From contig SVFD01000007.1 of NCBI GenBank assembly GCA_015057025.1, positions 1-64,000 on the forward strand: 64,000 nucleotides of DNA, given 5' to 3'. The notes beneath the pieces were generated by a model. It worked only from the letters and a program-made list of their open reading frames with translations. It had not been told where the DNA came from and made no database searches. The position numbers and the translations under genes were made by a program. Shown here piece after piece: positions 1 through 64,000 of the stretch. Position 1 is the first letter of the stretch, and each line of letters begins with the position of its first letter. Origin of the DNA: Lachnospiraceae bacterium (lineage in GTDB: Bacteria; Bacillota; Clostridia; Lachnospirales; Lachnospiraceae).

Positions 1-2
1 AT

Positions 3-492
3 ATGGTTGGTGAGGACTTTTCGGAAGAACAGGCTAGAGAATACTTGAAACAATTGCTTCCTAAACTGGATTATTGGAAAAGATATGAAGAACTAAGTGA
101 TGATGGACAATTTGAGGCATTTAAACAGCAATTGATAAATGAGATTAATGAACTATCTATTGAGGGGATGCCTAAACTGGAAAACTTAAATGCTTTAGTT
201 GGTAAATATGTAAATCTCGAATATCCCCTTCCCAACGGTAAGAGGGTGAAATTTTTAGATGACAAGACAACTTATTTGGGTAATCAATTGGAATCAGAAA
301 TTGTAGATGGACTATGCTTCGGGGTTCTTGCAAACATGGATTTTATTATGATATGTACCTATGAATCCGATGGAAAGAATCCGGAATTGTTGGTTTATAA
401 AAAAAGGTAAATTTCAGGTTGTAGAAGCAAATAATTTTATACCGGCAAATAGTTTTGAGTCTTCAAAACTACTCATACATTCTCTTTCATAG
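3..492 (+). pseudogene. Hypothetical protein, 5' incomplete and apparently frameshifted
   Basis: I do not recognise this protein. The open frame starts at the window edge, so the Met at position 3 may be internal and the true start may lie outside. The frame is rich in Glu, Lys and Leu at first (probably helical), then strand-like around residues 65-130, and ends with TAA at 408-410. The stop follows directly on a run of seven A's (about 394-402). Shifting one base there opens a further in-frame stretch of about 28 residues (KGKFQVVEANNF onward) ending at TAG 490-492, with composition like the rest. The likeliest reading is a one-base homopolymer indel, real or a sequencing error; programmed slippage is less likely. 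Confidence 0.5.
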
Positions 493-604
493 CACACAAA
501 TAGTACACAAAAGTCTTTAAATCAGCGGATGTTAATATGCGTTGCTTGTGGCAACGGCTCCTTTAAATATAAAATTGAGCCATCAAAACAAGGAGGCACA
601 GATT

Positions 605-1114
605 ATGCTTAGTGAAAACATCAAAAGAATTAGAAAGTCAAAAGGGTTATCGCAAGAAGAACTTGCAATTAAACTGAATGTAGTAAGACAGACTGTATCA
701 AAATGGGAGAACGGTATGTCAGTTCCGGATTCAGGTATGTTGATTATATTGGCGGATGAATTGGGTACTACGGTAAGTGAGTTGCTTGGAGAAACTGTGG
801 CTGAACCGACTACCGATGATTTAAAGGCAATTTCTGAAAAGTTGGAAGTTATTAATTTACAACTTGCTAAAAGAAGTAGGACAACGGTGAAAACGATTCG
901 ATGGATTCTTATTTTAGTGTGTGCGGTTATAGTGATTATATTTATCGCACTTGCATTTATGAATAGTCCTTATCTGGATTGGAATTACAATGATCCTGAG
1001 TTAGCTGTGGCAGGAACAATAATGCACGGGTTTGAATTCTTATTTGTAAGACTCGCACCGATTGCTTTTTTGGCTTCTGTGGTTGGAATTGTAGCAACAT
1101 ACAAGAGAAGATAA
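605..1114 (+). CDS. XRE-family HTH regulator with membrane-anchored C-terminus
   Basis: This 169-residue protein has an N-terminal lambda-repressor-like helix-turn-helix (about residues 4-58; motif SQEELAIKLNVVRQTVSKWE), a linker, and two hydrophobic segments near residues 98-120 and 140-165. It is probably a DNA-binding regulator tethered to the membrane. I chose ATG 605 over an upstream in-frame start at 542 because AAGGAGG lies at 590-596 with 8-nt spacing and the HTH begins right after it. The next gene is a second regulator with the same layout, so the two may be related by duplication. The ligand and targets are unknown. Confidence 0.85.
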   Translation: MLSENIKRIRKSKGLSQEELAIKLNVVRQTVSKWENGMSVPDSGMLIILADELGTTVSELLGETVAEPTTDDLKAISEKLEVINLQLAKRSRTTVKTIRWILILVCAVIVIIFIALAFMNSPYLDWNYNDPELAVAGTIMHGFEFLFVRLAPIAFLASVVGIVATYKRR

Positions 1115-1157
1115 CTTTCAGTTTGTAAAAACCGCATATTTCGTGCAGTATTTTATT

Positions 1158-1238
1158 ATCAACTGGTAGTTGGGTGCATTAGTGCGATGTTTTTATGAAT
1201 ATCAACTGTTGATGTGTGGTATTATTTAGACTTATATT
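1158..1238 (+). promoter_or_regulatory. Promoter with two CAACT/AGTTG operator-like palindromes before the second XRE gene
   Basis: A plausible promoter has -35 TTGATG at 1209-1214, a 17-bp spacer and -10 TTATAT at 1232-1237. The palindrome ATCAACTGTTGAT (1201-1213) overlaps the -35, and a related element CAACTGGTAGTTG lies at 1160-1172. Their placement fits autoregulation by one of the flanking XRE proteins, which is an inference. Confidence 0.45.
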
Positions 1239-1271
1239 GTAGCATCAGTAGCGAAAGGAGGGTTCCCAAAA

Positions 1272-1739
1272 ATGAATCAAGAAAAAATAGGAAAGTTTAT
1301 TGCATCTTGCAGAAAAGAATGTGGGTATACCCAGGCATCACTTGGCGAAAAGCTTGGGATAACTGATAGAGCAGTTTCAAAGTGGGAGACCGGAAAGAGT
1401 ATGCCCGATGCATCCATAATGCTTGAACTATGTAATTTATTAAACATCAGTGTCAATGAACTTTTAACAGGGGAACATATTGCTATGGAAAACTATAAAG
1501 AAAAGGCAGAAGAGAATTTACTCGAGTTGCAGGCAAAAAAGGTTAAGGCGCGGAAAAGCCTGTTTCAAACAGAACTGGTATTCATTGCAATTGTAATTCT
1601 TCTTGTACCTGTGCATTTGGCGATAAATTACTACTATCCCAATAATAGCGGAACGGGTGTTGGATTATTGCTTGTAATAATCGGAATCATTATGTTTGGA
1701 ATTCATTTTATTCGCAATTATGAAGTTAAACCCAAGTAG
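1272..1739 (+). CDS. XRE-family HTH regulator with two C-terminal membrane segments
   Basis: This 155-residue protein carries a Cro/CI-type HTH at residues 5-60 (TQASLGEKLGITDRAVSKWE), a charged helical linker around 70-95, and two hydrophobic segments near 97-120 and 123-145. ATG 1272 is preceded by GAAAGGAGGG at suitable spacing. It has the same overall plan as the regulator encoded 160 bp upstream. An intrinsic terminator follows at 1791. It probably senses a membrane or envelope signal, or is sequestered at the membrane; no partner gene is obvious. Confidence 0.85.
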   Translation: MNQEKIGKFIASCRKECGYTQASLGEKLGITDRAVSKWETGKSMPDASIMLELCNLLNISVNELLTGEHIAMENYKEKAEENLLELQAKKVKARKSLFQTELVFIAIVILLVPVHLAINYYYPNNSGTGVGLLLVIIGIIMFGIHFIRNYEVKPK

Positions 1740-1790
1740 ATTACAGAGTTCATAGTACGGCAAGCGTTAATAAAAAAAGAATTATTTCAA

Positions 1791-1818
1791 AAGCCTCGAT
1801 TTTTATCGGGGCTTTTTT
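1791..1818 (+). terminator. Intrinsic terminator after the XRE gene
   Basis: AAGCCTCGAT pairs with ATCGGGGCTT around a TTTT loop, with one G-T wobble, and is followed by a run of T's. Confidence 0.85.
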
Positions 1819-1819
1819 A

Positions 1820-1848
1820 TTGTGTAGAATAATGGATAGGGATATAAT
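1820..1848 (+). promoter_or_regulatory. Promoter of the DMT transporter gene
   Basis: A -35 TTGTGT (1820-1825), a 17-bp spacer and a consensus -10 TATAAT (1843-1848) lie 42 bp upstream of the transporter ATG. Confidence 0.65.
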
Positions 1849-1889
1849 AGAGATGGTGAAAATTATAGTTTACGCACTTTGGAGGTACT

Positions 1890-2951
1890 ATGAAAACAAA
1901 AAATATAGCTACAATGCTTGCTATATTAGCGGCGGCATTATATGCAATCAATGTGCCGGTTTCTAAGTTGTTAATGGAACATATAGGGGCAACCATGATG
2001 GCGGGCCTGTTATATCTTGGTGCAGGAATCGGAATGCTGATTTATGTGGGTATAACGAAGGCGATAGGAAAAAAGAGTAGGAAGGAACCTCTTACAAAAA
2101 AGGAACTTCCATATACAATTGCCATGGTGATACTTGATATTATTGCACCAATTTTGTTAATGTTGGGTATTGCAAACACAAATTCCGCAAATGTGTCACT
2201 TCTTAATAATTTTGAAATTGTTGCCACTTCATTGATTGCTTTGATTGTTTTTAAAGAAGTAATCTCAAGAAAACTATGGATTGCCATAGGCTTGGTGGTA
2301 GTAGCAAGTGTTATTTTGAGTTTTGAAGGAATGGGTGCTTTTTCATTTAATAAAGGTTCTCTATTTGTGTTAGGCGCTTGTATTTGCTGGGGATTTGAAA
2401 ATAACTGCACCAAGATGATAAGCAATAAAAGTTCGGAAGAAATAGTGATTATTAAAGGTATCTTTTCCGGCTTAGGAAGTCTTATTGTTGCATTTTTCAT
2501 CGGAGAGAGTATTCCTTCATTTATATCGCTGTTGTGCGCGTTGGTTTTAGGATTTATATCGTATGGGCTTAGTATCAATTTTTATATCATAGCACAAAAA
2601 GATTTGGGCGCTGCCAAAACAAGTGCGTATTATTCTGTTGCACCGTTTTTAGGAGTAGCGTTTAGTATGTTGTTCGTTGGAGAGCGACCTGCTTGGCAAT
2701 TTTATATAGCCCTTTTTATAATGATTATAAGTACGGTCATTATGGCAAAAGATACAATTGAGTTGCAACATACTCATGAACACGAGCATATCCATACTCA
2801 CGAACATAGTCATGGCGATTTGGTGCATACCCATGAGCACAGCCATAAACATACGCATATTCATACACATAATAAAGATGAGTTGCAACATACTCATAAA
2901 CATATTTTATTAGAAAACCATGATCATGTGCATGAGGGAATAGTGTTGTAG
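1890..2951 (+). CDS. EamA/DMT-family transporter with histidine-rich C-terminal tail
   Basis: This 353-residue integral membrane protein has about ten hydrophobic segments in two EamA-type halves (residues about 8-145 and 155-285), typical of drug/metabolite exporters of the inner membrane. The start is supported by GGAGG at 1881-1885. From about residue 293 the protein departs from ordinary EamA proteins: some 60 residues alternate His with Thr, Glu, Asp or Ser (for example HTHEHEHIHTHEHSHGD) and end at EGIVL. Such tails bind Zn2+, Ni2+ or Co2+ in metal transporters and chaperones, so metal transport or metal sensing is plausible. It appears monocistronic. The fold assignment is firm; the substrate is unknown. 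Confidence 0.85.
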   Translation: MKTKNIATMLAILAAALYAINVPVSKLLMEHIGATMMAGLLYLGAGIGMLIYVGITKAIGKKSRKEPLTKKELPYTIAMVILDIIAPILLMLGIANTNSANVSLLNNFEIVATSLIALIVFKEVISRKLWIAIGLVVVASVILSFEGMGAFSFNKGSLFVLGACICWGFENNCTKMISNKSSEEIVIIKGIFSGLGSLIVAFFIGESIPSFISLLCALVLGFISYGLSINFYIIAQKDLGAAKTSAYYSVAPFLGVAFSMLFVGERPAWQFYIALFIMIISTVIMAKDTIELQHTHEHEHIHTHEHSHGDLVHTHEHSHKHTHIHTHNKDELQHTHKHILLENHDHVHEGIVL

Positions 2952-3075
2952 TGGTAGTAGTTAAGTAAATTAAATTTGTCGAAGTATTTTATTGGAAATT
3001 AATAAATGAGAGTAACGGAACAGATATTATTATATTTGAAATACAAGAAATATAAATAAAAATTATAAAAAAGTA

Positions 3076-3131
3076 TTGACAAAGTAGCAAAATGATACTA
3101 ATATACAAAATGTAAGTAGCAAAAAGAAACT
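3076..3131 (+). promoter_or_regulatory. Promoter with paired AGTA-N9-TACT operators, lipoprotein gene
   Basis: The promoter is TTGACA (3076-3081), 17-bp spacer, TAATAT (3099-3104). Operator 1, AGTAGCAAAATGATACT (3083-3099), fills the spacer and touches the -10. Operator 2, AGTAGCAAAAAGAAACT (3115-3131), lies exactly 32 bp further on. The same geometry occurs at 51732-51787 in front of the NrtR-like regulator gene, so repression by that protein is the natural inference. Confidence 0.7.
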
Positions 3132-3181
3132 AACTACTGATTGAAGTGATAACAAACATTTTGTGTAAAAGGAGAATAGAA

Positions 3182-4768
3182 ATGAAAAAGAAAGCATTAT
3201 TAGCAGTGGCAATACTTGCAACAGCATGTTTGACCGGATGTAATTTGAATATCAGTTTCACGCCGGATGAACAGATGTCGGAGGCTGTTTCCGAAGTGAG
3301 TTCGGAAGAAGTGAATGTAACAGAAAAAGAAAGCAATCAAATACAGAGTTCTGAAAGCAACAATGAAGTACCTGTAGAAACATCACAGGCTATTCAAATT
3401 GATTTTGAATCAGTGTATGAAAGCAATGATAATCCGTTTTTATGGTCGGTAAGTTACGAGTATCCTGTGTTAGACAATGAGCGTTATCCGGAACTGTCTA
3501 TGGCAATCCAGGATTACAGAATGAATTATGTCAGAAATATAGAAGCGGCAAGAGATGAGTTGGCAGCACTGGCAGAAAGCGATTATAGTGAATACGGTGA
3601 AGAACAATGGATGGGATACTATACTATTTCAGAAAGTATGACGGTAAAACGTGCAGATGCAACAGCAGTATCCATTTTAGAGCAGGGTTATTTGTATCAG
3701 GGTGGCGCACATGGTTCGGATGGTTTTGGATGCTTTAATGTGGATACTAAGACCGGAGACAAAATTGCATTGAATGATGTTATTACAGATATGGATGCAT
3801 TGTCCGAAATTATTGCAACAGAAATGCTGGAACTTTACCCTGATATTACATACTTCACACCGACATTGGAAGAAACAATTGAGATGTATATCACGCCGGA
3901 AATCACATTGACATGGACATTGGATTACAATGGTGTAACATTTTATTTCGGAAGTTATGAGATTGGGACTTATGCAGACGGAAGGCAGCAGGTGACGGTT
4001 CTTTTCAGTGAATATCCTTCCATTTTTAATACTTACTATTTTAACAATGTTGCAGATGACTATGTAATTCCCGCAAGTGCATGGGGAAGCCTTGATGTTG
4101 ATTTGGACGCTGACGGAGATTTAGATCATATTACAACTGTTGAGAATTATACCGATCCGGCTTCGGGATTTTCTTCTTTCACCATTTGTATAAACGGCCA
4201 GGAATATACTCAGGATGCATACGGCTGGGTGTTAGAGCCTTACTATGTAAGAGCAAACGGTAAAAGTTATTTATATGTTACCGGGACACAAGAAGATTAT
4301 GTTGCAGAAAGCTTTGTATACGAGATTACAGGAAGCAGCATTGAGTATAAGGGTAATTTTAATGGCGCTGTAAAGTATTTTACAAATTCATCTGATTTCT
4401 GTGTGACAGAACGTATGAATATGATAAGTACGATGGTAGGTGTTGCGCATTGTTATGTAGGTGCAGACGGAATGCCGGTGAATAAGAGCGGAACCTATGA
4501 TGTTTTCCAAAGTGAAGAAATTATTTTAACTTCTACCAAAGAAATTGCAGCAGAATTGGTGGATGCAAACGGAAACTTAACAGGTGAATCTTATACTTTC
4601 CCTGTAGGTACTACGTTCCAATACCTTCGTACTGACGGTAAAACCTATGTAGATACGTTAGCAGGTGATGGCCAGTATTGCAGATTCTACACAACCAATG
4701 GCGGATGGCCTCCTATCGTGAATGGAATGGATGCTACAGAGTGTTTTGAAACGGTATATGCATTTTAA
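3182..4768 (+). CDS. DUF3298/RsiV-like lipoprotein
   Basis: This 528-residue secreted lipoprotein starts at ATG 3182 (GGAG at 3171-3174), has a Lys-rich signal peptide and the lipobox LTGC with acylated Cys20, then a Ser/Glu-rich linker (about 30-70). Residues about 75-285 resemble the DUF3298 domain found in RsiV-type anti-sigma factors and lysozyme-binding proteins: a paired-strand start, the motif YLYQGGAHGS, and the stretch DTKTGDKIALNDV. The remaining ~240 residues are beta-rich and unassigned. It sits at the cell surface. No sigma-factor gene is adjacent, so an anti-sigma role is not supported here. Its promoter carries the paired operators shared with the NrtR-like operon, linking it to that regulator. 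Confidence 0.75.
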   Translation: MKKKALLAVAILATACLTGCNLNISFTPDEQMSEAVSEVSSEEVNVTEKESNQIQSSESNNEVPVETSQAIQIDFESVYESNDNPFLWSVSYEYPVLDNERYPELSMAIQDYRMNYVRNIEAARDELAALAESDYSEYGEEQWMGYYTISESMTVKRADATAVSILEQGYLYQGGAHGSDGFGCFNVDTKTGDKIALNDVITDMDALSEIIATEMLELYPDITYFTPTLEETIEMYITPEITLTWTLDYNGVTFYFGSYEIGTYADGRQQVTVLFSEYPSIFNTYYFNNVADDYVIPASAWGSLDVDLDADGDLDHITTVENYTDPASGFSSFTICINGQEYTQDAYGWVLEPYYVRANGKSYLYVTGTQEDYVAESFVYEITGSSIEYKGNFNGAVKYFTNSSDFCVTERMNMISTMVGVAHCYVGADGMPVNKSGTYDVFQSEEIILTSTKEIAAELVDANGNLTGESYTFPVGTTFQYLRTDGKTYVDTLAGDGQYCRFYTTNGGWPPIVNGMDATECFETVYAF

Positions 4769-4912
4769 TGAAAAGTGAAATAAGAAGATTGTAATCGCAA
4801 AAATACTTATAAGTGCTTAAAAGTATTTCTGCGTAGCACATAAATATCCCGGAATGACCTATTTAATAAGTGGTGTAGTGCTCAAAGAGATAATATGTAT
4901 TCTATATTCATC

Positions 4913-4941
4913 CCCACAAGCAAAAGCTTGTGGGTTTTTTT
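4913..4941 (+). terminator. Intrinsic terminator after the DUF3298 lipoprotein
   Basis: CCCACAAGC and GCTTGTGGG pair perfectly around AAAA (4913-4934) and are followed by seven T's. Confidence 0.9.
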
Positions 4942-4954
4942 ATTTTTGTAATCA

Positions 4955-4983
4955 TTGCAATAAGGTGAATTATAAAGTATCAT
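4955..4983 (+). promoter_or_regulatory. Promoter of the five-gene Ole-like operon
   Basis: TTGCAA (4955-4960), a 17-bp spacer and TATCAT (4978-4983) lie 42 bp before the first ATG of the operon. No other promoter is apparent before 10213. Confidence 0.55.
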
Positions 4984-5024
4984 AGGGTAAAAGGAATTTC
5001 TGTATATATAAGAGGAAATTTATC

Positions 5025-6230
5025 ATGTATGGTAATGAAATGAATCCGTATGAAAAATATCAGAATATTGTTTTCTATGGACTTCCGGCATATGGACATA
5101 TTAACCCTACATTATCTCTAATAAGCGAGCTAGTACGCTGTAATTATAGAGTGATTTACTATGCATCGGAGGAATATAGAACTGAAATAGAAAGTCACGG
5201 GGCTGAATTTAGAGCATATAATTTTGGAAATGCCGAATGGGATCCGCAAATTGGAAGTCAAATTCTAAAATTGGCGGAGTTGATATTAAGGTTCAGTAAC
5301 GAGCAATTGGAAACATTGCTTGCTCAAGTAAAAGAATTACAACCGATTTTGATTATGCATGATACTCTTGCTTTTTGGGGAAGAGTTGTGGCAGATGCTA
5401 TGGGGATAAAAGCAGCATCGGTGAATGCTATTATTACTACACACCAATATACAAGCAAAACATTTTGGCTGTATACGACACACTTCATTGGGAAACTTTT
5501 ATTTGAATATGGGGCGATTAGAAACATCATTAAATACCAGAATAAAATTTATAAAAGATATCCCATAAAAAATCATAAAGTATTAGGACTTTTAATGAAT
5601 GAAGAGAGATTAAATATTTATACATATCCACGACTGATTCATCCCGATGCTGATAAATTAAAAAATAATTGTTTTTTTCTTGGACCGGCAGTTATTCATA
5701 GGAATGATTTATATCAAGGGGATGAAGAGTATAAGTATGATAATCTTATCTATGTGTCGTTAGGAACGATTTTTAATGATAATATAAAGTTTTACAAAAC
5801 AATTTTTTCGGTATTTGCTAATACAAAGTATGTGGTTGTTATTTCTTGTGGAAATTCATATGGCAAACTCATAAAAGAAAATATACCAAGCAACATCATT
5901 TTAAAATCGTATGTAAACCAAAAGAAAATATTTAAAAACACTATTTTGTTTATTACGGCCGGAGGAATGAATAGTATATGTGAAGCGGTCTCAAATAGTG
6001 TTCCATGTTTATGCTATCCACAACAAGGGGAACAGGCGATTAATGCAAAATATCTAAAAAAGCTGGGATTGGGCGATATATTAAAAAAAGAATGTGAATT
6101 AATGAAAGCCACGGAGAACTTGTTGGAGCATTATTGCCCGGAACCTGAATTGATTCGTGAATTTTCGACGGTGTATATGAATGAATTAATAGAGAGACTG
6201 ATGATATATATTAGTGAAACGGAGAATTAA
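5025..6230 (+). CDS. UDP-glycosyltransferase, GT1/MGT-like
   Basis: This 401-residue protein has the GT-B fold signature of macrolide/UGT-type glycosyltransferases. The N-terminal acceptor half opens with a strand and the motif GLPAYGHINPTLSLISEL. The C-terminal donor half contains YVSLGTIF (about residue 240) and the nucleotide-sugar signature TAGGMNSICEAV followed by PCLCYPQQGEQ (about 308-335). Members transfer a sugar to small hydrophobic acceptors in the cytoplasm. It is the first gene of a five-gene operon and only 2 bp separate its stop from the next ATG. The context suggests it glycosylates the lipid-like product made by the following enzymes. Both donor and acceptor are unknown. Confidence 0.8.
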   Translation: MYGNEMNPYEKYQNIVFYGLPAYGHINPTLSLISELVRCNYRVIYYASEEYRTEIESHGAEFRAYNFGNAEWDPQIGSQILKLAELILRFSNEQLETLLAQVKELQPILIMHDTLAFWGRVVADAMGIKAASVNAIITTHQYTSKTFWLYTTHFIGKLLFEYGAIRNIIKYQNKIYKRYPIKNHKVLGLLMNEERLNIYTYPRLIHPDADKLKNNCFFLGPAVIHRNDLYQGDEEYKYDNLIYVSLGTIFNDNIKFYKTIFSVFANTKYVVVISCGNSYGKLIKENIPSNIILKSYVNQKKIFKNTILFITAGGMNSICEAVSNSVPCLCYPQQGEQAINAKYLKKLGLGDILKKECELMKATENLLEHYCPEPELIREFSTVYMNELIERLMIYISETEN

Positions 6231-6232
6231 GG

Positions 6233-7228
6233 ATGACAAAAATTCTTGTGACAGGTGCAACCGGATTTCTGGGAAAATATTTGGTTGAACAGCTTTTATC
6301 AGCAGGATATGAAGTGCTTGCACTTGGAAGAAATGAAAAAACAGGGCAAAAGCTTGCGGAGATGGGAGCCTCCTTTTGCAAAGGTGATTTTACGGATAAG
6401 GAAGGTTGTTCTATATATTTTAATAATGTGGACTATGTTATTCATGCAGGTGCATTATCTACAGTATGGGGAAGTTGGAATAGTTTTTACAATATCAATG
6501 TAATTGGGACAAGAAATATCTGTGAGTTATGCATGGAAAAAAATATTAAGCGTATGGTATATATTTCGTCACCCAGTATTTATTCCGGTAAAGTTCATCG
6601 TTTTGATATTAGGGAAAACGAATATGATAGCAGAAATGAACTGAATCACTATATTAAATCCAAAATAATGTCGGAAGAAATTGTACAAAAATTTCAGGCA
6701 GAAGGACTATATACGGTAGTGATTCGTCCAAGAGGTCTTTTTGGAATCGGTGATACAAGTTTGATTCCCCGTATTTTAAAAGCAAATCAAAAAATTGGAA
6801 TTCCTCTTTTTAATAAAGGCAAGAATTATGTTGATATCACATGTGTGGAAAATGTGGCATATGCGGCTATGTTATGTGTGCAGGCTGAGAATATAAACGG
6901 GCAAGTTTTTAATATATCAAATGGTGAGCCTATGCAGTTTAAGGAAATTCTGGAATTGTTTATGAAATCAATTGAGGGGAAGGCAAGGTATCTTAAATTA
7001 CCCTTTAATTTGGTATATGGTATTGCTTCTTTCTTAGAGACCATATATAGAATTTTTCATATAAATGGAGAGCCGGCATTAACCAGATACACGGTCTGCA
7101 CACTGGCATTTTCCCAAACGCTTAATATATCTAAAGCAAAGAAACTGTTGGGTTATGAACCAAAGATAACGATTGCAGAGGGAATTACAAATTATGGAAA
7201 ATGGTGGAAAGAAAATAACAGAAGTTAG
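6233..7228 (+). CDS. OleD-like NAD(P)-dependent 3-beta-HSD family reductase
   Basis: This 331-residue short-chain dehydrogenase of the extended/3-beta-HSD type has a Rossmann motif at the N-terminus (TGATGFLGKYL, residues 7-17), the segment YISSPSIYSG and the catalytic pair Tyr-x-x-x-Lys in YIKSK. The C-terminal segment EPALTRYTVCTLAFS, followed by an LGYEP motif, recalls OleD, which reduces 2-alkyl-3-keto acids during bacterial long-chain olefin/beta-lactone formation. In this operon the ketosynthase and adenylate-forming genes would supply the matching steps. It overlaps the next coding region by 35 bp. The family call is firm; the OleD-like role is inferred from motifs and neighbours. Confidence 0.8.
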   Translation: MTKILVTGATGFLGKYLVEQLLSAGYEVLALGRNEKTGQKLAEMGASFCKGDFTDKEGCSIYFNNVDYVIHAGALSTVWGSWNSFYNINVIGTRNICELCMEKNIKRMVYISSPSIYSGKVHRFDIRENEYDSRNELNHYIKSKIMSEEIVQKFQAEGLYTVVIRPRGLFGIGDTSLIPRILKANQKIGIPLFNKGKNYVDITCVENVAYAAMLCVQAENINGQVFNISNGEPMQFKEILELFMKSIEGKARYLKLPFNLVYGIASFLETIYRIFHINGEPALTRYTVCTLAFSQTLNISKAKKLLGYEPKITIAEGITNYGKWWKENNRS

Positions 7229-8006
7229 ATTATATAATTGTGGGTGTTGCAAGAATAATCTTAGGCATGTTTTTAAACATCATAGTAAGGAAATTCGGTT
7301 CTTCCCGGCGCGGGTGGTTTTGATTCGACACAGTCAATTAGGGGATATTTTATATGATACGGGATATTCCAAATTAATTTACCAAAATCATATTTTGTCT
7401 TTTTTATATAATGCATTAAATAAAAGTTATGTGAATGAAGAAGACACAATTATTTCAAAGCTTAAAAGAGACGGAATAGTAACGGAATACATTCATAAAA
7501 TCATAATTTCCCATGCCCATCCGGATCATATTGGCGGATTAAGACTGTTGCAAGATTATGAGATTATTTCTACAGAAAAGGTGATTGATACCTTGCAGAG
7601 TGGAGGAGCTTTTCAACTCGTGTTTCGAAACATGAAGCCGGATGGAAGTGTGAAATACAGAATGCCGGTTGCCGGTGTGACTGATTCGGTTTTTAGCGGT
7701 TATTTTGAGAAGATATATGATGTGTTGGGAGATGGCTCTATATTGGGTGTGGAGCTAAATGGACATGTTGACGGACAACTTGGAATTTATCTGCCGGAAT
7801 ACCAGATATTTTTTGCGGCAGATGCATGCTGGGGAGCGGATTTGCTTTGTAAAGTAAAAGACATGCGCAAGGTGGCACAATGGATTCAGAACGATTATAA
7901 AGCGTATGTAGATACTGTCGGAAGGTTGGAACGGTTTATAAAAGAAAATCCTGAGATAAAAGTGATTTTTTCCCACGATACGATGGAGGAAATTCGGTAT
8001 GAGTAA
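7194..8006 (+). CDS. Metallo-beta-lactamase-fold hydrolase
   Basis: This protein of about 270 residues has the diagnostic metal-binding motif HxHxDH in SHAHPDHIGG (about residues 105-114), a later metal-ligand region around HVDGQLGIY and FAADACWG, and a C-terminal His in FSHDT, as in lactonases and thioesterase-like MBL proteins. I chose ATG 7194 because a GAGGG motif precedes it; this start lies inside the end of the reductase gene. The 3' end overlaps the next gene by 8 bp. In an Ole-like pathway it could replace the alpha/beta-hydrolase OleB, or act as a thioesterase or lactonase. The substrate is unknown. No signal peptide is visible, so it is cytoplasmic. Confidence 0.8.
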   Translation: MENGGKKITEVRLYNCGCCKNNLRHVFKHHSKEIRFFPARVVLIRHSQLGDILYDTGYSKLIYQNHILSFLYNALNKSYVNEEDTIISKLKRDGIVTEYIHKIIISHAHPDHIGGLRLLQDYEIISTEKVIDTLQSGGAFQLVFRNMKPDGSVKYRMPVAGVTDSVFSGYFEKIYDVLGDGSILGVELNGHVDGQLGIYLPEYQIFFAADACWGADLLCKVKDMRKVAQWIQNDYKAYVDTVGRLERFIKENPEIKVIFSHDTMEEIRYE

Positions 8007-9297
8007 CAAATTAAGTGTTTTAAAATATTATTTAAAATATAAAAACAGAAAGTTTGGGACCGTAGAAAAGCTTGAAAAATATCAAAGTAAAAAAATAAAA
8101 AAGCAGTTAGAGTTTGTGACGCAATATTCCGACTTTTATAAAGACTATAAAGGGAAGTCGTTAGAAGAATTTCCTATTATAGATAAAAAGATTATGATGG
8201 ATAATTTTAATCGTATTAATACAGTCGGAATTGATAGGGATGAGGCTATGGATTTTGCAATAGGCTCAGAGCGTACAAGAGAATTCAGTGACAGACTGCA
8301 TAATATTACAGTTGGATTAAGTTCAGGAACGTCTCACAGCAGAGGGATTTTTCTTGTAGAAAACTCCGAGAAGGATAAGTGGGCCGGATATGTACTTGCA
8401 AAATTTCTGCCTAAAGGAATTCTTGCAAAATGTAAAATCGCTTTTTTTATGAGAGCTAACAGCAATTTATATGAGTCAGTAGGTTCCAAGAACATACAAT
8501 TTGAATTTTTTGATATATATGCTGATGTGAATCAGAATCTTAAGAAGCTTCAGGCATTTCAGGCTGATATCATTGTAGCACAGCCGTCCATGCTTCTTAT
8601 GATTGCCAATGAAATTAAAAATAATGCCCTTACTGTTTCTCCGCAAAAAGTAATTTCTATAGCGGAAGTACTGGAAAAGGAAGATGAGGATTACATAAAA
8701 GAAGTATTTGGTTTGGATGTCATTCATCAGGTATATCAATGTACGGAAGGTTGTCTGGCAACAACTTGTAAATGTGGTACGCTTCATTTAAATGAAGACA
8801 TTACTTATATTGAAAAAGAATATCTGGATGATAATAGATTTGTACCAATCATCAGTGATTTAGAGAGGACATCACAGCCGATTATACGATATCGTTTAAA
8901 CGATGTTTTGGTAGAGAGAAGAGAAAAGTGTTCCTGTGGTTCTGTTTTTATGGCACTTGAGAAAATTGAGGGTAGGGAGGATGATGTTTTTCAATTTGAA
9001 GGTCATAACGGAGAGGTTGTTTGCGTTTTTCCGGATTTTATCAGAAGATGCATTCTGTTTGCCGGAAATATAACGGATTATAGAGTTTTACAGATGCAGG
9101 ATGCTAGTATTACGGTTTATGCTGATATCGAACAACCATTGAAGGAGAGAGTGAGCGAGGAATTTCAAAAACTTGCAGAGGATATGAATTTTATGATGCC
9201 AAGGATACAGTTTGAGCATTATTATTATGATAAGAAACGAAAGCTTAAACGTGTGGAACGTTGTGTTACAAAGGAGGATAAAAATGAGGAATCTTAA
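7999..9297 (+). CDS. Adenylate-forming enzyme, F390 synthetase/PaaK-like
   Basis: This 432-residue protein belongs to the ANL-superfamily branch related to coenzyme F390 synthetase and phenylacetate-CoA ligase. It has the phosphate-binding loop GLSSGTSHSRG (about residues 109-119), the motif QVYQCTEGCLATTC and a YRLNDV segment typical of PaaK-type enzymes, plus a Cys-rich CKCG/CSCG pattern that may bind zinc. It is shorter than most acyl-CoA ligases, as usual for this branch. GGAGG at 7984-7988 supports the start. In the operon it likely activates a carboxylic acid with ATP, possibly the beta-hydroxy acid made by the OleD-like reductase, analogous to OleC. That role is inferred. Confidence 0.75.
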   Translation: MSNKLSVLKYYLKYKNRKFGTVEKLEKYQSKKIKKQLEFVTQYSDFYKDYKGKSLEEFPIIDKKIMMDNFNRINTVGIDRDEAMDFAIGSERTREFSDRLHNITVGLSSGTSHSRGIFLVENSEKDKWAGYVLAKFLPKGILAKCKIAFFMRANSNLYESVGSKNIQFEFFDIYADVNQNLKKLQAFQADIIVAQPSMLLMIANEIKNNALTVSPQKVISIAEVLEKEDEDYIKEVFGLDVIHQVYQCTEGCLATTCKCGTLHLNEDITYIEKEYLDDNRFVPIISDLERTSQPIIRYRLNDVLVERREKCSCGSVFMALEKIEGREDDVFQFEGHNGEVVCVFPDFIRRCILFAGNITDYRVLQMQDASITVYADIEQPLKERVSEEFQKLAEDMNFMMPRIQFEHYYYDKKRKLKRVERCVTKEDKNEES

Positions 9298-10213
9298 AAT
9301 TTACGGATGTGGTAGCACTTTGGCATCAACAAAAATTATGTTTGGGGATCAGACCAGATATCGTCTGGGAGATGGACAGACAATACTCGATCTTGCAGAG
9401 GTGGCTATTAAAAAAGCGTTGGAAGATGCAGGAATGAAAATGTCGGATATTGATTGTATTATCGGTGGTATGGCAACACCTTTACAGGCAATTCCCTGCA
9501 ATGCGGCATTGATTCATGAACGTGTAGCATTAGGGATGGATATTCCTGCAATGGATATAAATACAACATGTACAAGTTTTGTTACGGCATTGGATATGGC
9601 AGCATATATGACAGATTGTGGAAGATATAGCAGGATATTAATTGTTTCGGGAGATACTGCATCTGCTGCACTTAATCCGAATCAACGCGAAAGTTATGAG
9701 TTATTTTCTGATGTCGCTACTGCATTTATTGTGGGTAAATCCGATACCGATTCGGGAGTACTGTTTGCGGCGCAGAAAACATGGTCAGAGGGCGCGCATG
9801 ATACTGAAATCAGGGGCGGCTGCGGTTTGTTGTCAGCGTTTAAATTCAGTGAAGAAAATAAAGAAGATTATTATTTTGATATGAAAGGAATTAAAGTATT
9901 GAAATTATCGGCCTATAAGCTTCCGGGATTTCTGAAAGAATCTTTGGAAAAAGCGGAAATGTCGTTGGATGATATTGATATCATTGTACCGCATCAGGCA
10001 AGTAAGGCTTTGGACATGATAATGCCACGATTAGGGATTGATAAGAGTAAATATATTAATCGTGTAAAAGAATTGGGCAATATGATTTCTGCGTCAATCC
10101 CTTATGCTTTGTGCGATGCGATACACGATGGACAGATTGTTCGCGGAAATACTGTAATGCTAATTGGTACTGCAGCCGGACTTACATCAAGTATGGTAAT
10201 CCTTAAGTATTAA
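9284..10213 (+). CDS. 3-oxoacyl-ACP synthase III-like (FabH/OleA-like) ketosynthase
   Basis: This 309-residue thiolase-fold enzyme has all three catalytic positions: Cys in DINTTCTSF (about residue 95), His in IIVPHQASKALD and Asn in KELGNMISASIPYAL. It therefore should catalyse a decarboxylative or head-to-head Claisen condensation. ATG 9284 is preceded by AAGGAGG (9271-9277) and lies 14 bp inside the upstream gene, so the two are probably translationally coupled. It is the last gene of the operon, followed by a bidirectional terminator. A housekeeping FabH would be expected beside fab genes, so the context favours a specialised pathway. Acyl substrates cannot be read from the sequence. Confidence 0.85.
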   Translation: MRNLKIYGCGSTLASTKIMFGDQTRYRLGDGQTILDLAEVAIKKALEDAGMKMSDIDCIIGGMATPLQAIPCNAALIHERVALGMDIPAMDINTTCTSFVTALDMAAYMTDCGRYSRILIVSGDTASAALNPNQRESYELFSDVATAFIVGKSDTDSGVLFAAQKTWSEGAHDTEIRGGCGLLSAFKFSEENKEDYYFDMKGIKVLKLSAYKLPGFLKESLEKAEMSLDDIDIIVPHQASKALDMIMPRLGIDKSKYINRVKELGNMISASIPYALCDAIHDGQIVRGNTVMLIGTAAGLTSSMVILKY

Positions 10214-10266
10214 TAGTGTTCATAAAATCAGAAAATAAGAGATAGATACAATGTTTATAAATTAAA

Positions 10267-10315
10267 AGGGAGTATCACGCTATAACTGGAATTTAGTTAT
10301 TTTGCGATACTCCCT
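10267..10315. terminator. Bidirectional terminator between the ketosynthase and pfp genes
   Basis: AGGGAGTATC (10267-10276) pairs with GATACTCCCT (10306-10315), and inner arms ATAACT and AGTTAT extend the hairpin. It lies between convergent genes and has A/T-rich flanks on both sides. Confidence 0.8.
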
Positions 10316-10348
10316 AATTATTTTAATTTATTTAAAATGCAGAATTTC

Positions 10349-12010
10349 TTATTTTGCCTGCTCAAGAGCAAGTGTTACAGTTGTGATATCGCATACTTCT
10401 GCAGGTCCGTAGTACTGGATAGCACCGGGGTATACGAAGCATGTTTCAACTGCCCATTCGTCACGGTTAGCTTCGAAGAATTTGAAAGGAGCACCATCTA
10501 ATTCAACTAAAGCTTTCTTAATAACGGGCTTATCTTCGCCATGTCTTCTTTCGATGTTCATCATCTTAGTGATAGGCATACCACCTGCAACCCATTCATT
10601 AGCGGGCTTAGAAAGGTTGGAAATCTTAGATAAGTATCCGTTGTAACCGTACTGGATAAGCATAAATGCATTGTATCCAAGGGAGTAGCAGTAGTCTGAG
10701 TCGAAGTTTGAAGGGAATGCACATCTTCCTTCGTATCCTAAGAAGTGGTGAAGTGCGCTGAATTTACCCTTGTATGTGCCTGCTGCCTTACGAGCTGCCA
10801 ACTTATCAGCAACCATAGCAGAGAATAACTTCTCAGATTCGATAAGGGATACCTGTACGTTTCCGTGAGGATCTCTTTCTAAGAATAACTGCTGCTGGAT
10901 AGCCTGAGGAAGGATTGCAAATACATCCATAGATTCCTTGGTTAAACCGTTCTGGATAAATGCATACTTTTCATCCCATGTAGGAAGAGCGTTGAATGCA
11001 TCAGCCTTGCTGCCTGCAAGGAGTTCGTTGATTTCGTGAATCAATACAGAGAATTCAGGAACGAATTCTACAACACCTTCGGGGATAATAGCAACACCGA
11101 AGTTCCAGCCCTTAGCTGCTCTCTTTTCAACTGAATCAGCAATGTAATCAGCGATCTGAGAAAGTGACATCTTCTTAGCAGCAACTTCTTCAGATACTAA
11201 GCAGATGTTAGGCTGTGTTTCAAGAGCACATTCCAAAGCTACGTGAGAAGCAGAACGTCCCATAACCTTAACAAAGTGCCAGTACTTCTTAGCTGAGTTA
11301 GCATCTCTTTCGATGTTACCGATGATTTCACTGTATGTCTTGGTAGCTGTATCGAAACCGAATGAACATTCAATGTCTTCGTTCTTTAAGTCACCGTCGA
11401 TTGTCTTAGGACATCCGATAACCTGTACACCTGTGTTGTTAGCTGCAAAGTATTCAGCAAGAACAGCAGCGTTTGTGTTAGAGTCGTCACCACCGATGAT
11501 AACAACAGCTGTGATGCCGTGCTTCTTACAAACTTCTGCAACGATAGCGAACTGTTCTTTTGTTTCAAGTTTAGTTCTGCCGGAACCGATGATATCGAAA
11601 CCACCTGTATTTCTGAACTTGTTGATGTATTCGTCATCAAAGATTAAATAGTCGTCTTCGATAAGACCGCTGGGGCCGCCCTTGAAGCCGTAAAGTTCGT
11701 TTTCAGGGTTTGTAGCCTTCAGGGCGTCATATAAACCACAGATAACGTTGTGTCCGCCGGGAGCCTGTCCACCGGAAAGGATAACACCTACAATCTGCTT
11801 CTTAGCAACAGATGTGTTCTGACCCTTCTGGAAAGTGATTTCTTTCTTACCATAGGTGTTGGGGAAAAGTTCTTTAATCTTTTCCTGATCAGCTACGCTC
11901 TGAGTTTCTGCACCTTCGTTTACGCAAATGTCAGCAATACCGTTTCTTAACATTGCGGGAAGCTTGGGAGAATACTCGTATCTTGCTTTCTGTAATGATG
12001 AAATTTTCAT
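10349..12010 (-). CDS. pfp: Pyrophosphate-dependent phosphofructokinase
   Basis: This 553-residue enzyme is of the long PPi-dependent phosphofructokinase class, which interconverts fructose 6-phosphate and fructose 1,6-bisphosphate using pyrophosphate in cytoplasmic glycolysis. Diagnostic features are [12 protein letters not shown] (about residues 79-90), the catalytic region [17 protein letters not shown] with Asp-Asp typical of PPi enzymes, PKTIDGDL and the segment [14 protein letters not shown]. Codon use is strongly biased compared with neighbours, as expected for a highly expressed glycolytic gene. It has its own promoter and a Shine-Dalgarno GGAG before the ATG at 12010. Confidence 0.95.
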
Positions 12011-12056
12011 AACTACGTCTCCTTTATGTAATATTTAATTTTTTACTCAAGTTTCA

Positions 12057-12085
12057 TTCTAATATATTTTAGAAGTAAAGTAAAC
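12057..12085 (-). promoter_or_regulatory. pfp promoter
   Basis: Read on the minus strand, -35 TTTACT (12085-12080), a 17-bp spacer and -10 TAGAAT (12062-12057) precede pfp by about 46 bp. Confidence 0.6.
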
Positions 12086-12160
12086 TGTAGAAATATGCAA
12101 AAAATTACTTTTTTCGATATTTCTTATATAAAAATCATACGAATCCGGAATTAAAGCCAC

Positions 12161-12218
12161 ATCACATTTCCTATTTTACGAATATGTCATAATGTGATAT
12201 AATTTTACAGAATGTGAC
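12161..12218 (+). promoter_or_regulatory. Promoter and inverted repeat of the ACP/radical-SAM operon
   Basis: The promoter is TTTACG (12175-12180), 17-bp spacer, extended -10 TGATATAAT (TATAAT at 12198-12203). ATCACATT (12161-12168) and AATGTGAT (12191-12198) form a perfect inverted repeat bracketing the -35 and spacer, and a third AATGTGA copy sits at 12211, near the transcription start. This arrangement looks like a repressor operator; the regulator is unknown. Confidence 0.6.
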
Positions 12219-12252
12219 AATTGTAAATACTGTTAAAAAAGGTGGTACAAAT

Positions 12253-13830
12253 ATGGCAGGTTATCCTTATCTTGATGTGGTGGTTTATAACAATTTTTAT
12301 GAGATGCTTCACAGCGTTTACGGCAAGACTCCGGAGGAGATTGCAATCCGTTACCGCGAAAAAGAAACCATACGCGATATAACCTATCGTGAGATGTTGG
12401 AAGAGACCACAAGTTTCTACTTCTATCTGAAGAATAAAAACTTAAAAAACAAACACATCGGTATTTTGTCGGAGAACCGTTATGAGTACCTTACAATTTA
12501 TTTTGCGACAGTATTTCAAAATGTAATTGCGCCCATGGATAAGGAAAATGTACCGGAGAATTTGTGGAAGCAGATTCATGATTTTGATATTAGTGTAGTT
12601 TTTTATACCGATAAAACAGCCCACCTGATTGAAAGTTTCAAAGATTCCGATGCAGTGGAATTTATCAATATTGATGAAGTGTATTGCAGCATCATCCAAG
12701 ACAAGCATCCCATTGATTTGCTCTGGGAAGAAATTAAGGATACGGACAGTGACCGCTTCTGTGTACTCGCATTTACATCAGGCACCACAGGAGATATTAA
12801 AGGCGCAATGCTTTCCCAGCGTAACGTAACGGCATGCTTAAGAGGTGCCTTGCAGAATAACGTCTTAAAAAGTCCAAGCCTTGCGGTACTTCCCATGAAT
12901 CATACCTACGGCTTCAATCCGGGGATTTTATGTACTTTGTATAACGGCGGAACCATTTGTTTGACTATGGAATTAAAACATTTCCAAAGGGATTTAAAAG
13001 AATATAATCCTTATTTTGTCAGCATGGTGCCCATGATTGCGGAGGGTGTTTATAAGAAGATTATGGCGGAAGCCAAACGTCAGAAAAAGGATAAGCTTCT
13101 TAAGCGTATGATTAAGCTTAGTAACTTTCTTTTGAAATTTAAAATCGATATTCGGAGAATGCTTTTCGGTAATCTAATAAACAAACGTTTAAAGTTCATT
13201 TCCTGCGGAGGTGCACCCTTAAATCCTTACTACGTAGATCGCTATATGGAGCTTGGAATTTATCTTTTAAACGGATACGGTTTGACGGAATGTGCACCAT
13301 TGATTTGTATCAATCGCGAATTCGATATGGATTCCGAAAGTGTTGGTACGATTATCAAAGAAGTCGATGCCAAAATTGCGGACGACGGTGAAATTTTAAT
13401 CAAGGGGCCCAACGTAATGCTTGGGTATTATAAGAACCCGGAAGCAACTGCGGAATGTATGGCAGACGGCTATTTTAAGACCGGCGATTACGGTTATTTA
13501 AAAGAGCGTCGTTTGTACGTAACGGGACGTAAGAAGAACTTGATTATTCTTGATAACGGCAAGAATGTTTTGCCGGAAATGATAGAGGCGAAATTAAGCA
13601 ACTTGGACTGGATTAAAGAGTGCATCGTTACCACCCGAAGGGTAAATGATAACCGCATTCTTGTAGCACTGATTTATACCGAAGAGGCACCGGAAGATAT
13701 TCAAGCGGATATCGACCGTATCAACGAAAGCCTGCCCGAATATATGCGTCTTGCGGATTATGAATTGATGGATAAAGAGTTTGAGAAAAACAGCACCAAG
13801 AAGATTTTAAGAAATAAATACGGAGAATAG
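12253..13830 (+). CDS. Acyl-AMP ligase/acyl-CoA (ACP) synthetase
   Basis: This 525-residue ANL-superfamily ligase has the ATP-binding signature FTSGTTGDIKGAML (about residues 178-191), the motif NGYGLTECAPL, the TGDYGYLKERRLYVTGRKK hinge region and the C-terminal catalytic Lys in NSTKKILRNKY. The reaction is ATP-dependent activation of a carboxylic acid as acyl-AMP and transfer to a thiol. The thiol is probably on the carrier protein encoded 5 bp downstream. I chose ATG 12253 because AGGTGG precedes it and a family-like N-terminus follows; an earlier in-frame ATG at 12214 lacks a good ribosome binding site. It is the first gene of a nine-gene operon. Confidence 0.85.
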   Translation: MAGYPYLDVVVYNNFYEMLHSVYGKTPEEIAIRYREKETIRDITYREMLEETTSFYFYLKNKNLKNKHIGILSENRYEYLTIYFATVFQNVIAPMDKENVPENLWKQIHDFDISVVFYTDKTAHLIESFKDSDAVEFINIDEVYCSIIQDKHPIDLLWEEIKDTDSDRFCVLAFTSGTTGDIKGAMLSQRNVTACLRGALQNNVLKSPSLAVLPMNHTYGFNPGILCTLYNGGTICLTMELKHFQRDLKEYNPYFVSMVPMIAEGVYKKIMAEAKRQKKDKLLKRMIKLSNFLLKFKIDIRRMLFGNLINKRLKFISCGGAPLNPYYVDRYMELGIYLLNGYGLTECAPLICINREFDMDSESVGTIIKEVDAKIADDGEILIKGPNVMLGYYKNPEATAECMADGYFKTGDYGYLKERRLYVTGRKKNLIILDNGKNVLPEMIEAKLSNLDWIKECIVTTRRVNDNRILVALIYTEEAPEDIQADIDRINESLPEYMRLADYELMDKEFEKNSTKKILRNKYGE

Positions 13831-13835
13831 AATTT

Positions 13836-14066
13836 ATGATAGCAGCATTGAAGAAATTAATGAAAGATAATTACGGGATTAAGCAAATCAACGATGATGA
13901 TAATTTCAAGAAAGATTACGGTTTGACTTCCTTTGATTTCGTAAATCTGGTTTGTTTGATTGAAGAAGAATACCACATTGAAATTGATGAAAAAGATTAT
14001 CGTTCTTTAAACACAGTAAGCGAGTTGATTGGGTATCTGGAAGCAAAGAGCGCAGAAGTAAGATAA
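13836..14066 (+). CDS. Acyl carrier protein
   Basis: This 76-residue acidic helical protein has carrier-protein length. The phosphopantetheine-attachment Ser sits in DYGLTSFDFVNLV (about residue 33), followed by an acidic recognition helix (LIEEEYHIEIDEKDY). It lies 5 bp after the acyl ligase and 10 bp before an acyltransferase gene. It is therefore likely a dedicated carrier for this pathway, on which the acyl chain is held while other enzymes act. The canonical DSL triad reads TSF, so it is divergent from housekeeping AcpP. Confidence 0.85.
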   Translation: MIAALKKLMKDNYGIKQINDDDNFKKDYGLTSFDFVNLVCLIEEEYHIEIDEKDYRSLNTVSELIGYLEAKSAEVR

Positions 14067-14076
14067 GGGGATAATT

Positions 14077-15162
14077 GTGAATATTACAGAAGTAAAAAGC
14101 AAATCAGAACAGAAAAAATTTCTTGCCTTCCGAAGAGAAATTTTAGGTAAAAACTCTCATTATGTGGACAACGATATTTTTATGATTAAGGACTTGTTCG
14201 CAGGGAAAACATCTTTTACGGATAACAAGGAAGTCAAAGTTTATTATGTGGAAGAGGAAGGCTGTATTCAGTGTGAGGGTATGGCGGTTTATACCGGACA
14301 GTTAGAAGAATTCATACAACTTAGTTTCTTTGTGAGTCGTGACGGCGTGGATGAAGCCGTTAAAATGCTTACGGACAAGGTTGTGGAAGTGGGTAAGGCT
14401 TTCGGATGTACAAGGCTTGTAATCGGCTTAAACGGCCACGTAAATTATGGTCTCGGATTGTTGGCTTCCGGCTACGAGAAGGGCAACTCCTTCGGTTCAG
14501 CCATTAATCACGAGTACTTCAATACCTATTTTAAAAATATGGGTTGTGAAGAAATTACCATGAGTACCTACCACATTGAAAAGATTGACAAGCAGTTGGA
14601 ACGTTATGCTGCCTTTCTTCGTAAAGTGGAACGTAATTATACATTTAAATGTTTCGATAAAAAGCATTTTGAGGAATATGCAAAAATTTATACGGATTTA
14701 AACAATCAATGTTTTCCCAACCACAGATATTACTATCCAAGAACCTATCAGGAAGATATTGAGATGTTAAAAGAACTGTTTTTGTTCATGAAAGAAGATT
14801 CATTGATTTTTGCTTTTGATGGTGACAAGCCGGTAGCATTTATTATGTGGTATCCGGATTTCAATGAGCTTGCCAAACCGGGCGAGGCATTTGGTGCAAA
14901 GCATTTTATAAAGAATCTGTTTTTGAATAAAAAGCTGAACACCGCCAAGGTAATGGAGTATGGGGTGTTGGAAGAATATCGTACCGTGGGAATGCCTCTC
15001 GTTCTGATTCATCAGGTATTTTTAAAGATAGTTGAAAACTACGGAGCAACCCGCGCGGAAACCTCCTGGGTATTAGATGAGAATGTGGACTCTTCCGGCT
15101 TTTGCAAAGCTGTTTGCGACGGAGTTTATAAGAGATATGTAGTATATGAAAAAGAAATTTAA
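14077..15162 (+). CDS. GNAT-type acyltransferase
   Basis: This 361-residue protein starts at GTG 14077 behind AAGGGG. Its N-terminal ~150 residues and C-terminal ~200 residues both look like GNAT folds, as in double-GNAT N-acyltransferases; the second half contains FAFDGDKPVAFIMWYPDFNE and MEYGVLEEYRTVGMPLVLI. Enzymes of this kind transfer an acyl group from CoA or ACP to an amine. With an acyl carrier protein and ligase directly upstream, acyl-ACP is the likely donor. The 3' end overlaps the next gene by 17 bp. I cannot name the acceptor. Confidence 0.65.
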   Translation: MNITEVKSKSEQKKFLAFRREILGKNSHYVDNDIFMIKDLFAGKTSFTDNKEVKVYYVEEEGCIQCEGMAVYTGQLEEFIQLSFFVSRDGVDEAVKMLTDKVVEVGKAFGCTRLVIGLNGHVNYGLGLLASGYEKGNSFGSAINHEYFNTYFKNMGCEEITMSTYHIEKIDKQLERYAAFLRKVERNYTFKCFDKKHFEEYAKIYTDLNNQCFPNHRYYYPRTYQEDIEMLKELFLFMKEDSLIFAFDGDKPVAFIMWYPDFNELAKPGEAFGAKHFIKNLFLNKKLNTAKVMEYGVLEEYRTVGMPLVLIHQVFLKIVENYGATRAETSWVLDENVDSSGFCKAVCDGVYKRYVVYEKEI

Positions 15163-16177
15163 TGAGGATATAAAAGTATATTGTGAGGAGCACTTTGATC
15201 AGTTGCCAAAGCTTCCCTTTTTGGAATATCCCTATGACAGGGAATTGTTGAATCTGATAAAAGAAAATAATCTTTTTAAACAGGAATATTATTATATTCA
15301 AAAAGGCGATTCCTACGCATTTTTTGTAGTGTATCATAACCGAATGGATATTTTTACCTTTGGAAAAAGAGCCTTGTATTACCCTGTTAAAGTAATAGGT
15401 TTTCCCTGTTCCTTAAGTTATCCGGGGTATGTAACCAATGATGAAAAGTTTATGCTTGATTACATCAAAACCATTAAGGGTGCGAAGCTTGTGCTGAATG
15501 TTTCAAACCCTATTGCTCACGGCAGTTACGTAATTGGTGAGACACTGCCTACCTGTATGGTGGATTTGACACGTGGTAATCATGGTAAAAGTTATGAAAG
15601 TGCAGAAGCATATTTTAAATGTTTTCGAAGTTCCTATCGCAGAAGAATTCGTCTGGCAATCAAAGCTTGTGATGATTTAGAAATGAAGCTGAATCCAAAG
15701 GACGGCAGAGTATATGATTTATACCGCAATACCTATGAGAAATCCGGCTATAAATTAGAACGGCTGGAGCCGGGATTTTTTGAACAGGCGGAGGCTGAAC
15801 AACTTGTTTTTTACAGGGACTGTAAGCCATGGGGGTTTGTTATGTTAAAAGGTGTAGGCGATAAACTAATCTTTATGTTCTGCGGAATGGATTATGCATC
15901 AGAAACTACGGATTTGTATTATTTTATGATTTATAACATTATAAAATATGCAATCGAAAATAAATTTAAATATATCGATTTGGGACAGACTTCCGAAGAA
16001 ACCAAGATGAAATTCGGAGCTGTTCTTGAGAAGAAATATTTTTATGCCAATCATACAAATGTATTGTTAAATACAGCCATTAAGTTAGGAAAAGGACTTC
16101 TGGAGTATCATTATAGTTTTCCGGATTATAAGGTATTCAAGAAAGAAAGTGAAAAACATGAAAGTACTATTTTTTAG
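15146..16177 (+). CDS. FemAB/BioF2-like GNAT acyltransferase
   Basis: This 343-residue protein resembles FemAB/BioF2-type acyltransferases. The core is YFKCFRSSYRRRIRLAIKA (about residues 152-170), a typical basic helix of the family, followed by PWGFVMLKGVGDKLIFMFCG and YIDLGQTSEETKMKFGA near the C-terminus. It overlaps both neighbours (17 bp and 20 bp), indicating translational coupling. Together with the preceding GNAT gene it gives this operon two acyl-transfer steps. Aminoacyl or acyl transfer to a cell-wall or lipid precursor, or N-acylation of an amino acid, are the main options. Confidence 0.7.
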   Translation: MKKKFNEDIKVYCEEHFDQLPKLPFLEYPYDRELLNLIKENNLFKQEYYYIQKGDSYAFFVVYHNRMDIFTFGKRALYYPVKVIGFPCSLSYPGYVTNDEKFMLDYIKTIKGAKLVLNVSNPIAHGSYVIGETLPTCMVDLTRGNHGKSYESAEAYFKCFRSSYRRRIRLAIKACDDLEMKLNPKDGRVYDLYRNTYEKSGYKLERLEPGFFEQAEAEQLVFYRDCKPWGFVMLKGVGDKLIFMFCGMDYASETTDLYYFMIYNIIKYAIENKFKYIDLGQTSEETKMKFGAVLEKKYFYANHTNVLLNTAIKLGKGLLEYHYSFPDYKVFKKESEKHESTIF

Positions 16178-17522
16178 ACCAAGACCGCATAAGGAAACCA
16201 TTGGTTTGCAGAACGTTATGATTTGTGAGCCTTTGGAACTGGAGTATCTGGCATCCAACATTGAAGCACTGGGACATGAAGCGATTATCGTGGATATGAT
16301 TCTTGAGAAAAAGTCTTTGGCATATTTTCTTAAGTTGCATAAGCCCGATATAGTAGGCCTTACAGGTTACATTGCCCATGTCAATGTCATTAAAGAATAT
16401 GCCAAGAAGATTAAGGCTTATGATGAGAAACTGCCTGTTGTTGTGGGTGGTGTTCATGCCGAGGTAAATCCGGAGGATTTTGAATGTGAGTATATCGATT
16501 ACATTGTACGTGCCAATGGTATTCGCACTTTTATCGAAATTCTGGATTCACTGGAACAAAAAGAAGATGCACATAGGATTCCCTGCGTTTATCAAAAAAA
16601 CGGTCCTGATGTAGTTAAAGAAAATGAATTCAATTATTTATTCCCGGCAAGAGATAAGGTGGATAAATACCGGAAGCATTATTATTATATGTTTCATCGG
16701 AACTGCAGTCTGATTAAGACAAGTTACGGTTGCCCTTATCAGTGTAAATTTTGTTTCTGTCGTCAAATTACGGACGGGAAGTATTTTACCCGTACACTGG
16801 AGAATATCATAGAAGAGTTAGAGAGCGTACCGGAAACGGAAATTTATATAGTGGATGATGATTTTCTGGTAGACAGGAAACGCCTGTTTCGCTTCTGCGA
16901 TATGCTGGAAGAGAAGGGCATAGATAAAAAATATTTGATTTACGGAAGGGCAGATTTTATTGCTGCCAACGAAGACGTAATCAAGCGTTTTAAGGAAGTA
17001 GGATTGCGGGCGGTTATTGTAGGTTTGGAATCCTGTGACAGTAACGAACTGGTGGATTATAACAAGAAGTCCAACGTAGCGATAAATGAGGAAGCGGTAG
17101 CAATTCTCAAACGCTATGATGTGGAATGTTACGGTACCTTTATTCTGGGGCTGGATTGGCGGAAAGAAGACTTTAAAGCCCTTGGCAGGTGGATTAAAAA
17201 ATTGGGTCTTGTATTTGTAAATTTACAACCGTTAACGCCGCTTCGGGGAACTGAAATGTATGAGCAGTACCGCAATGATTTCATTGTGGCAGAAGAAGAA
17301 TACGAGAAGTGGGATTTGGCACATCTGGTTGTAAAACCCACGCATATATCGGCACGGAAATATTATTGGTACACGATGGTATTGTATTACACAATTACCG
17401 CAAATCCGGTAAGTGCATGGTATATGATTAAAAAATACGGACTGCATGATACATTGAAATTAACCGTAGGTGCTTTTAAGGTAAACTGGCAATATATGAA
17501 GAAATTAATGAGGGGAAAGTAA
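16158..17522 (+). CDS. B12-binding-domain radical SAM enzyme 1
   Basis: This protein of about 454 residues has an N-terminal cobalamin-binding Rossmann-like domain (residues about 1-140; VVVGGVHAEVNPEDF) without the DxHxxG histidine loop, and a radical SAM barrel with the [4Fe-4S] motif CPYQCKFC (about residues 192-199). VDDDFLVDRKRL and VGLESCD are conserved in BchE-type enzymes. Such enzymes carry out radical methylations, C-C bond formations or rearrangements. ATG 16158 was preferred; GTG 16149 is possible. It is the first of five related genes in tandem. The neighbouring carrier protein suggests a lipid-like substrate, which is inference. Confidence 0.85.
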   Translation: MKVLFFRPRPHKETIGLQNVMICEPLELEYLASNIEALGHEAIIVDMILEKKSLAYFLKLHKPDIVGLTGYIAHVNVIKEYAKKIKAYDEKLPVVVGGVHAEVNPEDFECEYIDYIVRANGIRTFIEILDSLEQKEDAHRIPCVYQKNGPDVVKENEFNYLFPARDKVDKYRKHYYYMFHRNCSLIKTSYGCPYQCKFCFCRQITDGKYFTRTLENIIEELESVPETEIYIVDDDFLVDRKRLFRFCDMLEEKGIDKKYLIYGRADFIAANEDVIKRFKEVGLRAVIVGLESCDSNELVDYNKKSNVAINEEAVAILKRYDVECYGTFILGLDWRKEDFKALGRWIKKLGLVFVNLQPLTPLRGTEMYEQYRNDFIVAEEEYEKWDLAHLVVKPTHISARKYYWYTMVLYYTITANPVSAWYMIKKYGLHDTLKLTVGAFKVNWQYMKKLMRGK

Positions 17523-18851
17523 ATGAAACAGAAGATAAAAATATTATTGGTTCGTCCTAAATTCACAACAATCATTGCAAACTTAGAGCCTTTAGGATTG
17601 GAATATATCATGGGGCTGTGTAACGATTTGGAAGTGGAATGCGAAATTTTTGATGAATTCCAGTATCCCTATTTTAACCGGATGAACCGTTTGACCAATA
17701 AGATAAAAAAGGGTGGTTTTAATTACATAGGGTTCAATGCAAATGCCAATACGGTAGACTACATTCTTGAGACCTCCAAGAAACTTAAGAAGCGTTTGGA
17801 TAACATCAATATCTGGGTGGGCGGACCGGAAGCCGAAATGAATTATAAAGATTTCTGCACCGAATCAATCGATATGGTATATTACGATAACGGTTTACAG
17901 ACTATGAAGAATTTAATTCTCGGCGGTTTTGAGGAAGCTGTTATGGATGAACAGAATGGTATTTGTTTTAAGAAGAACGGAGAATGGGTATTTAAGAAAA
18001 AAGGCCCTGCGGTAGACGACTTTATCTGTAAGCCTGACCGTACTGCTTTTTATCAGGGACTTAAAAAGAATTTTATTTTCTTAAAAGGCAGTTATGCATT
18101 GAGTAAAGCCTCCTTCTCCTGTCCTTTTAACTGCAGCTTCTGTTACTGTACGAAGATGAACAGTGATGTTTATACCGAAAGAGATATTATGAAGGTAGTG
18201 GATGAGATAGAAGAGATTGATCATCCGAGAATCTGGTTTGTGGACGATACCTTTTTTGTAGATAAAAAGCGCGTTAAAATGTTCTGTGATGAGATTATTA
18301 AAAGAGGCATTAAAAAGCAGTTTATGGCATACGCAAGAGCAGATTTTCTGGCGGAGAATCCGGATAACATTCTTGCCCTTGCTTATGAGGCAGGCTTCCG
18401 CGATATTATGGTAGGTTTGGAAGCCATCAGTGATGAACAGTTAAACGAATATAATAAGCAAACCTCCCGTAATGAAAATATCATGGCAATTAAGAATCTC
18501 CACGATAACAATCTGGTATGCAATGCCTTATTTGTGGTAAGTCATACTTCCACCAAGCAGGACTTTAGGAACCTCATTAAGTTTATCCGTGAGAATAATC
18601 TGCTTTGGGTGGTATTCGGTATTTTTACCCCTTATAAGGGAACGGATGCCTATGATGAATATAAGGACCGCGTGATTAAATTTAAGTCCAAGAGATTGGA
18701 TGGTATTCACATTACCATTAAGCCGGAGCATATGTCATCCTTTATGTTTATGTTCCGCGTATACTGGCTTCATGTTTTGACCTATCCCAAGGTTATGTGC
18801 AGAGCCTTGTTTAAGACAGCATATGATACGAAACGTAAGGGCTGGTTTTAG
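17523..18851 (+). CDS. B12-binding-domain radical SAM enzyme 2
   Basis: This 442-residue paralogue begins immediately after the preceding stop codon. It has the N-terminal B12-type domain (ANLEPLGLEYIMGL; VGGPEAEMNYKDF), the cluster motif CPFNCSFC (about residues 200-207), VDDTFFVDKKRV and VGLEAISDE. The LEPLGLEYIM segment is shared almost exactly with the next protein, so these two arose by recent duplication relative to the others. The substrate is unknown. Confidence 0.85.
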   Translation: MKQKIKILLVRPKFTTIIANLEPLGLEYIMGLCNDLEVECEIFDEFQYPYFNRMNRLTNKIKKGGFNYIGFNANANTVDYILETSKKLKKRLDNINIWVGGPEAEMNYKDFCTESIDMVYYDNGLQTMKNLILGGFEEAVMDEQNGICFKKNGEWVFKKKGPAVDDFICKPDRTAFYQGLKKNFIFLKGSYALSKASFSCPFNCSFCYCTKMNSDVYTERDIMKVVDEIEEIDHPRIWFVDDTFFVDKKRVKMFCDEIIKRGIKKQFMAYARADFLAENPDNILALAYEAGFRDIMVGLEAISDEQLNEYNKQTSRNENIMAIKNLHDNNLVCNALFVVSHTSTKQDFRNLIKFIRENNLLWVVFGIFTPYKGTDAYDEYKDRVIKFKSKRLDGIHITIKPEHMSSFMFMFRVYWLHVLTYPKVMCRALFKTAYDTKRKGWF

Positions 18852-18866
18852 TGAAAGAAATGGGGA

Positions 18867-20216
18867 ATGAAAATGAGAAAAGAACGTTATTTACTGGTGC
18901 GTGCACCCTATGATAAAAGAGTTGCAAGTTTAGAACCCTTAGGGTTGGAATATATTATGGCAGCAATTAAGGCAGAAGATGCTTTTTGTATGATTCATGA
19001 TGAAAGTATCAATAGCCCATGTTTTCGCTTTAAGAGGCTGTTAAAAGTTATTGAAGAGAATAATATAACCATTGTGGGATTTTCCATTATTTCCAACATT
19101 GCACATTATGTTTTAAAAGAACTCCACAAATTAAAGAAGGCCCGCCCTGAGCTGAAAATCATGGTGGGCGGCGCGGAAGTTTTTATTAATCCTGAAGATT
19201 TTATGCTGGAGGATATAGACTTTGTACTCTACGACCATGGTCTGGATTCCATCCGTCTTGCAGTGCGTAATGAATTTGCAGGAGAAGCATTAAAGGACTG
19301 TACCGGCCTTGCTTATCGTGACGGGGATGTATGGGTAAAAAATGAAAAAGGCGAGCCCATAAGCGATTACGGTCTGCTTCCTGACAGAAGTCATTTTTAT
19401 GACAATATTAAAAAGTACCGCGTCCTTGCCAAAGGTACATTCTCTGTAATGAAGACTGCCTTTTCCTGCCCGCAGAAATGTAACTTCTGCATTTCCAGAC
19501 AGTTTAACGGCTGTCACTATGCAGAACGTAAAGTGGATGATGTGGTAGATGAAATTCTGGGACTTAACAACGATAAAATTTTTATCATTGATGACGATTT
19601 CCTGGTAAATAAAGAAAGAGTTTTGGAAATCTGTAATAAGTTAATCGAGCATAATTGTTATAAAACTTTTATGATATTTGCAAGAGCCGACAGTATTGTA
19701 CGGTGCAAAGACATAATGCCTCTGCTTTACAAGGTTGGTTTCCGTGATATGCTGGTGGGCCTGGAAGCTACCAATGATGAAACTCTGGATTATTATAACA
19801 AGAATTCCAGCGTGGCATTGAACCGGGAAGCGGTTAAAATTCTTCGTGAAAACAAAATGCTTTGTGTGGGATTATTTGTAATCAACTATGATTTTACCCA
19901 TAAGAATTTCATGGAAATCAATAAGTTTATTAAGAAAGAAAAACTTATATGGGTGCTGTTCAGTATTCTTATTCCTTTTAAGGGAACTGTTACTTATGAG
20001 GAGAATAAGGATAAGTTATATAAATACGAGTACAAGAGGACCGGCGGTACCCATGTATTGATGAAACCGGAGCATCTGCCCATGTGGTTATTTAAGCTGG
20101 AATACGATTTCTTATACTACGTAAATTATCCGAGAATTTATCTGGCATCTATTCTCGGAACCTTTGATAAGATATATAAAAATAAAGGAAATAAAGATGA
20201 AAGTACTGTTGATTAA
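18867..20216 (+). CDS. B12-binding-domain radical SAM enzyme 3
   Basis: This 449-residue paralogue shows ASLEPLGLEYIMAA, VGGAEVFINPEDF, the [4Fe-4S] motif CPQKCNFC (about residues 204-211), IDDDFLVNKERV and VGLEATNDE. The start at 18867 is uncertain: ATG 18873, two codons later, sits closer to the GGGG ribosome binding site. Its last 20 bp overlap the next gene. It is closest to enzyme 2 in this operon. Confidence 0.85.
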   Translation: MKMRKERYLLVRAPYDKRVASLEPLGLEYIMAAIKAEDAFCMIHDESINSPCFRFKRLLKVIEENNITIVGFSIISNIAHYVLKELHKLKKARPELKIMVGGAEVFINPEDFMLEDIDFVLYDHGLDSIRLAVRNEFAGEALKDCTGLAYRDGDVWVKNEKGEPISDYGLLPDRSHFYDNIKKYRVLAKGTFSVMKTAFSCPQKCNFCISRQFNGCHYAERKVDDVVDEILGLNNDKIFIIDDDFLVNKERVLEICNKLIEHNCYKTFMIFARADSIVRCKDIMPLLYKVGFRDMLVGLEATNDETLDYYNKNSSVALNREAVKILRENKMLCVGLFVINYDFTHKNFMEINKFIKKEKLIWVLFSILIPFKGTVTYEENKDKLYKYEYKRTGGTHVLMKPEHLPMWLFKLEYDFLYYVNYPRIYLASILGTFDKIYKNKGNKDESTVD

Positions 20217-21555
20217 GCCGGAAACGGTAGGTATCTTTGCGTTAACCGCTCAGGTAGACCATGAGCCGCTGGAAATGGAATATTTATATACGGTGATAAA
20301 GTTTTTGGGACATGAGGCTGTAATTTATGACAGACGCCATGATTTAACGTCACTTAAAAAGAAACTGCGAAAGGTAAAGCCTGACGTAGTTTGTATGACG
20401 GGATATATTACCCAGGAACCACTGATAAAGAATTTGACTAAAGCAGTCAAGAGATATGATTCAAAGATTAGGGTTGTTTTAGGCGGAAGCCACGTGGAAA
20501 TTAATTATCGTAATTTCTATGATTCGGACGCGGATTATTTATATCATTTAAGCGGGTTAAAAAATTTTGCTCTTCTTATGTTGTATTTAAGCGGAGAAAA
20601 AAAGGATCTGCCCTTGGAGGATATAAAGGGCATATGTTACCGCAAAGACGGTGAATGGATTTTTAATGACAAAGAAGTGGAAAGCCCGGCAGACTTACCG
20701 GTGCCAGACAGAAGTTATTTGTATGCTAATTTAAAACGTTACGGCTATTTGAAATTCAGACCCTTGGCACTTGTTAAAAATTCCTACAGTTGTCCTAATG
20801 CCTGTACCTTTTGTTATTGCACCAATCGAAACGGCGGTGCATACCGTTGCAGGAATGTGGAGCATTTGGTTGAAGAGATTGCATCCCTTGATGTTCCTAA
20901 TGTACATATTACGGATGACAACTTTTTGGTCAGCAGAGAATATTTACAGGAATTTATCCGTCTGATAAAAGAAAAGAATATTCAAAAGAAATTTTTGATA
21001 TACGGGCGGGCGGATTTTATTGCTGAGAACGAAGATATTATGAAGGAATTGGCCGAAATCGGTTTGTCATTGGTTATGGTAGGTCTGGAAGCTACCGATG
21101 ACAAGGAATTGGATTCCTACAACAAACATGCCACGGTTTGGCACAATGAAGAATGTGTGCGCATTTTAAGTGAGAATAATATTATTTGTGCAGGACTTTT
21201 TATCGTGCATCAGGATATGGATAAAAAGGATTTTAAGGACTTGTATAAATGGATTGCAAGCAGACCGATTATTCCGACGGTATCCGTTTTTACACCTATG
21301 CAGGGGGCTGCCAATTACAAGGAGTATGAGAAGAATTTGGTAAGTAAAGATATCCGTAAGCAAGACTTATTCCATTGTATTTTAAAGCCGAAGCATATGA
21401 GCGTTTTTGCTTTTACCATGCAGTATTATAAAATGTCCTTAAAACTTGCTTTTCATAATCGTAAGGCTGAGTTGTATAAGACTATCGGCATTAAGGATTT
21501 TCTGTTTGTTATTAAGACATTATGCATTCAGTTTCGGAGAATTTTTATTTTATAA
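20197..21555 (+). CDS. B12-binding-domain radical SAM enzyme 4
   Basis: This protein of about 452 residues starts at ATG 20197 (AAAGGAA upstream), inside the end of the preceding gene. It has VDHEPLEMEYLYTV and LGGSHVEINYRNF in the cobalamin domain, CPNACTFC as the cluster motif (about residues 198-205), TDDNFLVSREYL and VGLEATDDK. The EPLxxEY segment aligns it with enzymes 1-3. The C-terminal ~90 residues are basic and helical, as in its paralogues. The substrate is unknown. Confidence 0.85.
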   Translation: MKVLLIKPETVGIFALTAQVDHEPLEMEYLYTVIKFLGHEAVIYDRRHDLTSLKKKLRKVKPDVVCMTGYITQEPLIKNLTKAVKRYDSKIRVVLGGSHVEINYRNFYDSDADYLYHLSGLKNFALLMLYLSGEKKDLPLEDIKGICYRKDGEWIFNDKEVESPADLPVPDRSYLYANLKRYGYLKFRPLALVKNSYSCPNACTFCYCTNRNGGAYRCRNVEHLVEEIASLDVPNVHITDDNFLVSREYLQEFIRLIKEKNIQKKFLIYGRADFIAENEDIMKELAEIGLSLVMVGLEATDDKELDSYNKHATVWHNEECVRILSENNIICAGLFIVHQDMDKKDFKDLYKWIASRPIIPTVSVFTPMQGAANYKEYEKNLVSKDIRKQDLFHCILKPKHMSVFAFTMQYYKMSLKLAFHNRKAELYKTIGIKDFLFVIKTLCIQFRRIFIL

Positions 21556-21591
21556 AAGCAGACCGGAAAGTCTGTTTTCGGGAGTAAAACA

Positions 21592-22911
21592 ATGAATAAA
21601 AAGATTTTATTAATACAGCCCACTCCATATGACCAACATGGAGTGCTGGTAAAAAAGAGCAGACTGTTTTTCGTGGGCTTGGCCTTGCCTTTGCTTGCGG
21701 CTTTAACACCGGAAGAGTATGAGGTGGAGCTTTGCTATGAGACTATCGAAGATGTTCCTTTTGACACGGATGCGGATTTGATTGGTATCAGCAGCATGGG
21801 ACATGCGGTACATCGTACCATTGATATTGCCAATAAGTTTAGGGAAATGGGAAAAACAGTGGTACTGGGCGGTTATATGGTAAGTCTTATGCCCAAGGAA
21901 GCAGAAAAGTATGCAGACTGCGTAATGATTGGAGATGCGGAAGAAACCTGGGCCGAAATGCTCCGCGATTATTCCAACGGGGAATTAAAAAAGGTATATC
22001 AAAAGAAGCTTACCAAATTGGAAACTCCGCTGCCGAAATATGAATTGCTTTTAAATAAAAAAATAGGCAATTTTTTACCGGTACAGGCCGGAAGGGGATG
22101 CCCGAAAACCTGTAGCTTTTGTTCGGTATATTGCTTATACAGGGGTCAGTATTTAAAGAGAAGTATTCCCGATGTGATCAGAGATATTAAACGTGTAAAA
22201 GAATTGGGTTTTAAACAATTTCTTTTATTGGATGACAATATTTTCTCCGACAGGAATTACGCAATTGAATTATGTGCAGAAATTAAAAAGTTAAAAATGA
22301 AATGGATGACGCAATGCTCCATTGATATTGCAAAAGATGAAGAATTGCTGGATATTATTGCCAAAAGCGGATGCTATGTTTTAAGCTTCGGTTTGGAGAG
22401 TATTACAAGAGAAAGTCTTGTCAGTATGAATAAGGCATGGGCTCATCCCGAGAATTATTCCGAGCAGATTCGCATCATTCGTAAGCATGGTATTGATATC
22501 TCAACGGAAATGGTTGTGGGGGCAGACGGAGACACCTTGGAATCCATCCGTGCCACTGCAGATTTTATCGCAAAGAATCATATTGCGGTACCGAGATTTT
22601 ATATTCTTACGCCGATTCCCGGAACCAAGTTTTTTGATGAAATGGAAGAGCAAAATCGTATTTACAACGCAGATATATATTCCTATAATTCCTGCGAAGC
22701 AGTGCATTATCCGAAGAATATGACACCGGAGGAATTAACGAAGGCATACTGGGATTTGTACAATGATGTATACAGCATCGGAAGTATATTAAAGAGAACA
22801 ATTTTTACTGATGCATTTGTGAAGCGTCCGGTAAATTCCTTATTTTACTTTGGCGTAAATCTCTTTTATCGTTCCCAGATTAAGAAAGGGATTGTGCCCA
22901 ATATTGTGTAG
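21592..22911 (+). CDS. B12-binding-domain radical SAM enzyme 5
   Basis: This 439-residue enzyme is more distant from the other four and closer to general BchE/hopanoid-type proteins. The N-terminal domain includes GISSMGHAVHRTIDIANKF and VVLGGYMVSLMPKEAEKYAD. The cluster motif is CPKTCSFC (about residues 179-186), preceded by QAGRGC, followed by LDDNIFSDRNYA and SFGLESI. It is separated from enzyme 4 by 36 bp and closes the operon. No clear terminator follows before the uraA promoter. Confidence 0.85.
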   Translation: MNKKILLIQPTPYDQHGVLVKKSRLFFVGLALPLLAALTPEEYEVELCYETIEDVPFDTDADLIGISSMGHAVHRTIDIANKFREMGKTVVLGGYMVSLMPKEAEKYADCVMIGDAEETWAEMLRDYSNGELKKVYQKKLTKLETPLPKYELLLNKKIGNFLPVQAGRGCPKTCSFCSVYCLYRGQYLKRSIPDVIRDIKRVKELGFKQFLLLDDNIFSDRNYAIELCAEIKKLKMKWMTQCSIDIAKDEELLDIIAKSGCYVLSFGLESITRESLVSMNKAWAHPENYSEQIRIIRKHGIDISTEMVVGADGDTLESIRATADFIAKNHIAVPRFYILTPIPGTKFFDEMEEQNRIYNADIYSYNSCEAVHYPKNMTPEELTKAYWDLYNDVYSIGSILKRTIFTDAFVKRPVNSLFYFGVNLFYRSQIKKGIVPNIV

Positions 22912-22920
22912 CGTTAAATA

Positions 22921-22949
22921 TTGTGGGCAGTATAAAAAAGTGTTATGAT
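22921..22949 (+). promoter_or_regulatory. uraA promoter
   Basis: TTGTGG (22921-22926), a 17-bp spacer and an extended -10 TGTTATGAT (TATGAT 22944-22949) lie 43 bp before uraA. No PyrR-type attenuator was seen in the short leader. Confidence 0.6.
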
Positions 22950-22992
22950 GTACATGGTGTAAAATATACAAAAAATACCAAGGAGGCTAAAG

Positions 22993-24366
22993 ATGAGTAA
23001 CAAAACACAAGATGCAGTTTACAATGCAAAAGAACTTGGCGCAGGCAAGGTTATCGTTTTAGGACTTCAGCACATGTTTGCCATGTTCGGTTCTACCGTT
23101 TTAGTACCGATTCTTACAGGATTAAATGTGTCAACCACACTTTTATTTGCCGGAATCGGAACACTTTTATTTCACTTGTTAACCAAAGGAAAAGTTCCGG
23201 CGTTCTTAGGTTCTTCCTTCGCATTTTTAGGCGGATATTTTGCGATTGCGCCAATGATTGACGGCAAGAGTAATATTGAAATGATTCCTTATGCCTGCTT
23301 TGGTGTGGCATGTGCCGGACTTCTTTATTTGGTGATGGCGTTATTGATTAAGTTATTCTCAGCAAAGAGAATTATGAAATTCTTCCCGCCTATCGTAACA
23401 GGTCCGATTATTATTGCCATCGGTTTGACATTGTCTAAGTCGGCCATTGACAGTTGTTCTTCTAACTGGATTATTGCGCTGGTAGCAATTCTTGCAGTTA
23501 TTATTTGTAATATTTTTGGTAAGGGTATGATTAAAATTATTCCTATCTTAATTGGTGTAGTTGCATCCTATTTGGTAGGTATCTGCATGGGACAGGTAGA
23601 TTTTAGCGGTGTTAAAGATGCCGCATGGATTGGACTTCCCATCAATATGGATACTACAGTTTTTGCAATGTTTGGTGAAAATTTTGATGCATCTTTAATG
23701 ATTACAGCAATCATTACCATTATGCCTATTGCATTGGCAACCATTGTAGAACATATTGGTGACGTATCTGCTATTTCATCAACGGTTGGCAAGAATTTTA
23801 TTAAGGACCCGGGACTTCACAGAACTTTACTGGGTGATGGTCTTGCAACCATCGTTGCTTCTCTGTTTGGGGCTCCTGCAAATACAACCTATGGTGAGAA
23901 TACAGGTGTTTTAAACTTATCCAAAGTATATGATCCTATGGTAGTAAGACTGGCAGCAGTCTTTGCAATCTTCTTCTCTTTCTGCCCGAAATTTGCAGCG
24001 GTGATTCAGGCAATGCCTACTGCAACGGTTGGTGGTATTTCCTTAATCCTTTACGGTATGATTTCAGCAGTCGGAGTACGTAACGTAGTAGAAAATAAGG
24101 TCGACTTTGCGAAGTCCCGTAACGTTATCATTGCAGCATTGATTCTTGTTCTTTCCATTGGAATTAATTACAGTACCGCAGGTGCAATTGCTTTTACAAT
24201 TGGTGAAATTACAATAAGCCTTTCCGGACTTGCAGTTGGTGCGTTAACAGGTATTATCTTAAATGCAATTCTTCCCGGCAAGGATTATAATTTTGATGAA
24301 GAGAAACCTGATGACACAGGTGTGAATTTTGAAGTTGGACAGACACGCTCCATGAAGAGCGAGTAA
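22993..24366 (+). CDS. uraA: Uracil permease, NCS2 family
   Basis: This 457-residue polytopic membrane protein of the nucleobase-cation symporter-2 family has about 14 hydrophobic segments and imports uracil with a cation. Recognisable parts are LQHMFAMFGSTVLVPILTGL near the N-terminus, IGDVSAISSTVG, and FGAPANTTYGENTGVL (about residues 293-308), where the Glu and following residues form the substrate site in UraA-type carriers. AAGGAGG precedes the ATG. The upp gene, encoding the salvage enzyme for the imported uracil, lies about 5 kb downstream on the other strand. Confidence 0.9.
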   Translation: MSNKTQDAVYNAKELGAGKVIVLGLQHMFAMFGSTVLVPILTGLNVSTTLLFAGIGTLLFHLLTKGKVPAFLGSSFAFLGGYFAIAPMIDGKSNIEMIPYACFGVACAGLLYLVMALLIKLFSAKRIMKFFPPIVTGPIIIAIGLTLSKSAIDSCSSNWIIALVAILAVIICNIFGKGMIKIIPILIGVVASYLVGICMGQVDFSGVKDAAWIGLPINMDTTVFAMFGENFDASLMITAIITIMPIALATIVEHIGDVSAISSTVGKNFIKDPGLHRTLLGDGLATIVASLFGAPANTTYGENTGVLNLSKVYDPMVVRLAAVFAIFFSFCPKFAAVIQAMPTATVGGISLILYGMISAVGVRNVVENKVDFAKSRNVIIAALILVLSIGINYSTAGAIAFTIGEITISLSGLAVGALTGIILNAILPGKDYNFDEEKPDDTGVNFEVGQTRSMKSE

Positions 24367-24422
24367 ATTATAGAAGTAACACTCCTTTTTGTACCGGAGT
24401 AAGATAGAATTCTTTTGTGAAT

Positions 24423-24556
24423 TTTGTACATCGACTTCCAAGTATATTGTGTTAGAATGAAGACATAAAAAGGTACTACCGATAGACGGTTAGTCCGGTT
24501 ATATTAGAACGAAATAATCGCCTAGGTCTGAACTACTGAAGGCGATTATTTTTATG
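24423..24556 (+). ncRNA. Type I antitoxin-like small RNA of a decayed toxin module (locus A)
   Basis: Bases 24423-24496 match 47102-47175 with only two differences, including a promoter (-35 TCGACT 24431-24436, 16-bp spacer, -10 TAGAAT 24453-24458) and the RNA start region GGTACTACC...CGGTTAGTCC, which can fold into a 5' hairpin. The RNA would end at the hairpin formed by AATAATCGCCT (24513-24523) and AGGCGATTATT (24540-24550). On the opposite strand lies a toxin remnant. One of the two changes weakens the -35 (TTGACT to TCGACT). Predicted RNA, about 24465-24556. Confidence 0.6.
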
Positions 24557-24608
24557 ATTTATTACTGCCCAGCGAATAACCAGGGCCAAAGGCTGTAGTG
24601 ACATCAAA
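24552..24608 (-). pseudogene. Remnant of a holin-like type I toxin
   Basis: The minus strand encodes TTAFGPGYSLGSNKS followed by a stop. This matches the C-terminal part of the intact toxin at 47225-47320 (LTAFGLGYAIGSNKAQK). The start codon, ribosome binding site and hydrophobic N-terminal half are missing. The sequence just beyond runs into the promoter and leader of the lipoprotein cassette, so insertion or recombination of that cassette probably removed the 5' half. Confidence 0.65.
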
Positions 24609-24616
24609 TCTCCGCC

Positions 24617-24928
24617 TTGCACACTGATGAAAAAAGTGCTATATTTTTATCATAAAAATAAGTCGAAAGGACTTGCATATATAATGCCCCAGAATATAAT
24701 CATTAAAGAAAGAAAGAAAGAAAGAAAGAAAGAACATGAAGTAGGCTCTTTTTTGGGGCTTTCTTTGGCGTGTATTTCGGATGAATTTATAAGGGTAAAC
24801 AGGTGAACTCTGTCGTGCGTAAGCATGGCGGAGTTTTTTGTGTTTAAAGCTGTGAGAATCAAAATACAACCTGTGGGAATTTACATGGTTAAAAGTCCTT
24901 CGACGGATAAGGAAGAGGAGAATAAGAA
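24617..24928 (+). promoter_or_regulatory. Lipoprotein leader copy 1: promoter, tetranucleotide tract, attenuator
   Basis: The promoter is TTGCAC (24617-24622), 17-bp spacer, TATATT (24640-24645). The leader of about 275 nt holds: AAGTCGAAAGGACTT (24660-24674), which can fold alone or pair with AAGTCCTTCGAC (24893-24904) next to the ribosome binding site; seven AAAG units (24705-24732) that can pair with CTTTCTTT (24759-24766); and an 11-bp GTAA-loop hairpin followed by six T's (24806-24839), a clear intrinsic terminator about 90 nt before the ATG. Near-identical copies stand at 26632 and 28419. Confidence 0.7.
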
Positions 24929-25690
24929 ATGAGTAAAAGAAGTTTAGTAGCAATTATTTTAATGATGTGCATGTCGTTAAGCTTACTTGTAGGATGTGGT
25001 GGAAACGAAGCGGTGAATGAAGAGGTTTCATCGGAGGTTTCTTCTGTGACAGAAGACGTGAATTCTGAAGTAAATGTATCTGAAGAAGTATCTGTGTCCG
25101 GTAGTGAAGAGAATGAGGAAGCAGTATCAGAAGAGGAAAGCAGTGAAGTGATAGAAGAGGTAGATTATTCTGCAGATGCAGTTATGGGATTGATTGATGA
25201 ATTAATCGCAAAATATCCGGATGAAAATGCAGACTATATTAAAGCATTGGTAATCGCAATGAATCTTGATTATATGAGTGGTGAAGATGTTGAAGCAGTA
25301 ATGTCTACATATGGATATAGCTTTGAACAATTGAATGAAAACTTTGTGGCTGCGTTGGAGGCAAAAAGAGATGCTTTTGACTTAAGAAGTGCATATCGAG
25401 CTGGTGATATTGATGAATATGAAATACGTTATGAGGATGGTATTATGGTTTATGAATGTTGTTTAAATTCTGACGAATATACATATTTAAATCAGTTTGA
25501 AGATACTATTGCTTTTGGAGAGGGAAAAGATATAACTGCTTTCTGTATAAGGGTAATAGAAAATTATGATGGAAGTAAAACACATTATGTCGTTGCTATG
25601 ATTGGTATTCATCCTGATTATAGAGCCAATAATATTCCGGGGTTTGATGCATATAGTAATGTTGTCTCTGAATATGCCAATGCATTATAG
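24929..25690 (+). CDS. Lipoprotein, paralogue 1 of 3
   Basis: This 253-residue protein has a signal peptide and lipobox LVGC (acylated Cys23), then a Ser/Glu/Val-rich low-complexity linker (about 25-75), then a helical domain with ALVIAMNLDYMSGEDVEAVM and a C-terminal strand-rich part. I do not recognise a named family. The helical section, with its x-TYGY motif after paired helices, is shared with the proteins at 26941 and 28728; the C-terminal ~100 residues differ. The signal-peptide DNA is nearly identical in all three genes. It would be anchored on the outer face of the membrane. Expression is probably gated by the leader terminator. Confidence 0.75.
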   Translation: MSKRSLVAIILMMCMSLSLLVGCGGNEAVNEEVSSEVSSVTEDVNSEVNVSEEVSVSGSEENEEAVSEEESSEVIEEVDYSADAVMGLIDELIAKYPDENADYIKALVIAMNLDYMSGEDVEAVMSTYGYSFEQLNENFVAALEAKRDAFDLRSAYRAGDIDEYEIRYEDGIMVYECCLNSDEYTYLNQFEDTIAFGEGKDITAFCIRVIENYDGSKTHYVVAMIGIHPDYRANNIPGFDAYSNVVSEYANAL

Positions 25691-25732
25691 TTAATATATA
25701 AGAAGAATGCCTGATAAAACAAGCGAGGTATA

Positions 25733-25750
25733 TGTCGATATTTGTCGATG
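25733..25750 (+). repeat. 18-bp direct repeat after lipoprotein 1
   Basis: TGTCGATATTTGTCGATG occurs here and, identical, at 27717-27734, in each case about 40-60 bp after a lipoprotein stop codon. It contains an internal TGTCGAT duplication. It may mark the 3' boundary of a duplicated lipoprotein cassette. Confidence 0.6.
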
Positions 25751-25871
25751 GGAATCGTTTGTGATATGGTTGAGAGTGCTTTATAATAAATATTAATAGA
25801 TAAGCATCTTCCAACCGAAAAAAGAATATGGATATAGACTTTTTAGATGAATGGCATTCAATAAGTTTATA

Positions 25872-25900
25872 TTGATTTTTTGAGAAATACTGCATATAAT
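25872..25900 (+). promoter_or_regulatory. Promoter of the ToxI antitoxin RNA
   Basis: TTGATT (25872-25877), a 17-bp spacer and consensus TATAAT (25895-25900) lie about 26 bp before the first 36-bp repeat. Confidence 0.7.
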
Positions 25901-25926
25901 ATAAGTGAGCACAGAATTTTGCTCGA

Positions 25927-26034
25927 TTTAAGTGCGTTGCTACTACGAGTGCAAACCCTTAATTTAAGTGCTTCACTACTTTGAGTGTGAACCTTTCATT
26001 TAAGTGCTTCGCAGCTTAAAATGCGAATGTTAAT
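25927..26034 (+). ncRNA. toxI: ToxI-like antitoxin RNA, three 36-nt tandem repeats
   Basis: Three imperfect repeats begin at 25927, 25963 and 25999, each with TTTAAGTGC, giving an exact 36-bp period. They lie between a strong promoter and an intrinsic terminator, with a ToxN-like gene directly after. This is the standard layout of type III toxin-antitoxin loci, in which the toxin cuts the repeat RNA into units that then bind and inhibit it. The third copy is the most divergent in its 3' half. CRISPR is excluded because the repeats are contiguous. Confidence 0.85.
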
Positions 26035-26037
26035 TTT

Positions 26038-26072
26038 CAGGGAGATAAATCATTTATCTCCCTGTTTTTTTT
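26038..26072 (+). terminator. Terminator between ToxI and toxN
   Basis: CAGGGAGATAAA and TTTATCTCCCTG pair perfectly over 12 bp around TCA, followed by eight T's, only 14 bp before the toxN ATG. In type III loci this terminator sets the antitoxin excess and lets limited read-through express the toxin. Confidence 0.9.
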
Positions 26073-26085
26073 GTGGAGAAAAATA

Positions 26086-26607
26086 ATGGATTTTTATCGG
26101 ATTAATGAAGAATACAATAAATTTTTACAAAGATATGAAAAGGAGAAAAGGGGAATAACCAAGGTTCCTAATGTCAGATACACGGATCATAATAAATTTA
26201 CATTTGGTGCAGTTATGCAGGTAAATGGTATGAATTATTATGTATCAGTATCCTCTTTTGATAAAAAACAGGAAGCGAATATGTTGATTCGTGTGCCGGG
26301 CGATAATAAGGAAATAAAAGGCTCTTTACGATTTAACTATATGGTTCCGGTTCCGGATGAGTGTATTGAAAGATTAATTATTAAGGAAATAAAGGACGAA
26401 AAATATAGGATATTGCTAAACAAGGAATATCAATTTTGCATGGAAAATGCGGAAAAGATTCAAAAGAAAGCAAATAAAATTTATAAGATGGTAACAACGA
26501 ATCGTAAACAAGTTTTAACAGATAATAGTTGTGCATTTCATATACTGGAAGAAGGGTGTAGGGAGTACATAGAAAAGGTGTTAAAGAAAGATGCCAGACA
26601 GAGATAA
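26086..26607 (+). CDS. toxN: ToxN/AbiQ-family endoribonuclease toxin, type III TA
   Basis: This 173-residue basic protein matches the ToxN/AbiQ family in length and in pattern from end to end: an N-terminal FYRINEEYNKFLQRY, the KFTFGAVMQVNGMNYYVSVS core with SSFDKK, the strand FNYMVPVP, the helical LLNKEYQFCMENAEKIQKKA, and FHILEEGCREY at the end. The family are kilobarrel-fold mRNA endonucleases held inactive by ToxI RNA and often act in phage abortive infection. ATG 26086 has GGAG 7 bp upstream; it lies directly behind the ToxI terminator. The assignment rests on remembered motifs plus the highly characteristic upstream layout. Confidence 0.85.
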   Translation: MDFYRINEEYNKFLQRYEKEKRGITKVPNVRYTDHNKFTFGAVMQVNGMNYYVSVSSFDKKQEANMLIRVPGDNKEIKGSLRFNYMVPVPDECIERLIIKEIKDEKYRILLNKEYQFCMENAEKIQKKANKIYKMVTTNRKQVLTDNSCAFHILEEGCREYIEKVLKKDARQR

Positions 26608-26631
26608 TAGCACTAATCATTATTTTTTATC

Positions 26632-26940
26632 TTGCGAATAAAATAATAAAGTGCTATATTTTTATCATAAAAATAAGTCGAAAGGACTTGCATCCATGTC
26701 CATCCATAGTACAATCATTAAAGAAAGAAAGAAAGAAAGAAAGAACGTGAAGTAGGCTCTTTTTTGGGGCTTTCTTTGGTATGTATTTGGGATGAATTTT
26801 ATAAGGAAAAATAGGCAGACTCTGTCGTGCGTAAGCATGGCGGAGTTTTTTTGTGTTTCATAGATGTGAAAAGCAAACACAACTTGTCGGAATTTACATG
26901 GTAAAAGCCCTTCGACGGATAAAGAAGAGGAGAAAAGGAA
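26632..26940 (+). promoter_or_regulatory. Lipoprotein leader copy 2: promoter, tetranucleotide tract, attenuator
   Basis: The promoter is TTGCGA (26632-26637), 17-bp spacer, TATATT (26655-26660). The leader repeats copy 1 with six AAAG units (26720-26743) instead of seven, the GTAA-loop terminator hairpin at 26819-26853 followed by seven T's, and CCCTTCGACGG near the ribosome binding site. The segment just before the AAAG tract has diverged from the other copies. It starts directly after toxN. Confidence 0.7.
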
Positions 26941-27675
26941 ATGAGTAAAAGAAGTTTAGTAGCAATTGTTTTAATGTTGTGCATGTCGTTAAGCCTGCTT
27001 GTAGGATGCGGCGGAGACGGAGTGGTGGATGGAACAGATAATTCTGAGGTTTCATCAGTGGCAGAAGATGTGACGGAGGATGTATCTGAATCAGAAGTTG
27101 CATCAGAGACCGGCAGTGAAGAAGTAGCATCGGAAGAGGAAAGTAGTGAAGCAGTGGAAGAGGTAGTAGAAGATTATTCCATCACTGCAATCGAAGCAAG
27201 AATCAATGAAATTTCCGTAGCTTATCCAGATGAAGATTCACGCCAAATAGCAGCTGTTGTTATTGGTACCAATGCAAAATATATGACAGAGGAAGAAGTG
27301 GAAGAAGCATTAAATACATATGAATTTACAAAAGAGGAAGTCAATGAATTGTTTATTCAGTATTTTGAGACGAAGGGGGAGATGATTCAGCTTCATGATG
27401 ACATTCTGGACGGCATGGATTATGTAATGCCCGATTATACTTCCATGTCACCAATTTATCTGTATTGTTTAAATGGTGATGAATATGAAGAGTGCCTTGT
27501 AATGGAAAATGCGGTTGTGAGTGCATTTGAAAATAAGACAAGTTTTCAAGATGCGAAAGAAAGACAGATAATAAATGATGATAAAAGTAGAAGCGTTGCT
27601 AAGATGATAGTTTATGGAACAAGTACTAGTTTTGTGGAATATTACCCCGAATGTCTTCCCTTCGTAACCGAATAA
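26941..27675 (+). CDS. Lipoprotein, paralogue 2 of 3
   Basis: This 244-residue lipoprotein has the same signal peptide as its paralogues and lipobox LVGC (Cys23). The linker is very acidic, rich in Glu, Ser, Val and Asp (about 25-75). The helical domain (ARINEISVAYPDEDSRQIAA...) is the most divergent of the three, and the C-terminal part is unrelated in detail. I assign no family. It lies between the ToxIN module and the structured-RNA/PBECR4 module. The 18-bp repeat TGTCGATATTTGTCGATG follows its stop codon, as after paralogue 1. Confidence 0.75.
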   Translation: MSKRSLVAIVLMLCMSLSLLVGCGGDGVVDGTDNSEVSSVAEDVTEDVSESEVASETGSEEVASEEESSEAVEEVVEDYSITAIEARINEISVAYPDEDSRQIAAVVIGTNAKYMTEEEVEEALNTYEFTKEEVNELFIQYFETKGEMIQLHDDILDGMDYVMPDYTSMSPIYLYCLNGDEYEECLVMENAVVSAFENKTSFQDAKERQIINDDKSRSVAKMIVYGTSTSFVEYYPECLPFVTE

Positions 27676-27716
27676 AATAGAGGTCAGTTTTATATGTAAT
27701 CAGAGATGTATTATCG

Positions 27717-27734
27717 TGTCGATATTTGTCGATG
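27717..27734 (+). repeat. 18-bp direct repeat after lipoprotein 2
   Basis: Identical to 25733-25750 (TGTCGATATTTGTCGATG). No copy follows lipoprotein 3. Confidence 0.6.
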
Positions 27735-27753
27735 AAATTTAATTGTTTTTTGG

Positions 27754-27940
27754 TTGACATTATTTTATTATGTATATAATATAATGTTAGAAGGTAACTT
27801 CGGAGAAGCAGACTCACCAAATGCTTTCAATACCAATGAAGTAGAATCCGCGATGGGAAGCGGGGACTATGGAGGTTACAAAGGTGACAACTTACCATAA
27901 CCCATCGTAGCTTTTGCGAAAGAAAGTTGTTATATTTTTT
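27754..27940 (+). ncRNA. Candidate structured RNA with pseudoknot, upstream of PBECR4-like gene
   Basis: A strong promoter (TTGACA 27754-27759; TAATAT 27777-27782, 17-bp spacer) starts a G-rich RNA near 27789. Complementary arms suggest a closed multi-helix fold: GGTAA/TTACC (27793/27892) closing the domain; CTTC-GGA-GAAG (27798-27808); CTTTCA/TGAAG (27824/27837); CCGC/GCGG (27848/27860); and GTTAC-AAAG-GTGAC (27875-27888). The loop of the CCGC hairpin is part of CGATGGG (27851-27857), fully complementary to CCCATCG (27901-27907), which predicts a pseudoknot. ATAAC/GTTAT plus six T's (to 27940) resembles a terminator. I do not recognise the class. Confidence 0.6.
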
Positions 27941-27949
27941 GAGTTAGAG

Positions 27950-27975
27950 GCCTTGCATTTATATGCGAGGCTTTT
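27950..27975 (+). terminator. Terminator between the structured RNA and the PBECR4-like gene
   Basis: GCCTTGCAT (27950-27958) pairs with ATGCGAGGC (27963-27971) with one wobble, followed by TTTT. It lies about 30 bp before the downstream gene start. Confidence 0.75.
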
Positions 27976-28004
27976 GACATTTTTATGATAAAATGGGAGA
28001 TTCT

Positions 28005-28349
28005 ATGGCAGATAATATTTATGAGAGTGCCCAAAATTTCCGTGAATTGGAACAATATGAATACCGATTTGTAGTTTCGAAAAATAGAAAAATACAAGAG
28101 CTTAAATTGGATTTTAGAGACACGGATTTTTATCATATAATAGGGCTACAATATCTGAAAGATATTGCAATTCCAAGGAATAGGAAAGCTACTCTAAAAA
28201 ATATACTGGATATGGGAAATATTCGGGACGAAATACTGCAAAAGAGCAGGTTCTATAATAATCTAACAGCTATTTATAATGTCAAATCAAGAATTGAAGA
28301 ATCACGTTTTCTGGCAACATATCTGGATGTTAAAGGAGAAAAAGAGTAA
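28005..28349 (+). CDS. PBECR4-like nuclease-fold protein, possibly C-terminally truncated
   Basis: This protein of 114 residues (ATG 28005, GGGAG 5 bp upstream; ATG 27993 also in frame) resembles the PBECR4 group of phage-associated Barnase/EndoU/colicin/RelE-like nuclease domains. The pattern is YRFVVSKNRKIQELKLDF, then FYHIIGLQYLKDI, then IPRNRKATLKNIL and NIRDEILQKSRFYNN. Family members I recall are longer, and this one stops shortly before the next lipoprotein promoter, so its 3' end may have been removed by arrival of that cassette. It sits behind promoter, structured RNA and terminator, the layout of a type III toxin locus. Activity is unproven. Confidence 0.6.
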   Translation: MADNIYESAQNFRELEQYEYRFVVSKNRKIQELKLDFRDTDFYHIIGLQYLKDIAIPRNRKATLKNILDMGNIRDEILQKSRFYNNLTAIYNVKSRIEESRFLATYLDVKGEKE

Positions 28350-28418
28350 AACAAATAATACAGTAATTACACTCTATAAAAATAAAAATTATAATGAATA
28401 AAGCATCACAGTATTTGC

Positions 28419-28727
28419 TTGCTAATAAAGAAAAAAAGTGCTATATTTTTATCATAAAAATAAGTCGAAAGGACTTGCATATATAATGCTCCATAATATA
28501 ATCATTAAAGAAAGAAAGAAAGAAAGAAAGAACATAAAGTAGGCTCTTTTTTGGGGCTTTCTTTGGCGTGTATTTCGGATGAATTTATAAGGGTAAACAG
28601 GTGAACTCTGTCATGCGTAAGCATGGCGGAGTTTTTTGTGTTTTAAAACTGTGAGAATCAAAATACAACCTGTGGGAATTTACATGGTTAAAAGTCCTTC
28701 GACGGATAAGGAAGAGGAGAATAAGAA
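28419..28727 (+). promoter_or_regulatory. Lipoprotein leader copy 3: promoter, tetranucleotide tract, attenuator
   Basis: The promoter is TTGCTA (28419-28424), 17-bp spacer, TATATT (28442-28447). The leader has six AAAG units (28507-28530) and the terminator hairpin at 28604-28637. In this hairpin a G-T wobble of copies 1 and 2 is an A-T pair, a change that keeps the stem. The leader is otherwise almost identical to copy 1. Confidence 0.7.
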
Positions 28728-29465
28728 ATGAGTAAAAGAAGTTTAGTAGCAATTATTTTAATGATGTGCATGTCGTTAAGCTTGCTTGTAGGATGCGGTG
28801 GAAACGAAGTGGTGAATGAAGAGGTTTCATCGGAGGTTTCATCTGTGACAGAAGATGTGAATTCTGAAGTAAATGTATCTGAAGCAAGTGAATCAGAAGA
28901 AGTATCTGAGGTCGAGAGTGAAGAAGTTGTAGAAGAAGAATTCTATTCAGCGCAGGATGTAATGGCGTTAATAGATGAATTAACCGGTAAATATCAGTAC
29001 AATGATCCGGAGCATATCAAAGCATTGGTAATTGCTGCCAATTTAGATTATATTAAGGCAGAAGAACTGGATACCATTTTAGCTACATATGGATACACAA
29101 TGGAAGATTTGTCTGCTTTATATGATGAGTGTGCTATGGATAGTCACGTTGCTATAGGTAGTACAATAGGTTATTATGAAGGAACTTTAGATAGTATTTT
29201 GCCTGAAGAAGAATACGATAATAAAATTGCTTTAGCTGATGTGATGTTGAATGAAAGTGATAAACAATTTGCAGCATCTTTTGATGAAAATGCGCGTTTA
29301 GTCGCCAAACTTGACGGTGATGCACGAACGGCATTAGGTGAGATAAGGGATACTGAATATGTAACCAGTGGTGAACATGCGGTTGTTAATTTTGCTTATA
29401 CGCTTTTTAGAGGTGAAGTAATGGAAAACCCTTATGCCACATATCAAAATACAACGGCAGAATAA
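28728..29465 (+). CDS. Lipoprotein, paralogue 3 of 3
   Basis: This 245-residue lipoprotein has lipobox LVGC (Cys23), an acidic Ser/Glu/Val linker (about 25-65) and the helical domain seen in paralogue 1 (ALVIAANLDYIKAEELDTIL). Signal peptide and linker DNA are nearly identical to paralogue 1, so these two diverged most recently, while the C-terminal part is different again. No family is recognised. It ends against a bidirectional terminator shared with upp. Confidence 0.75.
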   Translation: MSKRSLVAIILMMCMSLSLLVGCGGNEVVNEEVSSEVSSVTEDVNSEVNVSEASESEEVSEVESEEVVEEEFYSAQDVMALIDELTGKYQYNDPEHIKALVIAANLDYIKAEELDTILATYGYTMEDLSALYDECAMDSHVAIGSTIGYYEGTLDSILPEEEYDNKIALADVMLNESDKQFAASFDENARLVAKLDGDARTALGEIRDTEYVTSGEHAVVNFAYTLFRGEVMENPYATYQNTTAE

Positions 29466-29484
29466 ATTATAATAATAGAAAATA

Positions 29485-29523
29485 AAAAGACTCTGTTATA
29501 CTTATGCATAACAGAGTCTTTTA
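29485..29523. terminator. Bidirectional terminator between lipoprotein 3 and upp
   Basis: AAAAGACTCTGTTAT (29485-29499) pairs perfectly with ATAACAGAGTCTTTT (29508-29522), giving T-runs in both directions between convergent genes. Confidence 0.95.
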
Positions 29524-29532
29524 AATGCTGTA

Positions 29533-30174
29533 TTATTTTGTACCGAAAATTCTGTCGCCGGCATCGCCCAAGCCGGGAAGAATATAAGCTTTTTCATTTA
29601 ATTCACGGTCTAAGTTGCCAACATAAATTTTCACATCAGGATGGGCGGCTATCAACTTTTCAAGGCCTTCAGGAGCCGCGATGACACAAAGGAAGTTAAT
29701 GTCTTTGCCACCGCGCTGTTTGATAAAATCAATGGCTGCAATGGCAGAACCGCCGGTTGCAAGCATGGGGTCTACTACGAAGATTTTTCGCTGGTCTATG
29801 GCAGAAGGAAGCTTACAGTAGTATTCCTGAGGCTCAAAGGTTTCTTCGTCGCGATACAAACCGATATGTCCGACTTTGGCAGTGGGCATTAATTTTAATA
29901 AGCCGCCTACCAAGCCTAAGCCTGCACGTAAAATAGGTACGATTGCCTGTTTTTTACCTGCGATTACGGGACATTTGGCAACCTCTAAGGGAGTTTCAAT
30001 TTCCACTTCTTCAATTTCCAAATCTCTTAAGGCTTCATAACCGATTAACATTGCAATCTCTTCCACGATAGCACGGAATTCATTGGTTCCGGTATTTTTG
30101 TTTCGGAGCATGGAGATTTTGTGTTTGATCAAAGGATGATCACAAATCATTACATTTTCATTTCCGTTGTACAT
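29533..30174 (-). CDS. upp: Uracil phosphoribosyltransferase
   Basis: This 213-residue enzyme converts uracil and PRPP to UMP in pyrimidine salvage. It shows [14 protein letters not shown] (about residues 79-92), the PRPP loop [16 protein letters not shown] (about 128-143) and the C-terminal uracil-binding [11 protein letters not shown]. Length and motifs are those of a complete bacterial Upp. It has its own promoter and complements the uraA permease encoded upstream in the window. Confidence 0.95.
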
Positions 30175-30210
30175 AATGCTGCTTCCTTTCTTTTGTTTTT
30201 CATTAATTTT

Positions 30211-30238
30211 ATTGTACTATATTCTGTCCGATTTTCAA
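30211..30238 (-). promoter_or_regulatory. upp promoter
   Basis: On the minus strand, TTGAAA (30238-30233), a 16-bp spacer and TACAAT (30216-30211) precede the upp start by about 37 bp. Confidence 0.6.
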
Positions 30239-30387
30239 GAATTAAGTAAAAGATTTTTGAGTTTAGTATTTAATGTTATTTATATTTTTTTAATAAATTT
30301 ACTATTTTCTTTTAAGAATCGTTTTGACAAAACTGTGTTACAATAATGTAAGTAGTTTTAGATACTATATCTACTTGTGAGGCAAGC

Positions 30388-30876
30388 ATGAAACTGATTC
30401 TTACGGATATTGAAGATTTTGATTTTAAAATTGAGGGTGATCACAAGGTCATCAATCCTCAGGGAAATATTAAGCATTGCATTGGTTGCTTCGGGTGCTG
30501 GGCGAAGACGCCGGGTGAGTGTGTAATTCATGATGGTTATGAACGTACATCTCTTGATATGGGGCTTTGTGATGAAATGATTATCGTAAGCGAATGTTGT
30601 TACGGCACAGTGAGCCCTTTTGTTAAGGCGGCACAGGATAGGGCAATTTCTTATGTGCAAGGCGATTTTATTATCAAGAATGGTGAAATGCATCATAAGC
30701 ACAGATATACCAATCATTTTAAATTGTCTGCCCACTTTTACGGAGAAGACATTACGGAAGATGAGAAGAAGACTGCAAGAGATATTATTGAGGGCAATGC
30801 CGAGAACTTTCACGCAGAATTTAATGGAATCCATTTTTATAAAAGTAAAGATGAGTTAAAGGGGTTAGAATTATGA
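30388..30876 (+). CDS. Iron-sulfur flavoprotein-like, truncated flavodoxin fold
   Basis: This 162-residue protein contains the compact Cys motif CIGCFGCWAKTPGECVIHD (about residues 31-49), typical of NADPH-dependent FMN reductase/iron-sulfur flavoprotein families, followed by a flavodoxin-like ECCYGTVSPFVKAAQDR. It lacks the usual N-terminal flavin phosphate-binding loop (GSPR...). The next gene begins within its stop codon (ATGA overlap) and supplies an intact N-terminal loop. The two products may form a complex. Function beyond redox/flavin chemistry is unknown. Confidence 0.65.
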   Translation: MKLILTDIEDFDFKIEGDHKVINPQGNIKHCIGCFGCWAKTPGECVIHDGYERTSLDMGLCDEMIIVSECCYGTVSPFVKAAQDRAISYVQGDFIIKNGEMHHKHRYTNHFKLSAHFYGEDITEDEKKTARDIIEGNAENFHAEFNGIHFYKSKDELKGLEL

Positions 30877-31553
30877 CGGTTGCATTGATTAACGCAAGTC
30901 CCAAGGTAAAGGGAAGCTCCAGCGGAATACTTTTAAACGATTTAAAAGAGTGTCTTGGAACCAAGGTAGACATTGAAGAAATCTGTTTGCGAACAAGCAA
31001 GCTTACACAGGAAATTATAGAAAAGTTAAAGAAAGCGGATACTTGGGTAGTAGCATTTCCTTTATATGTGGATACCTTACCTTCTCATCTGATTGCTTGC
31101 TTAAAGCAGTTAGAGAAGATGACATGGAAGAATAAGAATTTAAGTATTTATGGCATTGCAAATTGCGGCTTTTACGAAGGAAATCAGGCCGAACCTGCAT
31201 TAAATGTATTAAAAAACTGGTGTGCCAAGGCCGGTTGTGCATATAAGGGAAGTCTTGGAATCGGTGGTGGCGGTGCCATTGCCGTAAGCGGTAATATGTC
31301 GGGTAAAGCAGGACTTAGAGCAAATATTTACAAGGCAATGAAAAAGTTTGCGGATCGTATCATAAAGAAAGAAGGGGAAGTGAATAAGTATGCCACGGTA
31401 GCATTTCCCAGATTTGTTTATAAGATTGCGGCACAGAACAGTTGGCGTAAGATGATTAAAGCAAACGGCGGCAAGACGAAGGATTTAAGTCGGAGATTAG
31501 ACGAGGAACCGGCTGATGTAAAGGTACAGAGAAAAATTGTATATGAACAATAA
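30873..31553 (+). CDS. Flavodoxin-fold NAD(P)H-dependent FMN reductase family protein
   Basis: This 226-residue protein starts with a flavin phosphate-binding loop, ALINASPKVKGSSSG (residues 4-18), then VVAFPLYVDTLPSHLIACLKQLE, which is typical of the NAD(P)H-dependent oxidoreductase branch of flavodoxin-like proteins. The 4-bp overlap with the preceding gene indicates translational coupling. The C-terminal ~40 residues are strongly basic. It is followed by an intrinsic terminator. The partner and substrate are unknown. Confidence 0.75.
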   Translation: MTVALINASPKVKGSSSGILLNDLKECLGTKVDIEEICLRTSKLTQEIIEKLKKADTWVVAFPLYVDTLPSHLIACLKQLEKMTWKNKNLSIYGIANCGFYEGNQAEPALNVLKNWCAKAGCAYKGSLGIGGGGAIAVSGNMSGKAGLRANIYKAMKKFADRIIKKEGEVNKYATVAFPRFVYKIAAQNSWRKMIKANGGKTKDLSRRLDEEPADVKVQRKIVYEQ

Positions 31554-31560
31554 AAGTAAA

Positions 31561-31588
31561 AAGAAGTCATTTTATATGGCTTCTTTTT
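31561..31588 (+). terminator. Terminator of the flavoprotein pair
   Basis: AAGAAGTCAT and ATGGCTTCTT pair with one wobble around TTTAT and are followed by T's. Confidence 0.8.
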
Positions 31589-31666
31589 AAAATATACTTT
31601 ACAAAAGTAGTAATAGAAGCGATAATGTCAAAGACTGATTATTTATGTATTTGGAAAGTATTTAGA

Positions 31667-32410
31667 ATGAATAAAAGACAAAAATATATATTGATACAAA
31701 TAGCGATACTTCTTGTGTTTCTGGTAGCAGTTGTTCTTTATGCATCTGCCAAGACCAATCATCTTGCCTGTAAACTTGCAGAAGGATATCAGATTAGAGG
31801 TGTGGATGTATCCCATTATCAGGGAAACATTGATTGGAAGACTCTTGCGGGTGAAGATATTGAATTTGCTTTTATCAAGGCAACGGAAGGAAGCGGGCAT
31901 ATAGATAGTAAATTTGCTGAGAACTGGTTAGCAGCGAATGATACGGATTTAAAGGTTGGCGCATATCACTTCTTTAGTTTTGACAGCCCGGCAGAAACCC
32001 AGGCGCAATTATATATTGAAACCGTGGGAGATTTGGCAGGAAACTTGATACCGGTTGTAGATATCGAATTTTATGGAGATAAATTCAGTAATCCGCCGGA
32101 TGAAGAGGAGCTTGTGGCAGAATTAAAAACCATGCTGGCATTACTGGAAGAAGAATACGGCGTGAAGCCTATGGTATACACTACCTATACTTTTTATTAT
32201 AAGTATTTGGATGGTGAAATTGACGGGTATCCTTTGTGGATTCGTAATGTCTATTTCAGTCCCAATTTGGATATGCGTGGGGAATGGACATTCTGGCAGT
32301 ATACGGATCAGGCAGTGCTTGGCGGATATTCCGGTGCGGAAGAACATATCGATTTAAATGTTTTTTATGGAAGTTTAGATAAGTTGGATGAGTATATGAT
32401 TTGGGAATAA
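31667..32410 (+). CDS. GH25 family lysozyme (muramidase), membrane-anchored or secreted
   Basis: This protein of 247 residues has a basic N-terminus, a hydrophobic signal/anchor segment (about residues 7-27) and a complete GH25 domain: RGVDVSHYQGNIDW, FAFIKATEGSGHID, YHFFSF, VVDIEFYGD with the catalytic acidic residues, and FWQYTDQAVLGG. Such enzymes cleave the MurNAc-GlcNAc bond of peptidoglycan outside the cell. I prefer ATG 31667 with GGAAAG upstream; an in-frame ATG at 31625 would add 14 residues. No cell-wall-binding repeat is present, so a role in wall remodelling at the membrane surface is likely. Confidence 0.85.
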   Translation: MNKRQKYILIQIAILLVFLVAVVLYASAKTNHLACKLAEGYQIRGVDVSHYQGNIDWKTLAGEDIEFAFIKATEGSGHIDSKFAENWLAANDTDLKVGAYHFFSFDSPAETQAQLYIETVGDLAGNLIPVVDIEFYGDKFSNPPDEEELVAELKTMLALLEEEYGVKPMVYTTYTFYYKYLDGEIDGYPLWIRNVYFSPNLDMRGEWTFWQYTDQAVLGGYSGAEEHIDLNVFYGSLDKLDEYMIWE

Positions 32411-32440
32411 AATTTTAAAATGATACAGAAGTAATTAGAA

Positions 32441-32480
32441 AACAGCTCTCGGTCGTTCTATTGGCAGAGAGCTGTTTTTT
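32441..32480. terminator. Bidirectional terminator between GH25 and ABC permease genes
   Basis: AACAGCTCTC pairs with GAGAGCTGTT and is followed by T's; it lies between convergent genes. Confidence 0.85.
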
Positions 32481-32493
32481 ATTTGTGTAAAAT

Positions 32494-35151
32494 TTAAACT
32501 TCTCTTATTTGTTCTACTATACTGTATTTGCCGGCTTGGTTATACATAAAAGTAGGAATTGCCCATCCAAGCAGAACAAACATAGGTATAGCAAGGATGA
32601 CGGGACCAAGAGTGAAGTTTGCACTAAAAAACCAAAACATATTTTCCAGAAGGTTACCCACCAAAGGATTTATTATAAAAGAGAGAATCAAGGCAACCAA
32701 AGCTGAACTAAGGGCATAAAAGAGTCCTTCATATACCAACATATTTTTTAACTGCTTAGTGGTCATTCCTACAGCCTGTAATACGGCAAATTCTCTTTTA
32801 CGGGAAATGATTCCTGTCATAATGGCATTGAAGAAATTTAAGATTCCTACAATACCGATAATTCCACAAAGCAGACCACCCAACAGAAGGAACATATGTT
32901 GAAAACTTTCAAACTCGGCACGTATGGTGGCTTTGCTTTCATACATTAATCCGGAGGCATTATCTGAGGTTAGTTCGGCAAGATAGCTTTCGGCTTCTGC
33001 TTCTGTGGTGGCGTCAGGTGTATCAAACAGATAAAACATTGGCACCACTGTCTGGCCACTATCTGTTCTCAGTGATTCCACCGGCAGAACAAAACTGTAA
33101 CCACCAACCATAGAATAACGATGGCTCATGGAATGGGGAACTGTTACATAGGCACAAATGGTATAGTCTGCATCATGACTATTCATGCGGTAGTCTATGA
33201 ATTCCAAGGGAGTGTCTGCATTGCACGTTTCTCCGGTACGACTGTCGATATAATAGATAGATTCTATATAAGAGATAGTCTGTGTTGTACCAATTTCCGG
33301 ATAATAATCTAAATATTGTGCATTGCCGTAATCATCAGTATCAAGAACTATTGCTATGGCGTTTGTATCACCTTGAAGCATAGGAGTAATATCACCGTCC
33401 AAAACGGTCAGCTTTTCAAATAAAGGTGTATCCAATCCTTCAATCAGAGTGGTTGCACCTACCATATCATCACGGCGTTGTAATTGCGGCAAAGCCGCGT
33501 TGATTGCTTCCGGAGAGGTGTATTGCGACATCTCCGCACGCCAGCTCTCCACCGTCATCCAACCAATGGCAGGAATACCATCCAGTGTATATCCGCAACC
33601 GGCTAATGAACTTGAAGTATTGGCTTCAATCTGTGCAATTTCTGTTTCAGATAAGAAATCATTATCAGTAACTGCTGAACGGAAGTAGTCGGTGCTACTG
33701 ACAATAAAATCTGCACAACTCTGTCGTTCCAGATATTTTTCCATATCAAAACCATCTGTAAAGGTAGCTAGAATATTGAGAAGTACCACAGACAGCGCAA
33801 GAGAAATTACAACAAGGATAGTCTTGCTTTTATTTCTTCCTAAATTTGCAAAGGCCATTTGGTATACCTTGGCACCACGAGTGGCACGCCGTTTCTTTTT
33901 ATTGGTAAAAGCATCCGTATGCTTTGTTGCTTCTACAGGAGAAACCTTTGCCGCGATTTTTCCGGGACGGGAGCAGGATAACAAAACAGTAATAAGAGCA
34001 AAAAACGCAGAAATAGGAAAAATAATAAATGAAGTACTTACGGTAGCAATACTTGCTCCCAAAGTGGTTTCTGCCATTATTATGGGGGTTAAGACCGCAC
34101 CTATACCATATCCCAGTAACAGTCCAATCGGAATGCCTACTACACACAGAAGTAGTGCCTGCTGCTGTATGATGCGACGAAGCTGTCTTGATGTTACGCC
34201 AATTGTTTTAAGTAGTCCGTAAAATTGGATATCCCCGGTAACGGAAATCTGAAAAATATTGTAGATAATCAGATAACCGGTAAAAATCACTAGTGCAAGG
34301 AATGCAATAATGGCGATAACATTGGAGATATCTATGTTTGCACCAAGTTGGGAAGATGTATACCCCCAGTTGACACCGATACGGATAGACTGGTTCGCAC
34401 CTGTTTCATTTGAGGCATAACCTAGGTCCCAAGCTACCTGCTCCATTTGTCCGCCAATATCAATTGCAGATGGCATCATTACATTCAAATCTGTTCGGAA
34501 AGGCTCCATACCTAGAGATATGCCTTCCGCCTCGATGGCATTGGCATATTCTTCGCTGATATTAATATAGTGAACCGGATCAATATCATTGTATTCCCAC
34601 CATCCTACCAGAGTAAATGTTTCGGTTTTTTCATAGGCGGTCTGGCTTTTATCCCCCACAGAATATGTTAAAGTAATTTCAGCACCCAACTCCGGTTCAA
34701 TGCCCAAAAGTTTTAAGGCTGTTGTATCCATAGTAATCTCGTTTCTATTGTGTGGTTGATGTCCCATAGTTGGTTCGGCAAAACTCCATTTGGTACAGTT
34801 GCTATCCATGAAACTAACTTCGGCAGGCTTTTTTGCAAAGACACCGCTGGTAATATAGCCAATATTGGTACGAGCACCAACTGCTTTTACACCTGGATGG
34901 GAAGCAATGGCTTGGATCTGCTCGTCAGTTACTTCTTTAAACGTACCGTGGCAGTAACCGCCAATCTGATGAAATGTGTACATTTCGTAACTGGAATTGA
35001 TAGACATCATTACTGTAAAAAGAGACGTAAACAGTAATGTTGTCAGGGCAATGGCAATGATTGCAATAATGTTACGTTTGTGGGATGCCCACAAAGAACG
35101 TCTGCTTAAGCGACGAATACATTTTTTGTTTTTGATATTCATCTTTGCCAC
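32494..35151 (-). CDS. ABC transporter permease, FtsX/MacB type
   Basis: This 885-residue membrane protein has an N-terminal transmembrane segment (about residues 27-49), a large extracellular region, three FtsX-type segments (about 270-400), a second half beginning with another segment near residue 440, a second extracellular region, and three segments in the last ~130 residues (FFNAIMTGIISRKREFAVLQAVG is characteristic). This double-FtsX plan is typical of mechanotransmission permeases for antimicrobial-peptide resistance or lipoprotein/peptide export. It lies 6 bp after its ATPase gene. Confidence 0.85.
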   Translation of the reverse strand: MAKMNIKNKKCIRRLSRRSLWASHKRNIIAIIAIALTTLLFTSLFTVMMSINSSYEMYTFHQIGGYCHGTFKEVTDEQIQAIASHPGVKAVGARTNIGYITSGVFAKKPAEVSFMDSNCTKWSFAEPTMGHQPHNRNEITMDTTALKLLGIEPELGAEITLTYSVGDKSQTAYEKTETFTLVGWWEYNDIDPVHYINISEEYANAIEAEGISLGMEPFRTDLNVMMPSAIDIGGQMEQVAWDLGYASNETGANQSIRIGVNWGYTSSQLGANIDISNVIAIIAFLALVIFTGYLIIYNIFQISVTGDIQFYGLLKTIGVTSRQLRRIIQQQALLLCVVGIPIGLLLGYGIGAVLTPIIMAETTLGASIATVSTSFIIFPISAFFALITVLLSCSRPGKIAAKVSPVEATKHTDAFTNKKKRRATRGAKVYQMAFANLGRNKSKTILVVISLALSVVLLNILATFTDGFDMEKYLERQSCADFIVSSTDYFRSAVTDNDFLSETEIAQIEANTSSSLAGCGYTLDGIPAIGWMTVESWRAEMSQYTSPEAINAALPQLQRRDDMVGATTLIEGLDTPLFEKLTVLDGDITPMLQGDTNAIAIVLDTDDYGNAQYLDYYPEIGTTQTISYIESIYYIDSRTGETCNADTPLEFIDYRMNSHDADYTICAYVTVPHSMSHRYSMVGGYSFVLPVESLRTDSGQTVVPMFYLFDTPDATTEAEAESYLAELTSDNASGLMYESKATIRAEFESFQHMFLLLGGLLCGIIGIVGILNFFNAIMTGIISRKREFAVLQAVGMTTKQLKNMLVYEGLFYALSSALVALILSFIINPLVGNLLENMFWFFSANFTLGPVILAIPMFVLLGWAIPTFMYNQAGKYSIVEQIREV

Positions 35152-35157
35152 CTCCCA

Positions 35158-35829
35158 TTATTGATTGGTGACAATCCGACCGTCTTCAATGCGGATAATA
35201 CGGTCTGCCAATTGAGCAATTTCTTCATTGTGCGTAATCATTACGATGGTCTGTGCAAATTTCTGACTGCTGATTTTTAAAAGATTTAAAACATCCTGAC
35301 TGGTCTTAGAATCTAGATTTCCGGTAGGTTCATCTGCAAGAATAATAGCCGGAGCAGCAGCTAATGCACGGGCAATTGCCACACGTTGTTGTTGACCGCC
35401 GGAAAGCTGGCTTGGTAAAGCATTCAGGCGGTCATTCAATCCTAAAGTTTCAACAATTTGCTGTATAAATCCTTTCTTAATTTTTCCGCCATCCAGTTCA
35501 ATGGGAAGAACAATATTTTCATATACATTCAATACGGGAACAAGATTATATGACTGAAATACAAAACCGATTTTACGACGGCGGAAGATTGTTAAAGCTT
35601 CCTCTTTCAATGAAAAGATGTCTTTCCCGTCTACAATAACGCTACCGCTTGTAGGATGGTCCAAGCCGCCAAGCATATGTAGAAGCGTAGATTTGCCGGA
35701 GCCGGACGTGCCGACAATTGCCACAAATTCACCTTTTTCTACACTTAAATCAACTCCGTCCAATGCATGAACCGCATTGTCTCCGGAACCATAAATCTTT
35801 TTCAGGTCTTTTGCCTGTAAAATTTCCAT
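35158..35829 (-). CDS. ABC transporter ATPase, LolD/MacB type
   Basis: This 223-residue ATPase has Walker A GTSGSGKSTLLHMLGGLD (about residues 38-55), the Q-loop FVFQSYNLVPVLNVYENI, signature LSGGQQQRVAIARALA and Walker B IILADEPTGNLDS, in the arrangement of the FtsE/LolD/MacB class. The start at 35829 has GGAGG 9 nt upstream; longer in-frame extensions upstream cross a terminator-like hairpin and are not credible. It energises the permease encoded next. Confidence 0.9.
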   Translation of the reverse strand: MEILQAKDLKKIYGSGDNAVHALDGVDLSVEKGEFVAIVGTSGSGKSTLLHMLGGLDHPTSGSVIVDGKDIFSLKEEALTIFRRRKIGFVFQSYNLVPVLNVYENIVLPIELDGGKIKKGFIQQIVETLGLNDRLNALPSQLSGGQQQRVAIARALAAAPAIILADEPTGNLDSKTSQDVLNLLKISSQKFAQTIVMITHNEEIAQLADRIIRIEDGRIVTNQ

Positions 35830-35844
35830 AAATAAGTACCTCCA

Positions 35845-35895
35845 TGAAAAAATCTGTATGTAAGCAAAGAAGATATTCTTTGACACATACAGATT
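35845..35895 (-). terminator. Terminator or attenuator hairpin before the ABC ATPase gene
   Basis: On the minus strand AATCTGTATGT (35895-35885) pairs perfectly with ACATACAGATT (35861-35851), then six T's follow, ending only about 16 nt before the ATPase start. It lies between the sensor kinase gene and the transporter genes, leaving little room for a separate promoter, so it may attenuate read-through into the transporter. Confidence 0.7.
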
Positions 35896-35964
35896 ATTGC
35901 ATATAATTCTTTCCACATTCTTTCCGGCGTGAGATGAATTCTAACAGTTTTGAAAGAATTGGTA

Positions 35965-36864
35965 TTACTTTGGCAAAAATACGGAAAATGTGCTTCCTTT
36001 ACCGGGGATGGAAGCAACCATGATATAACCGCCCTCATCGGATATAATTTGGCGTGCCAGATACAGACCGATTCCTATACCTTCCTGTTCACGAGTACTT
36101 GCTGAACGATAAAAGCGTGTAAAAATTTTAGGTTGTTCACTTTCCGGGATGCCAATACCGGTATCTGCAATGTCAATTTTTACAAACATTTCATAGTTTG
36201 TAACAGAAATCGTTATCGTACCTCGGTCTGTATATTTGATGGCATTGTCTACTATATTCGCCAATGCTTCCGCGGTCCATTTCGGATCAAAGGTTGCAGA
36301 AATATCTGTATCATAAAGCTGCAGATATAATCCTTTTTCATTCGCTTTTAAAGAATATTGTTCTGCAATATTTTGTAGCATTGGTTGTAACGGAGTATGT
36401 TGTGGCAACAACGTTATAATACCGTTTTCCAGCCGGGACAGTTTTACAAGAGAGTCAATCAAAAAGCGCAGTTTTTCAGATTGTCTGTATATGGCTTCAA
36501 CATTTGTTCTTGCGGATGCAGAAAGTTCTTCTTCCTTAAGAAGTTCACTGTATAATAACAGATTCGCAATAGGGGTCTTGGTCTGGTGCGAAATATCTGC
36601 TATCAGGGAATTAATTCTGTCTTTTTCCAGAGTTAAATTATGTGAAGACGTTTCCAAGGCAGAAAGATAGTGTGCAAATTTGGTTTCCAAGGCAGATAGT
36701 TTGCTTTCATCAAAAGAGGTTTCGGTAAAAGAACCGTCCATTGCAGCATCCAGCATATTTTCAATTGTTTCAATTGTGTTTTCGGTTTTCTTTCGATTCC
36801 ATAGAACGATGGTCGTTGCCAACAGAAAAAACAGCAGTATTATAATCCAACCTATCTCATTCAT
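35965..36864 (-). CDS. Sensor histidine kinase
   Basis: This 299-residue kinase has one N-terminal transmembrane segment (about residues 5-22) and essentially no extracellular domain. The phospho-acceptor His is in ADISHQTKTPIANLL (about residue 93). The ATPase domain has NIVDNAIKYTD (N box), DTGIGIPESE and GIGIGLYLARQI (G boxes). Small kinases of this type next to FtsX-type transporters often sense through the transporter. It overlaps the response regulator gene by 8 bp. Confidence 0.9.
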   Translation of the reverse strand: MNEIGWIIILLFFLLATTIVLWNRKKTENTIETIENMLDAAMDGSFTETSFDESKLSALETKFAHYLSALETSSHNLTLEKDRINSLIADISHQTKTPIANLLLYSELLKEEELSASARTNVEAIYRQSEKLRFLIDSLVKLSRLENGIITLLPQHTPLQPMLQNIAEQYSLKANEKGLYLQLYDTDISATFDPKWTAEALANIVDNAIKYTDRGTITISVTNYEMFVKIDIADTGIGIPESEQPKIFTRFYRSASTREQEGIGIGLYLARQIISDEGGYIMVASIPGKGSTFSVFLPK

Positions 36865-37534
36865 CTTTTATCACCCAACTATAACCGATTCCATAAACAG
36901 TTTTGATGTATTCTTGCGCACCAAGCTTATCCCGCAGACGTTTCATTGTAACAGACAAAGCATTTTCATCAACATATTCTGCACCATCCGTCCAAATACG
37001 ATCTACAAGGATATTACGGGGCATAGTACGTCCGCGATTCTTAATCAGTAGATGTAATAATTTTTGTTCCGTTTTGCTTAGTTCTATTTTGGTATCGCCT
37101 ACATAAAAAATCATTAATTCAAAATCAAAACAAAAATGGTCGATATGAATCGGAGTATTTTTATGTATAATCGTTTTCTTTCGCAATTGAGTATTTACCC
37201 TTGCTCGCAAAACCGATAGGGAGAAAGGTTTGGTAATATAATCGTCTGCCCCCAGTTCCAAACCGTTTACAATATCCATATCCGTATCATTAGCGGTTAG
37301 TAAAATGACCGGTATGTTTGGCATATTTGTTTTGATTTCCTGCAACAAATCAAGTCCGCTACCGTCCGGCAGGTTTATGTCTAATAAAACAAGAGATACC
37401 TCGCCACAAAGTAGTTGGTCTCTTGCTGTTTTTAAATCCTGACAGGATATAATCTGACGATTATCTGCTTTCAAAGCTTTGCTTAATCCTTGATTTAAGC
37501 CTTTATCATCTTCGATAATCAATAACTGCTCCAT
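36857..37534 (-). CDS. OmpR-family response regulator
   Basis: This 225-residue regulator has a receiver domain (residues 1-115; acidic pocket EDD, phospho-acceptor Asp in LLDINLPDGSG, Lys in ITKPFS) and a C-terminal winged helix (about 130-222; LSKTEQKLLHLLI and VDENALSVTMKRLRDKLG). It heads the operon with the kinase and, past a hairpin, the ABC transporter, its probable target. Confidence 0.92.
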   Translation of the reverse strand: MEQLLIIEDDKGLNQGLSKALKADNRQIISCQDLKTARDQLLCGEVSLVLLDINLPDGSGLDLLQEIKTNMPNIPVILLTANDTDMDIVNGLELGADDYITKPFSLSVLRARVNTQLRKKTIIHKNTPIHIDHFCFDFELMIFYVGDTKIELSKTEQKLLHLLIKNRGRTMPRNILVDRIWTDGAEYVDENALSVTMKRLRDKLGAQEYIKTVYGIGYSWVIKDE

Positions 37535-37575
37535 ATATTTCGTTCCTCATTTAGTAAAACTTGAATACCTGATTT

Positions 37576-37604
37576 ATTATAGCAAGGGAAAGAGGAAAGG
37601 TAAA
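37576..37604 (-). promoter_or_regulatory. Promoter of the two-component system
   Basis: On the minus strand TTTACC (37604-37599), a 17-bp spacer and TATAAT (37581-37576) lie about 42 bp before the regulator start. The stretch 37605-37740 holds no gene; a weak long hairpin ending in GGGCTCTTTT (about 37715-37725) is visible there. Confidence 0.65.
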
Positions 37605-37742
37605 CTCCGGATTTTTGTATACAAATAAGATGCAGGCACTTAAATGAATAGATAATTTGAGAGCTTTCGAAAAGCCTTGCAATGAACGGTGTGCTTTGAA
37701 ACGATGTGTTTCAGGGCTCTTTTAACGATTAAAATAAAAAAT

Positions 37743-37813
37743 TATCGAAAAACGATAAAAAGTTGTTGACAAACGAAAATAATGTGATATTATGGATTTA
37801 TCGATAAACGTTA
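37743..37813 (+). promoter_or_regulatory. Promoter flanked by TATCG-N5-CGATA operators
   Basis: TTGACA (37766-37771), a 16-bp spacer and extended -10 TGATATTAT (TATTAT 37788-37793) form a strong promoter. TATCGAAAAACGATA (37743-37757) lies upstream of the -35 and TATCGATAAACGTTA (37799-37813) at the transcription start, centred 56 bp apart. They are probable operators, most likely for the XRE regulator encoded at the end of the operon. Confidence 0.6.
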
Positions 37814-37864
37814 AATATTTAACTTTTTGCGCAAATATGTAACTTTTTAAAGTCGGAGGTGAAA

Positions 37865-38470
37865 ATGCATTTATTATTAAGCAAAATTGTAAGCAGTATA
37901 TTACAGATTATTTTATTTGCAATCATACCTTTTATCTGGTGGTTCGTTACTGTAAGAAAAAAGCAAAGCTTTCCGCAGTGGATTGGATTAAAAAAGATGA
38001 AATGGAATAAGAAGGTATTTATAGCCACTTTTATCGTAACCGTTGCTTTTATGTTCCTGGGAATGTTGACATTATATATGTTGAAAGATATTGAAATTGC
38101 AACTTCTGAATTTGCGGGACTTGGATTACAGGCGATTCCGGCAATTGTAATCTATGCAACATTTAATACTGCTTTACCGGAAGAAATTTTATTCAGAGGA
38201 TTTTTATTAAAAAGAATCCAAAATAAATTCGGATTTGGTGTAGCCAACGTTGTTCAGGCTTTAATATTCGGCCTCATACATGGAGTTATGTTTTTGGGAG
38301 TGGTAGGAGTTGCCAAAGCATTGATTGTGATTATATTTACGGGTGTTGTTGCGTGGTTAATGGGTTATATTAATGAGAAGAAGTGCGAAGGGTCCATTAT
38401 TCCGAGTTGGATAATACATACTATTTCAAATATATTTGCAGGAATCTGCGCGGCATTTTCTCTTATCTAA
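37865..38470 (+). CDS. CPBP-family intramembrane metalloprotease
   Basis: This 201-residue membrane protein has about six hydrophobic segments and the CPBP (CAAX protease and bacteriocin-processing) motifs: EEILFRGFLL (about residues 108-117), FGLIHGVMF with the metal-ligand His, and a later WIIHTISN. Such proteins are site-2-type membrane proteases linked with peptide processing or self-immunity. ATG 37865 follows GGAGG by 5 nt; GTG 37859 is in frame but overlaps the ribosome binding site. It is the first gene of a three-gene operon. Confidence 0.85.
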   Translation: MHLLLSKIVSSILQIILFAIIPFIWWFVTVRKKQSFPQWIGLKKMKWNKKVFIATFIVTVAFMFLGMLTLYMLKDIEIATSEFAGLGLQAIPAIVIYATFNTALPEEILFRGFLLKRIQNKFGFGVANVVQALIFGLIHGVMFLGVVGVAKALIVIIFTGVVAWLMGYINEKKCEGSIIPSWIIHTISNIFAGICAAFSLI

Positions 38471-38517
38471 AATGGAAAGTAGCAATTATTAAGAAGATTA
38501 AAAACGGAGGATTAAAA

Positions 38518-39213
38518 ATGAAACAGGAAGTTGTAGCAAAAATTAATAAGTTTGGTAAAATCGGTGAAGTCATAGCACAGATCAGTCGTATCTTAGTGAT
38601 TTTGAGCGCTGTAATTTTATTGGCAACAGGAATTTTGATGCTGGCAATGCCAAAGGATTTGTTTACTTTGGATTATTATGTCGGTATGGATATGCAGGTG
38701 GATTTGGATACAATTGGTGAGAAAATTACAGAAGAAGATATGGCAGAGCTTGAGGCGGATGCGTATACAGTAACTACATCGGATACAGAAATGGTTATAG
38801 TAGGTGTTGAAGCAGATGAAGAAGCAAATACATTAAATGTTAATTTTGCATCTGAACCTACGAATATGTTTAATACATCCAAAATTGTGATTTTTATCTT
38901 GTTGCAGTTGCTTTTAATGGTAGCTAATTTTATAACAATTACTTTTATTGTTAAGCTCTGCAAGGAATTTAAAACCTGTGAGACACCTTTTTCTGTGGGC
39001 GTAATTAAGCGCATCAAGCAGGTTGGATTTTCGTTAATTCCCTGGTGCATTGTGTACCCTACAGCAGAAGCAGCTGCGAATTTTATGGTATCAAACAACT
39101 TGAATATCAGCATTGATATCGGTATGATTATTATGGTGCTTGTTGTTTTGGCATTGGCGTATATTTTCCAATATGGTGCCATGTTGCAGCAGGAATCTGA
39201 CGAGACATTATAA
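38518..39213 (+). CDS. DUF2975-like membrane protein
   Basis: This 231-residue protein has four hydrophobic segments (about residues 20-45, 120-145, 168-185 and 195-222) with an acidic extracytoplasmic loop between the first two. The layout and the small XRE gene directly downstream match DUF2975 proteins, which usually pair with a YozG-type regulator. ATG 38518 follows CGGAGG. Function is unknown; the pair may act as membrane sensor and DNA-binding partner. Confidence 0.75.
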   Translation: MKQEVVAKINKFGKIGEVIAQISRILVILSAVILLATGILMLAMPKDLFTLDYYVGMDMQVDLDTIGEKITEEDMAELEADAYTVTTSDTEMVIVGVEADEEANTLNVNFASEPTNMFNTSKIVIFILLQLLLMVANFITITFIVKLCKEFKTCETPFSVGVIKRIKQVGFSLIPWCIVYPTAEAAANFMVSNNLNISIDIGMIIMVLVVLALAYIFQYGAMLQQESDETL

Positions 39214-39228
39214 AAGGGGGACGCGATT

Positions 39229-39456
39229 ATGGGTAAAATTGTATTACGGCTGGACCGTGTGATGGCGGACCGTAAAATAAGTTTGAATGAATTGTCGGAG
39301 ATGGTTGGCGTTACCAACGTGAATTTATCCAAGATGAAAACCGGTAAAATCAGTGCCATCCGGTTTTCAACGCTAGAGGCTATTTGTGAGGCTTTGCATT
39401 GTCAGCCGGGGGATATTTTAGAGTATGATGAGACGGCAGTTAGCGAGGACGCATAA
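39229..39456 (+). CDS. Small YozG-like XRE regulator
   Basis: This 75-residue protein is almost entirely a Cro/CI-type HTH of the HTH_26 kind: KIVLRLDRVMADRKISLNEL, then VGVTNVNLSKMKTGKISAIR and LEAICEALHCQPGDILEY. It follows the DUF2975 gene by 15 bp with GGGGG as the ribosome binding site. It is the natural candidate to bind the TATCG-N5-CGATA sites at the operon promoter. Confidence 0.88.
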   Translation: MGKIVLRLDRVMADRKISLNELSEMVGVTNVNLSKMKTGKISAIRFSTLEAICEALHCQPGDILEYDETAVSEDA

Positions 39457-39467
39457 ATTGTGACATG

Positions 39468-39503
39468 AAAGGAACATCCATCGAAAGTGGGATGTTCCTT
39501 TTT
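39468..39503 (+). terminator. Terminator of the CPBP/DUF2975/XRE operon
   Basis: AAAGGAACATC and GATGTTCCTTT pair perfectly and are followed by T's. Confidence 0.9.
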
Positions 39504-39537
39504 GTGTAAGAGTAAGAAAATATTTTTATAAATAATA

Positions 39538-39593
39538 TTGACAGTGCAGGTCGAATGCGTTAGACTATAGAAAAGGTTTAACGTATTCGACCT
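39538..39593 (+). promoter_or_regulatory. Promoter and operator of the BlaI/M56 operon
   Basis: TTGACA (39538-39543), a 17-bp spacer and TAGACT (39561-39566) form the promoter. AGGTCGAATGCGTTA (39548-39562) in the spacer and TAACGTATTCGACCT (39579-39593) past the start are inverted repeats of each other with one mismatch in 15. The placement matches BlaI-type operators, but the sequence lacks the classical TACA/TGTA core. Confidence 0.7.
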
Positions 39594-39698
39594 TATGCTT
39601 TGGATGAGGTAGAAAGTATAAAAAGATATATTTTATATTCCATGTATAAAAAGGTTGTTGGCAGTTGAAAAGTGTTATTTAAGAAAGGAAGATGATAA

Positions 39699-40061
39699 AT
39701 GGAGACACCGAAAGTATTTGAAAGTGAGTATCGTTTCTGCTTAATTCTTTGGGAGCATGAGCCTGTAAAAAGTACGGAGCTTGTGAAATTATGTCAGGAG
39801 GAATTGGGCTGGAAAAAGGCCACTACATATACGGTAATCAAGCGCCTTGCGGAGCGCGGCGTGTTAAAAAGTGAAGATGCGGTGGTGACTTCTCTGGTAT
39901 CCAAGGAAGATATTCAAGCGGCTGAGATTGATGAATTGGTGGAGAAGACGTTTGAGGGCTCACTCCCTGCTTTTATTGCAGCTTTTAGCAGACATAAAAA
40001 ATTATCTGCTAAAGAAGTGGCAGAACTTCGTAACTTGATTGATTCGTATGAGGAGGAATAG
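39699..40061 (+). CDS. BlaI/MecI-family repressor
   Basis: This 120-residue protein has the BlaI/MecI winged helix (residues about 6-75; FCLILWEHEPVKSTELVKL, WKKATTYTVIKRLAERGVL) and the C-terminal dimerisation helices (about 80-118). It likely represses its own promoter and is inactivated through the M56 protease-sensor encoded 3 bp downstream. No beta-lactamase or PBP gene is nearby, so the signal is probably not a beta-lactam. Confidence 0.9.
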   Translation: METPKVFESEYRFCLILWEHEPVKSTELVKLCQEELGWKKATTYTVIKRLAERGVLKSEDAVVTSLVSKEDIQAAEIDELVEKTFEGSLPAFIAAFSRHKKLSAKEVAELRNLIDSYEEE

Positions 40062-40064
40062 TAT

Positions 40065-42680
40065 ATGACAAACTTCTTTCTTGAAATTGTAAATATGAGT
40101 ATTACGGCAAGTTACCTGATTGTGGCAGTGATTGTGTTGCGTTTGGTTTTAACCAAAGCGCCGAAGTGGATCCGTGGCATTCTCTGGGGATTGGTGGGGA
40201 TGAGACTTTTGGTGCCGTTTTCTTTTGAGAGTATGTTTAGTCTGTTGCCCGGTAAAAGTCCTATTTTTACGGAAAATGTGCAGGGAGGCACAACCGGAAC
40301 GGATGTAGGTGTATCGTCGATGCTGGACTTTAGTACGAGTGCAGGAGCTGCGCCCCAAAGTACGGATGTGGTGGGAACACTTGCACCAATGGAAGAAGCG
40401 GTGCAAACAGCAAGCATTTTGTGGACAGATATTCTGGCTGTTGTTTGGCTGGTTGGTATGATTGTGATGTTTGCATATTGTATTGTATCCTACATTCGCC
40501 TGAAAAGACGTATGGCGGATGCAGTGATTTACCGCGGCGGTAAATATGCGATTTATCAGAGCAAGAAAGTGGCATCGCCCTTTGTGCTAGGATTTTTCTC
40601 TCCCCAAATTTTTTTGCCGTTTGAAATAGATGCTACGGATATGGAGTGTGTAATCGCACACGAAAAAGCGCACATTACAAGGAAAGACCACTGGATAAAA
40701 CCCATTGCTTTTATGATTTTAAGTTTCTATTGGTTCAATCCCTTGGTATGGGTGGCATATATTTTATTATGTCGTGACATCGAGCTTGCCTGCGATGAGA
40801 AAGTGATTAAGGAAATGGGTGAAGGTCATAAAAAAGCGTATTCCGAGGCACTTTTAAAATGCAGCACACCGGGTCGTATGATTTCGGCCTGTCCGTTGGC
40901 GTTTGGCGAGGTGAGTGTAAAGAAACGTATCGTAAATGTTTTAAATTATAAAAAGCCTGCTTTTTGGATTATCCTTGTTTCACTTATATTGTGTGCAGTG
41001 GTGGCTGTTTGTTTTATGACAAAGCCGAAGGAGAGGACTATACCGTATATCAATGATGGAAGTGTAGAATGGGAGAATGTGGATGAAATTATCATCTATT
41101 CTGACGGATATTATGGTCGTACCTTAGAGGAACCGTTGGTGATTACGGATGCAGAAGATTTAAAGAAAATTCTGGAGGCTACTTTGGATACGGATGGGTA
41201 TAAGGAAGTAGGCGACGGTGAACAGTTAGAAGGCTTAAGTACGATTTTTATTGATTATCAGAATGGTACAATTATTTCGATGTACAGTGAACCGAATTAC
41301 GGGATGATTTCGGATACTATGCAAACTACGGGTGCGACTTGTTATTATGTGCCGCGGGATTTGTATGATACGGTGATTGATATTTTAGAAGAGGCACATA
41401 ATCGCGAGATGTTACCAGAGTCCGGACAGCTACCTTATGAAGGAAGTGAAACGGTACCCTTTGAGTCTATCACTTCAGTTCAAATTCTAAAAGAACCGCC
41501 TACACTGACTATGCAGGATGCATTATCCAGTGCTATAAATTTTACTTATGTGGAGAGCGGAACCTATGAGTGGAGTTATCCTACGGGAAATCTGAATGAG
41601 ATGACTACAATAAATGCCTGCGGAGCCTTTCCGACGGTAGCAGTAAAAGGCAAGGAGGATGAATGGATAGAGGTGCGCGATTATAACGGCATTGATTATG
41701 CTCCGTACATGTTGAGTTGGGGGATTGACCCAGATCGTATAAGGGTAAAAGAATATGATTTGCTGGATTTGGGTGATATGGAGCCGTTGGTGTTAAACGA
41801 ATATACCTCAGAGGATGTTTTTTTCCTGGAATTGCGTCCGAGACGCATTTACGAGGTAATTGCCCAGTGGGATGAAGGCAGTAACGGCAACGGTTTTTAC
41901 GGAGAAGCATCTTATATTTTTGTCACGGATAATTACGCGGTGGGCGGTACTGTGGCAGAAGGTGAAGAACAGCCGGTGCTTATTCAGGCAACCATAAAAG
42001 AAGTTATGGCAGATTCTACGGACAAAATTTGCATCACTTCCGAGTCGGACAATTTCCCGGGAGCCTTTGTGGTGCAGATTCCGGAAGATGTTTATCCGAT
42101 TGACGAGTTAAAAGGCGGTCAGGCGATTACGTTGTCAATGAAAGACACCGGTGAAATGTATGATGAGCATTTGCCTTTATATACGGCATTGATTCTTAGA
42201 GTGCACTATTCGGATGCAGGAACTTTATCAGAGGATGGAAATGTGATGTCAGGAATGAATTTGCCCGCGGTGGTAGATGCTCCCTGGACCGCGGAAGTGA
42301 ATACATTGGATGGTGTGACGCTTTCCGTGGAGAAATATACTGGTACGAGTGGAGACTTAGAGATTAATAATCTTATACGTTTGAATTATCAGTCTTCCGA
42401 TGATGTAGGAAAGATATTGCAGACCGGTGCATGGTTTACCATTCAGCGTGAGATTGATGGAGTCTGGTATGACCTGGTTCCGATTGCAGAAGTGGCGTGG
42501 GAGGAGATTGCTTATAATGTACCAGCAGGAGAAACTACTGTTTTACCTGTTACGTGGGAGTATTTATATGGAGAGTTACCACCTGGGGAATATCGTATTG
42601 TAATTTCCATTCAGGACTGGCATGCACCCGGAGATTTTGATACATACTATCTGGCGGATGAGTTTGAGATTATGAAATAA
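40065..42680 (+). CDS. BlaR1/MecR1-like M56 membrane metallopeptidase sensor
   Basis: This 871-residue protein has N-terminal membrane segments (about residues 8-30, 33-55, 122-143), the cytoplasmic zinc-peptidase motif HEKAH in CVIAHEKAHITRKDHW (about 197-212), SFYWFNPLVW, the DIELACDE metal-ligand segment, and a last membrane segment near 305-325. The remaining ~540 residues are extracellular, acidic and beta-rich, ending in an Ig-like domain (about 740-870). BlaR1's penicillin-binding sensor domain is absent, so a different ligand is sensed. Activation would cleave the BlaI-type repressor encoded upstream. Confidence 0.85.
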   Translation: MTNFFLEIVNMSITASYLIVAVIVLRLVLTKAPKWIRGILWGLVGMRLLVPFSFESMFSLLPGKSPIFTENVQGGTTGTDVGVSSMLDFSTSAGAAPQSTDVVGTLAPMEEAVQTASILWTDILAVVWLVGMIVMFAYCIVSYIRLKRRMADAVIYRGGKYAIYQSKKVASPFVLGFFSPQIFLPFEIDATDMECVIAHEKAHITRKDHWIKPIAFMILSFYWFNPLVWVAYILLCRDIELACDEKVIKEMGEGHKKAYSEALLKCSTPGRMISACPLAFGEVSVKKRIVNVLNYKKPAFWIILVSLILCAVVAVCFMTKPKERTIPYINDGSVEWENVDEIIIYSDGYYGRTLEEPLVITDAEDLKKILEATLDTDGYKEVGDGEQLEGLSTIFIDYQNGTIISMYSEPNYGMISDTMQTTGATCYYVPRDLYDTVIDILEEAHNREMLPESGQLPYEGSETVPFESITSVQILKEPPTLTMQDALSSAINFTYVESGTYEWSYPTGNLNEMTTINACGAFPTVAVKGKEDEWIEVRDYNGIDYAPYMLSWGIDPDRIRVKEYDLLDLGDMEPLVLNEYTSEDVFFLELRPRRIYEVIAQWDEGSNGNGFYGEASYIFVTDNYAVGGTVAEGEEQPVLIQATIKEVMADSTDKICITSESDNFPGAFVVQIPEDVYPIDELKGGQAITLSMKDTGEMYDEHLPLYTALILRVHYSDAGTLSEDGNVMSGMNLPAVVDAPWTAEVNTLDGVTLSVEKYTGTSGDLEINNLIRLNYQSSDDVGKILQTGAWFTIQREIDGVWYDLVPIAEVAWEEIAYNVPAGETTVLPVTWEYLYGELPPGEYRIVISIQDWHAPGDFDTYYLADEFEIMK

Positions 42681-42735
42681 TATTAAAATGCAGTATATTT
42701 AGACTTATTTGTTGCAAGTAGGAATAGAAGAACGC

Positions 42736-42777
42736 AAAAAGCAGGGCGGATGATGTAGTCATTCGTTCTGCTTTTTT
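42736..42777 (+). terminator. Terminator after the M56 gene
   Basis: AAAAAGCAG pairs with CTGCTTTTT, with inner ATGA/TCAT pairs, and is followed by T's. Confidence 0.75.
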
Positions 42778-42840
42778 AGTCATATGTACATTTTAAACTG
42801 CATATTTTTATATCAATCTTGTAAATAGAAATGACTAAGA

Positions 42841-43854
42841 TTATTCAGAATATCGATTCAGATAGCCTTGAGCTTCGTCTACAGATATAGAAAAGTTTGA
42901 CATGAGTTCATTTTTAATTTCATCTTCACTTGCATTATATTTGCGACAGTTACGAACAAGAGCAAAGATTCCTTCTTCGCGTCCGACGGCAAGCCCTTCT
43001 TCGTGTCCGACGGCATAACCTTCTTCGCGTCCGACGGCAAGTCCTTCTTCGCGTCCGACAGCAAGCCCTTCTTCGTGTCCGACGGCATAACCTTCTTCGC
43101 GTCCTGCAATTAATCCATGTTCCCGTCCGATTTTTTGATTGTATTCATCCCATTCCCATGATTTCATATAATCTAAATTTGTCTCCTCGTGTTCTTTGAG
43201 CCGACCAACCACATGATGAATAAATGCGATATCAGGATTGGTTACATTAGCAGATACTGAACTCTCAAAATATTTTAACATATCCTGCAGTTCTTTACTA
43301 GCGTTTCCGGCTTTTCCTTTTGTATACAGTATCATTTTCAATGCACCGTCGTTATAATTATAAAACGGTTCTTCTTTTATCATATTTTGTATGGTATAAA
43401 TCATACGATCACGTCCGAACGGGTCATAAGGTAAAATAAAAATAATGACTACGTTAGGAAGACTTGTGTATGCTTGGCCTCTTTTCAGATTGGCAGCGTC
43501 TATCATTCCTTGATAAAAGCGCATGCGTCTGGGGATTGAGTCTTTCTCATAAGTAAGGTTGGGTTCGATGTCATAGATGTCCGGTAAAATATCCGCATCC
43601 AAGGCATCGCAATCACTAATATCCTCCAGATAAGCGTCCATTCGGATACCATGCATGTCTGTGTCAAGACCATACAATTCTTTCTGAGGTGTGATTCGGA
43701 TGTGTCGTATTTCTTTTCCAAGAATTGTTCTTAAAAGAATACGACAAAATTCTTCGCCAGTCTCTTTGTCATCAATCATCTTATGAAATAAAAAATTATC
43801 AATAAGATTCAATTCGCTAAGAGGCCGGAACTTTGGAAATTTGGTATGCTCCAT
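42841..43854 (-). CDS. Rpn/PD-(D/E)XK transposase-family nuclease with C-terminal repeats
   Basis: This 337-residue protein belongs to the Rpn/PDDEXK_2 group of recombination-promoting nuclease-like proteins. The start region FLFHKMIDDKETGEEFCRILL and the catalytic RMDAYLED and YDIEPNL segments fit the fold, followed by RMRFYQGMIDAANL and PNVVIIFILPYDPFG. ATG 43854 has GGAGG at good spacing; ATG 43860 is too close to it. Residues about 250-300 consist of an 8-residue repeat (AVGREEGL type), then a short helical tail. The family is often multicopy and thought to act in DNA rearrangement or defence. Confidence 0.85.
   Translation of the reverse strand: MEHTKFPKFRPLSELNLIDNFLFHKMIDDKETGEEFCRILLRTILGKEIRHIRITPQKELYGLDTDMHGIRMDAYLEDISDCDALDADILPDIYDIEPNLTYEKDSIPRRMRFYQGMIDAANLKRGQAYTSLPNVVIIFILPYDPFGRDRMIYTIQNMIKEEPFYNYNDGALKMILYTKGKAGNASKELQDMLKYFESSVSANVTNPDIAFIHHVVGRLKEHEETNLDYMKSWEWDEYNQKIGREHGLIAGREEGYAVGHEEGLAVGREEGLAVGREEGYAVGHEEGLAVGREEGIFALVRNCRKYNASEDEIKNELMSNFSISVDEAQGYLNRYSE
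42971..43112 (-). repeat. 24-bp tandem repeat inside the Rpn-like gene
   Basis: Six near-identical 24-bp units (starting near 42971, 42995, 43019, 43043, 43067 and 43091) encode alternating AVGREEGL and AVGHEEGL octapeptides in frame. Unit number can change without breaking the frame. Confidence 0.9.
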
Positions 43855-44182
43855 AGGCATAGTCCTCCTTAAAATAATATTTGATTTATTTTTGCGTACA
43901 CAAATAAGGCAGGCAAAAATATAAATCATCCTATTCATCCCTATTGGAAACATAAGAATTTGTGAAATGACTTAAGAAAGTCAGAGTAGGTTGCCCTACA
44001 TGAAAATGATTTGTGAGATAACTATACTGTATTGAGCTGTAAAAAGCAAGATAAAAATATCGCGCAGGATTGATTTTTTGCACGAATTAGTTTATGCTAA
44101 CTGATAGAAGCCGAAGGTATATTTTCGGTTTATAATAACTTATAATTATAATATTAATATGCGATGGCAGGAGGTTTGCAAT

Positions 44183-44434
44183 ATGCTTGAATTTAAATAT
44201 GATACACAATTACTAATTGAAGGAAAAGATTTGGATGAGGATGCTATCAGTGAATATTTTACAGAAAACTTCAAAGGTGACTGTCTTTTGGCAGTTGGTG
44301 ATGAGGAATTGTTTAAAATTCATTATCATACCAACGAGCCTTGGAAGGTTTTGGAATATTGTGCATCTTTAGGCGAAATTTATGATATTGTTATTGAAGA
44401 TATGGACAGACAGTCTAAAGGATTACAGGGCTGA
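44183..44434 (+). CDS. Small protein resembling the C-terminal FakA/DegV-associated domain
   Basis: This 83-residue protein starts at ATG 44183 behind CAGGAGG. It has [25 protein letters not shown], then [22 protein letters not shown], which resembles the C-terminal domain of fatty acid kinase FakA-type (DAK-like) proteins, with the HxHT motif changed to HYHT. Here it stands alone, 14 bp before a copper ATPase gene and presumably in one operon with it. His and acidic residues might bind metal. The function is unknown. Confidence 0.65.
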
Positions 44435-44448
44435 GAGTAGGAGTTTTT

Positions 44449-47061
44449 ATGACGAAATATACAGTAACCGGCATGAGTTGTGCGGCTTGCAGTGCGCGAG
44501 TGGAAAAAGCAGTATCTAAGGTGGAAGGAGTAACAAGTTGTTCCGTAAGCCTTTTGACCAATTCCATGGGTGTGGAAGGTAATGCAAGTTCAGCCGATAT
44601 TATTAAAGCAGTTACGGATGCAGGATATGGAGCAAGTCTTCAGAATGACGCATTAGCATCTACTGCAAATAAAAAGAATAACAGCGCGGATATTTTGGAA
44701 GATACCGAAACGCCCAAGATGAAAAAGCGATTGATTGCGTCAGTGGGATTCCTTGTTGTGTTAATGTACTTTTCTATGGGACATTCCATGTGGGGCTGGC
44801 CCGTATCGGCGTTTTTTAAGCATAATCCGGTGGCTTTAGGCTTATTACAACTTTTATTGACTGCTATAGTCATGGTGATAAATCAGAAATTTTTTATCAA
44901 CGGATTGAAGGGAATTATTCATAAAGCACCCAATATGGATACCTTGGTTGCTTTGGGTTCCGGTGCGGCATTTGTGTACAGTACTTATGCATTATTTGCC
45001 ATGACGGCAGAAGTGACAGCAGGCAATATGGAAGGTGCTCACGGGTACATGCATGAGTTTTATTTTGAGTCTGCGGCAATGATTCTTACCTTGATTACCG
45101 TAGGTAAAATGTTGGAAGCCCGCTCTAAGGGTAAAACCACGGATGCACTGAAGTCTCTTATGAATCTTGCGCCAAAAACAGCGACGGTAGTGCGTAATGG
45201 CGAAGAAAAAACAGTTGCGGTGGAAGAGGTTTTAAAAGGTGATATTTTTGTGGTGCGCCCCGGAGAAAGCATTCCCGTGGACGGCGTTGTCATAGAAGGA
45301 AACAGTGCCATTGATGAATCAGCCTTAACCGGAGAGAGTATTCCTGTGGATAAAGAGGCAGGCGATTTAGTATCTGCGGCAACCATTAACTGCTCAGGCT
45401 TTTTAAAGTGCGAGGCAACCCGTGTAGGTGAAGATACTACGCTTTCTCAAATTATTCAGATGGTAAGTGATGCAGCGGCCACTAAGGCCCCCATTGCCAA
45501 GGTGGCGGATAAGGTGTCAGGCGTTTTTGTTCCTGTAGTAATTACCATTGCGGTGATTACAATTATAATTTGGATGTTCCTTGGTGAGAGCATTGGTTTT
45601 GCTTTGGCCCGCGGTATATCTGTCCTTGTGATCAGTTGTCCCTGTGCATTAGGACTGGCGACTCCGGTAGCAATCATGGTAGGTAATGGTGTGGGTGCCA
45701 AGAACGGTATTCTTTTTAAAAATGCGGTTTCCTTGGAAGAGACCGGCAAGGTACAGATTGTGGCCTTGGATAAAACAGGAACCATTACGGCAGGAACTCC
45801 TAAGGTGACCGATGTAGTTGCCCAAAACGGTGTTACAGAAGAAGAACTTCTGACACTGGCTTATGCATTGGAATGTAAAAGTGAGCATCCCTTAGCAAGT
45901 GCGATCGTGGAATATGCCGGTGAAAAGGGAATAAAAGAAACGGAAGTTACCGACTTTGAAATTTTACCCGGAAACGGTTTGAAAGCAAAATGTGACGGCG
46001 ATGACCTGGTAGGCGGAAGCCTTAGATATATCAAAGGTCAGATTGAAGTATCCAAAGCAATGGAAGAGCAGGCAGAAGCTCTGGCTATGCAGGGTAAGAC
46101 GCCATTATTTTTTACAAAGGGGCGTCAGCTTCTTGGTATGATTGCAGTAGCGGATGTGATGAAGCCTGACAGTAAGGAAGCGATTGCGCAGTTGCAGAAT
46201 ATGGGTATCCGTGTAGTAATGATTACCGGCGATAACGAGAAAACTGCCAATGCTATCGGCAAGGAAGCCGGCGTAAATCAGGTGATTGCAGGCGTACTTC
46301 CTGATGGCAAAGAAGCGGCGGTGTCAGAATTGATGAAGCTTGGTAAGGTTGCCATGGTAGGTGACGGAATTAACGATGCTCCCGCTCTTGTAAAAGCTGA
46401 TATGGGAATTGCCATCGGTGCCGGTGCAGATGTAGCCATTGATGCGGCGGATGTGGTACTGATGAAGAGCAGCCTTTTAGATGTGCCTGCGGCAATCCGT
46501 TTAAGCCGTGCCGTGTTAAGAAATATTCATCAGAATTTGTTCTGGGCATTCTTTTATAACTGCGTGGGAATTCCACTGGCAGCAGGTGCTTTTATAGCGG
46601 TTCTGGGATGGGAACTAAATCCTATGTTCGGTGCAGCAGCAATGAGTCTCTCAAGCTTCTGTGTGGTATCCAATGCCTTGCGTTTGAATCTTTGTAAGGT
46701 GTATAATGCTAAAAGAGATAAAAGAGTGAAGCCTGCGCTGAATGTTGATACAGAACCGGAAATAAGCGAAGAGGAAAACTGTCCTTGCGACGGAAATGTT
46801 TGTGAGATTGTAAACAATAGTGAAACTGAAATAAGAAAGGAAACAGATAATATGAAGAAAACAATGAAGATTACAGGTATGATGTGCGGACATTGTTCCG
46901 GCCGTGTTAAAAAGGTTTTGGAAGCATTGGCTGAAGTGGATGAAGCAATCGTAAGCCACGAAGAAGGAAATGCGGTTTTAACTTTGAATGCGGAAGTGGC
47001 AGATGAAGTTTTGAAAAAGATTGTAGAAGATGAAGGTTATGAAGTGACGGGGATTGAGTAA
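44449..47061 (+). CDS. copA: Copper-translocating P1B-type ATPase with fused C-terminal CopZ-like domain
   Basis: This 870-residue membrane ATPase exports Cu+ from the cytoplasm. The order is: N-terminal HMA domain ([15 protein letters not shown], residues 7-21), membrane segments, the actuator motif LTGES, the transmembrane CPC metal site in [16 protein letters not shown] (about 395-410), the DKTGT phosphorylation site, HP motif (SEHPLAS), GDGINDAP hinge and two last membrane segments. After about residue 765 an acidic Cys-containing linker leads to a second HMA domain ([15 protein letters not shown]) at the C-terminus, an unusual position. An in-frame ATG at 46852 with AGAAAGGAAA upstream could also make this domain alone. 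Confidence 0.92.
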
Positions 47062-47101
47062 GAATTTCTATGGAATTATTATCTCTGATTCCTTTGTGCA
47101 C

Positions 47102-47233
47102 TTTGTACATTGACTTCTAAGTATATTGTGTTAGAATGAAGACATAAAAAGGTACTACCGATAGACGGTTAGTCCTAGTAAATTGGTTTGACAAAAATGC
47201 CGCTTCGTTTACCAGACAGGGCGGCTATTTTTG
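47102..47233 (+). ncRNA. Type I antitoxin-like small RNA (locus B)
   Basis: The promoter is TTGACT (47110-47115), 16-bp spacer, TAGAAT (47132-47137). The RNA would begin near 47144 with a 5' hairpin around GGTACTACC/CGGTTAGTCC and end at the GCCGC...GCGGC hairpin (47199-47225) followed by T's. It is convergent with, and overlaps the 3' end of, the toxin transcript on the other strand, as in TxpA/RatA-type modules. The first 74 bp recur at 24423-24496. Confidence 0.7.
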
Positions 47234-47320
47234 TGCTTTATTGCTTCCGATGGCATATCCAAGTCCAAAAGCAGTCAAGCATAAGCTGATAACTGCAATC
47301 AGACATTCAATAGTCAGCAT
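47225..47320 (-). CDS. Holin-like type I toxin, 31 residues
   Basis: The minus strand encodes a 31-residue peptide starting MLTIECLIAVISLCLTAFGL and ending in GYAIGSNKAQK. It has one hydrophobic helix and a polar tail, the pattern of the putative holin-like toxin (TxpA/BsrG-like) family, which insert in the membrane. AAAGGAGGG (47334-47326) is a very strong ribosome binding site with 5-nt spacing. The stop codon abuts the bidirectional terminator shared with the antitoxin RNA. The N-terminal pattern and context make this confident despite its size. Confidence 0.82.
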   Translation of the reverse strand: MLTIECLIAVISLCLTAFGLGYAIGSNKAQK

Positions 47321-47376
47321 TGGCATCCCTCCTTTAGCAAGATTTCCGACAGATAAACCGGGGATTTCTATGTAAA

Positions 47377-47471
47377 CAGGGAGTCACAGTCTCCCTGGTG
47401 AGAGACTAACCGCCTACCGCGAATGGTAGTACCCATATAAAAAGTATAAGGACGACGTTTCCATTACACAA
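47377..47471 (-). promoter_or_regulatory. Toxin promoter and structured 5' UTR
   Basis: On the minus strand TTGTGT (47471-47466), a 17-bp spacer and TATACT (47448-47443) start a transcript near 47436. Its 5' end carries GGTACTACC (47433-47425) and CGGTTAGTC, the same two motifs found at the 5' end of the antitoxin RNA, then a perfect CAGGGAG/CTCCCTG hairpin (47377-47397) about 60 nt before the toxin ATG. Confidence 0.65.
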
Positions 47472-47541
47472 TGGTAAAAAGTAACAAAAAGATAGAGAGG
47501 ATTAATTGTAGCTATAATGTATGGTAACCTGCACATTTTCC

Positions 47542-47570
47542 TTGCTTACTAACTCAAAAAGTGCTATATT
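47542..47570 (+). promoter_or_regulatory. Promoter of the lipoprotein gene at 47599
   Basis: TTGCTT (47542-47547), a 17-bp spacer ending AAAGTGC and TATATT (47565-47570) match the three cassette promoters at 24617, 26632 and 28419, but here the long leader is absent and the ATG follows 28 bp after the -10. Confidence 0.7.
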
Positions 47571-47598
47571 TTCGTCATATAAATAAAAGGAGGCTGTT

Positions 47599-48393
47599 AT
47601 GAAAATAATCAAAAAAAGTGTAACACTTATTTTATGTATCATATTTGGATGTTCATTCGTTGGATGCGGTGCGATTATGCAAAATAATAAGCAAGATGTA
47701 GAAGCCGCATTGGATGAGTACTTTAATGCCTGCAATATGTTGGATTTTGAAGCGGTACATAATGCATCCTATCCGGAAGGAATGGAAGGCCCGATTTCTT
47801 CGGTATTATTAAGTGACAGTGAATATGAAGTATTTTGTTTTTGGAAATCGGATATGGGTTTTGCCAGAAGTAGGGTAGATAATGCTGATTGGAGTAAATT
47901 TATTCCTGATTTCGTTGTATATGAAGAATATCCTTTCGTATATCAGGATGACGATGGTGGATTGGTAGATAGGGACTTTAACGAGATAACCATGGAAGAA
48001 GCTCTGCCAGAGTTTGCAGTAACATACGAGATAGAACAAATGGGACGTTTTGAGAATGTTTCGGTATCGCAAAGAAATGGTTTGCAATTTATCGAATTGG
48101 ATAATATGGATGAGATTGTAACATTGGCAGATGGCAGTCATTTGGATGTTGATGATATGTATGTAGCCCAAATTTCAATTGAGTGGTCTTATAAAAATAA
48201 TCTGTACGGTTATAATAAGAACTGGTGGAAGGATGACACTTTTTGCGAATACAATGAGTTGACATATAATGAGATAATCAAAGAGTATGCTGATTATGAT
48301 TATATTGTGTTTGTATACCAATACGATGGTGAATGGTATGTGTATCCGGAGAAGATGTCTGCGGGAGTAATTAGCTATCAGGCAGAATTTTAA
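47599..48393 (+). CDS. Lipoprotein of unknown function
   Basis: This 264-residue protein has a signal peptide and lipobox FVGC (Cys23). Residues about 33-60 (VEAALDEYFNACNMLDFEAV) look like the helix at the start of cystatin/NTF2-like secreted domains, followed by acidic, aromatic-rich strands. I do not recognise a family. AAGGAGG precedes the ATG. The HAD gene follows after 9 bp with its own ribosome binding site, so the two may be cotranscribed. Its promoter belongs to the TTGC/TATATT set used by three other lipoprotein genes in the window. Confidence 0.7.
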   Translation: MKIIKKSVTLILCIIFGCSFVGCGAIMQNNKQDVEAALDEYFNACNMLDFEAVHNASYPEGMEGPISSVLLSDSEYEVFCFWKSDMGFARSRVDNADWSKFIPDFVVYEEYPFVYQDDDGGLVDRDFNEITMEEALPEFAVTYEIEQMGRFENVSVSQRNGLQFIELDNMDEIVTLADGSHLDVDDMYVAQISIEWSYKNNLYGYNKNWWKDDTFCEYNELTYNEIIKEYADYDYIVFVYQYDGEWYVYPEKMSAGVISYQAEF

Positions 48394-48402
48394 GGAGTAT
48401 CT

Positions 48403-49080
48403 ATGATTCAACGTGATTTTGATGCAGTGATTTTTGATATGGACGGAGTTATCTTTGATTCTGAAAGACTGGTAGTGGAGTGCTGGGTAGAGACTGCCGC
48501 TAAGTATAATATTCCTAACATAGAAGAAGCCTGTGCAGAGTGTGTAGGTATTAATGCGGCAGCCACCAGAGAGAAGATGAAGCTTCGCTACGGTCAGGAC
48601 TTTCCCTATGATGAGTACAAGGCGGAAATGTCGGCGTTGTTCCACAGTCGTTACGGGGAAGGCAGACTCCCTATGAAGAAGGGAATTAAGGAACTTTTAA
48701 AATTCTTAAAAGAGAACGATATTCGTATAGCCCTTGCATCTTCCACCAGGGAAGCAGTGGTAAAGCAGGAGCTTAAGGATGCTGGCTTATTAAACTATTT
48801 CGACGCAGTTATTTGCGGAGATATGGTAAGCAGAAGTAAGCCGGCACCGGATATTTTTTTAAAAGCCGCGGAAAGCCTGCAAATTATACCGGAAAGGTGT
48901 TATGTTATAGAAGATTCCTATAACGGAATTAAAGCGGCTCACAGCGCTAATATGCGGCCTTTGATGGTGCCTGATATGTTACCGCCAAATAAAGAGATGG
49001 AAGAACTGTCTGAATACATTCTCCCATCCCTAATTGAAGTAAAAGAATATTTAATGGCGCACTTTTTCAACCTTTGCTAA
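48403..49080 (+). CDS. HAD-superfamily phosphatase, beta-phosphoglucomutase-like
   Basis: This 225-residue protein has the HAD motifs: DxDG in VIFDMDGVIFDSE (residues 9-21), Ser/Thr in ALASSTREAV, Lys in RSKPAPDIFLKAA and the acidic motif IEDSYNGIKAA. It has the helical cap insertion typical of beta-phosphoglucomutase and sugar-phosphate phosphatases. The next gene on the opposite strand is a GH3 beta-glycosidase, and the two coding regions overlap tail to tail by 30 bp. A sugar-phosphate substrate is likely but not determinable. Confidence 0.88.
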   Translation: MIQRDFDAVIFDMDGVIFDSERLVVECWVETAAKYNIPNIEEACAECVGINAAATREKMKLRYGQDFPYDEYKAEMSALFHSRYGEGRLPMKKGIKELLKFLKENDIRIALASSTREAVVKQELKDAGLLNYFDAVICGDMVSRSKPAPDIFLKAAESLQIIPERCYVIEDSYNGIKAAHSANMRPLMVPDMLPPNKEMEELSEYILPSLIEVKEYLMAHFFNLC

Positions 49081-51531
49081 GAAACTTTGCCTGCTGCTCT
49101 CACTTGGGGTGGCGGGCATTATTTGTTCTATGGTACGGTTGGGGGTGTACTGATAATTGCTTGCAATAATCTGCATATCCCAACCCATTTCTTTCCACAG
49201 GGTAAAAAGTGCTTCTTTTAAGGGTTCTTTTTCAAATATGGTTTTGACGGTAGAGGTAAAACCATAGGAGTAAGGTGAACGGGTATCAAGGTACACGCGG
49301 ATATCACCTTTGATATCAGCTTCTGCACTTGAGGTAGCAATCAGAATATGATAATAACCTTCCTCTGCTAACCATTCGTTATAATCCATATCAAAAGACA
49401 TAAAATCCTTCTTTGTCAGTTTAAACGCTACATCCCTGCTTTCGCCGGGCTGTAAAAAGATTTTGCGGAAAGCTTTTAATTCTTTTATGGGTTTCGGTAA
49501 CATGGAAGTCTCATCGGAAATATATAACTGCACTACTTCTGAACCGGGGAAATTGCCGGTATTTGTTATTGTCAGACTTACATTCAATTCATCTTTAAAT
49601 TCTTCTTTATCAGCTGTGCAATTATCAATCTTAAAAGTAGTATATGAAAGTCCATAGCCAAAAGCATAAGCCGGGGTAACTTTCTTTTTATCATAATAGC
49701 GGTAGCCTACATAAATACCTTCGCCGTAATTTACTTCATAGCCTTCTCCGGGGAAGTTTAAGAAGGTAGGTGTATCCTCGTAACGCTTGGGGAAGGTTAA
49801 GGGAAGTTTACCGGAAGGGGTTCTTTTACCCATCATCAAATCTGCCAGGGCATGGGCACCTTCCATGCCGGGAAGGAATGCACACCAGATGGCATCCAAA
49901 TCCGCTTCATAATCACGAAGGTCTACGGGACCGCATACATTCAATACCAAGGTTAATTTAAAGTCATAATCCTTCTTCAGAGAAATCAATTTATGTAGCA
50001 GTTTATCGTCTGCTTCTGAGATTCTCATATGGGGTCTGTCGTTACCTTCCATGCCACTGACCGTTGCAGTCAAAATAATGTGAAAACCTTGATTTTCCTT
50101 GCAAAAACCTTCAAAGTCATAATCATAATTCGCATAGGTTCCGCCAATGCAATCAACAAAGGATGCATTGCGGTTTGTGGTAATTCCCGCACTGCCTGTA
50201 CCGCAGGTTAAGAACTCTTTACTGCCGGTAAGCAGGATGGTTTGAGGTGTTCCTGTGGTTGAATCTGTATCCGCAGCAGTCCGGTTACAGCCGGAATGGT
50301 TGCAATTGTTGCTATCAGAACGAAGAGGATATACTCCGTTATTTTTTAACAGTATGATACCTTCGGCCGCAGCTTCATAAGCGGCAGCAGTGGTTGCTTC
50401 ATACATCGCGTTCAAATCAGGTGTACCGTATCCGCAGGAGTTGACTGCACACATGGGAACTTCCATAGCGCCGATTTTTACGGAAGAAATATTTTTGTAA
50501 GGATTTTCCAGACAGTAGGCAATGGTTTTTAATAATCGTAAAACAGCCTTATTCAAATCCTCCATAGCCAGTCGGCCGTCTTTTACTGCTTCAATAATCG
50601 GTTGGGCGGGTAAGGGGCCGGGCATCGCCAAGTCGTTTCCGGCCTGAAGGGCTTCTACCGGGTGATAAACTGCGCCCCAGTCAGATAAAACAGTTCCCTC
50701 AAAGCCCCACTTGTCACGTAACTCTTCCGTTAATAATTTATAACTTTCCGTACAGGGAATACCGTTGATGCAATTATAGGCACTCATTACGGTTTCGACC
50801 TTGCCCTCTTGCACGCAGGCTTTAAATCCGGGATAGTAGATTTCCTGCAAAGCACGTTCGGATATGGTTTCATTGATTCCTACACGATTGGTTTCCTGAT
50901 TATTGGCGGCAAAGTGTTTTACATTGGCAGCTACCTTGAATTTCTGTACACCTTTTACCAGTTCGGGCGCGAGGGTGGAAACCAAGCAAGGGTCCTCGGA
51001 ATAGCCTTCAAAGAGTCTGCCGTTTAGCGGGTCTCTGTGAATGTTTACGTTAGGACTTCCAAGAAGAATTTGTACACCAAAGAGCCGGCTTTCGGCACCC
51101 AGGGCTTCGCCTACGGTTTTTACTGCATCAGGATTAAAAGTTGCACCAAGTAAAATGCCGGGCGGGAAGCAGGAAGGAGCATAATCGCTACCGGTCTTTT
51201 GGAGTAATTGTGCTTCAATCCAACCACGGACTTCCGATTCTTCTTCGGTTAATTTTTCGGGCTCGTAATAATAGTCGATTACATGGGTAAGCACTGTAGA
51301 TCCAACCATGCCGTTGGTGCTGTTTGTATCTTTTTCGGCTCTGGAATACATATCGCCGAATAACTGCTCGAAATTCATGCCGGTACCGCCATCCAATAAC
51401 TGCAGTGCCGGAATGTTGAAACGTTCCATTCCTGCCATACCAAAAAATGATGCACCGTTTACAAGAGTTGCTTTTTCTTCCAAAGTCATTTGCGCAAGAA
51501 TTTCTTCAGGGGATAAGTTTAATGTGTTCAT
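49051..51531 (-). CDS. Glycoside hydrolase family 3 beta-glycosidase
   Basis: This 826-residue enzyme has the GH3 N-terminal barrel (LTLEEKATLVNG-like start, FPPGILLGATFNPD, GRLFEGYSEDP, NVKHFAANNQETNR), the catalytic nucleophile Asp in TVLSDWGAVYHP (about residue 284), the C-terminal domain with LPLTFPKRYEDTP, and a fibronectin III-like domain at the end (NTGNFPGSEVVQLYISDE). There is no signal peptide, so it acts on imported oligosaccharides in the cytoplasm. Specificity (glucoside or other) cannot be told. Confidence 0.9.
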   Translation of the reverse strand: MNTLNLSPEEILAQMTLEEKATLVNGASFFGMAGMERFNIPALQLLDGGTGMNFEQLFGDMYSRAEKDTNSTNGMVGSTVLTHVIDYYYEPEKLTEEESEVRGWIEAQLLQKTGSDYAPSCFPPGILLGATFNPDAVKTVGEALGAESRLFGVQILLGSPNVNIHRDPLNGRLFEGYSEDPCLVSTLAPELVKGVQKFKVAANVKHFAANNQETNRVGINETISERALQEIYYPGFKACVQEGKVETVMSAYNCINGIPCTESYKLLTEELRDKWGFEGTVLSDWGAVYHPVEALQAGNDLAMPGPLPAQPIIEAVKDGRLAMEDLNKAVLRLLKTIAYCLENPYKNISSVKIGAMEVPMCAVNSCGYGTPDLNAMYEATTAAAYEAAAEGIILLKNNGVYPLRSDSNNCNHSGCNRTAADTDSTTGTPQTILLTGSKEFLTCGTGSAGITTNRNASFVDCIGGTYANYDYDFEGFCKENQGFHIILTATVSGMEGNDRPHMRISEADDKLLHKLISLKKDYDFKLTLVLNVCGPVDLRDYEADLDAIWCAFLPGMEGAHALADLMMGKRTPSGKLPLTFPKRYEDTPTFLNFPGEGYEVNYGEGIYVGYRYYDKKKVTPAYAFGYGLSYTTFKIDNCTADKEEFKDELNVSLTITNTGNFPGSEVVQLYISDETSMLPKPIKELKAFRKIFLQPGESRDVAFKLTKKDFMSFDMDYNEWLAEEGYYHILIATSSAEADIKGDIRVYLDTRSPYSYGFTSTVKTIFEKEPLKEALFTLWKEMGWDMQIIASNYQYTPNRTIEQIMPATPSESSRQSFLAKVEKVRH

Positions 51532-51731
51532 AGTTAATCTCCGTGTTTATATATTTTGAAGTTTCGGTTTTAAGATATAAATGAAGTCCGGTTATTATAA
51601 ACCATAATGTATACTTATGATTATTTTATTATAAAAGATAAAAGAAATCCACCGCAACCAAAATAGTGTAAATGATTATCACAATACAGCAACAATATTA
51701 TAAGAAATTAGTGATTTTCGTAAGATAATTA

Positions 51732-51787
51732 TTGACAAAGTATGTGAAAACTACTATGATATATCTGTAAAGTAGTAAAAAGATACT
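51732..51787 (+). promoter_or_regulatory. Promoter with paired AGTA-N9-TACT operators, NrtR-like operon
   Basis: The promoter is TTGACA (51732-51737), 17-bp spacer, TATGAT (51755-51760). Operator 1 AGTATGTGAAAACTACT (51739-51755) fills the spacer; operator 2 AGTAGTAAAAAGATACT (51771-51787) lies exactly 32 bp on. The offsets relative to the -35 are the same as at 3076-3131. Autoregulation by the NrtR-like protein is inferred. Confidence 0.75.
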
Positions 51788-51804
51788 AAGAAGAGGCGCC
51801 TAAT

Positions 51805-52509
51805 ATGAAAAAAACAAATTTAGAAGAAAAAGAATTTTTGCAAAAGTATGACAGTTCCATGTTTGAGAAACCTTCAGTGGCAGTAGACGTACTGATTTTT
51901 ACCATTGAAGACGATACCTTAAAAGTTGTCATGGTGGAACGAGAGGAATTCCCTTACAAGGGTTGCCTTGCATTACCCGGTGTCTTCGTCGGCATTGAGG
52001 AGAGCCTGGAAGAAGCTGTTAAACGTGGTGTAAAAGTGGAGACCGGATTAACGGATATATATTTTGAACAGCTGTACACCTGGGGCGATGTAAGGCGCGA
52101 CCCTCGTATGAGAATTATTTCGGTATCTTATATGGCATTGGTATCTAAGGATCAGTTATATGCAAAGGATGCCGGTGGAGATATTGGCAGGTTATTACAT
52201 CCGGTAGAAGAAGTTCTGCAAAAGGATTGTGAAGTGGCATTTGATCATAAAAAGATTATTGAATATGCCCGTGAACGTATTAAAAACAAAGTGGAGTATT
52301 CGGACATTGCTTTTAATTTTATGTCTGAGAAATTTACTTTGCCTAAATTGCAGAAGGTATATGAAATCTTACTGGATAAGGAACTCTATAAGGCTAATTT
52401 CAGAAAAAAAATCAGTAATATGGTGGCAGAGACTGAGGAGTATACTTCAGGGGATGCATATCGACCCAGTAAATTGTACGTAAGAAACAGTGAAGGGGAT
52501 TGTAAATAA
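51805..52509 (+). CDS. NrtR-like Nudix-related transcriptional regulator
   Basis: This 234-residue protein joins a Nudix-like domain (residues about 20-150) to a C-terminal winged helix (about 165-230; FTLPKLQKVYEILLDKELYKANFRKK), the plan of NrtR/AraQ-type regulators. In the Nudix box (VFVGIEESLEEAVKRGVKVE followed by TGL) two expected catalytic Glu positions are Gly and Val, so it is likely a sensor and not a hydrolase. NrtR proteins sense ADP-ribose or related nucleotides and repress NAD-metabolism or sugar genes. It is first in an operon with a DHH phosphoesterase (1-bp gap) and, probably, a TIR protein. Twin operators lie at its promoter. Confidence 0.8.
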   Translation: MKKTNLEEKEFLQKYDSSMFEKPSVAVDVLIFTIEDDTLKVVMVEREEFPYKGCLALPGVFVGIEESLEEAVKRGVKVETGLTDIYFEQLYTWGDVRRDPRMRIISVSYMALVSKDQLYAKDAGGDIGRLLHPVEEVLQKDCEVAFDHKKIIEYARERIKNKVEYSDIAFNFMSEKFTLPKLQKVYEILLDKELYKANFRKKISNMVAETEEYTSGDAYRPSKLYVRNSEGDCK

Positions 52510-52510
52510 A

Positions 52511-54058
52511 ATGAGTGTACTGGAAAATGCAAGAGAACTGACATTAAAGGATTTTGAACAATATAATCCGATAACCATTCAATGCCATGATAACCCGGAT
52601 GCAGATGCCATTGGTTCGGGGTATGGTTTATATTGCTATTTTCAAAGTAAAGGGAAGGATGTCCGACTTGTTTACAGCGGAAGAAATGTAATACAGAAAT
52701 CTAATCTTAAGTTGATGGTTGAATTGTTAAATATCCCTATTGAATATATTCCGGCAGATGAGGAAACTGTATATTGCCCGGGACTTTTGATTACCGTGGA
52801 CTGTCAATACGGAGCCGGAAATGTGACGCAAATTAAAGCAGACAAAATCGGAATTATTGACCACCACCAGGCTGAAATTGAAGATGTGGAATTAAGCATT
52901 ATTCATGCCGGTCTTGGCGGATGTGCTACCTTGGTTTGGAAGTTGATTCGTGATAATGGTTATGTTGTTACGGATGATAACGGTTTAGGAACGGCTTTGT
53001 ATTATGGTCTGTATACGGATACAAACCAATTTGCGGAATTATATAATCCTTTAGACAGGGATATGATTGATGCGATTCCGGTTCAGCAGTCCTTAATTAC
53101 TACTTTCCGTAATTCGAATATTTCCCTGGAAGAATTGGATATTGCCGGGAATGCCATGCGTGGATATACATACAATGAGAAGTACCGTTTTGCGGTAGTA
53201 CGCTCCAAACCCTGTGACCCTAATATTTTAGGATTGATTAACGACTTTCTTTTACAAGTAGATAAAATGGATAACAGCGTAGTGTTCAACGAGAATTCGG
53301 AAGGCTATAAAATTTCGGTTCGCAGCTGCGTCAGAGAAGTGGATGCCAGTGAATTGGCAGGCTTTCTCACAAAAGATATCGGTTCCGGTGGTGGCCATTA
53401 TGAAAAGGCCGGTGGTTTTATCAGTAAGAAAAAATATCAAAAGAAGTTTGGTGATAAATTACCGGAAGAATACTTTAAAGAGCGCATGGTAGCATATTAT
53501 GAAGATTTCGATATGATTTATGCGAAGGAATATGAAGCAAATCTTGCAGAATTTAAAAAGTACGAGAAGATAAAACTTCCCATCGGTTATGTAAAAGCGG
53601 ATGAAGTGGTAGAAATCGGAACTCCGATTCTGGTTAGAACCATGGAAGGCGATACAGACGTTTTCAAGGTGACAGAGCAGGATTATATTATGATTGGTGT
53701 GGATGGTGAGGTTTACCCCATCAAAGAAGAAAAGTTCCTTCGTTCGTATGAGAAGATGGAACGTACCTATTGTTTTGAAAAGGATGTATTGGATGCACAG
53801 TATATACCTACAATCCGAAACTGTCTTACCGGGGAAAATACAAAGATTACATCCTATGCAAGATGTTGTATGCCTACCGGTCAGGCACAGATTTATGCAA
53901 AACCTGTTACCTGCAATGTCAAGGTATTTACCCAGTGGGGTAAATATTATCGCGGAGAACCGGGAGATTTTCTGGCAGTACGATGTGATGATTTACATGA
54001 TGTATATTTAATTAATAAAAAGATTTTCGGAAAGACCTATAAAGAATGCGAAGAATAA
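52511..54058 (+). CDS. DHH-family phosphoesterase
   Basis: This 515-residue protein has the DHH motifs DNPDADAIGSG (about residues 26-36), TVDCQ and IDHHQAEI (about 116-123), and the DHHA1 GGGH motif in GSGGGHYEKAGGF (about 290-303). These enzymes hydrolyse nanoRNA, pAp or cyclic dinucleotides. A C-terminal extension of about 170 residues contains a strand-rich segment ending GEPGDFLAVRCDDLHDVYLI, which resembles a PGDYG-type domain. ATG 52511 was preferred over 52490. It is translated just after the NrtR-like gene and is probably under the same operators. Confidence 0.8.
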   Translation: MSVLENARELTLKDFEQYNPITIQCHDNPDADAIGSGYGLYCYFQSKGKDVRLVYSGRNVIQKSNLKLMVELLNIPIEYIPADEETVYCPGLLITVDCQYGAGNVTQIKADKIGIIDHHQAEIEDVELSIIHAGLGGCATLVWKLIRDNGYVVTDDNGLGTALYYGLYTDTNQFAELYNPLDRDMIDAIPVQQSLITTFRNSNISLEELDIAGNAMRGYTYNEKYRFAVVRSKPCDPNILGLINDFLLQVDKMDNSVVFNENSEGYKISVRSCVREVDASELAGFLTKDIGSGGGHYEKAGGFISKKKYQKKFGDKLPEEYFKERMVAYYEDFDMIYAKEYEANLAEFKKYEKIKLPIGYVKADEVVEIGTPILVRTMEGDTDVFKVTEQDYIMIGVDGEVYPIKEEKFLRSYEKMERTYCFEKDVLDAQYIPTIRNCLTGENTKITSYARCCMPTGQAQIYAKPVTCNVKVFTQWGKYYRGEPGDFLAVRCDDLHDVYLINKKIFGKTYKECEE

Positions 54059-54106
54059 AATGTTTTTATTATCAGTCAATTGAAATAAAGGTTTTGAGGT
54101 GTAAAA

Positions 54107-56548
54107 ATGGAAAAGAAGTTTAAGTATGATGCATTTATCAGTTACAGACATACGGAATTGGATAAGTTTGTGGCAGAGAATCTTCATAAGCAGTTGGAAG
54201 CTTTTCGTATGCCCAAAAGTGTGGCAAAGAAAAGAAAGGGGCAGAAAAACCGCATTGAAAGAGTATTCCGTGATAAGGAAGAACTCCCTTTAACCAGTGA
54301 TTTAAATGATCCGATTATGGCGGCACTTCATAACAGTGAGTGGCTAATTGTTATCTGTTCTCCAAGACTACGGGAGTCCTTATGGTGTAAAAAAGAAATT
54401 GAAACTTTTGTTAATCTTCGGGGACGTGAACGCGTACTCGCCGTATTAATTGAAGGAGAGCCGGCAGAATCGTTTCCTGATGAATTGTTGTTCAGAACTG
54501 AGACAAAAACAAATCCGGATGGCAGTGTGGAAGAAATTAAAATACCGGTAGAGCCCTTGGCCGCAGATGTACGCGGAAAAAATAAAAAAGAAGTGCTTAA
54601 AGCCATGAAAACGGAAGTACTTCGTTTGTGTGCAGGAATGTTTCATTTGAATTATGATGATTTGCGCCAGAGACATAAAGAGCAGAGAAACAAGCGCATT
54701 ATGACAATGGTAACCATCGGGGGTATTGCCTGTCTTCTGTTTGCACTTTTCTGCGGTGTGGTTGCCTTGAATTTACATGATAAAAATCAAAAAATTCAGG
54801 CATTGGCTGATATGGTGCTTGAACAGCATGAGGAATTGAAGTACAATCAGGCATTGTCCATGTCAGAATTGTCATTGCGATATCTTGAAGAAGGTAATCG
54901 GGAAAAAGCAATTCAAACTGCGGCACAGGCTTTGACGGAAGTGGATTATTTATCCATGCCCTATACTCCGGAAGCACATTTTGCTTTAGCAGAAAGCTTA
55001 GGTGTATATGATGTCGGAGATAAGTATATAGCAGATTATCAGATAGAAGCAGACGGTATGATTTGGAGTATGGCTATTTCTCCGGATATGGATACTGTAG
55101 CAATTCATGACAGTGCATATTCCTTAATACTTTATGATATATATAGCGAAGAAGTTATTGATGTGATTCAAGCAAATATTTTTGACAAAGAGGAATATGC
55201 TTTCTTAGGAGATAACAGACTTATATATATTGAAGAGATAACAAATAAAATTAGTATCTATGATATTTTAAAACGCGAAGTAGTAGAGCAGATTGACTTT
55301 GAAGATGCATCAGATATAACGGTCAGTACTCTGGGTAATTATTTTGCAATCAAAAAAATTAACACATATTATGTCTATGACGGAAGCACATTGGAATTAC
55401 TTGGAAAGAACGAAAACATAGATGCAAATGCAGATAAGTGTTATATTTCAGATGATGGAATACTGGCCTGTGCGTACAGCAGTGAAGAAAACCAAAGTTC
55501 TATAGTTCAGCTTACAGACATAAATACCATGGAAGTTCTCGCAAACTACAATTTGGAAGCTAAAGAATTAGAGGATATTGTAATTAGAGATAATAAGGCA
55601 TACATTATCAGTAATCAGAGAAGCGATACGTATACCGGGATTGACGGATATATTACAGTTGTTGATATTCAAAGCGGCAATCTTATATGGGAAAATGTAT
55701 GTGAGAATAACCGGGTATATCAAATAAAGCTGTCTTTGGGTGAGGGTGCAAACGATTTAATTGTTACAACGGATACAACGGCGATGCTTATGAACGTAGA
55801 AAACGGTACTATTGATATGATTTTAGGATTGACTTCTGATGTTGTAAGAATTCAGCCATATAAAGACCAGAATGCATTTCTAATCCTATGCAATAATGGA
55901 GAGATAATAAGTGTTTATGCAAATTCAACAGAAACATGGGATCTGTCAGAACAGTTAGAATGTAAAACACAAAATATTGAGCAGTTCTTGCTGACTCCTT
56001 GCGGTTTCTTTGTTGTAGGCAAAAATGAAGACGTATTAACTGTTTATAATATGAGACCGGGATCTGATGTAAAAGTATCGGAAAAAGAATATGCTTATCC
56101 GGATCCGGAGACTATTGAAAATATGGAAGCCTATGATATAGCGGTTAAAATCGGTATGGAAAATCCGGATTATGTAAAAAGTATTTTATATAGTGATGAT
56201 GAAAGATACATATTTGTACAATACTATGACTATACAATGGTTATCTATGATACAGAATACGAAATGGTGGTAAATACCATAGAGGATGTGGAAACGGTAA
56301 GTTATTATCTGGGTTATGATGAAGAAGATTATACATACCTGGGTGGTTATACCGGCGGATATATTTTGAATGCTGATATGAAGCCTGTTATGTGGATTGA
56401 AAACCTGATGGATGTGGATTTAGAAAAAGGAATTGTATATCTGTCCTCCGGTAACGGTTTGGTTATGGAAGCACCGCTTTATACGGTGGATGATTTAATT
56501 GAGATGGCACAGCCTTACATGCCACAGGAAGAAGAAACTGATTCGTAA
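54107..56548 (+). CDS. TIR-domain membrane protein with C-terminal beta-propeller-like region
   Basis: This 813-residue protein begins with a TIR domain (residues about 5-180): KYDAFISYRHTELDKF, ERVFRDKEELP, and SPRLRESLWCKKEIETF with the position of the catalytic Glu of NAD-cleaving TIRs (Glu97). A transmembrane helix (about 198-220) and a TPR-like helical pair (about 235-280; QALSMSELSLRYLEEGNREKA) follow. The last ~500 residues are strand-rich with repeated xxVYDxxS-type blades, probably a beta-propeller outside the cytoplasm. It lies 48 bp after the DHH gene with no terminator between. NADase activity is plausible, not shown. Confidence 0.8.
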   Translation: MEKKFKYDAFISYRHTELDKFVAENLHKQLEAFRMPKSVAKKRKGQKNRIERVFRDKEELPLTSDLNDPIMAALHNSEWLIVICSPRLRESLWCKKEIETFVNLRGRERVLAVLIEGEPAESFPDELLFRTETKTNPDGSVEEIKIPVEPLAADVRGKNKKEVLKAMKTEVLRLCAGMFHLNYDDLRQRHKEQRNKRIMTMVTIGGIACLLFALFCGVVALNLHDKNQKIQALADMVLEQHEELKYNQALSMSELSLRYLEEGNREKAIQTAAQALTEVDYLSMPYTPEAHFALAESLGVYDVGDKYIADYQIEADGMIWSMAISPDMDTVAIHDSAYSLILYDIYSEEVIDVIQANIFDKEEYAFLGDNRLIYIEEITNKISIYDILKREVVEQIDFEDASDITVSTLGNYFAIKKINTYYVYDGSTLELLGKNENIDANADKCYISDDGILACAYSSEENQSSIVQLTDINTMEVLANYNLEAKELEDIVIRDNKAYIISNQRSDTYTGIDGYITVVDIQSGNLIWENVCENNRVYQIKLSLGEGANDLIVTTDTTAMLMNVENGTIDMILGLTSDVVRIQPYKDQNAFLILCNNGEIISVYANSTETWDLSEQLECKTQNIEQFLLTPCGFFVVGKNEDVLTVYNMRPGSDVKVSEKEYAYPDPETIENMEAYDIAVKIGMENPDYVKSILYSDDERYIFVQYYDYTMVIYDTEYEMVVNTIEDVETVSYYLGYDEEDYTYLGGYTGGYILNADMKPVMWIENLMDVDLEKGIVYLSSGNGLVMEAPLYTVDDLIEMAQPYMPQEEETDS

Positions 56549-56576
56549 AAGTTGTAAAAGGGAATATATAAAAGGA

Positions 56577-56612
56577 AAATGCAGGCGGTCGATAGGACTA
56601 CCTGCATTTTTG
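56577..56612. terminator. Bidirectional terminator between the TIR and KDPG aldolase genes
   Basis: AAAATGCAGG and CCTGCATTTT pair perfectly, with inner GGT/ACT(A) pairing, between convergent genes. Confidence 0.88.
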
Positions 56613-56644
56613 ATTTGCATAAAAGGATATATTAAAAAGCAAAA

Positions 56645-57607
56645 TTATTTCTGTACAAGATGAAGCGCAAAACCACCAAATTCACCCTTCATATAAATTG
56701 CAGTCTTTTTGCCTTTGGCATCTGTTTTTACAGTATCATAATCAAATACTACACCCTGACGCTCTAAATGGTAAATTGCTCTTTCTAAATATCTTGTACC
56801 GATGGCAATATGCCCATGGGTTCCAAGGTATTTTGTCTTCATGACTTCTACGGCAGTTCCTGCAAATACAGAGGAATTACCGTTCTTTACAGGGAAGCCA
56901 AACATGTTGGCGATTAAGGTTGCAATGCCGATTGCTTCTTCTTCGTTTTCGGCATTGATACCCACATGACGGATTTCAAATTCCAGCATAGCTTTTACGG
57001 CTTCTTTTGTTAATTGTTCGATTTTGTCAAATTCTTTATTTGCAATCATGCTCTTGGTAACCATATAAGTACCGCCGCAGGCAAGGATTTTATCGAAATC
57101 AAGATAGTCGGTAAGATTCTTTTCGTTAATGCCGCCTGTGGGCATGAATTTGACATTGCCGTAAGGCGCAGACATTGCTTTAATCATGTTAAGACCGCCG
57201 GCTGCTTCCGCGGGGAAGAATTTTACTTCTGTTAAACCTAAGGAAAGCGCCATTTCGATATCGGAAGGATTGCTGCAACCCGGAAGTACGGGAACACCTT
57301 TTGATTGACAATATTTTACGATTTCAGGATTTAAGCCGGGGCTTACAATAAATTTGGAACCTGCGGCAATTGCCTTATCAACCTGTTCGGTAGTAAGTAC
57401 GGTTCCGGCACCGACTAACATATCAGGACACTCTTCAGACATTCTGCGAATACTTTCTTCCGCAGCAGCAGTTCTGAATGTGATTTCTGCACAGGGAAGA
57501 CCGCCGGACATCAAAGCCTTGGCTAAAGGAACGGCGTCATTTGCATCATCGATTGCAATTACGGGTACAATACCGATTTTACTGAGTTCTTCTACGAATT
57601 TGTTCAT
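56645..57607 (-). CDS. kdgA: KDPG aldolase fused to a VOC/glyoxalase-like domain
   Basis: Residues 1-about 210 form a complete 2-keto-3-deoxy-6-phosphogluconate aldolase: VPVIAIDD, the catalytic Glu in CAEITFRTAAA, GAGTVLT, and the Schiff-base Lys in VKFFPAEAAGG. It cleaves KDPG to pyruvate and glyceraldehyde 3-phosphate. Residues about 215-320 add a second domain (RHVGINAENEEEAIG, GTHGHIAIGTRYLERA, GGFALHLVQK) that looks like a vicinal-oxygen-chelate fold with several His residues. A normal KdgA is about 210 residues. It lies downstream of uxaC in the hexuronate operon. Confidence 0.88.
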   Translation of the reverse strand: MNKFVEELSKIGIVPVIAIDDANDAVPLAKALMSGGLPCAEITFRTAAAEESIRRMSEECPDMLVGAGTVLTTEQVDKAIAAGSKFIVSPGLNPEIVKYCQSKGVPVLPGCSNPSDIEMALSLGLTEVKFFPAEAAGGLNMIKAMSAPYGNVKFMPTGGINEKNLTDYLDFDKILACGGTYMVTKSMIANKEFDKIEQLTKEAVKAMLEFEIRHVGINAENEEEAIGIATLIANMFGFPVKNGNSSVFAGTAVEVMKTKYLGTHGHIAIGTRYLERAIYHLERQGVVFDYDTVKTDAKGKKTAIYMKGEFGGFALHLVQK

Positions 57608-57700
57608 GGGATACCTCCGTTTAGAATATTTTTATTTGTTTTCAATCATTAAAATTTGTTTTTGATTATGCTTAAAAGCAGTTTGAAATATACTTCCATA

Positions 57701-59107
57701 TTACAAAGGAAACTTAAAATATCGTACTGCGTTGTAATAGGATATATCTTTTACAATTTCACCTAAAATTTCATAATCTTCCGGGAATTCTCCGTTTTCT
57801 ACCAAAGTACCCATATAGTTGCAGAGAATTCTGCGGAAGTACTCATGGCGGGTGTAGGAGAGAAAACTTCTTGAGTCTGTAAGCATTCCTACGAAACCGG
57901 AAAGATTACCTAAACTTGCAAGGGACGCCATTTGCTCCTGCATGCCGATTTTGTGGTCGTTAAACCACCATGCGGAACCTTGTTGAATTTTGGCAACAGC
58001 TTCTGAATTCTGAAAACAGCCTAAAATAGTTCCGATATATGCATTGTCAGTAGGATTTAAGCTGTAAATGATGGTTTTGGGCAATTTGTCGGTTACTGCC
58101 AGGGCATTTAAGAAATCTGCCAGCTCAGCAGCTGAAGTCTTATTCTGAATGCAGTCATATCCTGTATCCGGTCCCAAAAGCTTAAATTGTTTTACGTTAT
58201 TGTCACGTTTTACACCATAATGTAATTGTAAAACCCAGTTACGTTTGGCATATTCACGGCTGACATATAAAAGGAATTCTGTTTTAAAGCGAAGCTCCTC
58301 GCTCCGGCTTGGAAGCTCACCGGCAAGACGTTTTGCAAAAATCTTTTCGACTTGTTCTTGTGTTCCGGGCTCGTACATAACATATTCCAAACCATGATCA
58401 GATACGGTGCACCCCATCTTGGCAAAATAGTCCATTCTATCGGCTAAAGCTTTCTTTAAATCACGGAAGGATTTAATAGAAATACCGCTTGCTTTTTCGA
58501 GTTGACTTAAATAGTCAAGATAGCTTTCTTTCTCTAAATTCATGGCTTTATCAGGGCGAAATGCAGGGAGTACTTTAACTTCAAAGGTAGAATCTTCTGC
58601 AATCTGTTTATGGTATTGTAAATCATCAATAGGATCATCTGTGGTACAAACTAGAGTTACATTGGAGCGGCGAATCAGATTTCTGGCACTCATATCATCT
58701 CGTGAAAGAGCAGCATTACATACTTCCCAGGCTTCTTCGGCAGTATTTTTATTAAGAGGTTTATGGAAGTCGAAATAGCGCTGTAATTCCAAATGGCTCC
58801 AGTGATAAAGCGGATTCCCGATGGCTTTACCAAGTACCTCAGCCCACTTTAAGAACTTTTCTTTGTCACCGGCATCGCCGGTAATGTATTTTTCTTCCAC
58901 ACCGCAGGAACGCATATAACGCCATTTATAATGGTCTCCACCCAACCATACCTGGGTAATGTTGTCAAACTTGCGGTCCTCGGCAATTTCCTTGGGGTTG
59001 ATGTGACAATGATAATCCAGTATGGGTGTCACTTCAGCATATTCGTGATAAAGTTTCACCGATGTGGGATTGGAAAGTAAGAAATCCTGATCCATAAATG
59101 CTTTCAT
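57701..59107 (-). CDS. uxaC: Glucuronate isomerase
   Basis: This 468-residue enzyme isomerises glucuronate to fructuronate (and galacturonate to tagaturonate) in the cytoplasm. It shows the amidohydrolase-like start PILDYHCHINPKEIAEDR (metal-binding His residues), VWLGGDHYKWRYMRSCGV, and the C-terminal MLTDSRSFLSYTRHEYFRRI typical of UxaC. Length is standard. It lies between the LacI regulator and the KDPG aldolase genes, all on the minus strand. The later enzymes UxaB/UxuB and UxaA/UxuA are not in the window. Confidence 0.95.
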   Translation of the reverse strand: MKAFMDQDFLLSNPTSVKLYHEYAEVTPILDYHCHINPKEIAEDRKFDNITQVWLGGDHYKWRYMRSCGVEEKYITGDAGDKEKFLKWAEVLGKAIGNPLYHWSHLELQRYFDFHKPLNKNTAEEAWEVCNAALSRDDMSARNLIRRSNVTLVCTTDDPIDDLQYHKQIAEDSTFEVKVLPAFRPDKAMNLEKESYLDYLSQLEKASGISIKSFRDLKKALADRMDYFAKMGCTVSDHGLEYVMYEPGTQEQVEKIFAKRLAGELPSRSEELRFKTEFLLYVSREYAKRNWVLQLHYGVKRDNNVKQFKLLGPDTGYDCIQNKTSAAELADFLNALAVTDKLPKTIIYSLNPTDNAYIGTILGCFQNSEAVAKIQQGSAWWFNDHKIGMQEQMASLASLGNLSGFVGMLTDSRSFLSYTRHEYFRRILCNYMGTLVENGEFPEDYEILGEIVKDISYYNAVRYFKFPL

Positions 59108-59173
59108 AGAAAACCTCCGTCTGTTTTAATAAAATAAATTTAATAAAAGTAGTATTTGCAGAAAATAAAGAAT

Positions 59174-60193
59174 CTATCTTTCGGGAGTAGTGCCCCTTTC
59201 TATCAGTTCTCCGAAAAAAATGGATTTCTGAGGAGCATTGTCTCCGTTTAATACACTTATCAGCGTATGTACCAGAGTTTTACAAAGTGTATCCAACTGA
59301 TTATCAATACTGGTCAATTCAGGGTCGCAGCATTTGGCAAGAAGCGAATTGTTATATCCGATTATGGAAAGTTCATCAGGGATAGAAAGTCCTGCCTTGC
59401 GGGCATATTTTACAGCTGCCAATGCCAAAGCATCATCAGAGGCAATGATACCATTAAAAGTAAGTCCTTTATCTGCTAATTCTTTTATATAATTAACCAT
59501 GTGATCTATGTCTTCATGTGAGCCGTTGTAAAAGCACTGATATTCTTGGCGGACCGGCAGACCAGCCATTTCCAAACCTGCAATAAAACCGCTGAGTTTG
59601 CGAAGACCGCTTGATGAACGGGAGTTATACAGATAAAGAATATCCTGATGTCCGGAAGCAATCATGGTTCTTGCAGCAGTCATCATGGAACGATGGTCGT
59701 CACAGAAGCAGGAATAGACGTTTTTATAATCATAATCAGCATTCAGCATCATAACAGGAATATGTTCCGCCGCCTGCACAATGTATTCATTATCTTCTTT
59801 TTTATCATGTAAAAAGTTGGAGCCGCACAGAATAACACTATCCACTCTTTTTGATAAAAGAAGTTCCATGCAGCTTTTTTTGCGTTCCGGCTCATAACCG
59901 GTACAACAAAGAATGGTGTCATAGGAATTTTCGCGAAGAAGCTGTTCCAGATAATAAACTGCCTTGGCAAGATATAAATCCGAAGAATCAGCACAAAGAA
60001 TACCGATGGTTTTCATGGTATCTAAGCCAAGTCCTCTTGCGAAAACATTGGGAGTGTAACCATTAGCCTCCATAACATCCAAAACCTTCTGTCTGGTTTT
60101 ATCACTGACATTGGAACTGTTATTCAAAACTCTGGATACTGTGGCAATGGATACGCCGGCTTTTTCGGAAATATCATAAATGGTAAGTCCCAT
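59174..60193 (-). CDS. LacI-family regulator of hexuronate catabolism
   Basis: This 339-residue repressor has the LacI HTH and hinge helix (LTIYDISEKAGVSIATVSRV, residues 3-22) and a periplasmic-binding-type effector domain ending TSIDNQLDTLCKTLVHTL. It is first in the minus-strand operon with uxaC and kdgA. Two 16-bp operators flank the divergent lacI/kdgK promoters. The effector is probably a hexuronate intermediate such as KDG; this is inferred from neighbours. Confidence 0.88.
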   Translation of the reverse strand: MGLTIYDISEKAGVSIATVSRVLNNSSNVSDKTRQKVLDVMEANGYTPNVFARGLGLDTMKTIGILCADSSDLYLAKAVYYLEQLLRENSYDTILCCTGYEPERKKSCMELLLSKRVDSVILCGSNFLHDKKEDNEYIVQAAEHIPVMMLNADYDYKNVYSCFCDDHRSMMTAARTMIASGHQDILYLYNSRSSSGLRKLSGFIAGLEMAGLPVRQEYQCFYNGSHEDIDHMVNYIKELADKGLTFNGIIASDDALALAAVKYARKAGLSIPDELSIIGYNNSLLAKCCDPELTSIDNQLDTLCKTLVHTLISVLNGDNAPQKSIFFGELIERGTTPER

Positions 60194-60308
60194 AGGTTAC
60201 TCCGTTTCTGAAGCGTAAGAGTAAGTGACAGGAAGAATAGTAAAACTGTCATTTATATGAAAAGGATGAATAACGCTTCTATCATATTTTTCATGAACAT
60301 CATAATTA

Positions 60309-60358
60309 ATGTAAGTGCTTACATAAAAGAGTATACAATCATATGGAAAAAAGTGCAA
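60309..60358 (-). promoter_or_regulatory. lacI-uxaC-kdgA promoter with LacI operator
   Basis: On the minus strand TTGCAC (60358-60353), a 17-bp spacer and TATACT (60335-60330) form the promoter. The operator ATGTAAGTGCTTACAT (60309-60324) lies just after the -10, at the transcription start, fitting autorepression. Confidence 0.75.
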
Positions 60359-60449
60359 GCCCCTAAATAAAGGAAAATTTGGCGAAAATGGAAAAAATTT
60401 TAACTCTAATAAATACAAAAAAAGTAAGACTAAAACATGAAAAATATAC

Positions 60450-60498
60450 TTGACGAACTGGGCAAACCGTTGTAATATCGAAATGTAAGCACTTACAT
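60450..60498 (+). promoter_or_regulatory. kdgK promoter with LacI operator
   Basis: TTGACG (60450-60455), a 17-bp spacer and TAATAT (60473-60478, extended by TG) form the promoter. ATGTAAGCACTTACAT (60483-60498), the reverse complement of the operator at 60309, lies directly after the -10. The interval to the kdgK ATG (60499-60600) shows only a ribosome binding site. Confidence 0.75.
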
Positions 60499-60600
60499 TT
60501 TTGATAGTGACATAAAAATAAGACTTTCGGAAATGATAAGTAAAAGGAAAAAAACGTATTCACAAACATTGTTTTAGCAAAGAAAGGGAAGGGTTTAAAG

Positions 60601-61620
60601 ATGAAGGTAATTACATTTGGAGAAATTATGTTAAGACTTGAGCCGGAAGGATACAATCGCTTTTTGCAGGCTGAGAAATACCTTGCAACATATGGCGGAG
60701 GAGAAGCAAACGTTGCAGTTTCCCTGGCAAACTTTGGCATGGACGCAGCTTTTGTTACGAAGCTTCCTAAGCACGAAATTGGTCAGGCAGCAGTCAATTC
60801 TTTGAGAAAATTTGGTGTGGATACTTCTTATATTACACGTGGTGGAAACAGAGTGGGAATTTATTTCCTTGAGAAGGGTGCCAGCCAGAGAGCATCTAAA
60901 GTTATTTATGATCGCGCAGGTTCTGCTATTTGTGAGGCAGATGCACAGGATTTTGATTGGGATAAAATTTTTAATGGTGCGGATTGGTTCCATTTTACAG
61001 GTATCACTCCGGCATTAAATCAGAATATTGCTGATATTTGCCTTGCTGCATGTAAGGCCGCAAAGGAAAGAAATATTACGGTAAGCTGTGATTTGAATTA
61101 CAGAAATAAACTTTGGAGTAAGGAAGAAGCCGGCAAAGTAATGGGTGAACTTTGCAAGTATGTTGATGTATGTATCGCAAATGAGGAAGATGCAGCAGAC
61201 GTATTCGGTATCCGTTCCGAGGGAACAGATGTTACCGGCGGTAAAGTAAACCATGAAGGATACAAAGAGGTAGCGGCTAAATTGCAGGAGCGTTTTGGTT
61301 TTAAGACGGTTGCAATTACCTTAAGAACATCCATTTCTGCAAATGATAACAAGTGGGCAGCAATGCTTTATGAGAACGGCGAATACTTCTTCAGCAAGAG
61401 CTATGATGTGCACATTGTTGACCGTGTTGGCGGCGGTGATTCTTTCGGCGCAGGTTTGATTTACGCTTCTTTAAGCGGATATGAATCACAGAAGAAGATT
61501 GAATTTGCAGTTGCAGCAAGCTGTTTGAAGCATACCATCGAAGGTGACTTTAATATGGTAACCGTTGATGAAGTGAAGAAACTTGCGGAAGGCGACGGTT
61601 CAGGACGTGTACAGAGATAA
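60601..61620 (+). CDS. kdgK: 2-keto-3-deoxygluconate kinase, PfkB family
   Basis: This 339-residue PfkB-type sugar kinase has the N-terminal signature GGGEANVAVSLANFGMDAAF (about residues 36-55) and the C-terminal catalytic motif DRVGGGDSFGAGLIYA (about 278-293, base Asp in GGGDSFGAG). In this context it phosphorylates KDG to KDPG, the substrate of the aldolase encoded on the other side of the regulator. The two LacI operators tie it to the same regulon. A stable terminator follows. Confidence 0.9.
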   Translation: MKVITFGEIMLRLEPEGYNRFLQAEKYLATYGGGEANVAVSLANFGMDAAFVTKLPKHEIGQAAVNSLRKFGVDTSYITRGGNRVGIYFLEKGASQRASKVIYDRAGSAICEADAQDFDWDKIFNGADWFHFTGITPALNQNIADICLAACKAAKERNITVSCDLNYRNKLWSKEEAGKVMGELCKYVDVCIANEEDAADVFGIRSEGTDVTGGKVNHEGYKEVAAKLQERFGFKTVAITLRTSISANDNKWAAMLYENGEYFFSKSYDVHIVDRVGGGDSFGAGLIYASLSGYESQKKIEFAVAASCLKHTIEGDFNMVTVDEVKKLAEGDGSGRVQR

Positions 61621-61664
61621 TTGTATGAAATTGTTTATGTAACAGTTATGATTATGTGATAAAT

Positions 61665-61701
61665 AAATGCCAACGGCTGTAAGAATGCTGTTGGCATTTT
61701 A
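61665..61701 (+). terminator. kdgK terminator
   Basis: AAATGCCAAC and GTTGGCATTT pair perfectly and are followed by T's. Confidence 0.9.
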
Positions 61702-61767
61702 TGTTTGCTGTATGATGTCAAGAGTGATATAATACTTCTATATGGCTAATGGCTTAAGGGGGAAATT

Positions 61768-63693
61768 ATGAGAGGGAAGAATAAGAATATTGCGGTGCTG
61801 ACAACCGGTGCGGATTCGGATATACAGGCACGTATGTTAAAGGGGATTGAGATTTACGGAAAAGAAAATGGGTGTAATATTGCCATTTTTCATTGGTTTA
61901 CCGGTGCATATGAAAGAGAGAAACATAATTTGGGAGAGGTGAATATAGCATATCTTCCGGATTTGAGTCTTTTTGACGGTGTAATAATTTTTTCAAATAC
62001 TTTTCATATCGAATCAAATAAAAAGAGAATGATAGAGCTTTTAAGTCATCTTACCTGTCCCATTGTATGTGTGGGCGGTAAAATGGAAGACTATTACTAT
62101 GTGGCAAGTGATAATTATACTGCAATGCGTGAGTTAGTTGAACATTATGTACTGGAACATAAGATGACAAAATTACATTTTGTAAAAGGCGTGGCAGGTA
62201 ATCCTGATGCGGAAGCACGATTTAAGGCTTATGAGGACGTACTAACGGAGAATGGCATTCCGGTCATTTCAGAGCGAATCAGTCAGGGTGATTTTTATGT
62301 AACAGGGGCAGAACAGGCGGCAAAAGAAATATTCAGTTCAAAGCTTTCTTTTCCGGAAGCGATTATATGTGCAAATGATACAATGGCATTAACAATAGTT
62401 GCCTGTATGAAGGAGAAAGGATATCGTGTGCCGGAAGATGTATGTGTATCAGGATATGATTATTCCTTTGAGGGACAACATTGCAGTCCAAAACTTACCA
62501 CTGTGCGTACAAATTTTGATGAGCTGGGAATTACTGCATGTAAGGTATTGTTGGATGTTTTAGACGGCAAAAATGTACCCAAAGAAAATTTATTAGCTGA
62601 TGAAGTGATTTATGGTGACAGTTGCGGTTGCAGTTGGCGAAGTGAGTCCATTATTCAGTTAAAAGAGCAACACGGAGAAGTGTTCCAACGCAAAATGATT
62701 CATCAAATGATTGAATTGGAGAAGAGTATTACGGCAGCAGAGGATTACAATGGCTGGCTTGAAGCTATGAAAGATTTTGTAAGTCTTGTAGACCCGCCGG
62801 AATTTTATTTGTGTGCTAACGAAGATTTCGTGGAATCTGTATTTGAACGAAGCTTTGCGGAACAGGAAAGTATGAGCACGGAAGAAAAACTTGCTTACAG
62901 TCCTAAGATCAATGTTTTAATTGCGTATCAGAATGGTATTTTTAAAGCGAAGGAATCCTTTGATTCCGGTCTTGCCATGGATGATTTATTTAAAGATAAG
63001 GACAAAGGAAAATTGTATTTCTTTTCACCCTTGCATTGCATGGAGCGTAACTACGGATACTTTGTCTTTGTAGACAGTGATTATGTTATGGATAATCAGT
63101 TATATGTATATTGGCTGATTTCCATGGGGCATTCCGTGGAAAATATCCGAAAGCAGAATCTTTTGCAGAACGCCATGATACGTTTGGATGAAATGTATAT
63201 TAAAGATTCACTGACAGGCGCTTATAACCGTTTTGGAATGGAACGTTTCTTTGCAGAAATTAAGATGAAGTCCATGATGTCCAAATGTAAAATGCATATT
63301 TCATTTGTGGACTTGGACGGCTTGAAAAAAATAAATGATGATTACGGTCACGAAGAAGGAGACCGAATTATCAGTGCGGCTGCAGAAATTCTTATGAAAA
63401 ATGCAGGAAAATACTACGTAATTCGTTACGGCGGCGATGAGTTTGTCGTTATGGGTATTGTACAGAATGAACGGGAGACCGAAAATTACTGGAAGAAGGT
63501 TCAGGCTGATATTGAACACTACAATCTGAATGAAAAGAAGCATGCGATTTTATCCATGAGTTTCGGTTCGGATATATTTGTGATTGAGCCCAAGACTTAT
63601 TTAGAAGACTGTATCCGCATTGCAGATAAAAAGATGTATGAACAAAAGAATCAAAAAAAGAAGTTATATAATAAAACAGATAACAGGAGTTAA
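61768..63693 (+). CDS. Diguanylate cyclase with LacI-type sugar-binding sensor domain
   Basis: This 641-residue protein starts with a periplasmic-binding-protein-like domain of the LacI/XylR effector type (residues about 8-285; IAVLTTGADSDIQARMLKGI, AIICANDTMALTIVACMKEK, GYDYSFEGQHCSPKLTTVRT), but without an HTH, signal peptide or membrane segment. A helical middle region (about 290-475) and a GGDEF domain (about 480-635; SLTGAYNRFGMERFF, VDLDGLKKINDDYGHEEGD, YGGDEFVVM) follow. It should make cyclic di-GMP in the cytoplasm in response to a small ligand, perhaps a sugar. No RxxD inhibitory site precedes GGDEF. It lies next to hexuronate genes and 2 bp before lgt. Confidence 0.88.
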   Translation: MRGKNKNIAVLTTGADSDIQARMLKGIEIYGKENGCNIAIFHWFTGAYEREKHNLGEVNIAYLPDLSLFDGVIIFSNTFHIESNKKRMIELLSHLTCPIVCVGGKMEDYYYVASDNYTAMRELVEHYVLEHKMTKLHFVKGVAGNPDAEARFKAYEDVLTENGIPVISERISQGDFYVTGAEQAAKEIFSSKLSFPEAIICANDTMALTIVACMKEKGYRVPEDVCVSGYDYSFEGQHCSPKLTTVRTNFDELGITACKVLLDVLDGKNVPKENLLADEVIYGDSCGCSWRSESIIQLKEQHGEVFQRKMIHQMIELEKSITAAEDYNGWLEAMKDFVSLVDPPEFYLCANEDFVESVFERSFAEQESMSTEEKLAYSPKINVLIAYQNGIFKAKESFDSGLAMDDLFKDKDKGKLYFFSPLHCMERNYGYFVFVDSDYVMDNQLYVYWLISMGHSVENIRKQNLLQNAMIRLDEMYIKDSLTGAYNRFGMERFFAEIKMKSMMSKCKMHISFVDLDGLKKINDDYGHEEGDRIISAAAEILMKNAGKYYVIRYGGDEFVVMGIVQNERETENYWKKVQADIEHYNLNEKKHAILSMSFGSDIFVIEPKTYLEDCIRIADKKMYEQKNQKKKLYNKTDNRS

Positions 63694-63695
63694 CA

Positions 63696-64000
63696 ATGCA
63701 TAATGAAATTTTAACAATCGGAAAAATTACAATTCACGGATACGGACTTATGATTGGCATCGGTTTCCTTGTTGCAGTTTTGGTCGGTATGTATCGCGCC
63801 AAAAAGAAAGGTATGAATCAGGAGGCAATTCTTGATATTGCAATCTATTGTATATTAGCCGGTTTTTTGGGCGGTAAGCTTTTATATGTAATTGTGGAGT
63901 GGAAACGTTTTATTGACAGTCCATGGGCGGTACTTGGCAGTTCGGGATTTGTAGTTTATGGCGGAATCATAACAGGTGTATTAACAGGGTATATTTATAC
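63696..64000 (+). CDS. lgt: Prolipoprotein diacylglyceryl transferase, 3' end beyond the window
   Basis: The first 101 residues are present. They begin MHNEILTIGKITIHGYGLMI, then hydrophobic segments with the conserved GYGLMIGIGF and GFLGGKLLYVI regions and SGFVVYGGIITG, matching the N-terminal part of Lgt, which attaches diacylglyceryl to lipobox Cys in the membrane. Start ATG 63696 has AGGAG upstream. The many lipoproteins in this window would be substrates. Confidence 0.88.
   Translation, partial: MHNEILTIGKITIHGYGLMIGIGFLVAVLVGMYRAKKKGMNQEAILDIAIYCILAGFLGGKLLYVIVEWKRFIDSPWAVLGSSGFVVYGGIITGVLTGYIY

Follow-up and report, generated by a model that had tools for sequence, protein, structure and literature searches.

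A Lachnospiraceae operon of two GNAT-type transferases and five B12-type radical SAM proteins holds a core that recurs across phyla

Introduction

To our knowledge, few oxygen-independent enzymes that functionalize the unreactive carbons of lipid chains are known. The passages covered of PMC13274423, PMC11868695 and PMC9433317 describe Mss and Tes as enzymes that join alkyl chains, Tes being a radical SAM enzyme. Rhodobacterial ceramide synthesis, as set out in the covered part of PMC11324152, uses the ligase AasR, the carrier protein AcpR and the N-acyltransferase CerS. Here we analyzed an operon that combines genes reminiscent of both systems. It lies in positions 1-64,000 (forward strand) of contig SVFD01000007.1 from a Lachnospiraceae bacterium (GCA_015057025.1); this 64,000 nt stretch is called the window below.

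Results

Layout of the operon

The nine-gene operon of overlapping or nearly abutting genes described in the original prediction was borne out, as was its make-up: an AMP ligase (LIG), an acyl carrier protein (ACP), two tandem-GNAT transferases (GN1 and GN2) and five B12-type radical SAM proteins (R1 to R5). All nine genes lie on the plus strand (12253-22911; Table 1), with successive junctions of 5, 10, -17, -20, 0, 15, -17 and 36 bases. The LIG start is a chosen ATG, the mechanical open reading frame beginning at a GTG at 12214. For the upstream region, the proposal of one promoter bracketed by an inverted repeat was not supported. Sites resembling TTTACG-17-TATAAT number 46 in 10200-24900 against 45.4 in shuffled sequence; the -10 region of the site in Table 1 is kept in the sister species. 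The repeat consists of two arms (12161-12168 and 12191-12198), the left of which is not kept in that species; its role as an operator was rejected, as the arms are only 8 bases long and unconserved. No Rfam match to an RNA leader was found near the operon in the window or in the four loci searched, and the one cobalamin riboswitch of the genome lies away from the operon.

Table 1. Features of the operon and its upstream region
Feature	Coordinates	Strand	Evidence
Promoter-like site TTTACG-17-TATAAT, extended -10	12175..12203	+	Consensus scan; weak
LIG, AMP-dependent acyl ligase, 525 aa	12253..13830	+	AMP-binding PF00501, 181.4 bits (Pfam)
ACP, carrier protein, 76 aa	13836..14066	+	PP-binding PF00550, 42.1 bits
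GN1, tandem-GNAT N-acyltransferase, core gene, 361 aa	14077..15162	+	Predicted fold
GN2, Fem/MprF-fold transferase, core gene, 343 aa	15146..16177	+	Predicted fold; Acetyltransf_6 PF13480, 24.8 bits (Pfam cut-off 22)
R1, B12-type radical SAM, core gene, 454 aa	16158..17522	+	PF02310 67.6 bits, PF04055 54.6 bits
R2, B12-type radical SAM, add-on, 442 aa	17523..18851	+	PF04055 56.2 bits; PF02310 29.4 bits, under cut-off
R3, B12-type radical SAM, add-on, 449 aa	18867..20216	+	PF02310 40.9 bits, PF04055 41.2 bits
R4, B12-type radical SAM, R4/R4b lineage, 451 aa	20200..21555	+	PF04055 61.8 bits, PF02310 49.5 bits
R5, B12-type radical SAM, most conserved core gene, 439 aa	21592..22911	+	PF04055 65.8 bits, PF02310 38.6 bits

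Ligase, carrier protein and transferases

Of the NCBIfam families, LIG scores best against a long-chain fatty-acid ligase, but its 176 bits fall short of the cut-off of 476. The genome also encodes a LIG paralogue in fusion with an ACP and a reductase domain. ACP is one of seven PP-binding matches genome-wide, and its attachment residue, Ser32, is invariant in all seven proteins aligned.

At E<=0.001 Pfam reports nothing for GN1. Its predicted model is a tandem GNAT that resembles amine N-acyltransferases, namely the two-GNAT fold that glucosamine N-acetyltransferase and mycothiol synthase share. The predicted model of GN2 has the two-GNAT Fem fold, like the Fem/MprF aminoacyl-tRNA transferases, with Sba18/Sbb17 and FemX as closest folds. 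The FemAB family of Pfam was not matched, PF13480 being the sole report for GN2 (E<=0.001) and for a relative (L088, E<=0.01). Searching PDB sequences with GN1 and GN2 gave no convincing match, and GN2 showed no sequence similarity to the solved chains of Sba18/Sbb17 and FemX-type enzymes. Amide or ester transfer by both GNAT-type proteins, as originally proposed, fits the predicted folds. The Fem-like fold of GN2 had been missed by the earlier reader.

Radical SAM proteins

By domain and motif R1 to R5 are B12-type radical SAM proteins, predicted to bind cobalamin. All five exceed the cut-off for Radical_SAM (PF04055) and carry the CxxxCxFC cluster motif; the B12-binding domain PF02310 is above cut-off in R1, R3, R4 and R5 and under it in R2 (29.4 versus 32.1 bits). 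The EPLxxEY motif reported in four of the five is present in R1 to R4 and absent from R5, and six-frame translation of the window gives exactly these four. R1 to R4 are paralogues of about 30-39% identity, with R5 apart; R2 and R3 are sisters in a quick, long-branched tree that lost some R4b rows to a motif filter and serves for grouping only. The serial duplications suggested before thus stand as duplications, but old ones, because R1 to R4 are 58-95% identical to their orthologues in near relatives. R5 is 47-81% identical to eight aligned orthologues.

Among NCBIfam families, R1 to R4 are nearest to HpnR or BchE. Scores for R1 to R5 in order are 184.7, 116.7, 114.7, 150.7 and 65.6 bits against HpnR (TIGR04367; cut-off 650) and 127.4, 116.2, 131.5, 135.5 and 93.7 bits against BchE (cut-off 481). 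HpnR is the top family of R1 and R4, and R2 is about tied between the two. R5 is the best scorer against the P-methylase PhpK (99 bits, cut-off 600), and among solved structures its sequence comes closest to AprD4 (E 1.5e-12). Since no R1-R5 protein reaches the cut-off of any listed NCBIfam family, methylation, cross-linking and ring formation all remain candidates.

A core conserved across phyla

Orthologues of R5 and R1 occur in an identical set of 8 of 398 genomes of the phylum, and those of GN1 in the same 8 plus one solitary copy; the R5 orthologues score at least 690 bits, the next best match 335. All seven other R5 loci hold GN1, GN2, R1, an R4-type gene (R4b) and a methyltransferase gene (MT) together. 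A GN1 search also brought up the cluster in five further phylum-level groups, and the core GN1-GN2-R1-R5 recurs in at least six such groups, usually with one to three additional radical SAM genes. The 77 loci compared came from GN1 patterns (the 80 best of 102 matches) and are therefore biased to GN1; several repeat the same contigs under two labels (e.g. L090/L151, L078/L037 and L084/L029). Cultured bacteria among the carriers are, for instance, Lachnospiraceae bacterium G41 and AB2028, Fusibacter ferrireducens and Anaerovirgula multivorans. Over 30 distant loci the distances of GN1, GN2, R1 and R5 correlate with r of 0.78-0.91; shuffling the labels 1000 times gave no r above 0.40. The operon exceeds chance, its gene order being repeated in other species and its core in other phyla. 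The original view of the nine genes as one functional unit is supported.

More remote homologues were set aside. All eight R5 paralogues at 35-37% identity (L158-L165) lacked cluster genes in the 7-14 kb read. All 12 GN1-like proteins at 79-152 bits (L167-L178) and one at 311 bits (L166) likewise stood apart from any cluster gene.

LIG and ACP are both present in 22 of the 28 near loci in which the cluster is clear of the locus edge. Beside the core of the 30 distant loci that are likewise clear of the edge, neither was recognized by similarity to the window's own proteins (LIG at >=200 bits, ACP at >=45 bits, split genes appearing as two ORFs); the LIG threshold excluded one ORF near L103, 1284 aa long and LIG-like at 68 bits. 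In two further distant loci, both from a single genus, a distinct AMP ligase (22-26% identity) lies upstream. LIG and ACP are an add-on of the near group and not part of the conserved core; therefore the invariant unit is GN1-GN2-R1-R5 and not ACP plus radical enzymes. The original prediction had built on a dedicated carrier protein and had named radical SAM genes without ACP and ligase as evidence to the contrary, which is the arrangement as recognized in all 30 distant loci. Its carrier-protein logic holds for the local variant and fails in general; likewise, the joint occurrence of ACP, the FemAB-like protein and at least three radical SAM genes is found in the near group and not in the distant loci.

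Neighboring genes

BLAST clustering of neighbors gave no family common to more than 6 of 36 distant loci. An extra amino-acid-type decarboxylase, of PS-decarboxylase, LysA or NspC type, occurs in seven distant loci and in none of the near ones. Three of these clusters (L155-L157) contain a FeeM-type GNAT and a PS decarboxylase, identified by Pfam in L155 and L156 and by likeness in L157; their genomes hold exactly two PS decarboxylases each, and the four other cluster genomes tested hold one. A PLP decarboxylase adjoins the core in four more (L110, L114, L118 and L119), with exactly two PF02784 matches per genome. One locus (L062) has accD, accA and enoyl-ACP reductase genes upstream, and the MT of another (L029) is nearest to BioC (81.7 bits, cut-off 185). 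Neither the extra decarboxylases nor the methyltransferase of the relatives had been noted by the earlier reader. NifH-/nitrogenase-component-type genes after the L028 cluster and a phosphotransacetylase gene before GN1 in L065, L066, L075 and L077 (by eye; L066 by Pfam) were judged mere neighbors.

Discussion

Our best reading is that the pathway assembles an amide on an amine and alters the attached acyl chain by radical chemistry, methylation being likeliest. This reading of the product is drawn from the co-distribution of R1, R5 and GN1, the uniform R5 neighborhoods, the correlated core distances, the predicted folds of GN1 and GN2 as amine N-acyltransferase and aminoacyl-tRNA-dependent transferase, the extra PS and PLP decarboxylase copies in or beside clusters, and the cobalamin riboswitch elsewhere in the genome. 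The acyl link follows from LIG and ACP, the fatty-acid genes of L062, the BioC-like MT and the proximity of R1 to R4 to HpnR and BchE. The pathway is apparently widespread and undescribed; as originally stated, no described pathway with this gene set was found in the literature searched, subscription papers and preprints being outside its scope. We tentatively regard the operon as the Lachnospiraceae version of this pathway, making an amide-bearing, probably lipid-like molecule whose unreactive carbons are decorated by radical chemistry.

In such a scheme, LIG would adenylate a fatty or other hydrophobic acid and load it onto ACP. R1 to R4 may each modify a separate chain position, most likely with a methyl group from methylcobalamin, and more or fewer such enzymes per cluster would yield differently decorated products. 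R5, of a different and highly conserved lineage, would carry out a single indispensable radical reaction, be it methylation, dehydrogenation or the making of a C-C bond. Judging from the folds, GN1 would move the acyl group onto a primary amine and GN2 would attach a second group, aminoacyl or acyl, with an aminoacyl-tRNA or a thioester as donor. The extra PS-decarboxylase, LysA or NspC type may supply or finish the amine in some distant lineages; elsewhere, including the window, a housekeeping amine would serve.

Three other products have to be weighed. It is possible, if doubtful, that GN1 and GN2 acylate or aminoacylate an amine or diamine that R1 and R5 modify, by methylation or by an oxidative rearrangement of the AprD4 or BchE kind, into a small soluble molecule serving as metallophore, osmolyte, signal or cofactor; the ligase and ACP of Lachnospiraceae would then do no more than add a tail. 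The distant core without ACP or ligase would suit such a metabolite, as would the AprD4 match of R5, the enzymes nearest to GN1 in fold, which we take to act on small polar amines, and the NspC-like and LysA-like decarboxylases, which suit diamines. However, the lack of a constant neighbor family means no constant exporter or assembly-line gene, and the FeeM, PS decarboxylase and fab/acc neighbors of some loci point to lipids.

We consider it unlikely that R5 and its partners join or cyclize phospholipid acyl chains, like Mss or Tes, while GN1 and GN2 alter the head group. The predicted fold of GN2 resembles that of MprF, which aminoacylates phospholipids, and three clusters contain a PS decarboxylase. 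Mss-type lipids also occur in Bacillota, according to the passages covered of PMC13274423. Against this, searching solved structures at E<=1e-5 with R5 and its solitary paralogue did not retrieve Tes, and Mss or Tes coupling takes one enzyme, not two to five. A peptide-type product, in which GN2 places an amino acid on a carrier or amine for the radical enzymes to modify, is quite unlikely: the closest folds of GN2 speak for it, but no sequence similarity to the solved chains of those enzymes was found, tRNA use by GN2 is a prediction from the model, and a precursor-peptide gene would not fit between any two of the nine genes, whose gaps reach 36 bases at most.

The amide-and-acyl-chain reading can be taken further, with considerable doubt, to a family of aminolipids of anaerobes. 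Each would be an amine with two amide-linked groups from GN1 and GN2, and a combinatorial B12 radical SAM set around the obligatory R5 step would methylate or otherwise branch its acyl chain at several unactivated carbons; some lineages would make the amine with their own decarboxylase, and the family, as yet undescribed, would span at least six phylum-level groups with lineage-specific decorations. Should the product prove to be a lipid, rumen and gut Lachnospiraceae, along with other bacteria, would have a membrane or signal molecule that is not gene-linked in the literature searched. The core, with its two transferases and two radical enzymes, is a compact set for finding reactions on unreactive carbons, and its combination with variable radical enzymes makes the order and position of steps directly testable.

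Comparison with known systems

The operon shares with rhodobacterial ceramide synthesis a dedicated acyl-ACP ligase and ACP next to an N-acyltransferase, as described in the covered part of PMC11324152, but has radical SAM enzymes in place of serine palmitoyltransferase. The domain of that enzyme, the mark of bacterial sphingolipid clusters, is absent among the nine proteins by Pfam. Mss and Tes are single enzymes for which the passages covered mention no GNAT partners, and R5 does not find Tes in the solved-structure search. GN2 differs from Fem/MprF enzymes in that Pfam places it in Acetyltransf_6 and not FemAB, its aminoacyl-tRNA donor being predicted from the model. TIGR04072 is, by family name, a B12/radical SAM family tied to lipid synthesis, and we take its gene cluster to be ladderane-associated; R1 to R5 reach 50-82 bits against its cut-off of 360. 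No other hopanoid genes were noticed by eye in the window. HpnR itself matches in B12-binding and radical SAM domains over most of the length, at best at 184.7 bits versus 650, and here several paralogues occur with two GNAT-type transferases.

Operon content

The window lies within contig 10 of a 2.65 Mb host genome in 15 contigs, and the nine operon genes meet at junctions of -20 to +36 bases. Pfam matches identify an AMP-binding ligase (LIG), a PP-binding carrier protein (ACP), one Acetyltransf_6 protein and five radical SAM proteins (R1 to R5); GN1, one of two tandem-GNAT transferases (GN1 and GN2), matched no Pfam family. A B12-binding domain exceeded the Pfam cut-off in four of the five radical SAM proteins, with R2 just below it. 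The original prediction that four of these enzymes share an EPLxxEY motif was confirmed, the motif being present in R1 to R4 and absent from R5. Two further claims were not supported: sites of the promoter-like type present here are no commoner than in shuffled sequence, and the 8-base inverted repeat said to bracket the operon is not conserved in the sister species.

A separate cluster of five genes lies upstream, with a - strand gene between it and the operon. It appears to be a second biosynthetic cluster, one based on a ketosynthase; its CapK/PaaK-like gene was assigned by eye and has a weak AMP-binding match. The window also holds a drum sRNA (47.9 bits, gathering score 43) and three alike lipoprotein-like genes.

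Coordinates of features in the window and in other contigs
Sequence	Position	Strand	Feature
Window	5025-10213	+	UDP-glycosyltransferase-like, NAD epimerase/3-beta-HSD-like, metallo-beta-lactamase-fold, CapK/PaaK-like and KAS-III genes
Window	12253-22911	+	Nine-gene operon
Window	24929-25690, 26941-27675, 28728-29465		Lipoprotein-like genes, each beginning MSKRSLVAI(I/V)LM
Window	27831-27934		drum sRNA (RF02958)
L028	14764-16104		R5 in two open reading frames
L028	16319-19498		NifH-type and nitrogenase component 1-type genes, immediately 3' of cluster
L029	291-3564		ABC ATPase, P-loop GTPase-like, cysteine-rich, rhodanese-like and thioredoxin-like genes, downstream of cluster
L185 (host genome)	1750-4755		LIG paralogue
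Host contig 8	173141-174319		Solitary B12-type radical SAM gene

Distribution of the cluster

A search of 61 relatives detected GN2 in 17, of which 16 are among the 31 genus genomes (counting the host's own) and one is among the 30 others. Sixteen loci from GN2-positive genomes (L027-L042) were examined, together with L043, a separate contig of genome G007 carrying the ligase only. All nine genes occur in the same order in eight of the 16 (L027, L031, L033, L034, L035, L038, L039 and L040), the ligase of L038 being truncated by a contig end. Operon order is also kept in L028, where R1 to R4 are open and R5 is split, either because the gene is disrupted or because the assembly is in error. Two genes are inserted ahead of R5 in L037, contig ends cut four loci (L032, L036, L041 and L042), and L029 and L030 represent a variant with a methyltransferase and different radical SAM genes. 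Flanking genes vary among many species, and the cassette is therefore a unit of its own. The gene set downstream in L029 is unusual and perhaps serves metal or corrinoid handling; its genes were assigned by eye, apart from the ATPase, which Pfam identified in L084, where the same gene is present.

A GN1 profile search of a named genome collection yielded 77 loci from the best 80 of 102 matches, and all 77 loci were mapped: 41 in close relatives (L044-L084) and 36 distant. Among the matches listed, the closest by identity were Lachnospiraceae from deer gut. The distant loci belong to other Clostridia and Bacillota and, going by record names, to further groups, which we take to be Desulfobacterota (Desulfopila, Electrothrix and a Desulfobulbaceae), Calditrichales, Cloacimonadota, Myxococcota and Gastranaerophilales.

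Composition was counted in the 58 loci whose cluster is clear of locus edges (28 near, 30 distant). In the near group, GN2 and R5 each occur in 25 loci, R1 in 27, and LIG together with ACP in 22. All 30 distant loci contain GN2; R1 and R5 are each present in 29, a methyltransferase and an R4-type gene each in 26, and LIG or ACP in none. As exceptions, L076 has GN1 and no other cluster gene, L079 and L080 are without GN2, and L112 is without R1 and R5; L078 and L084 lack R5 within the locus, but the gene, or its start, is seen further along in the overlapping loci L037 and L029. Between two and five radical SAM reading frames are present in 54 of the 58 loci, the outliers being L083 (six, with a split R5), L062 (eight, several of them fragments), L112 (one) and L076 (none). 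R2-R4 genes of L117 lie on the strand opposite to R1-R5-GN1-GN2, which fits an add-on module.

Since loci from the GN1 search are biased to GN1, R5 and R1 profiles were added as queries in a scan of 398 genomes of the window's phylum, which we infer to be Bacillota; the genome identifiers among the matches are consistent from one profile to the next. R5 matches fell into two classes, with eight genomes at 690 bits or more and all others at 335 or less. R1 found the same eight at 460 bits or more (best elsewhere, 326), and GN1 found those eight plus G438 at 310 or more (others at most 152); in G438, no other cluster gene accompanies GN1 in the 12 kb examined. In all seven genomes besides the host's own, GN1, GN2, R1, the R4-type gene R4b and the methyltransferase lie beside the R5 orthologue, and none of these five neighbours the solitary R5 paralogues in the 7-14 kb examined (0 of 8). 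Pairwise distances of GN1, GN2, R1 and R5 across the 30 distant loci correlated at r of 0.78-0.91, and no value above 0.40 arose in 1000 shuffles; because common ancestry of the genomes adds to r, this indicates co-inheritance and not function. A solitary B12-type radical SAM family with 35-37% identity to R5 (L158-L165 and a host gene) occurs in many genomes of the phylum.

Recruited decarboxylases and proposed pathway

In L155 and L156, two extra genes are tightly fitted between R5 and R4b, one of them identified by Pfam as a PS decarboxylase and the other as FeeM-type, and L157 has near-identical copies of both. Genomes of these three loci have exactly two PS decarboxylases each, compared with one in all four other cluster genomes tested. 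The end of GN2 in L110 is overlapped by the gene for a PLP decarboxylase that resembles NspC (319 bits, cut-off 409); a relative occupies the same position in L118, and a LysA-like decarboxylase lies 5' of GN1 in L114 and L119. In each of these four genomes PF02784 has exactly two matches, of which one is in the cluster. No further copies were found among 110 loci searched, and extra decarboxylases are thus limited to seven loci, all distant; there is none beside the operon in the window. Two of the three recruited kinds are distantly related to each other. The joining of three decarboxylase kinds to one core hints that producing or completing an amine may be part of the pathway.

We tentatively propose, at somewhat under an even chance, that the pathway assembles an amide on an amine and decorates the acyl chain by radical chemistry. 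The product may, although this is doubtful, be a family of aminolipids of anaerobes whose chains are modified combinatorially. The rival reading of a soluble metabolite is likewise possible but doubtful. With regard to the acyl link, the LIG paralogue in the host's own genome is a 1001-aa protein that fuses a ligase, an ACP and an NAD_binding_4 reductase domain, and among the matches listed, ligase hits lie in 983-1031-aa open frames in 15 of 19 genus genomes. Upstream of the cluster in L062, with one other gene intervening, are accD, accA and an enoyl-ACP reductase gene. That the operon serves lipid coupling appears improbable, and a peptide-type, tRNA-dependent product slightly more so. Searches of a limited library of papers found no publication on this gene set.

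None of the nine proteins reached an NCBIfam cut-off (for the ligase, among the best 25 of 90 families). The nearest family is HpnR, the hopanoid C-3 methylase, for R1 and R4, and BchE, an oxidative cyclase, for R3, with both about equal for R2. The L029 methyltransferase, at 81.7 bits, is below the cut-off of 185 for its nearest family, BioC, the malonyl-ACP O-methyltransferase.
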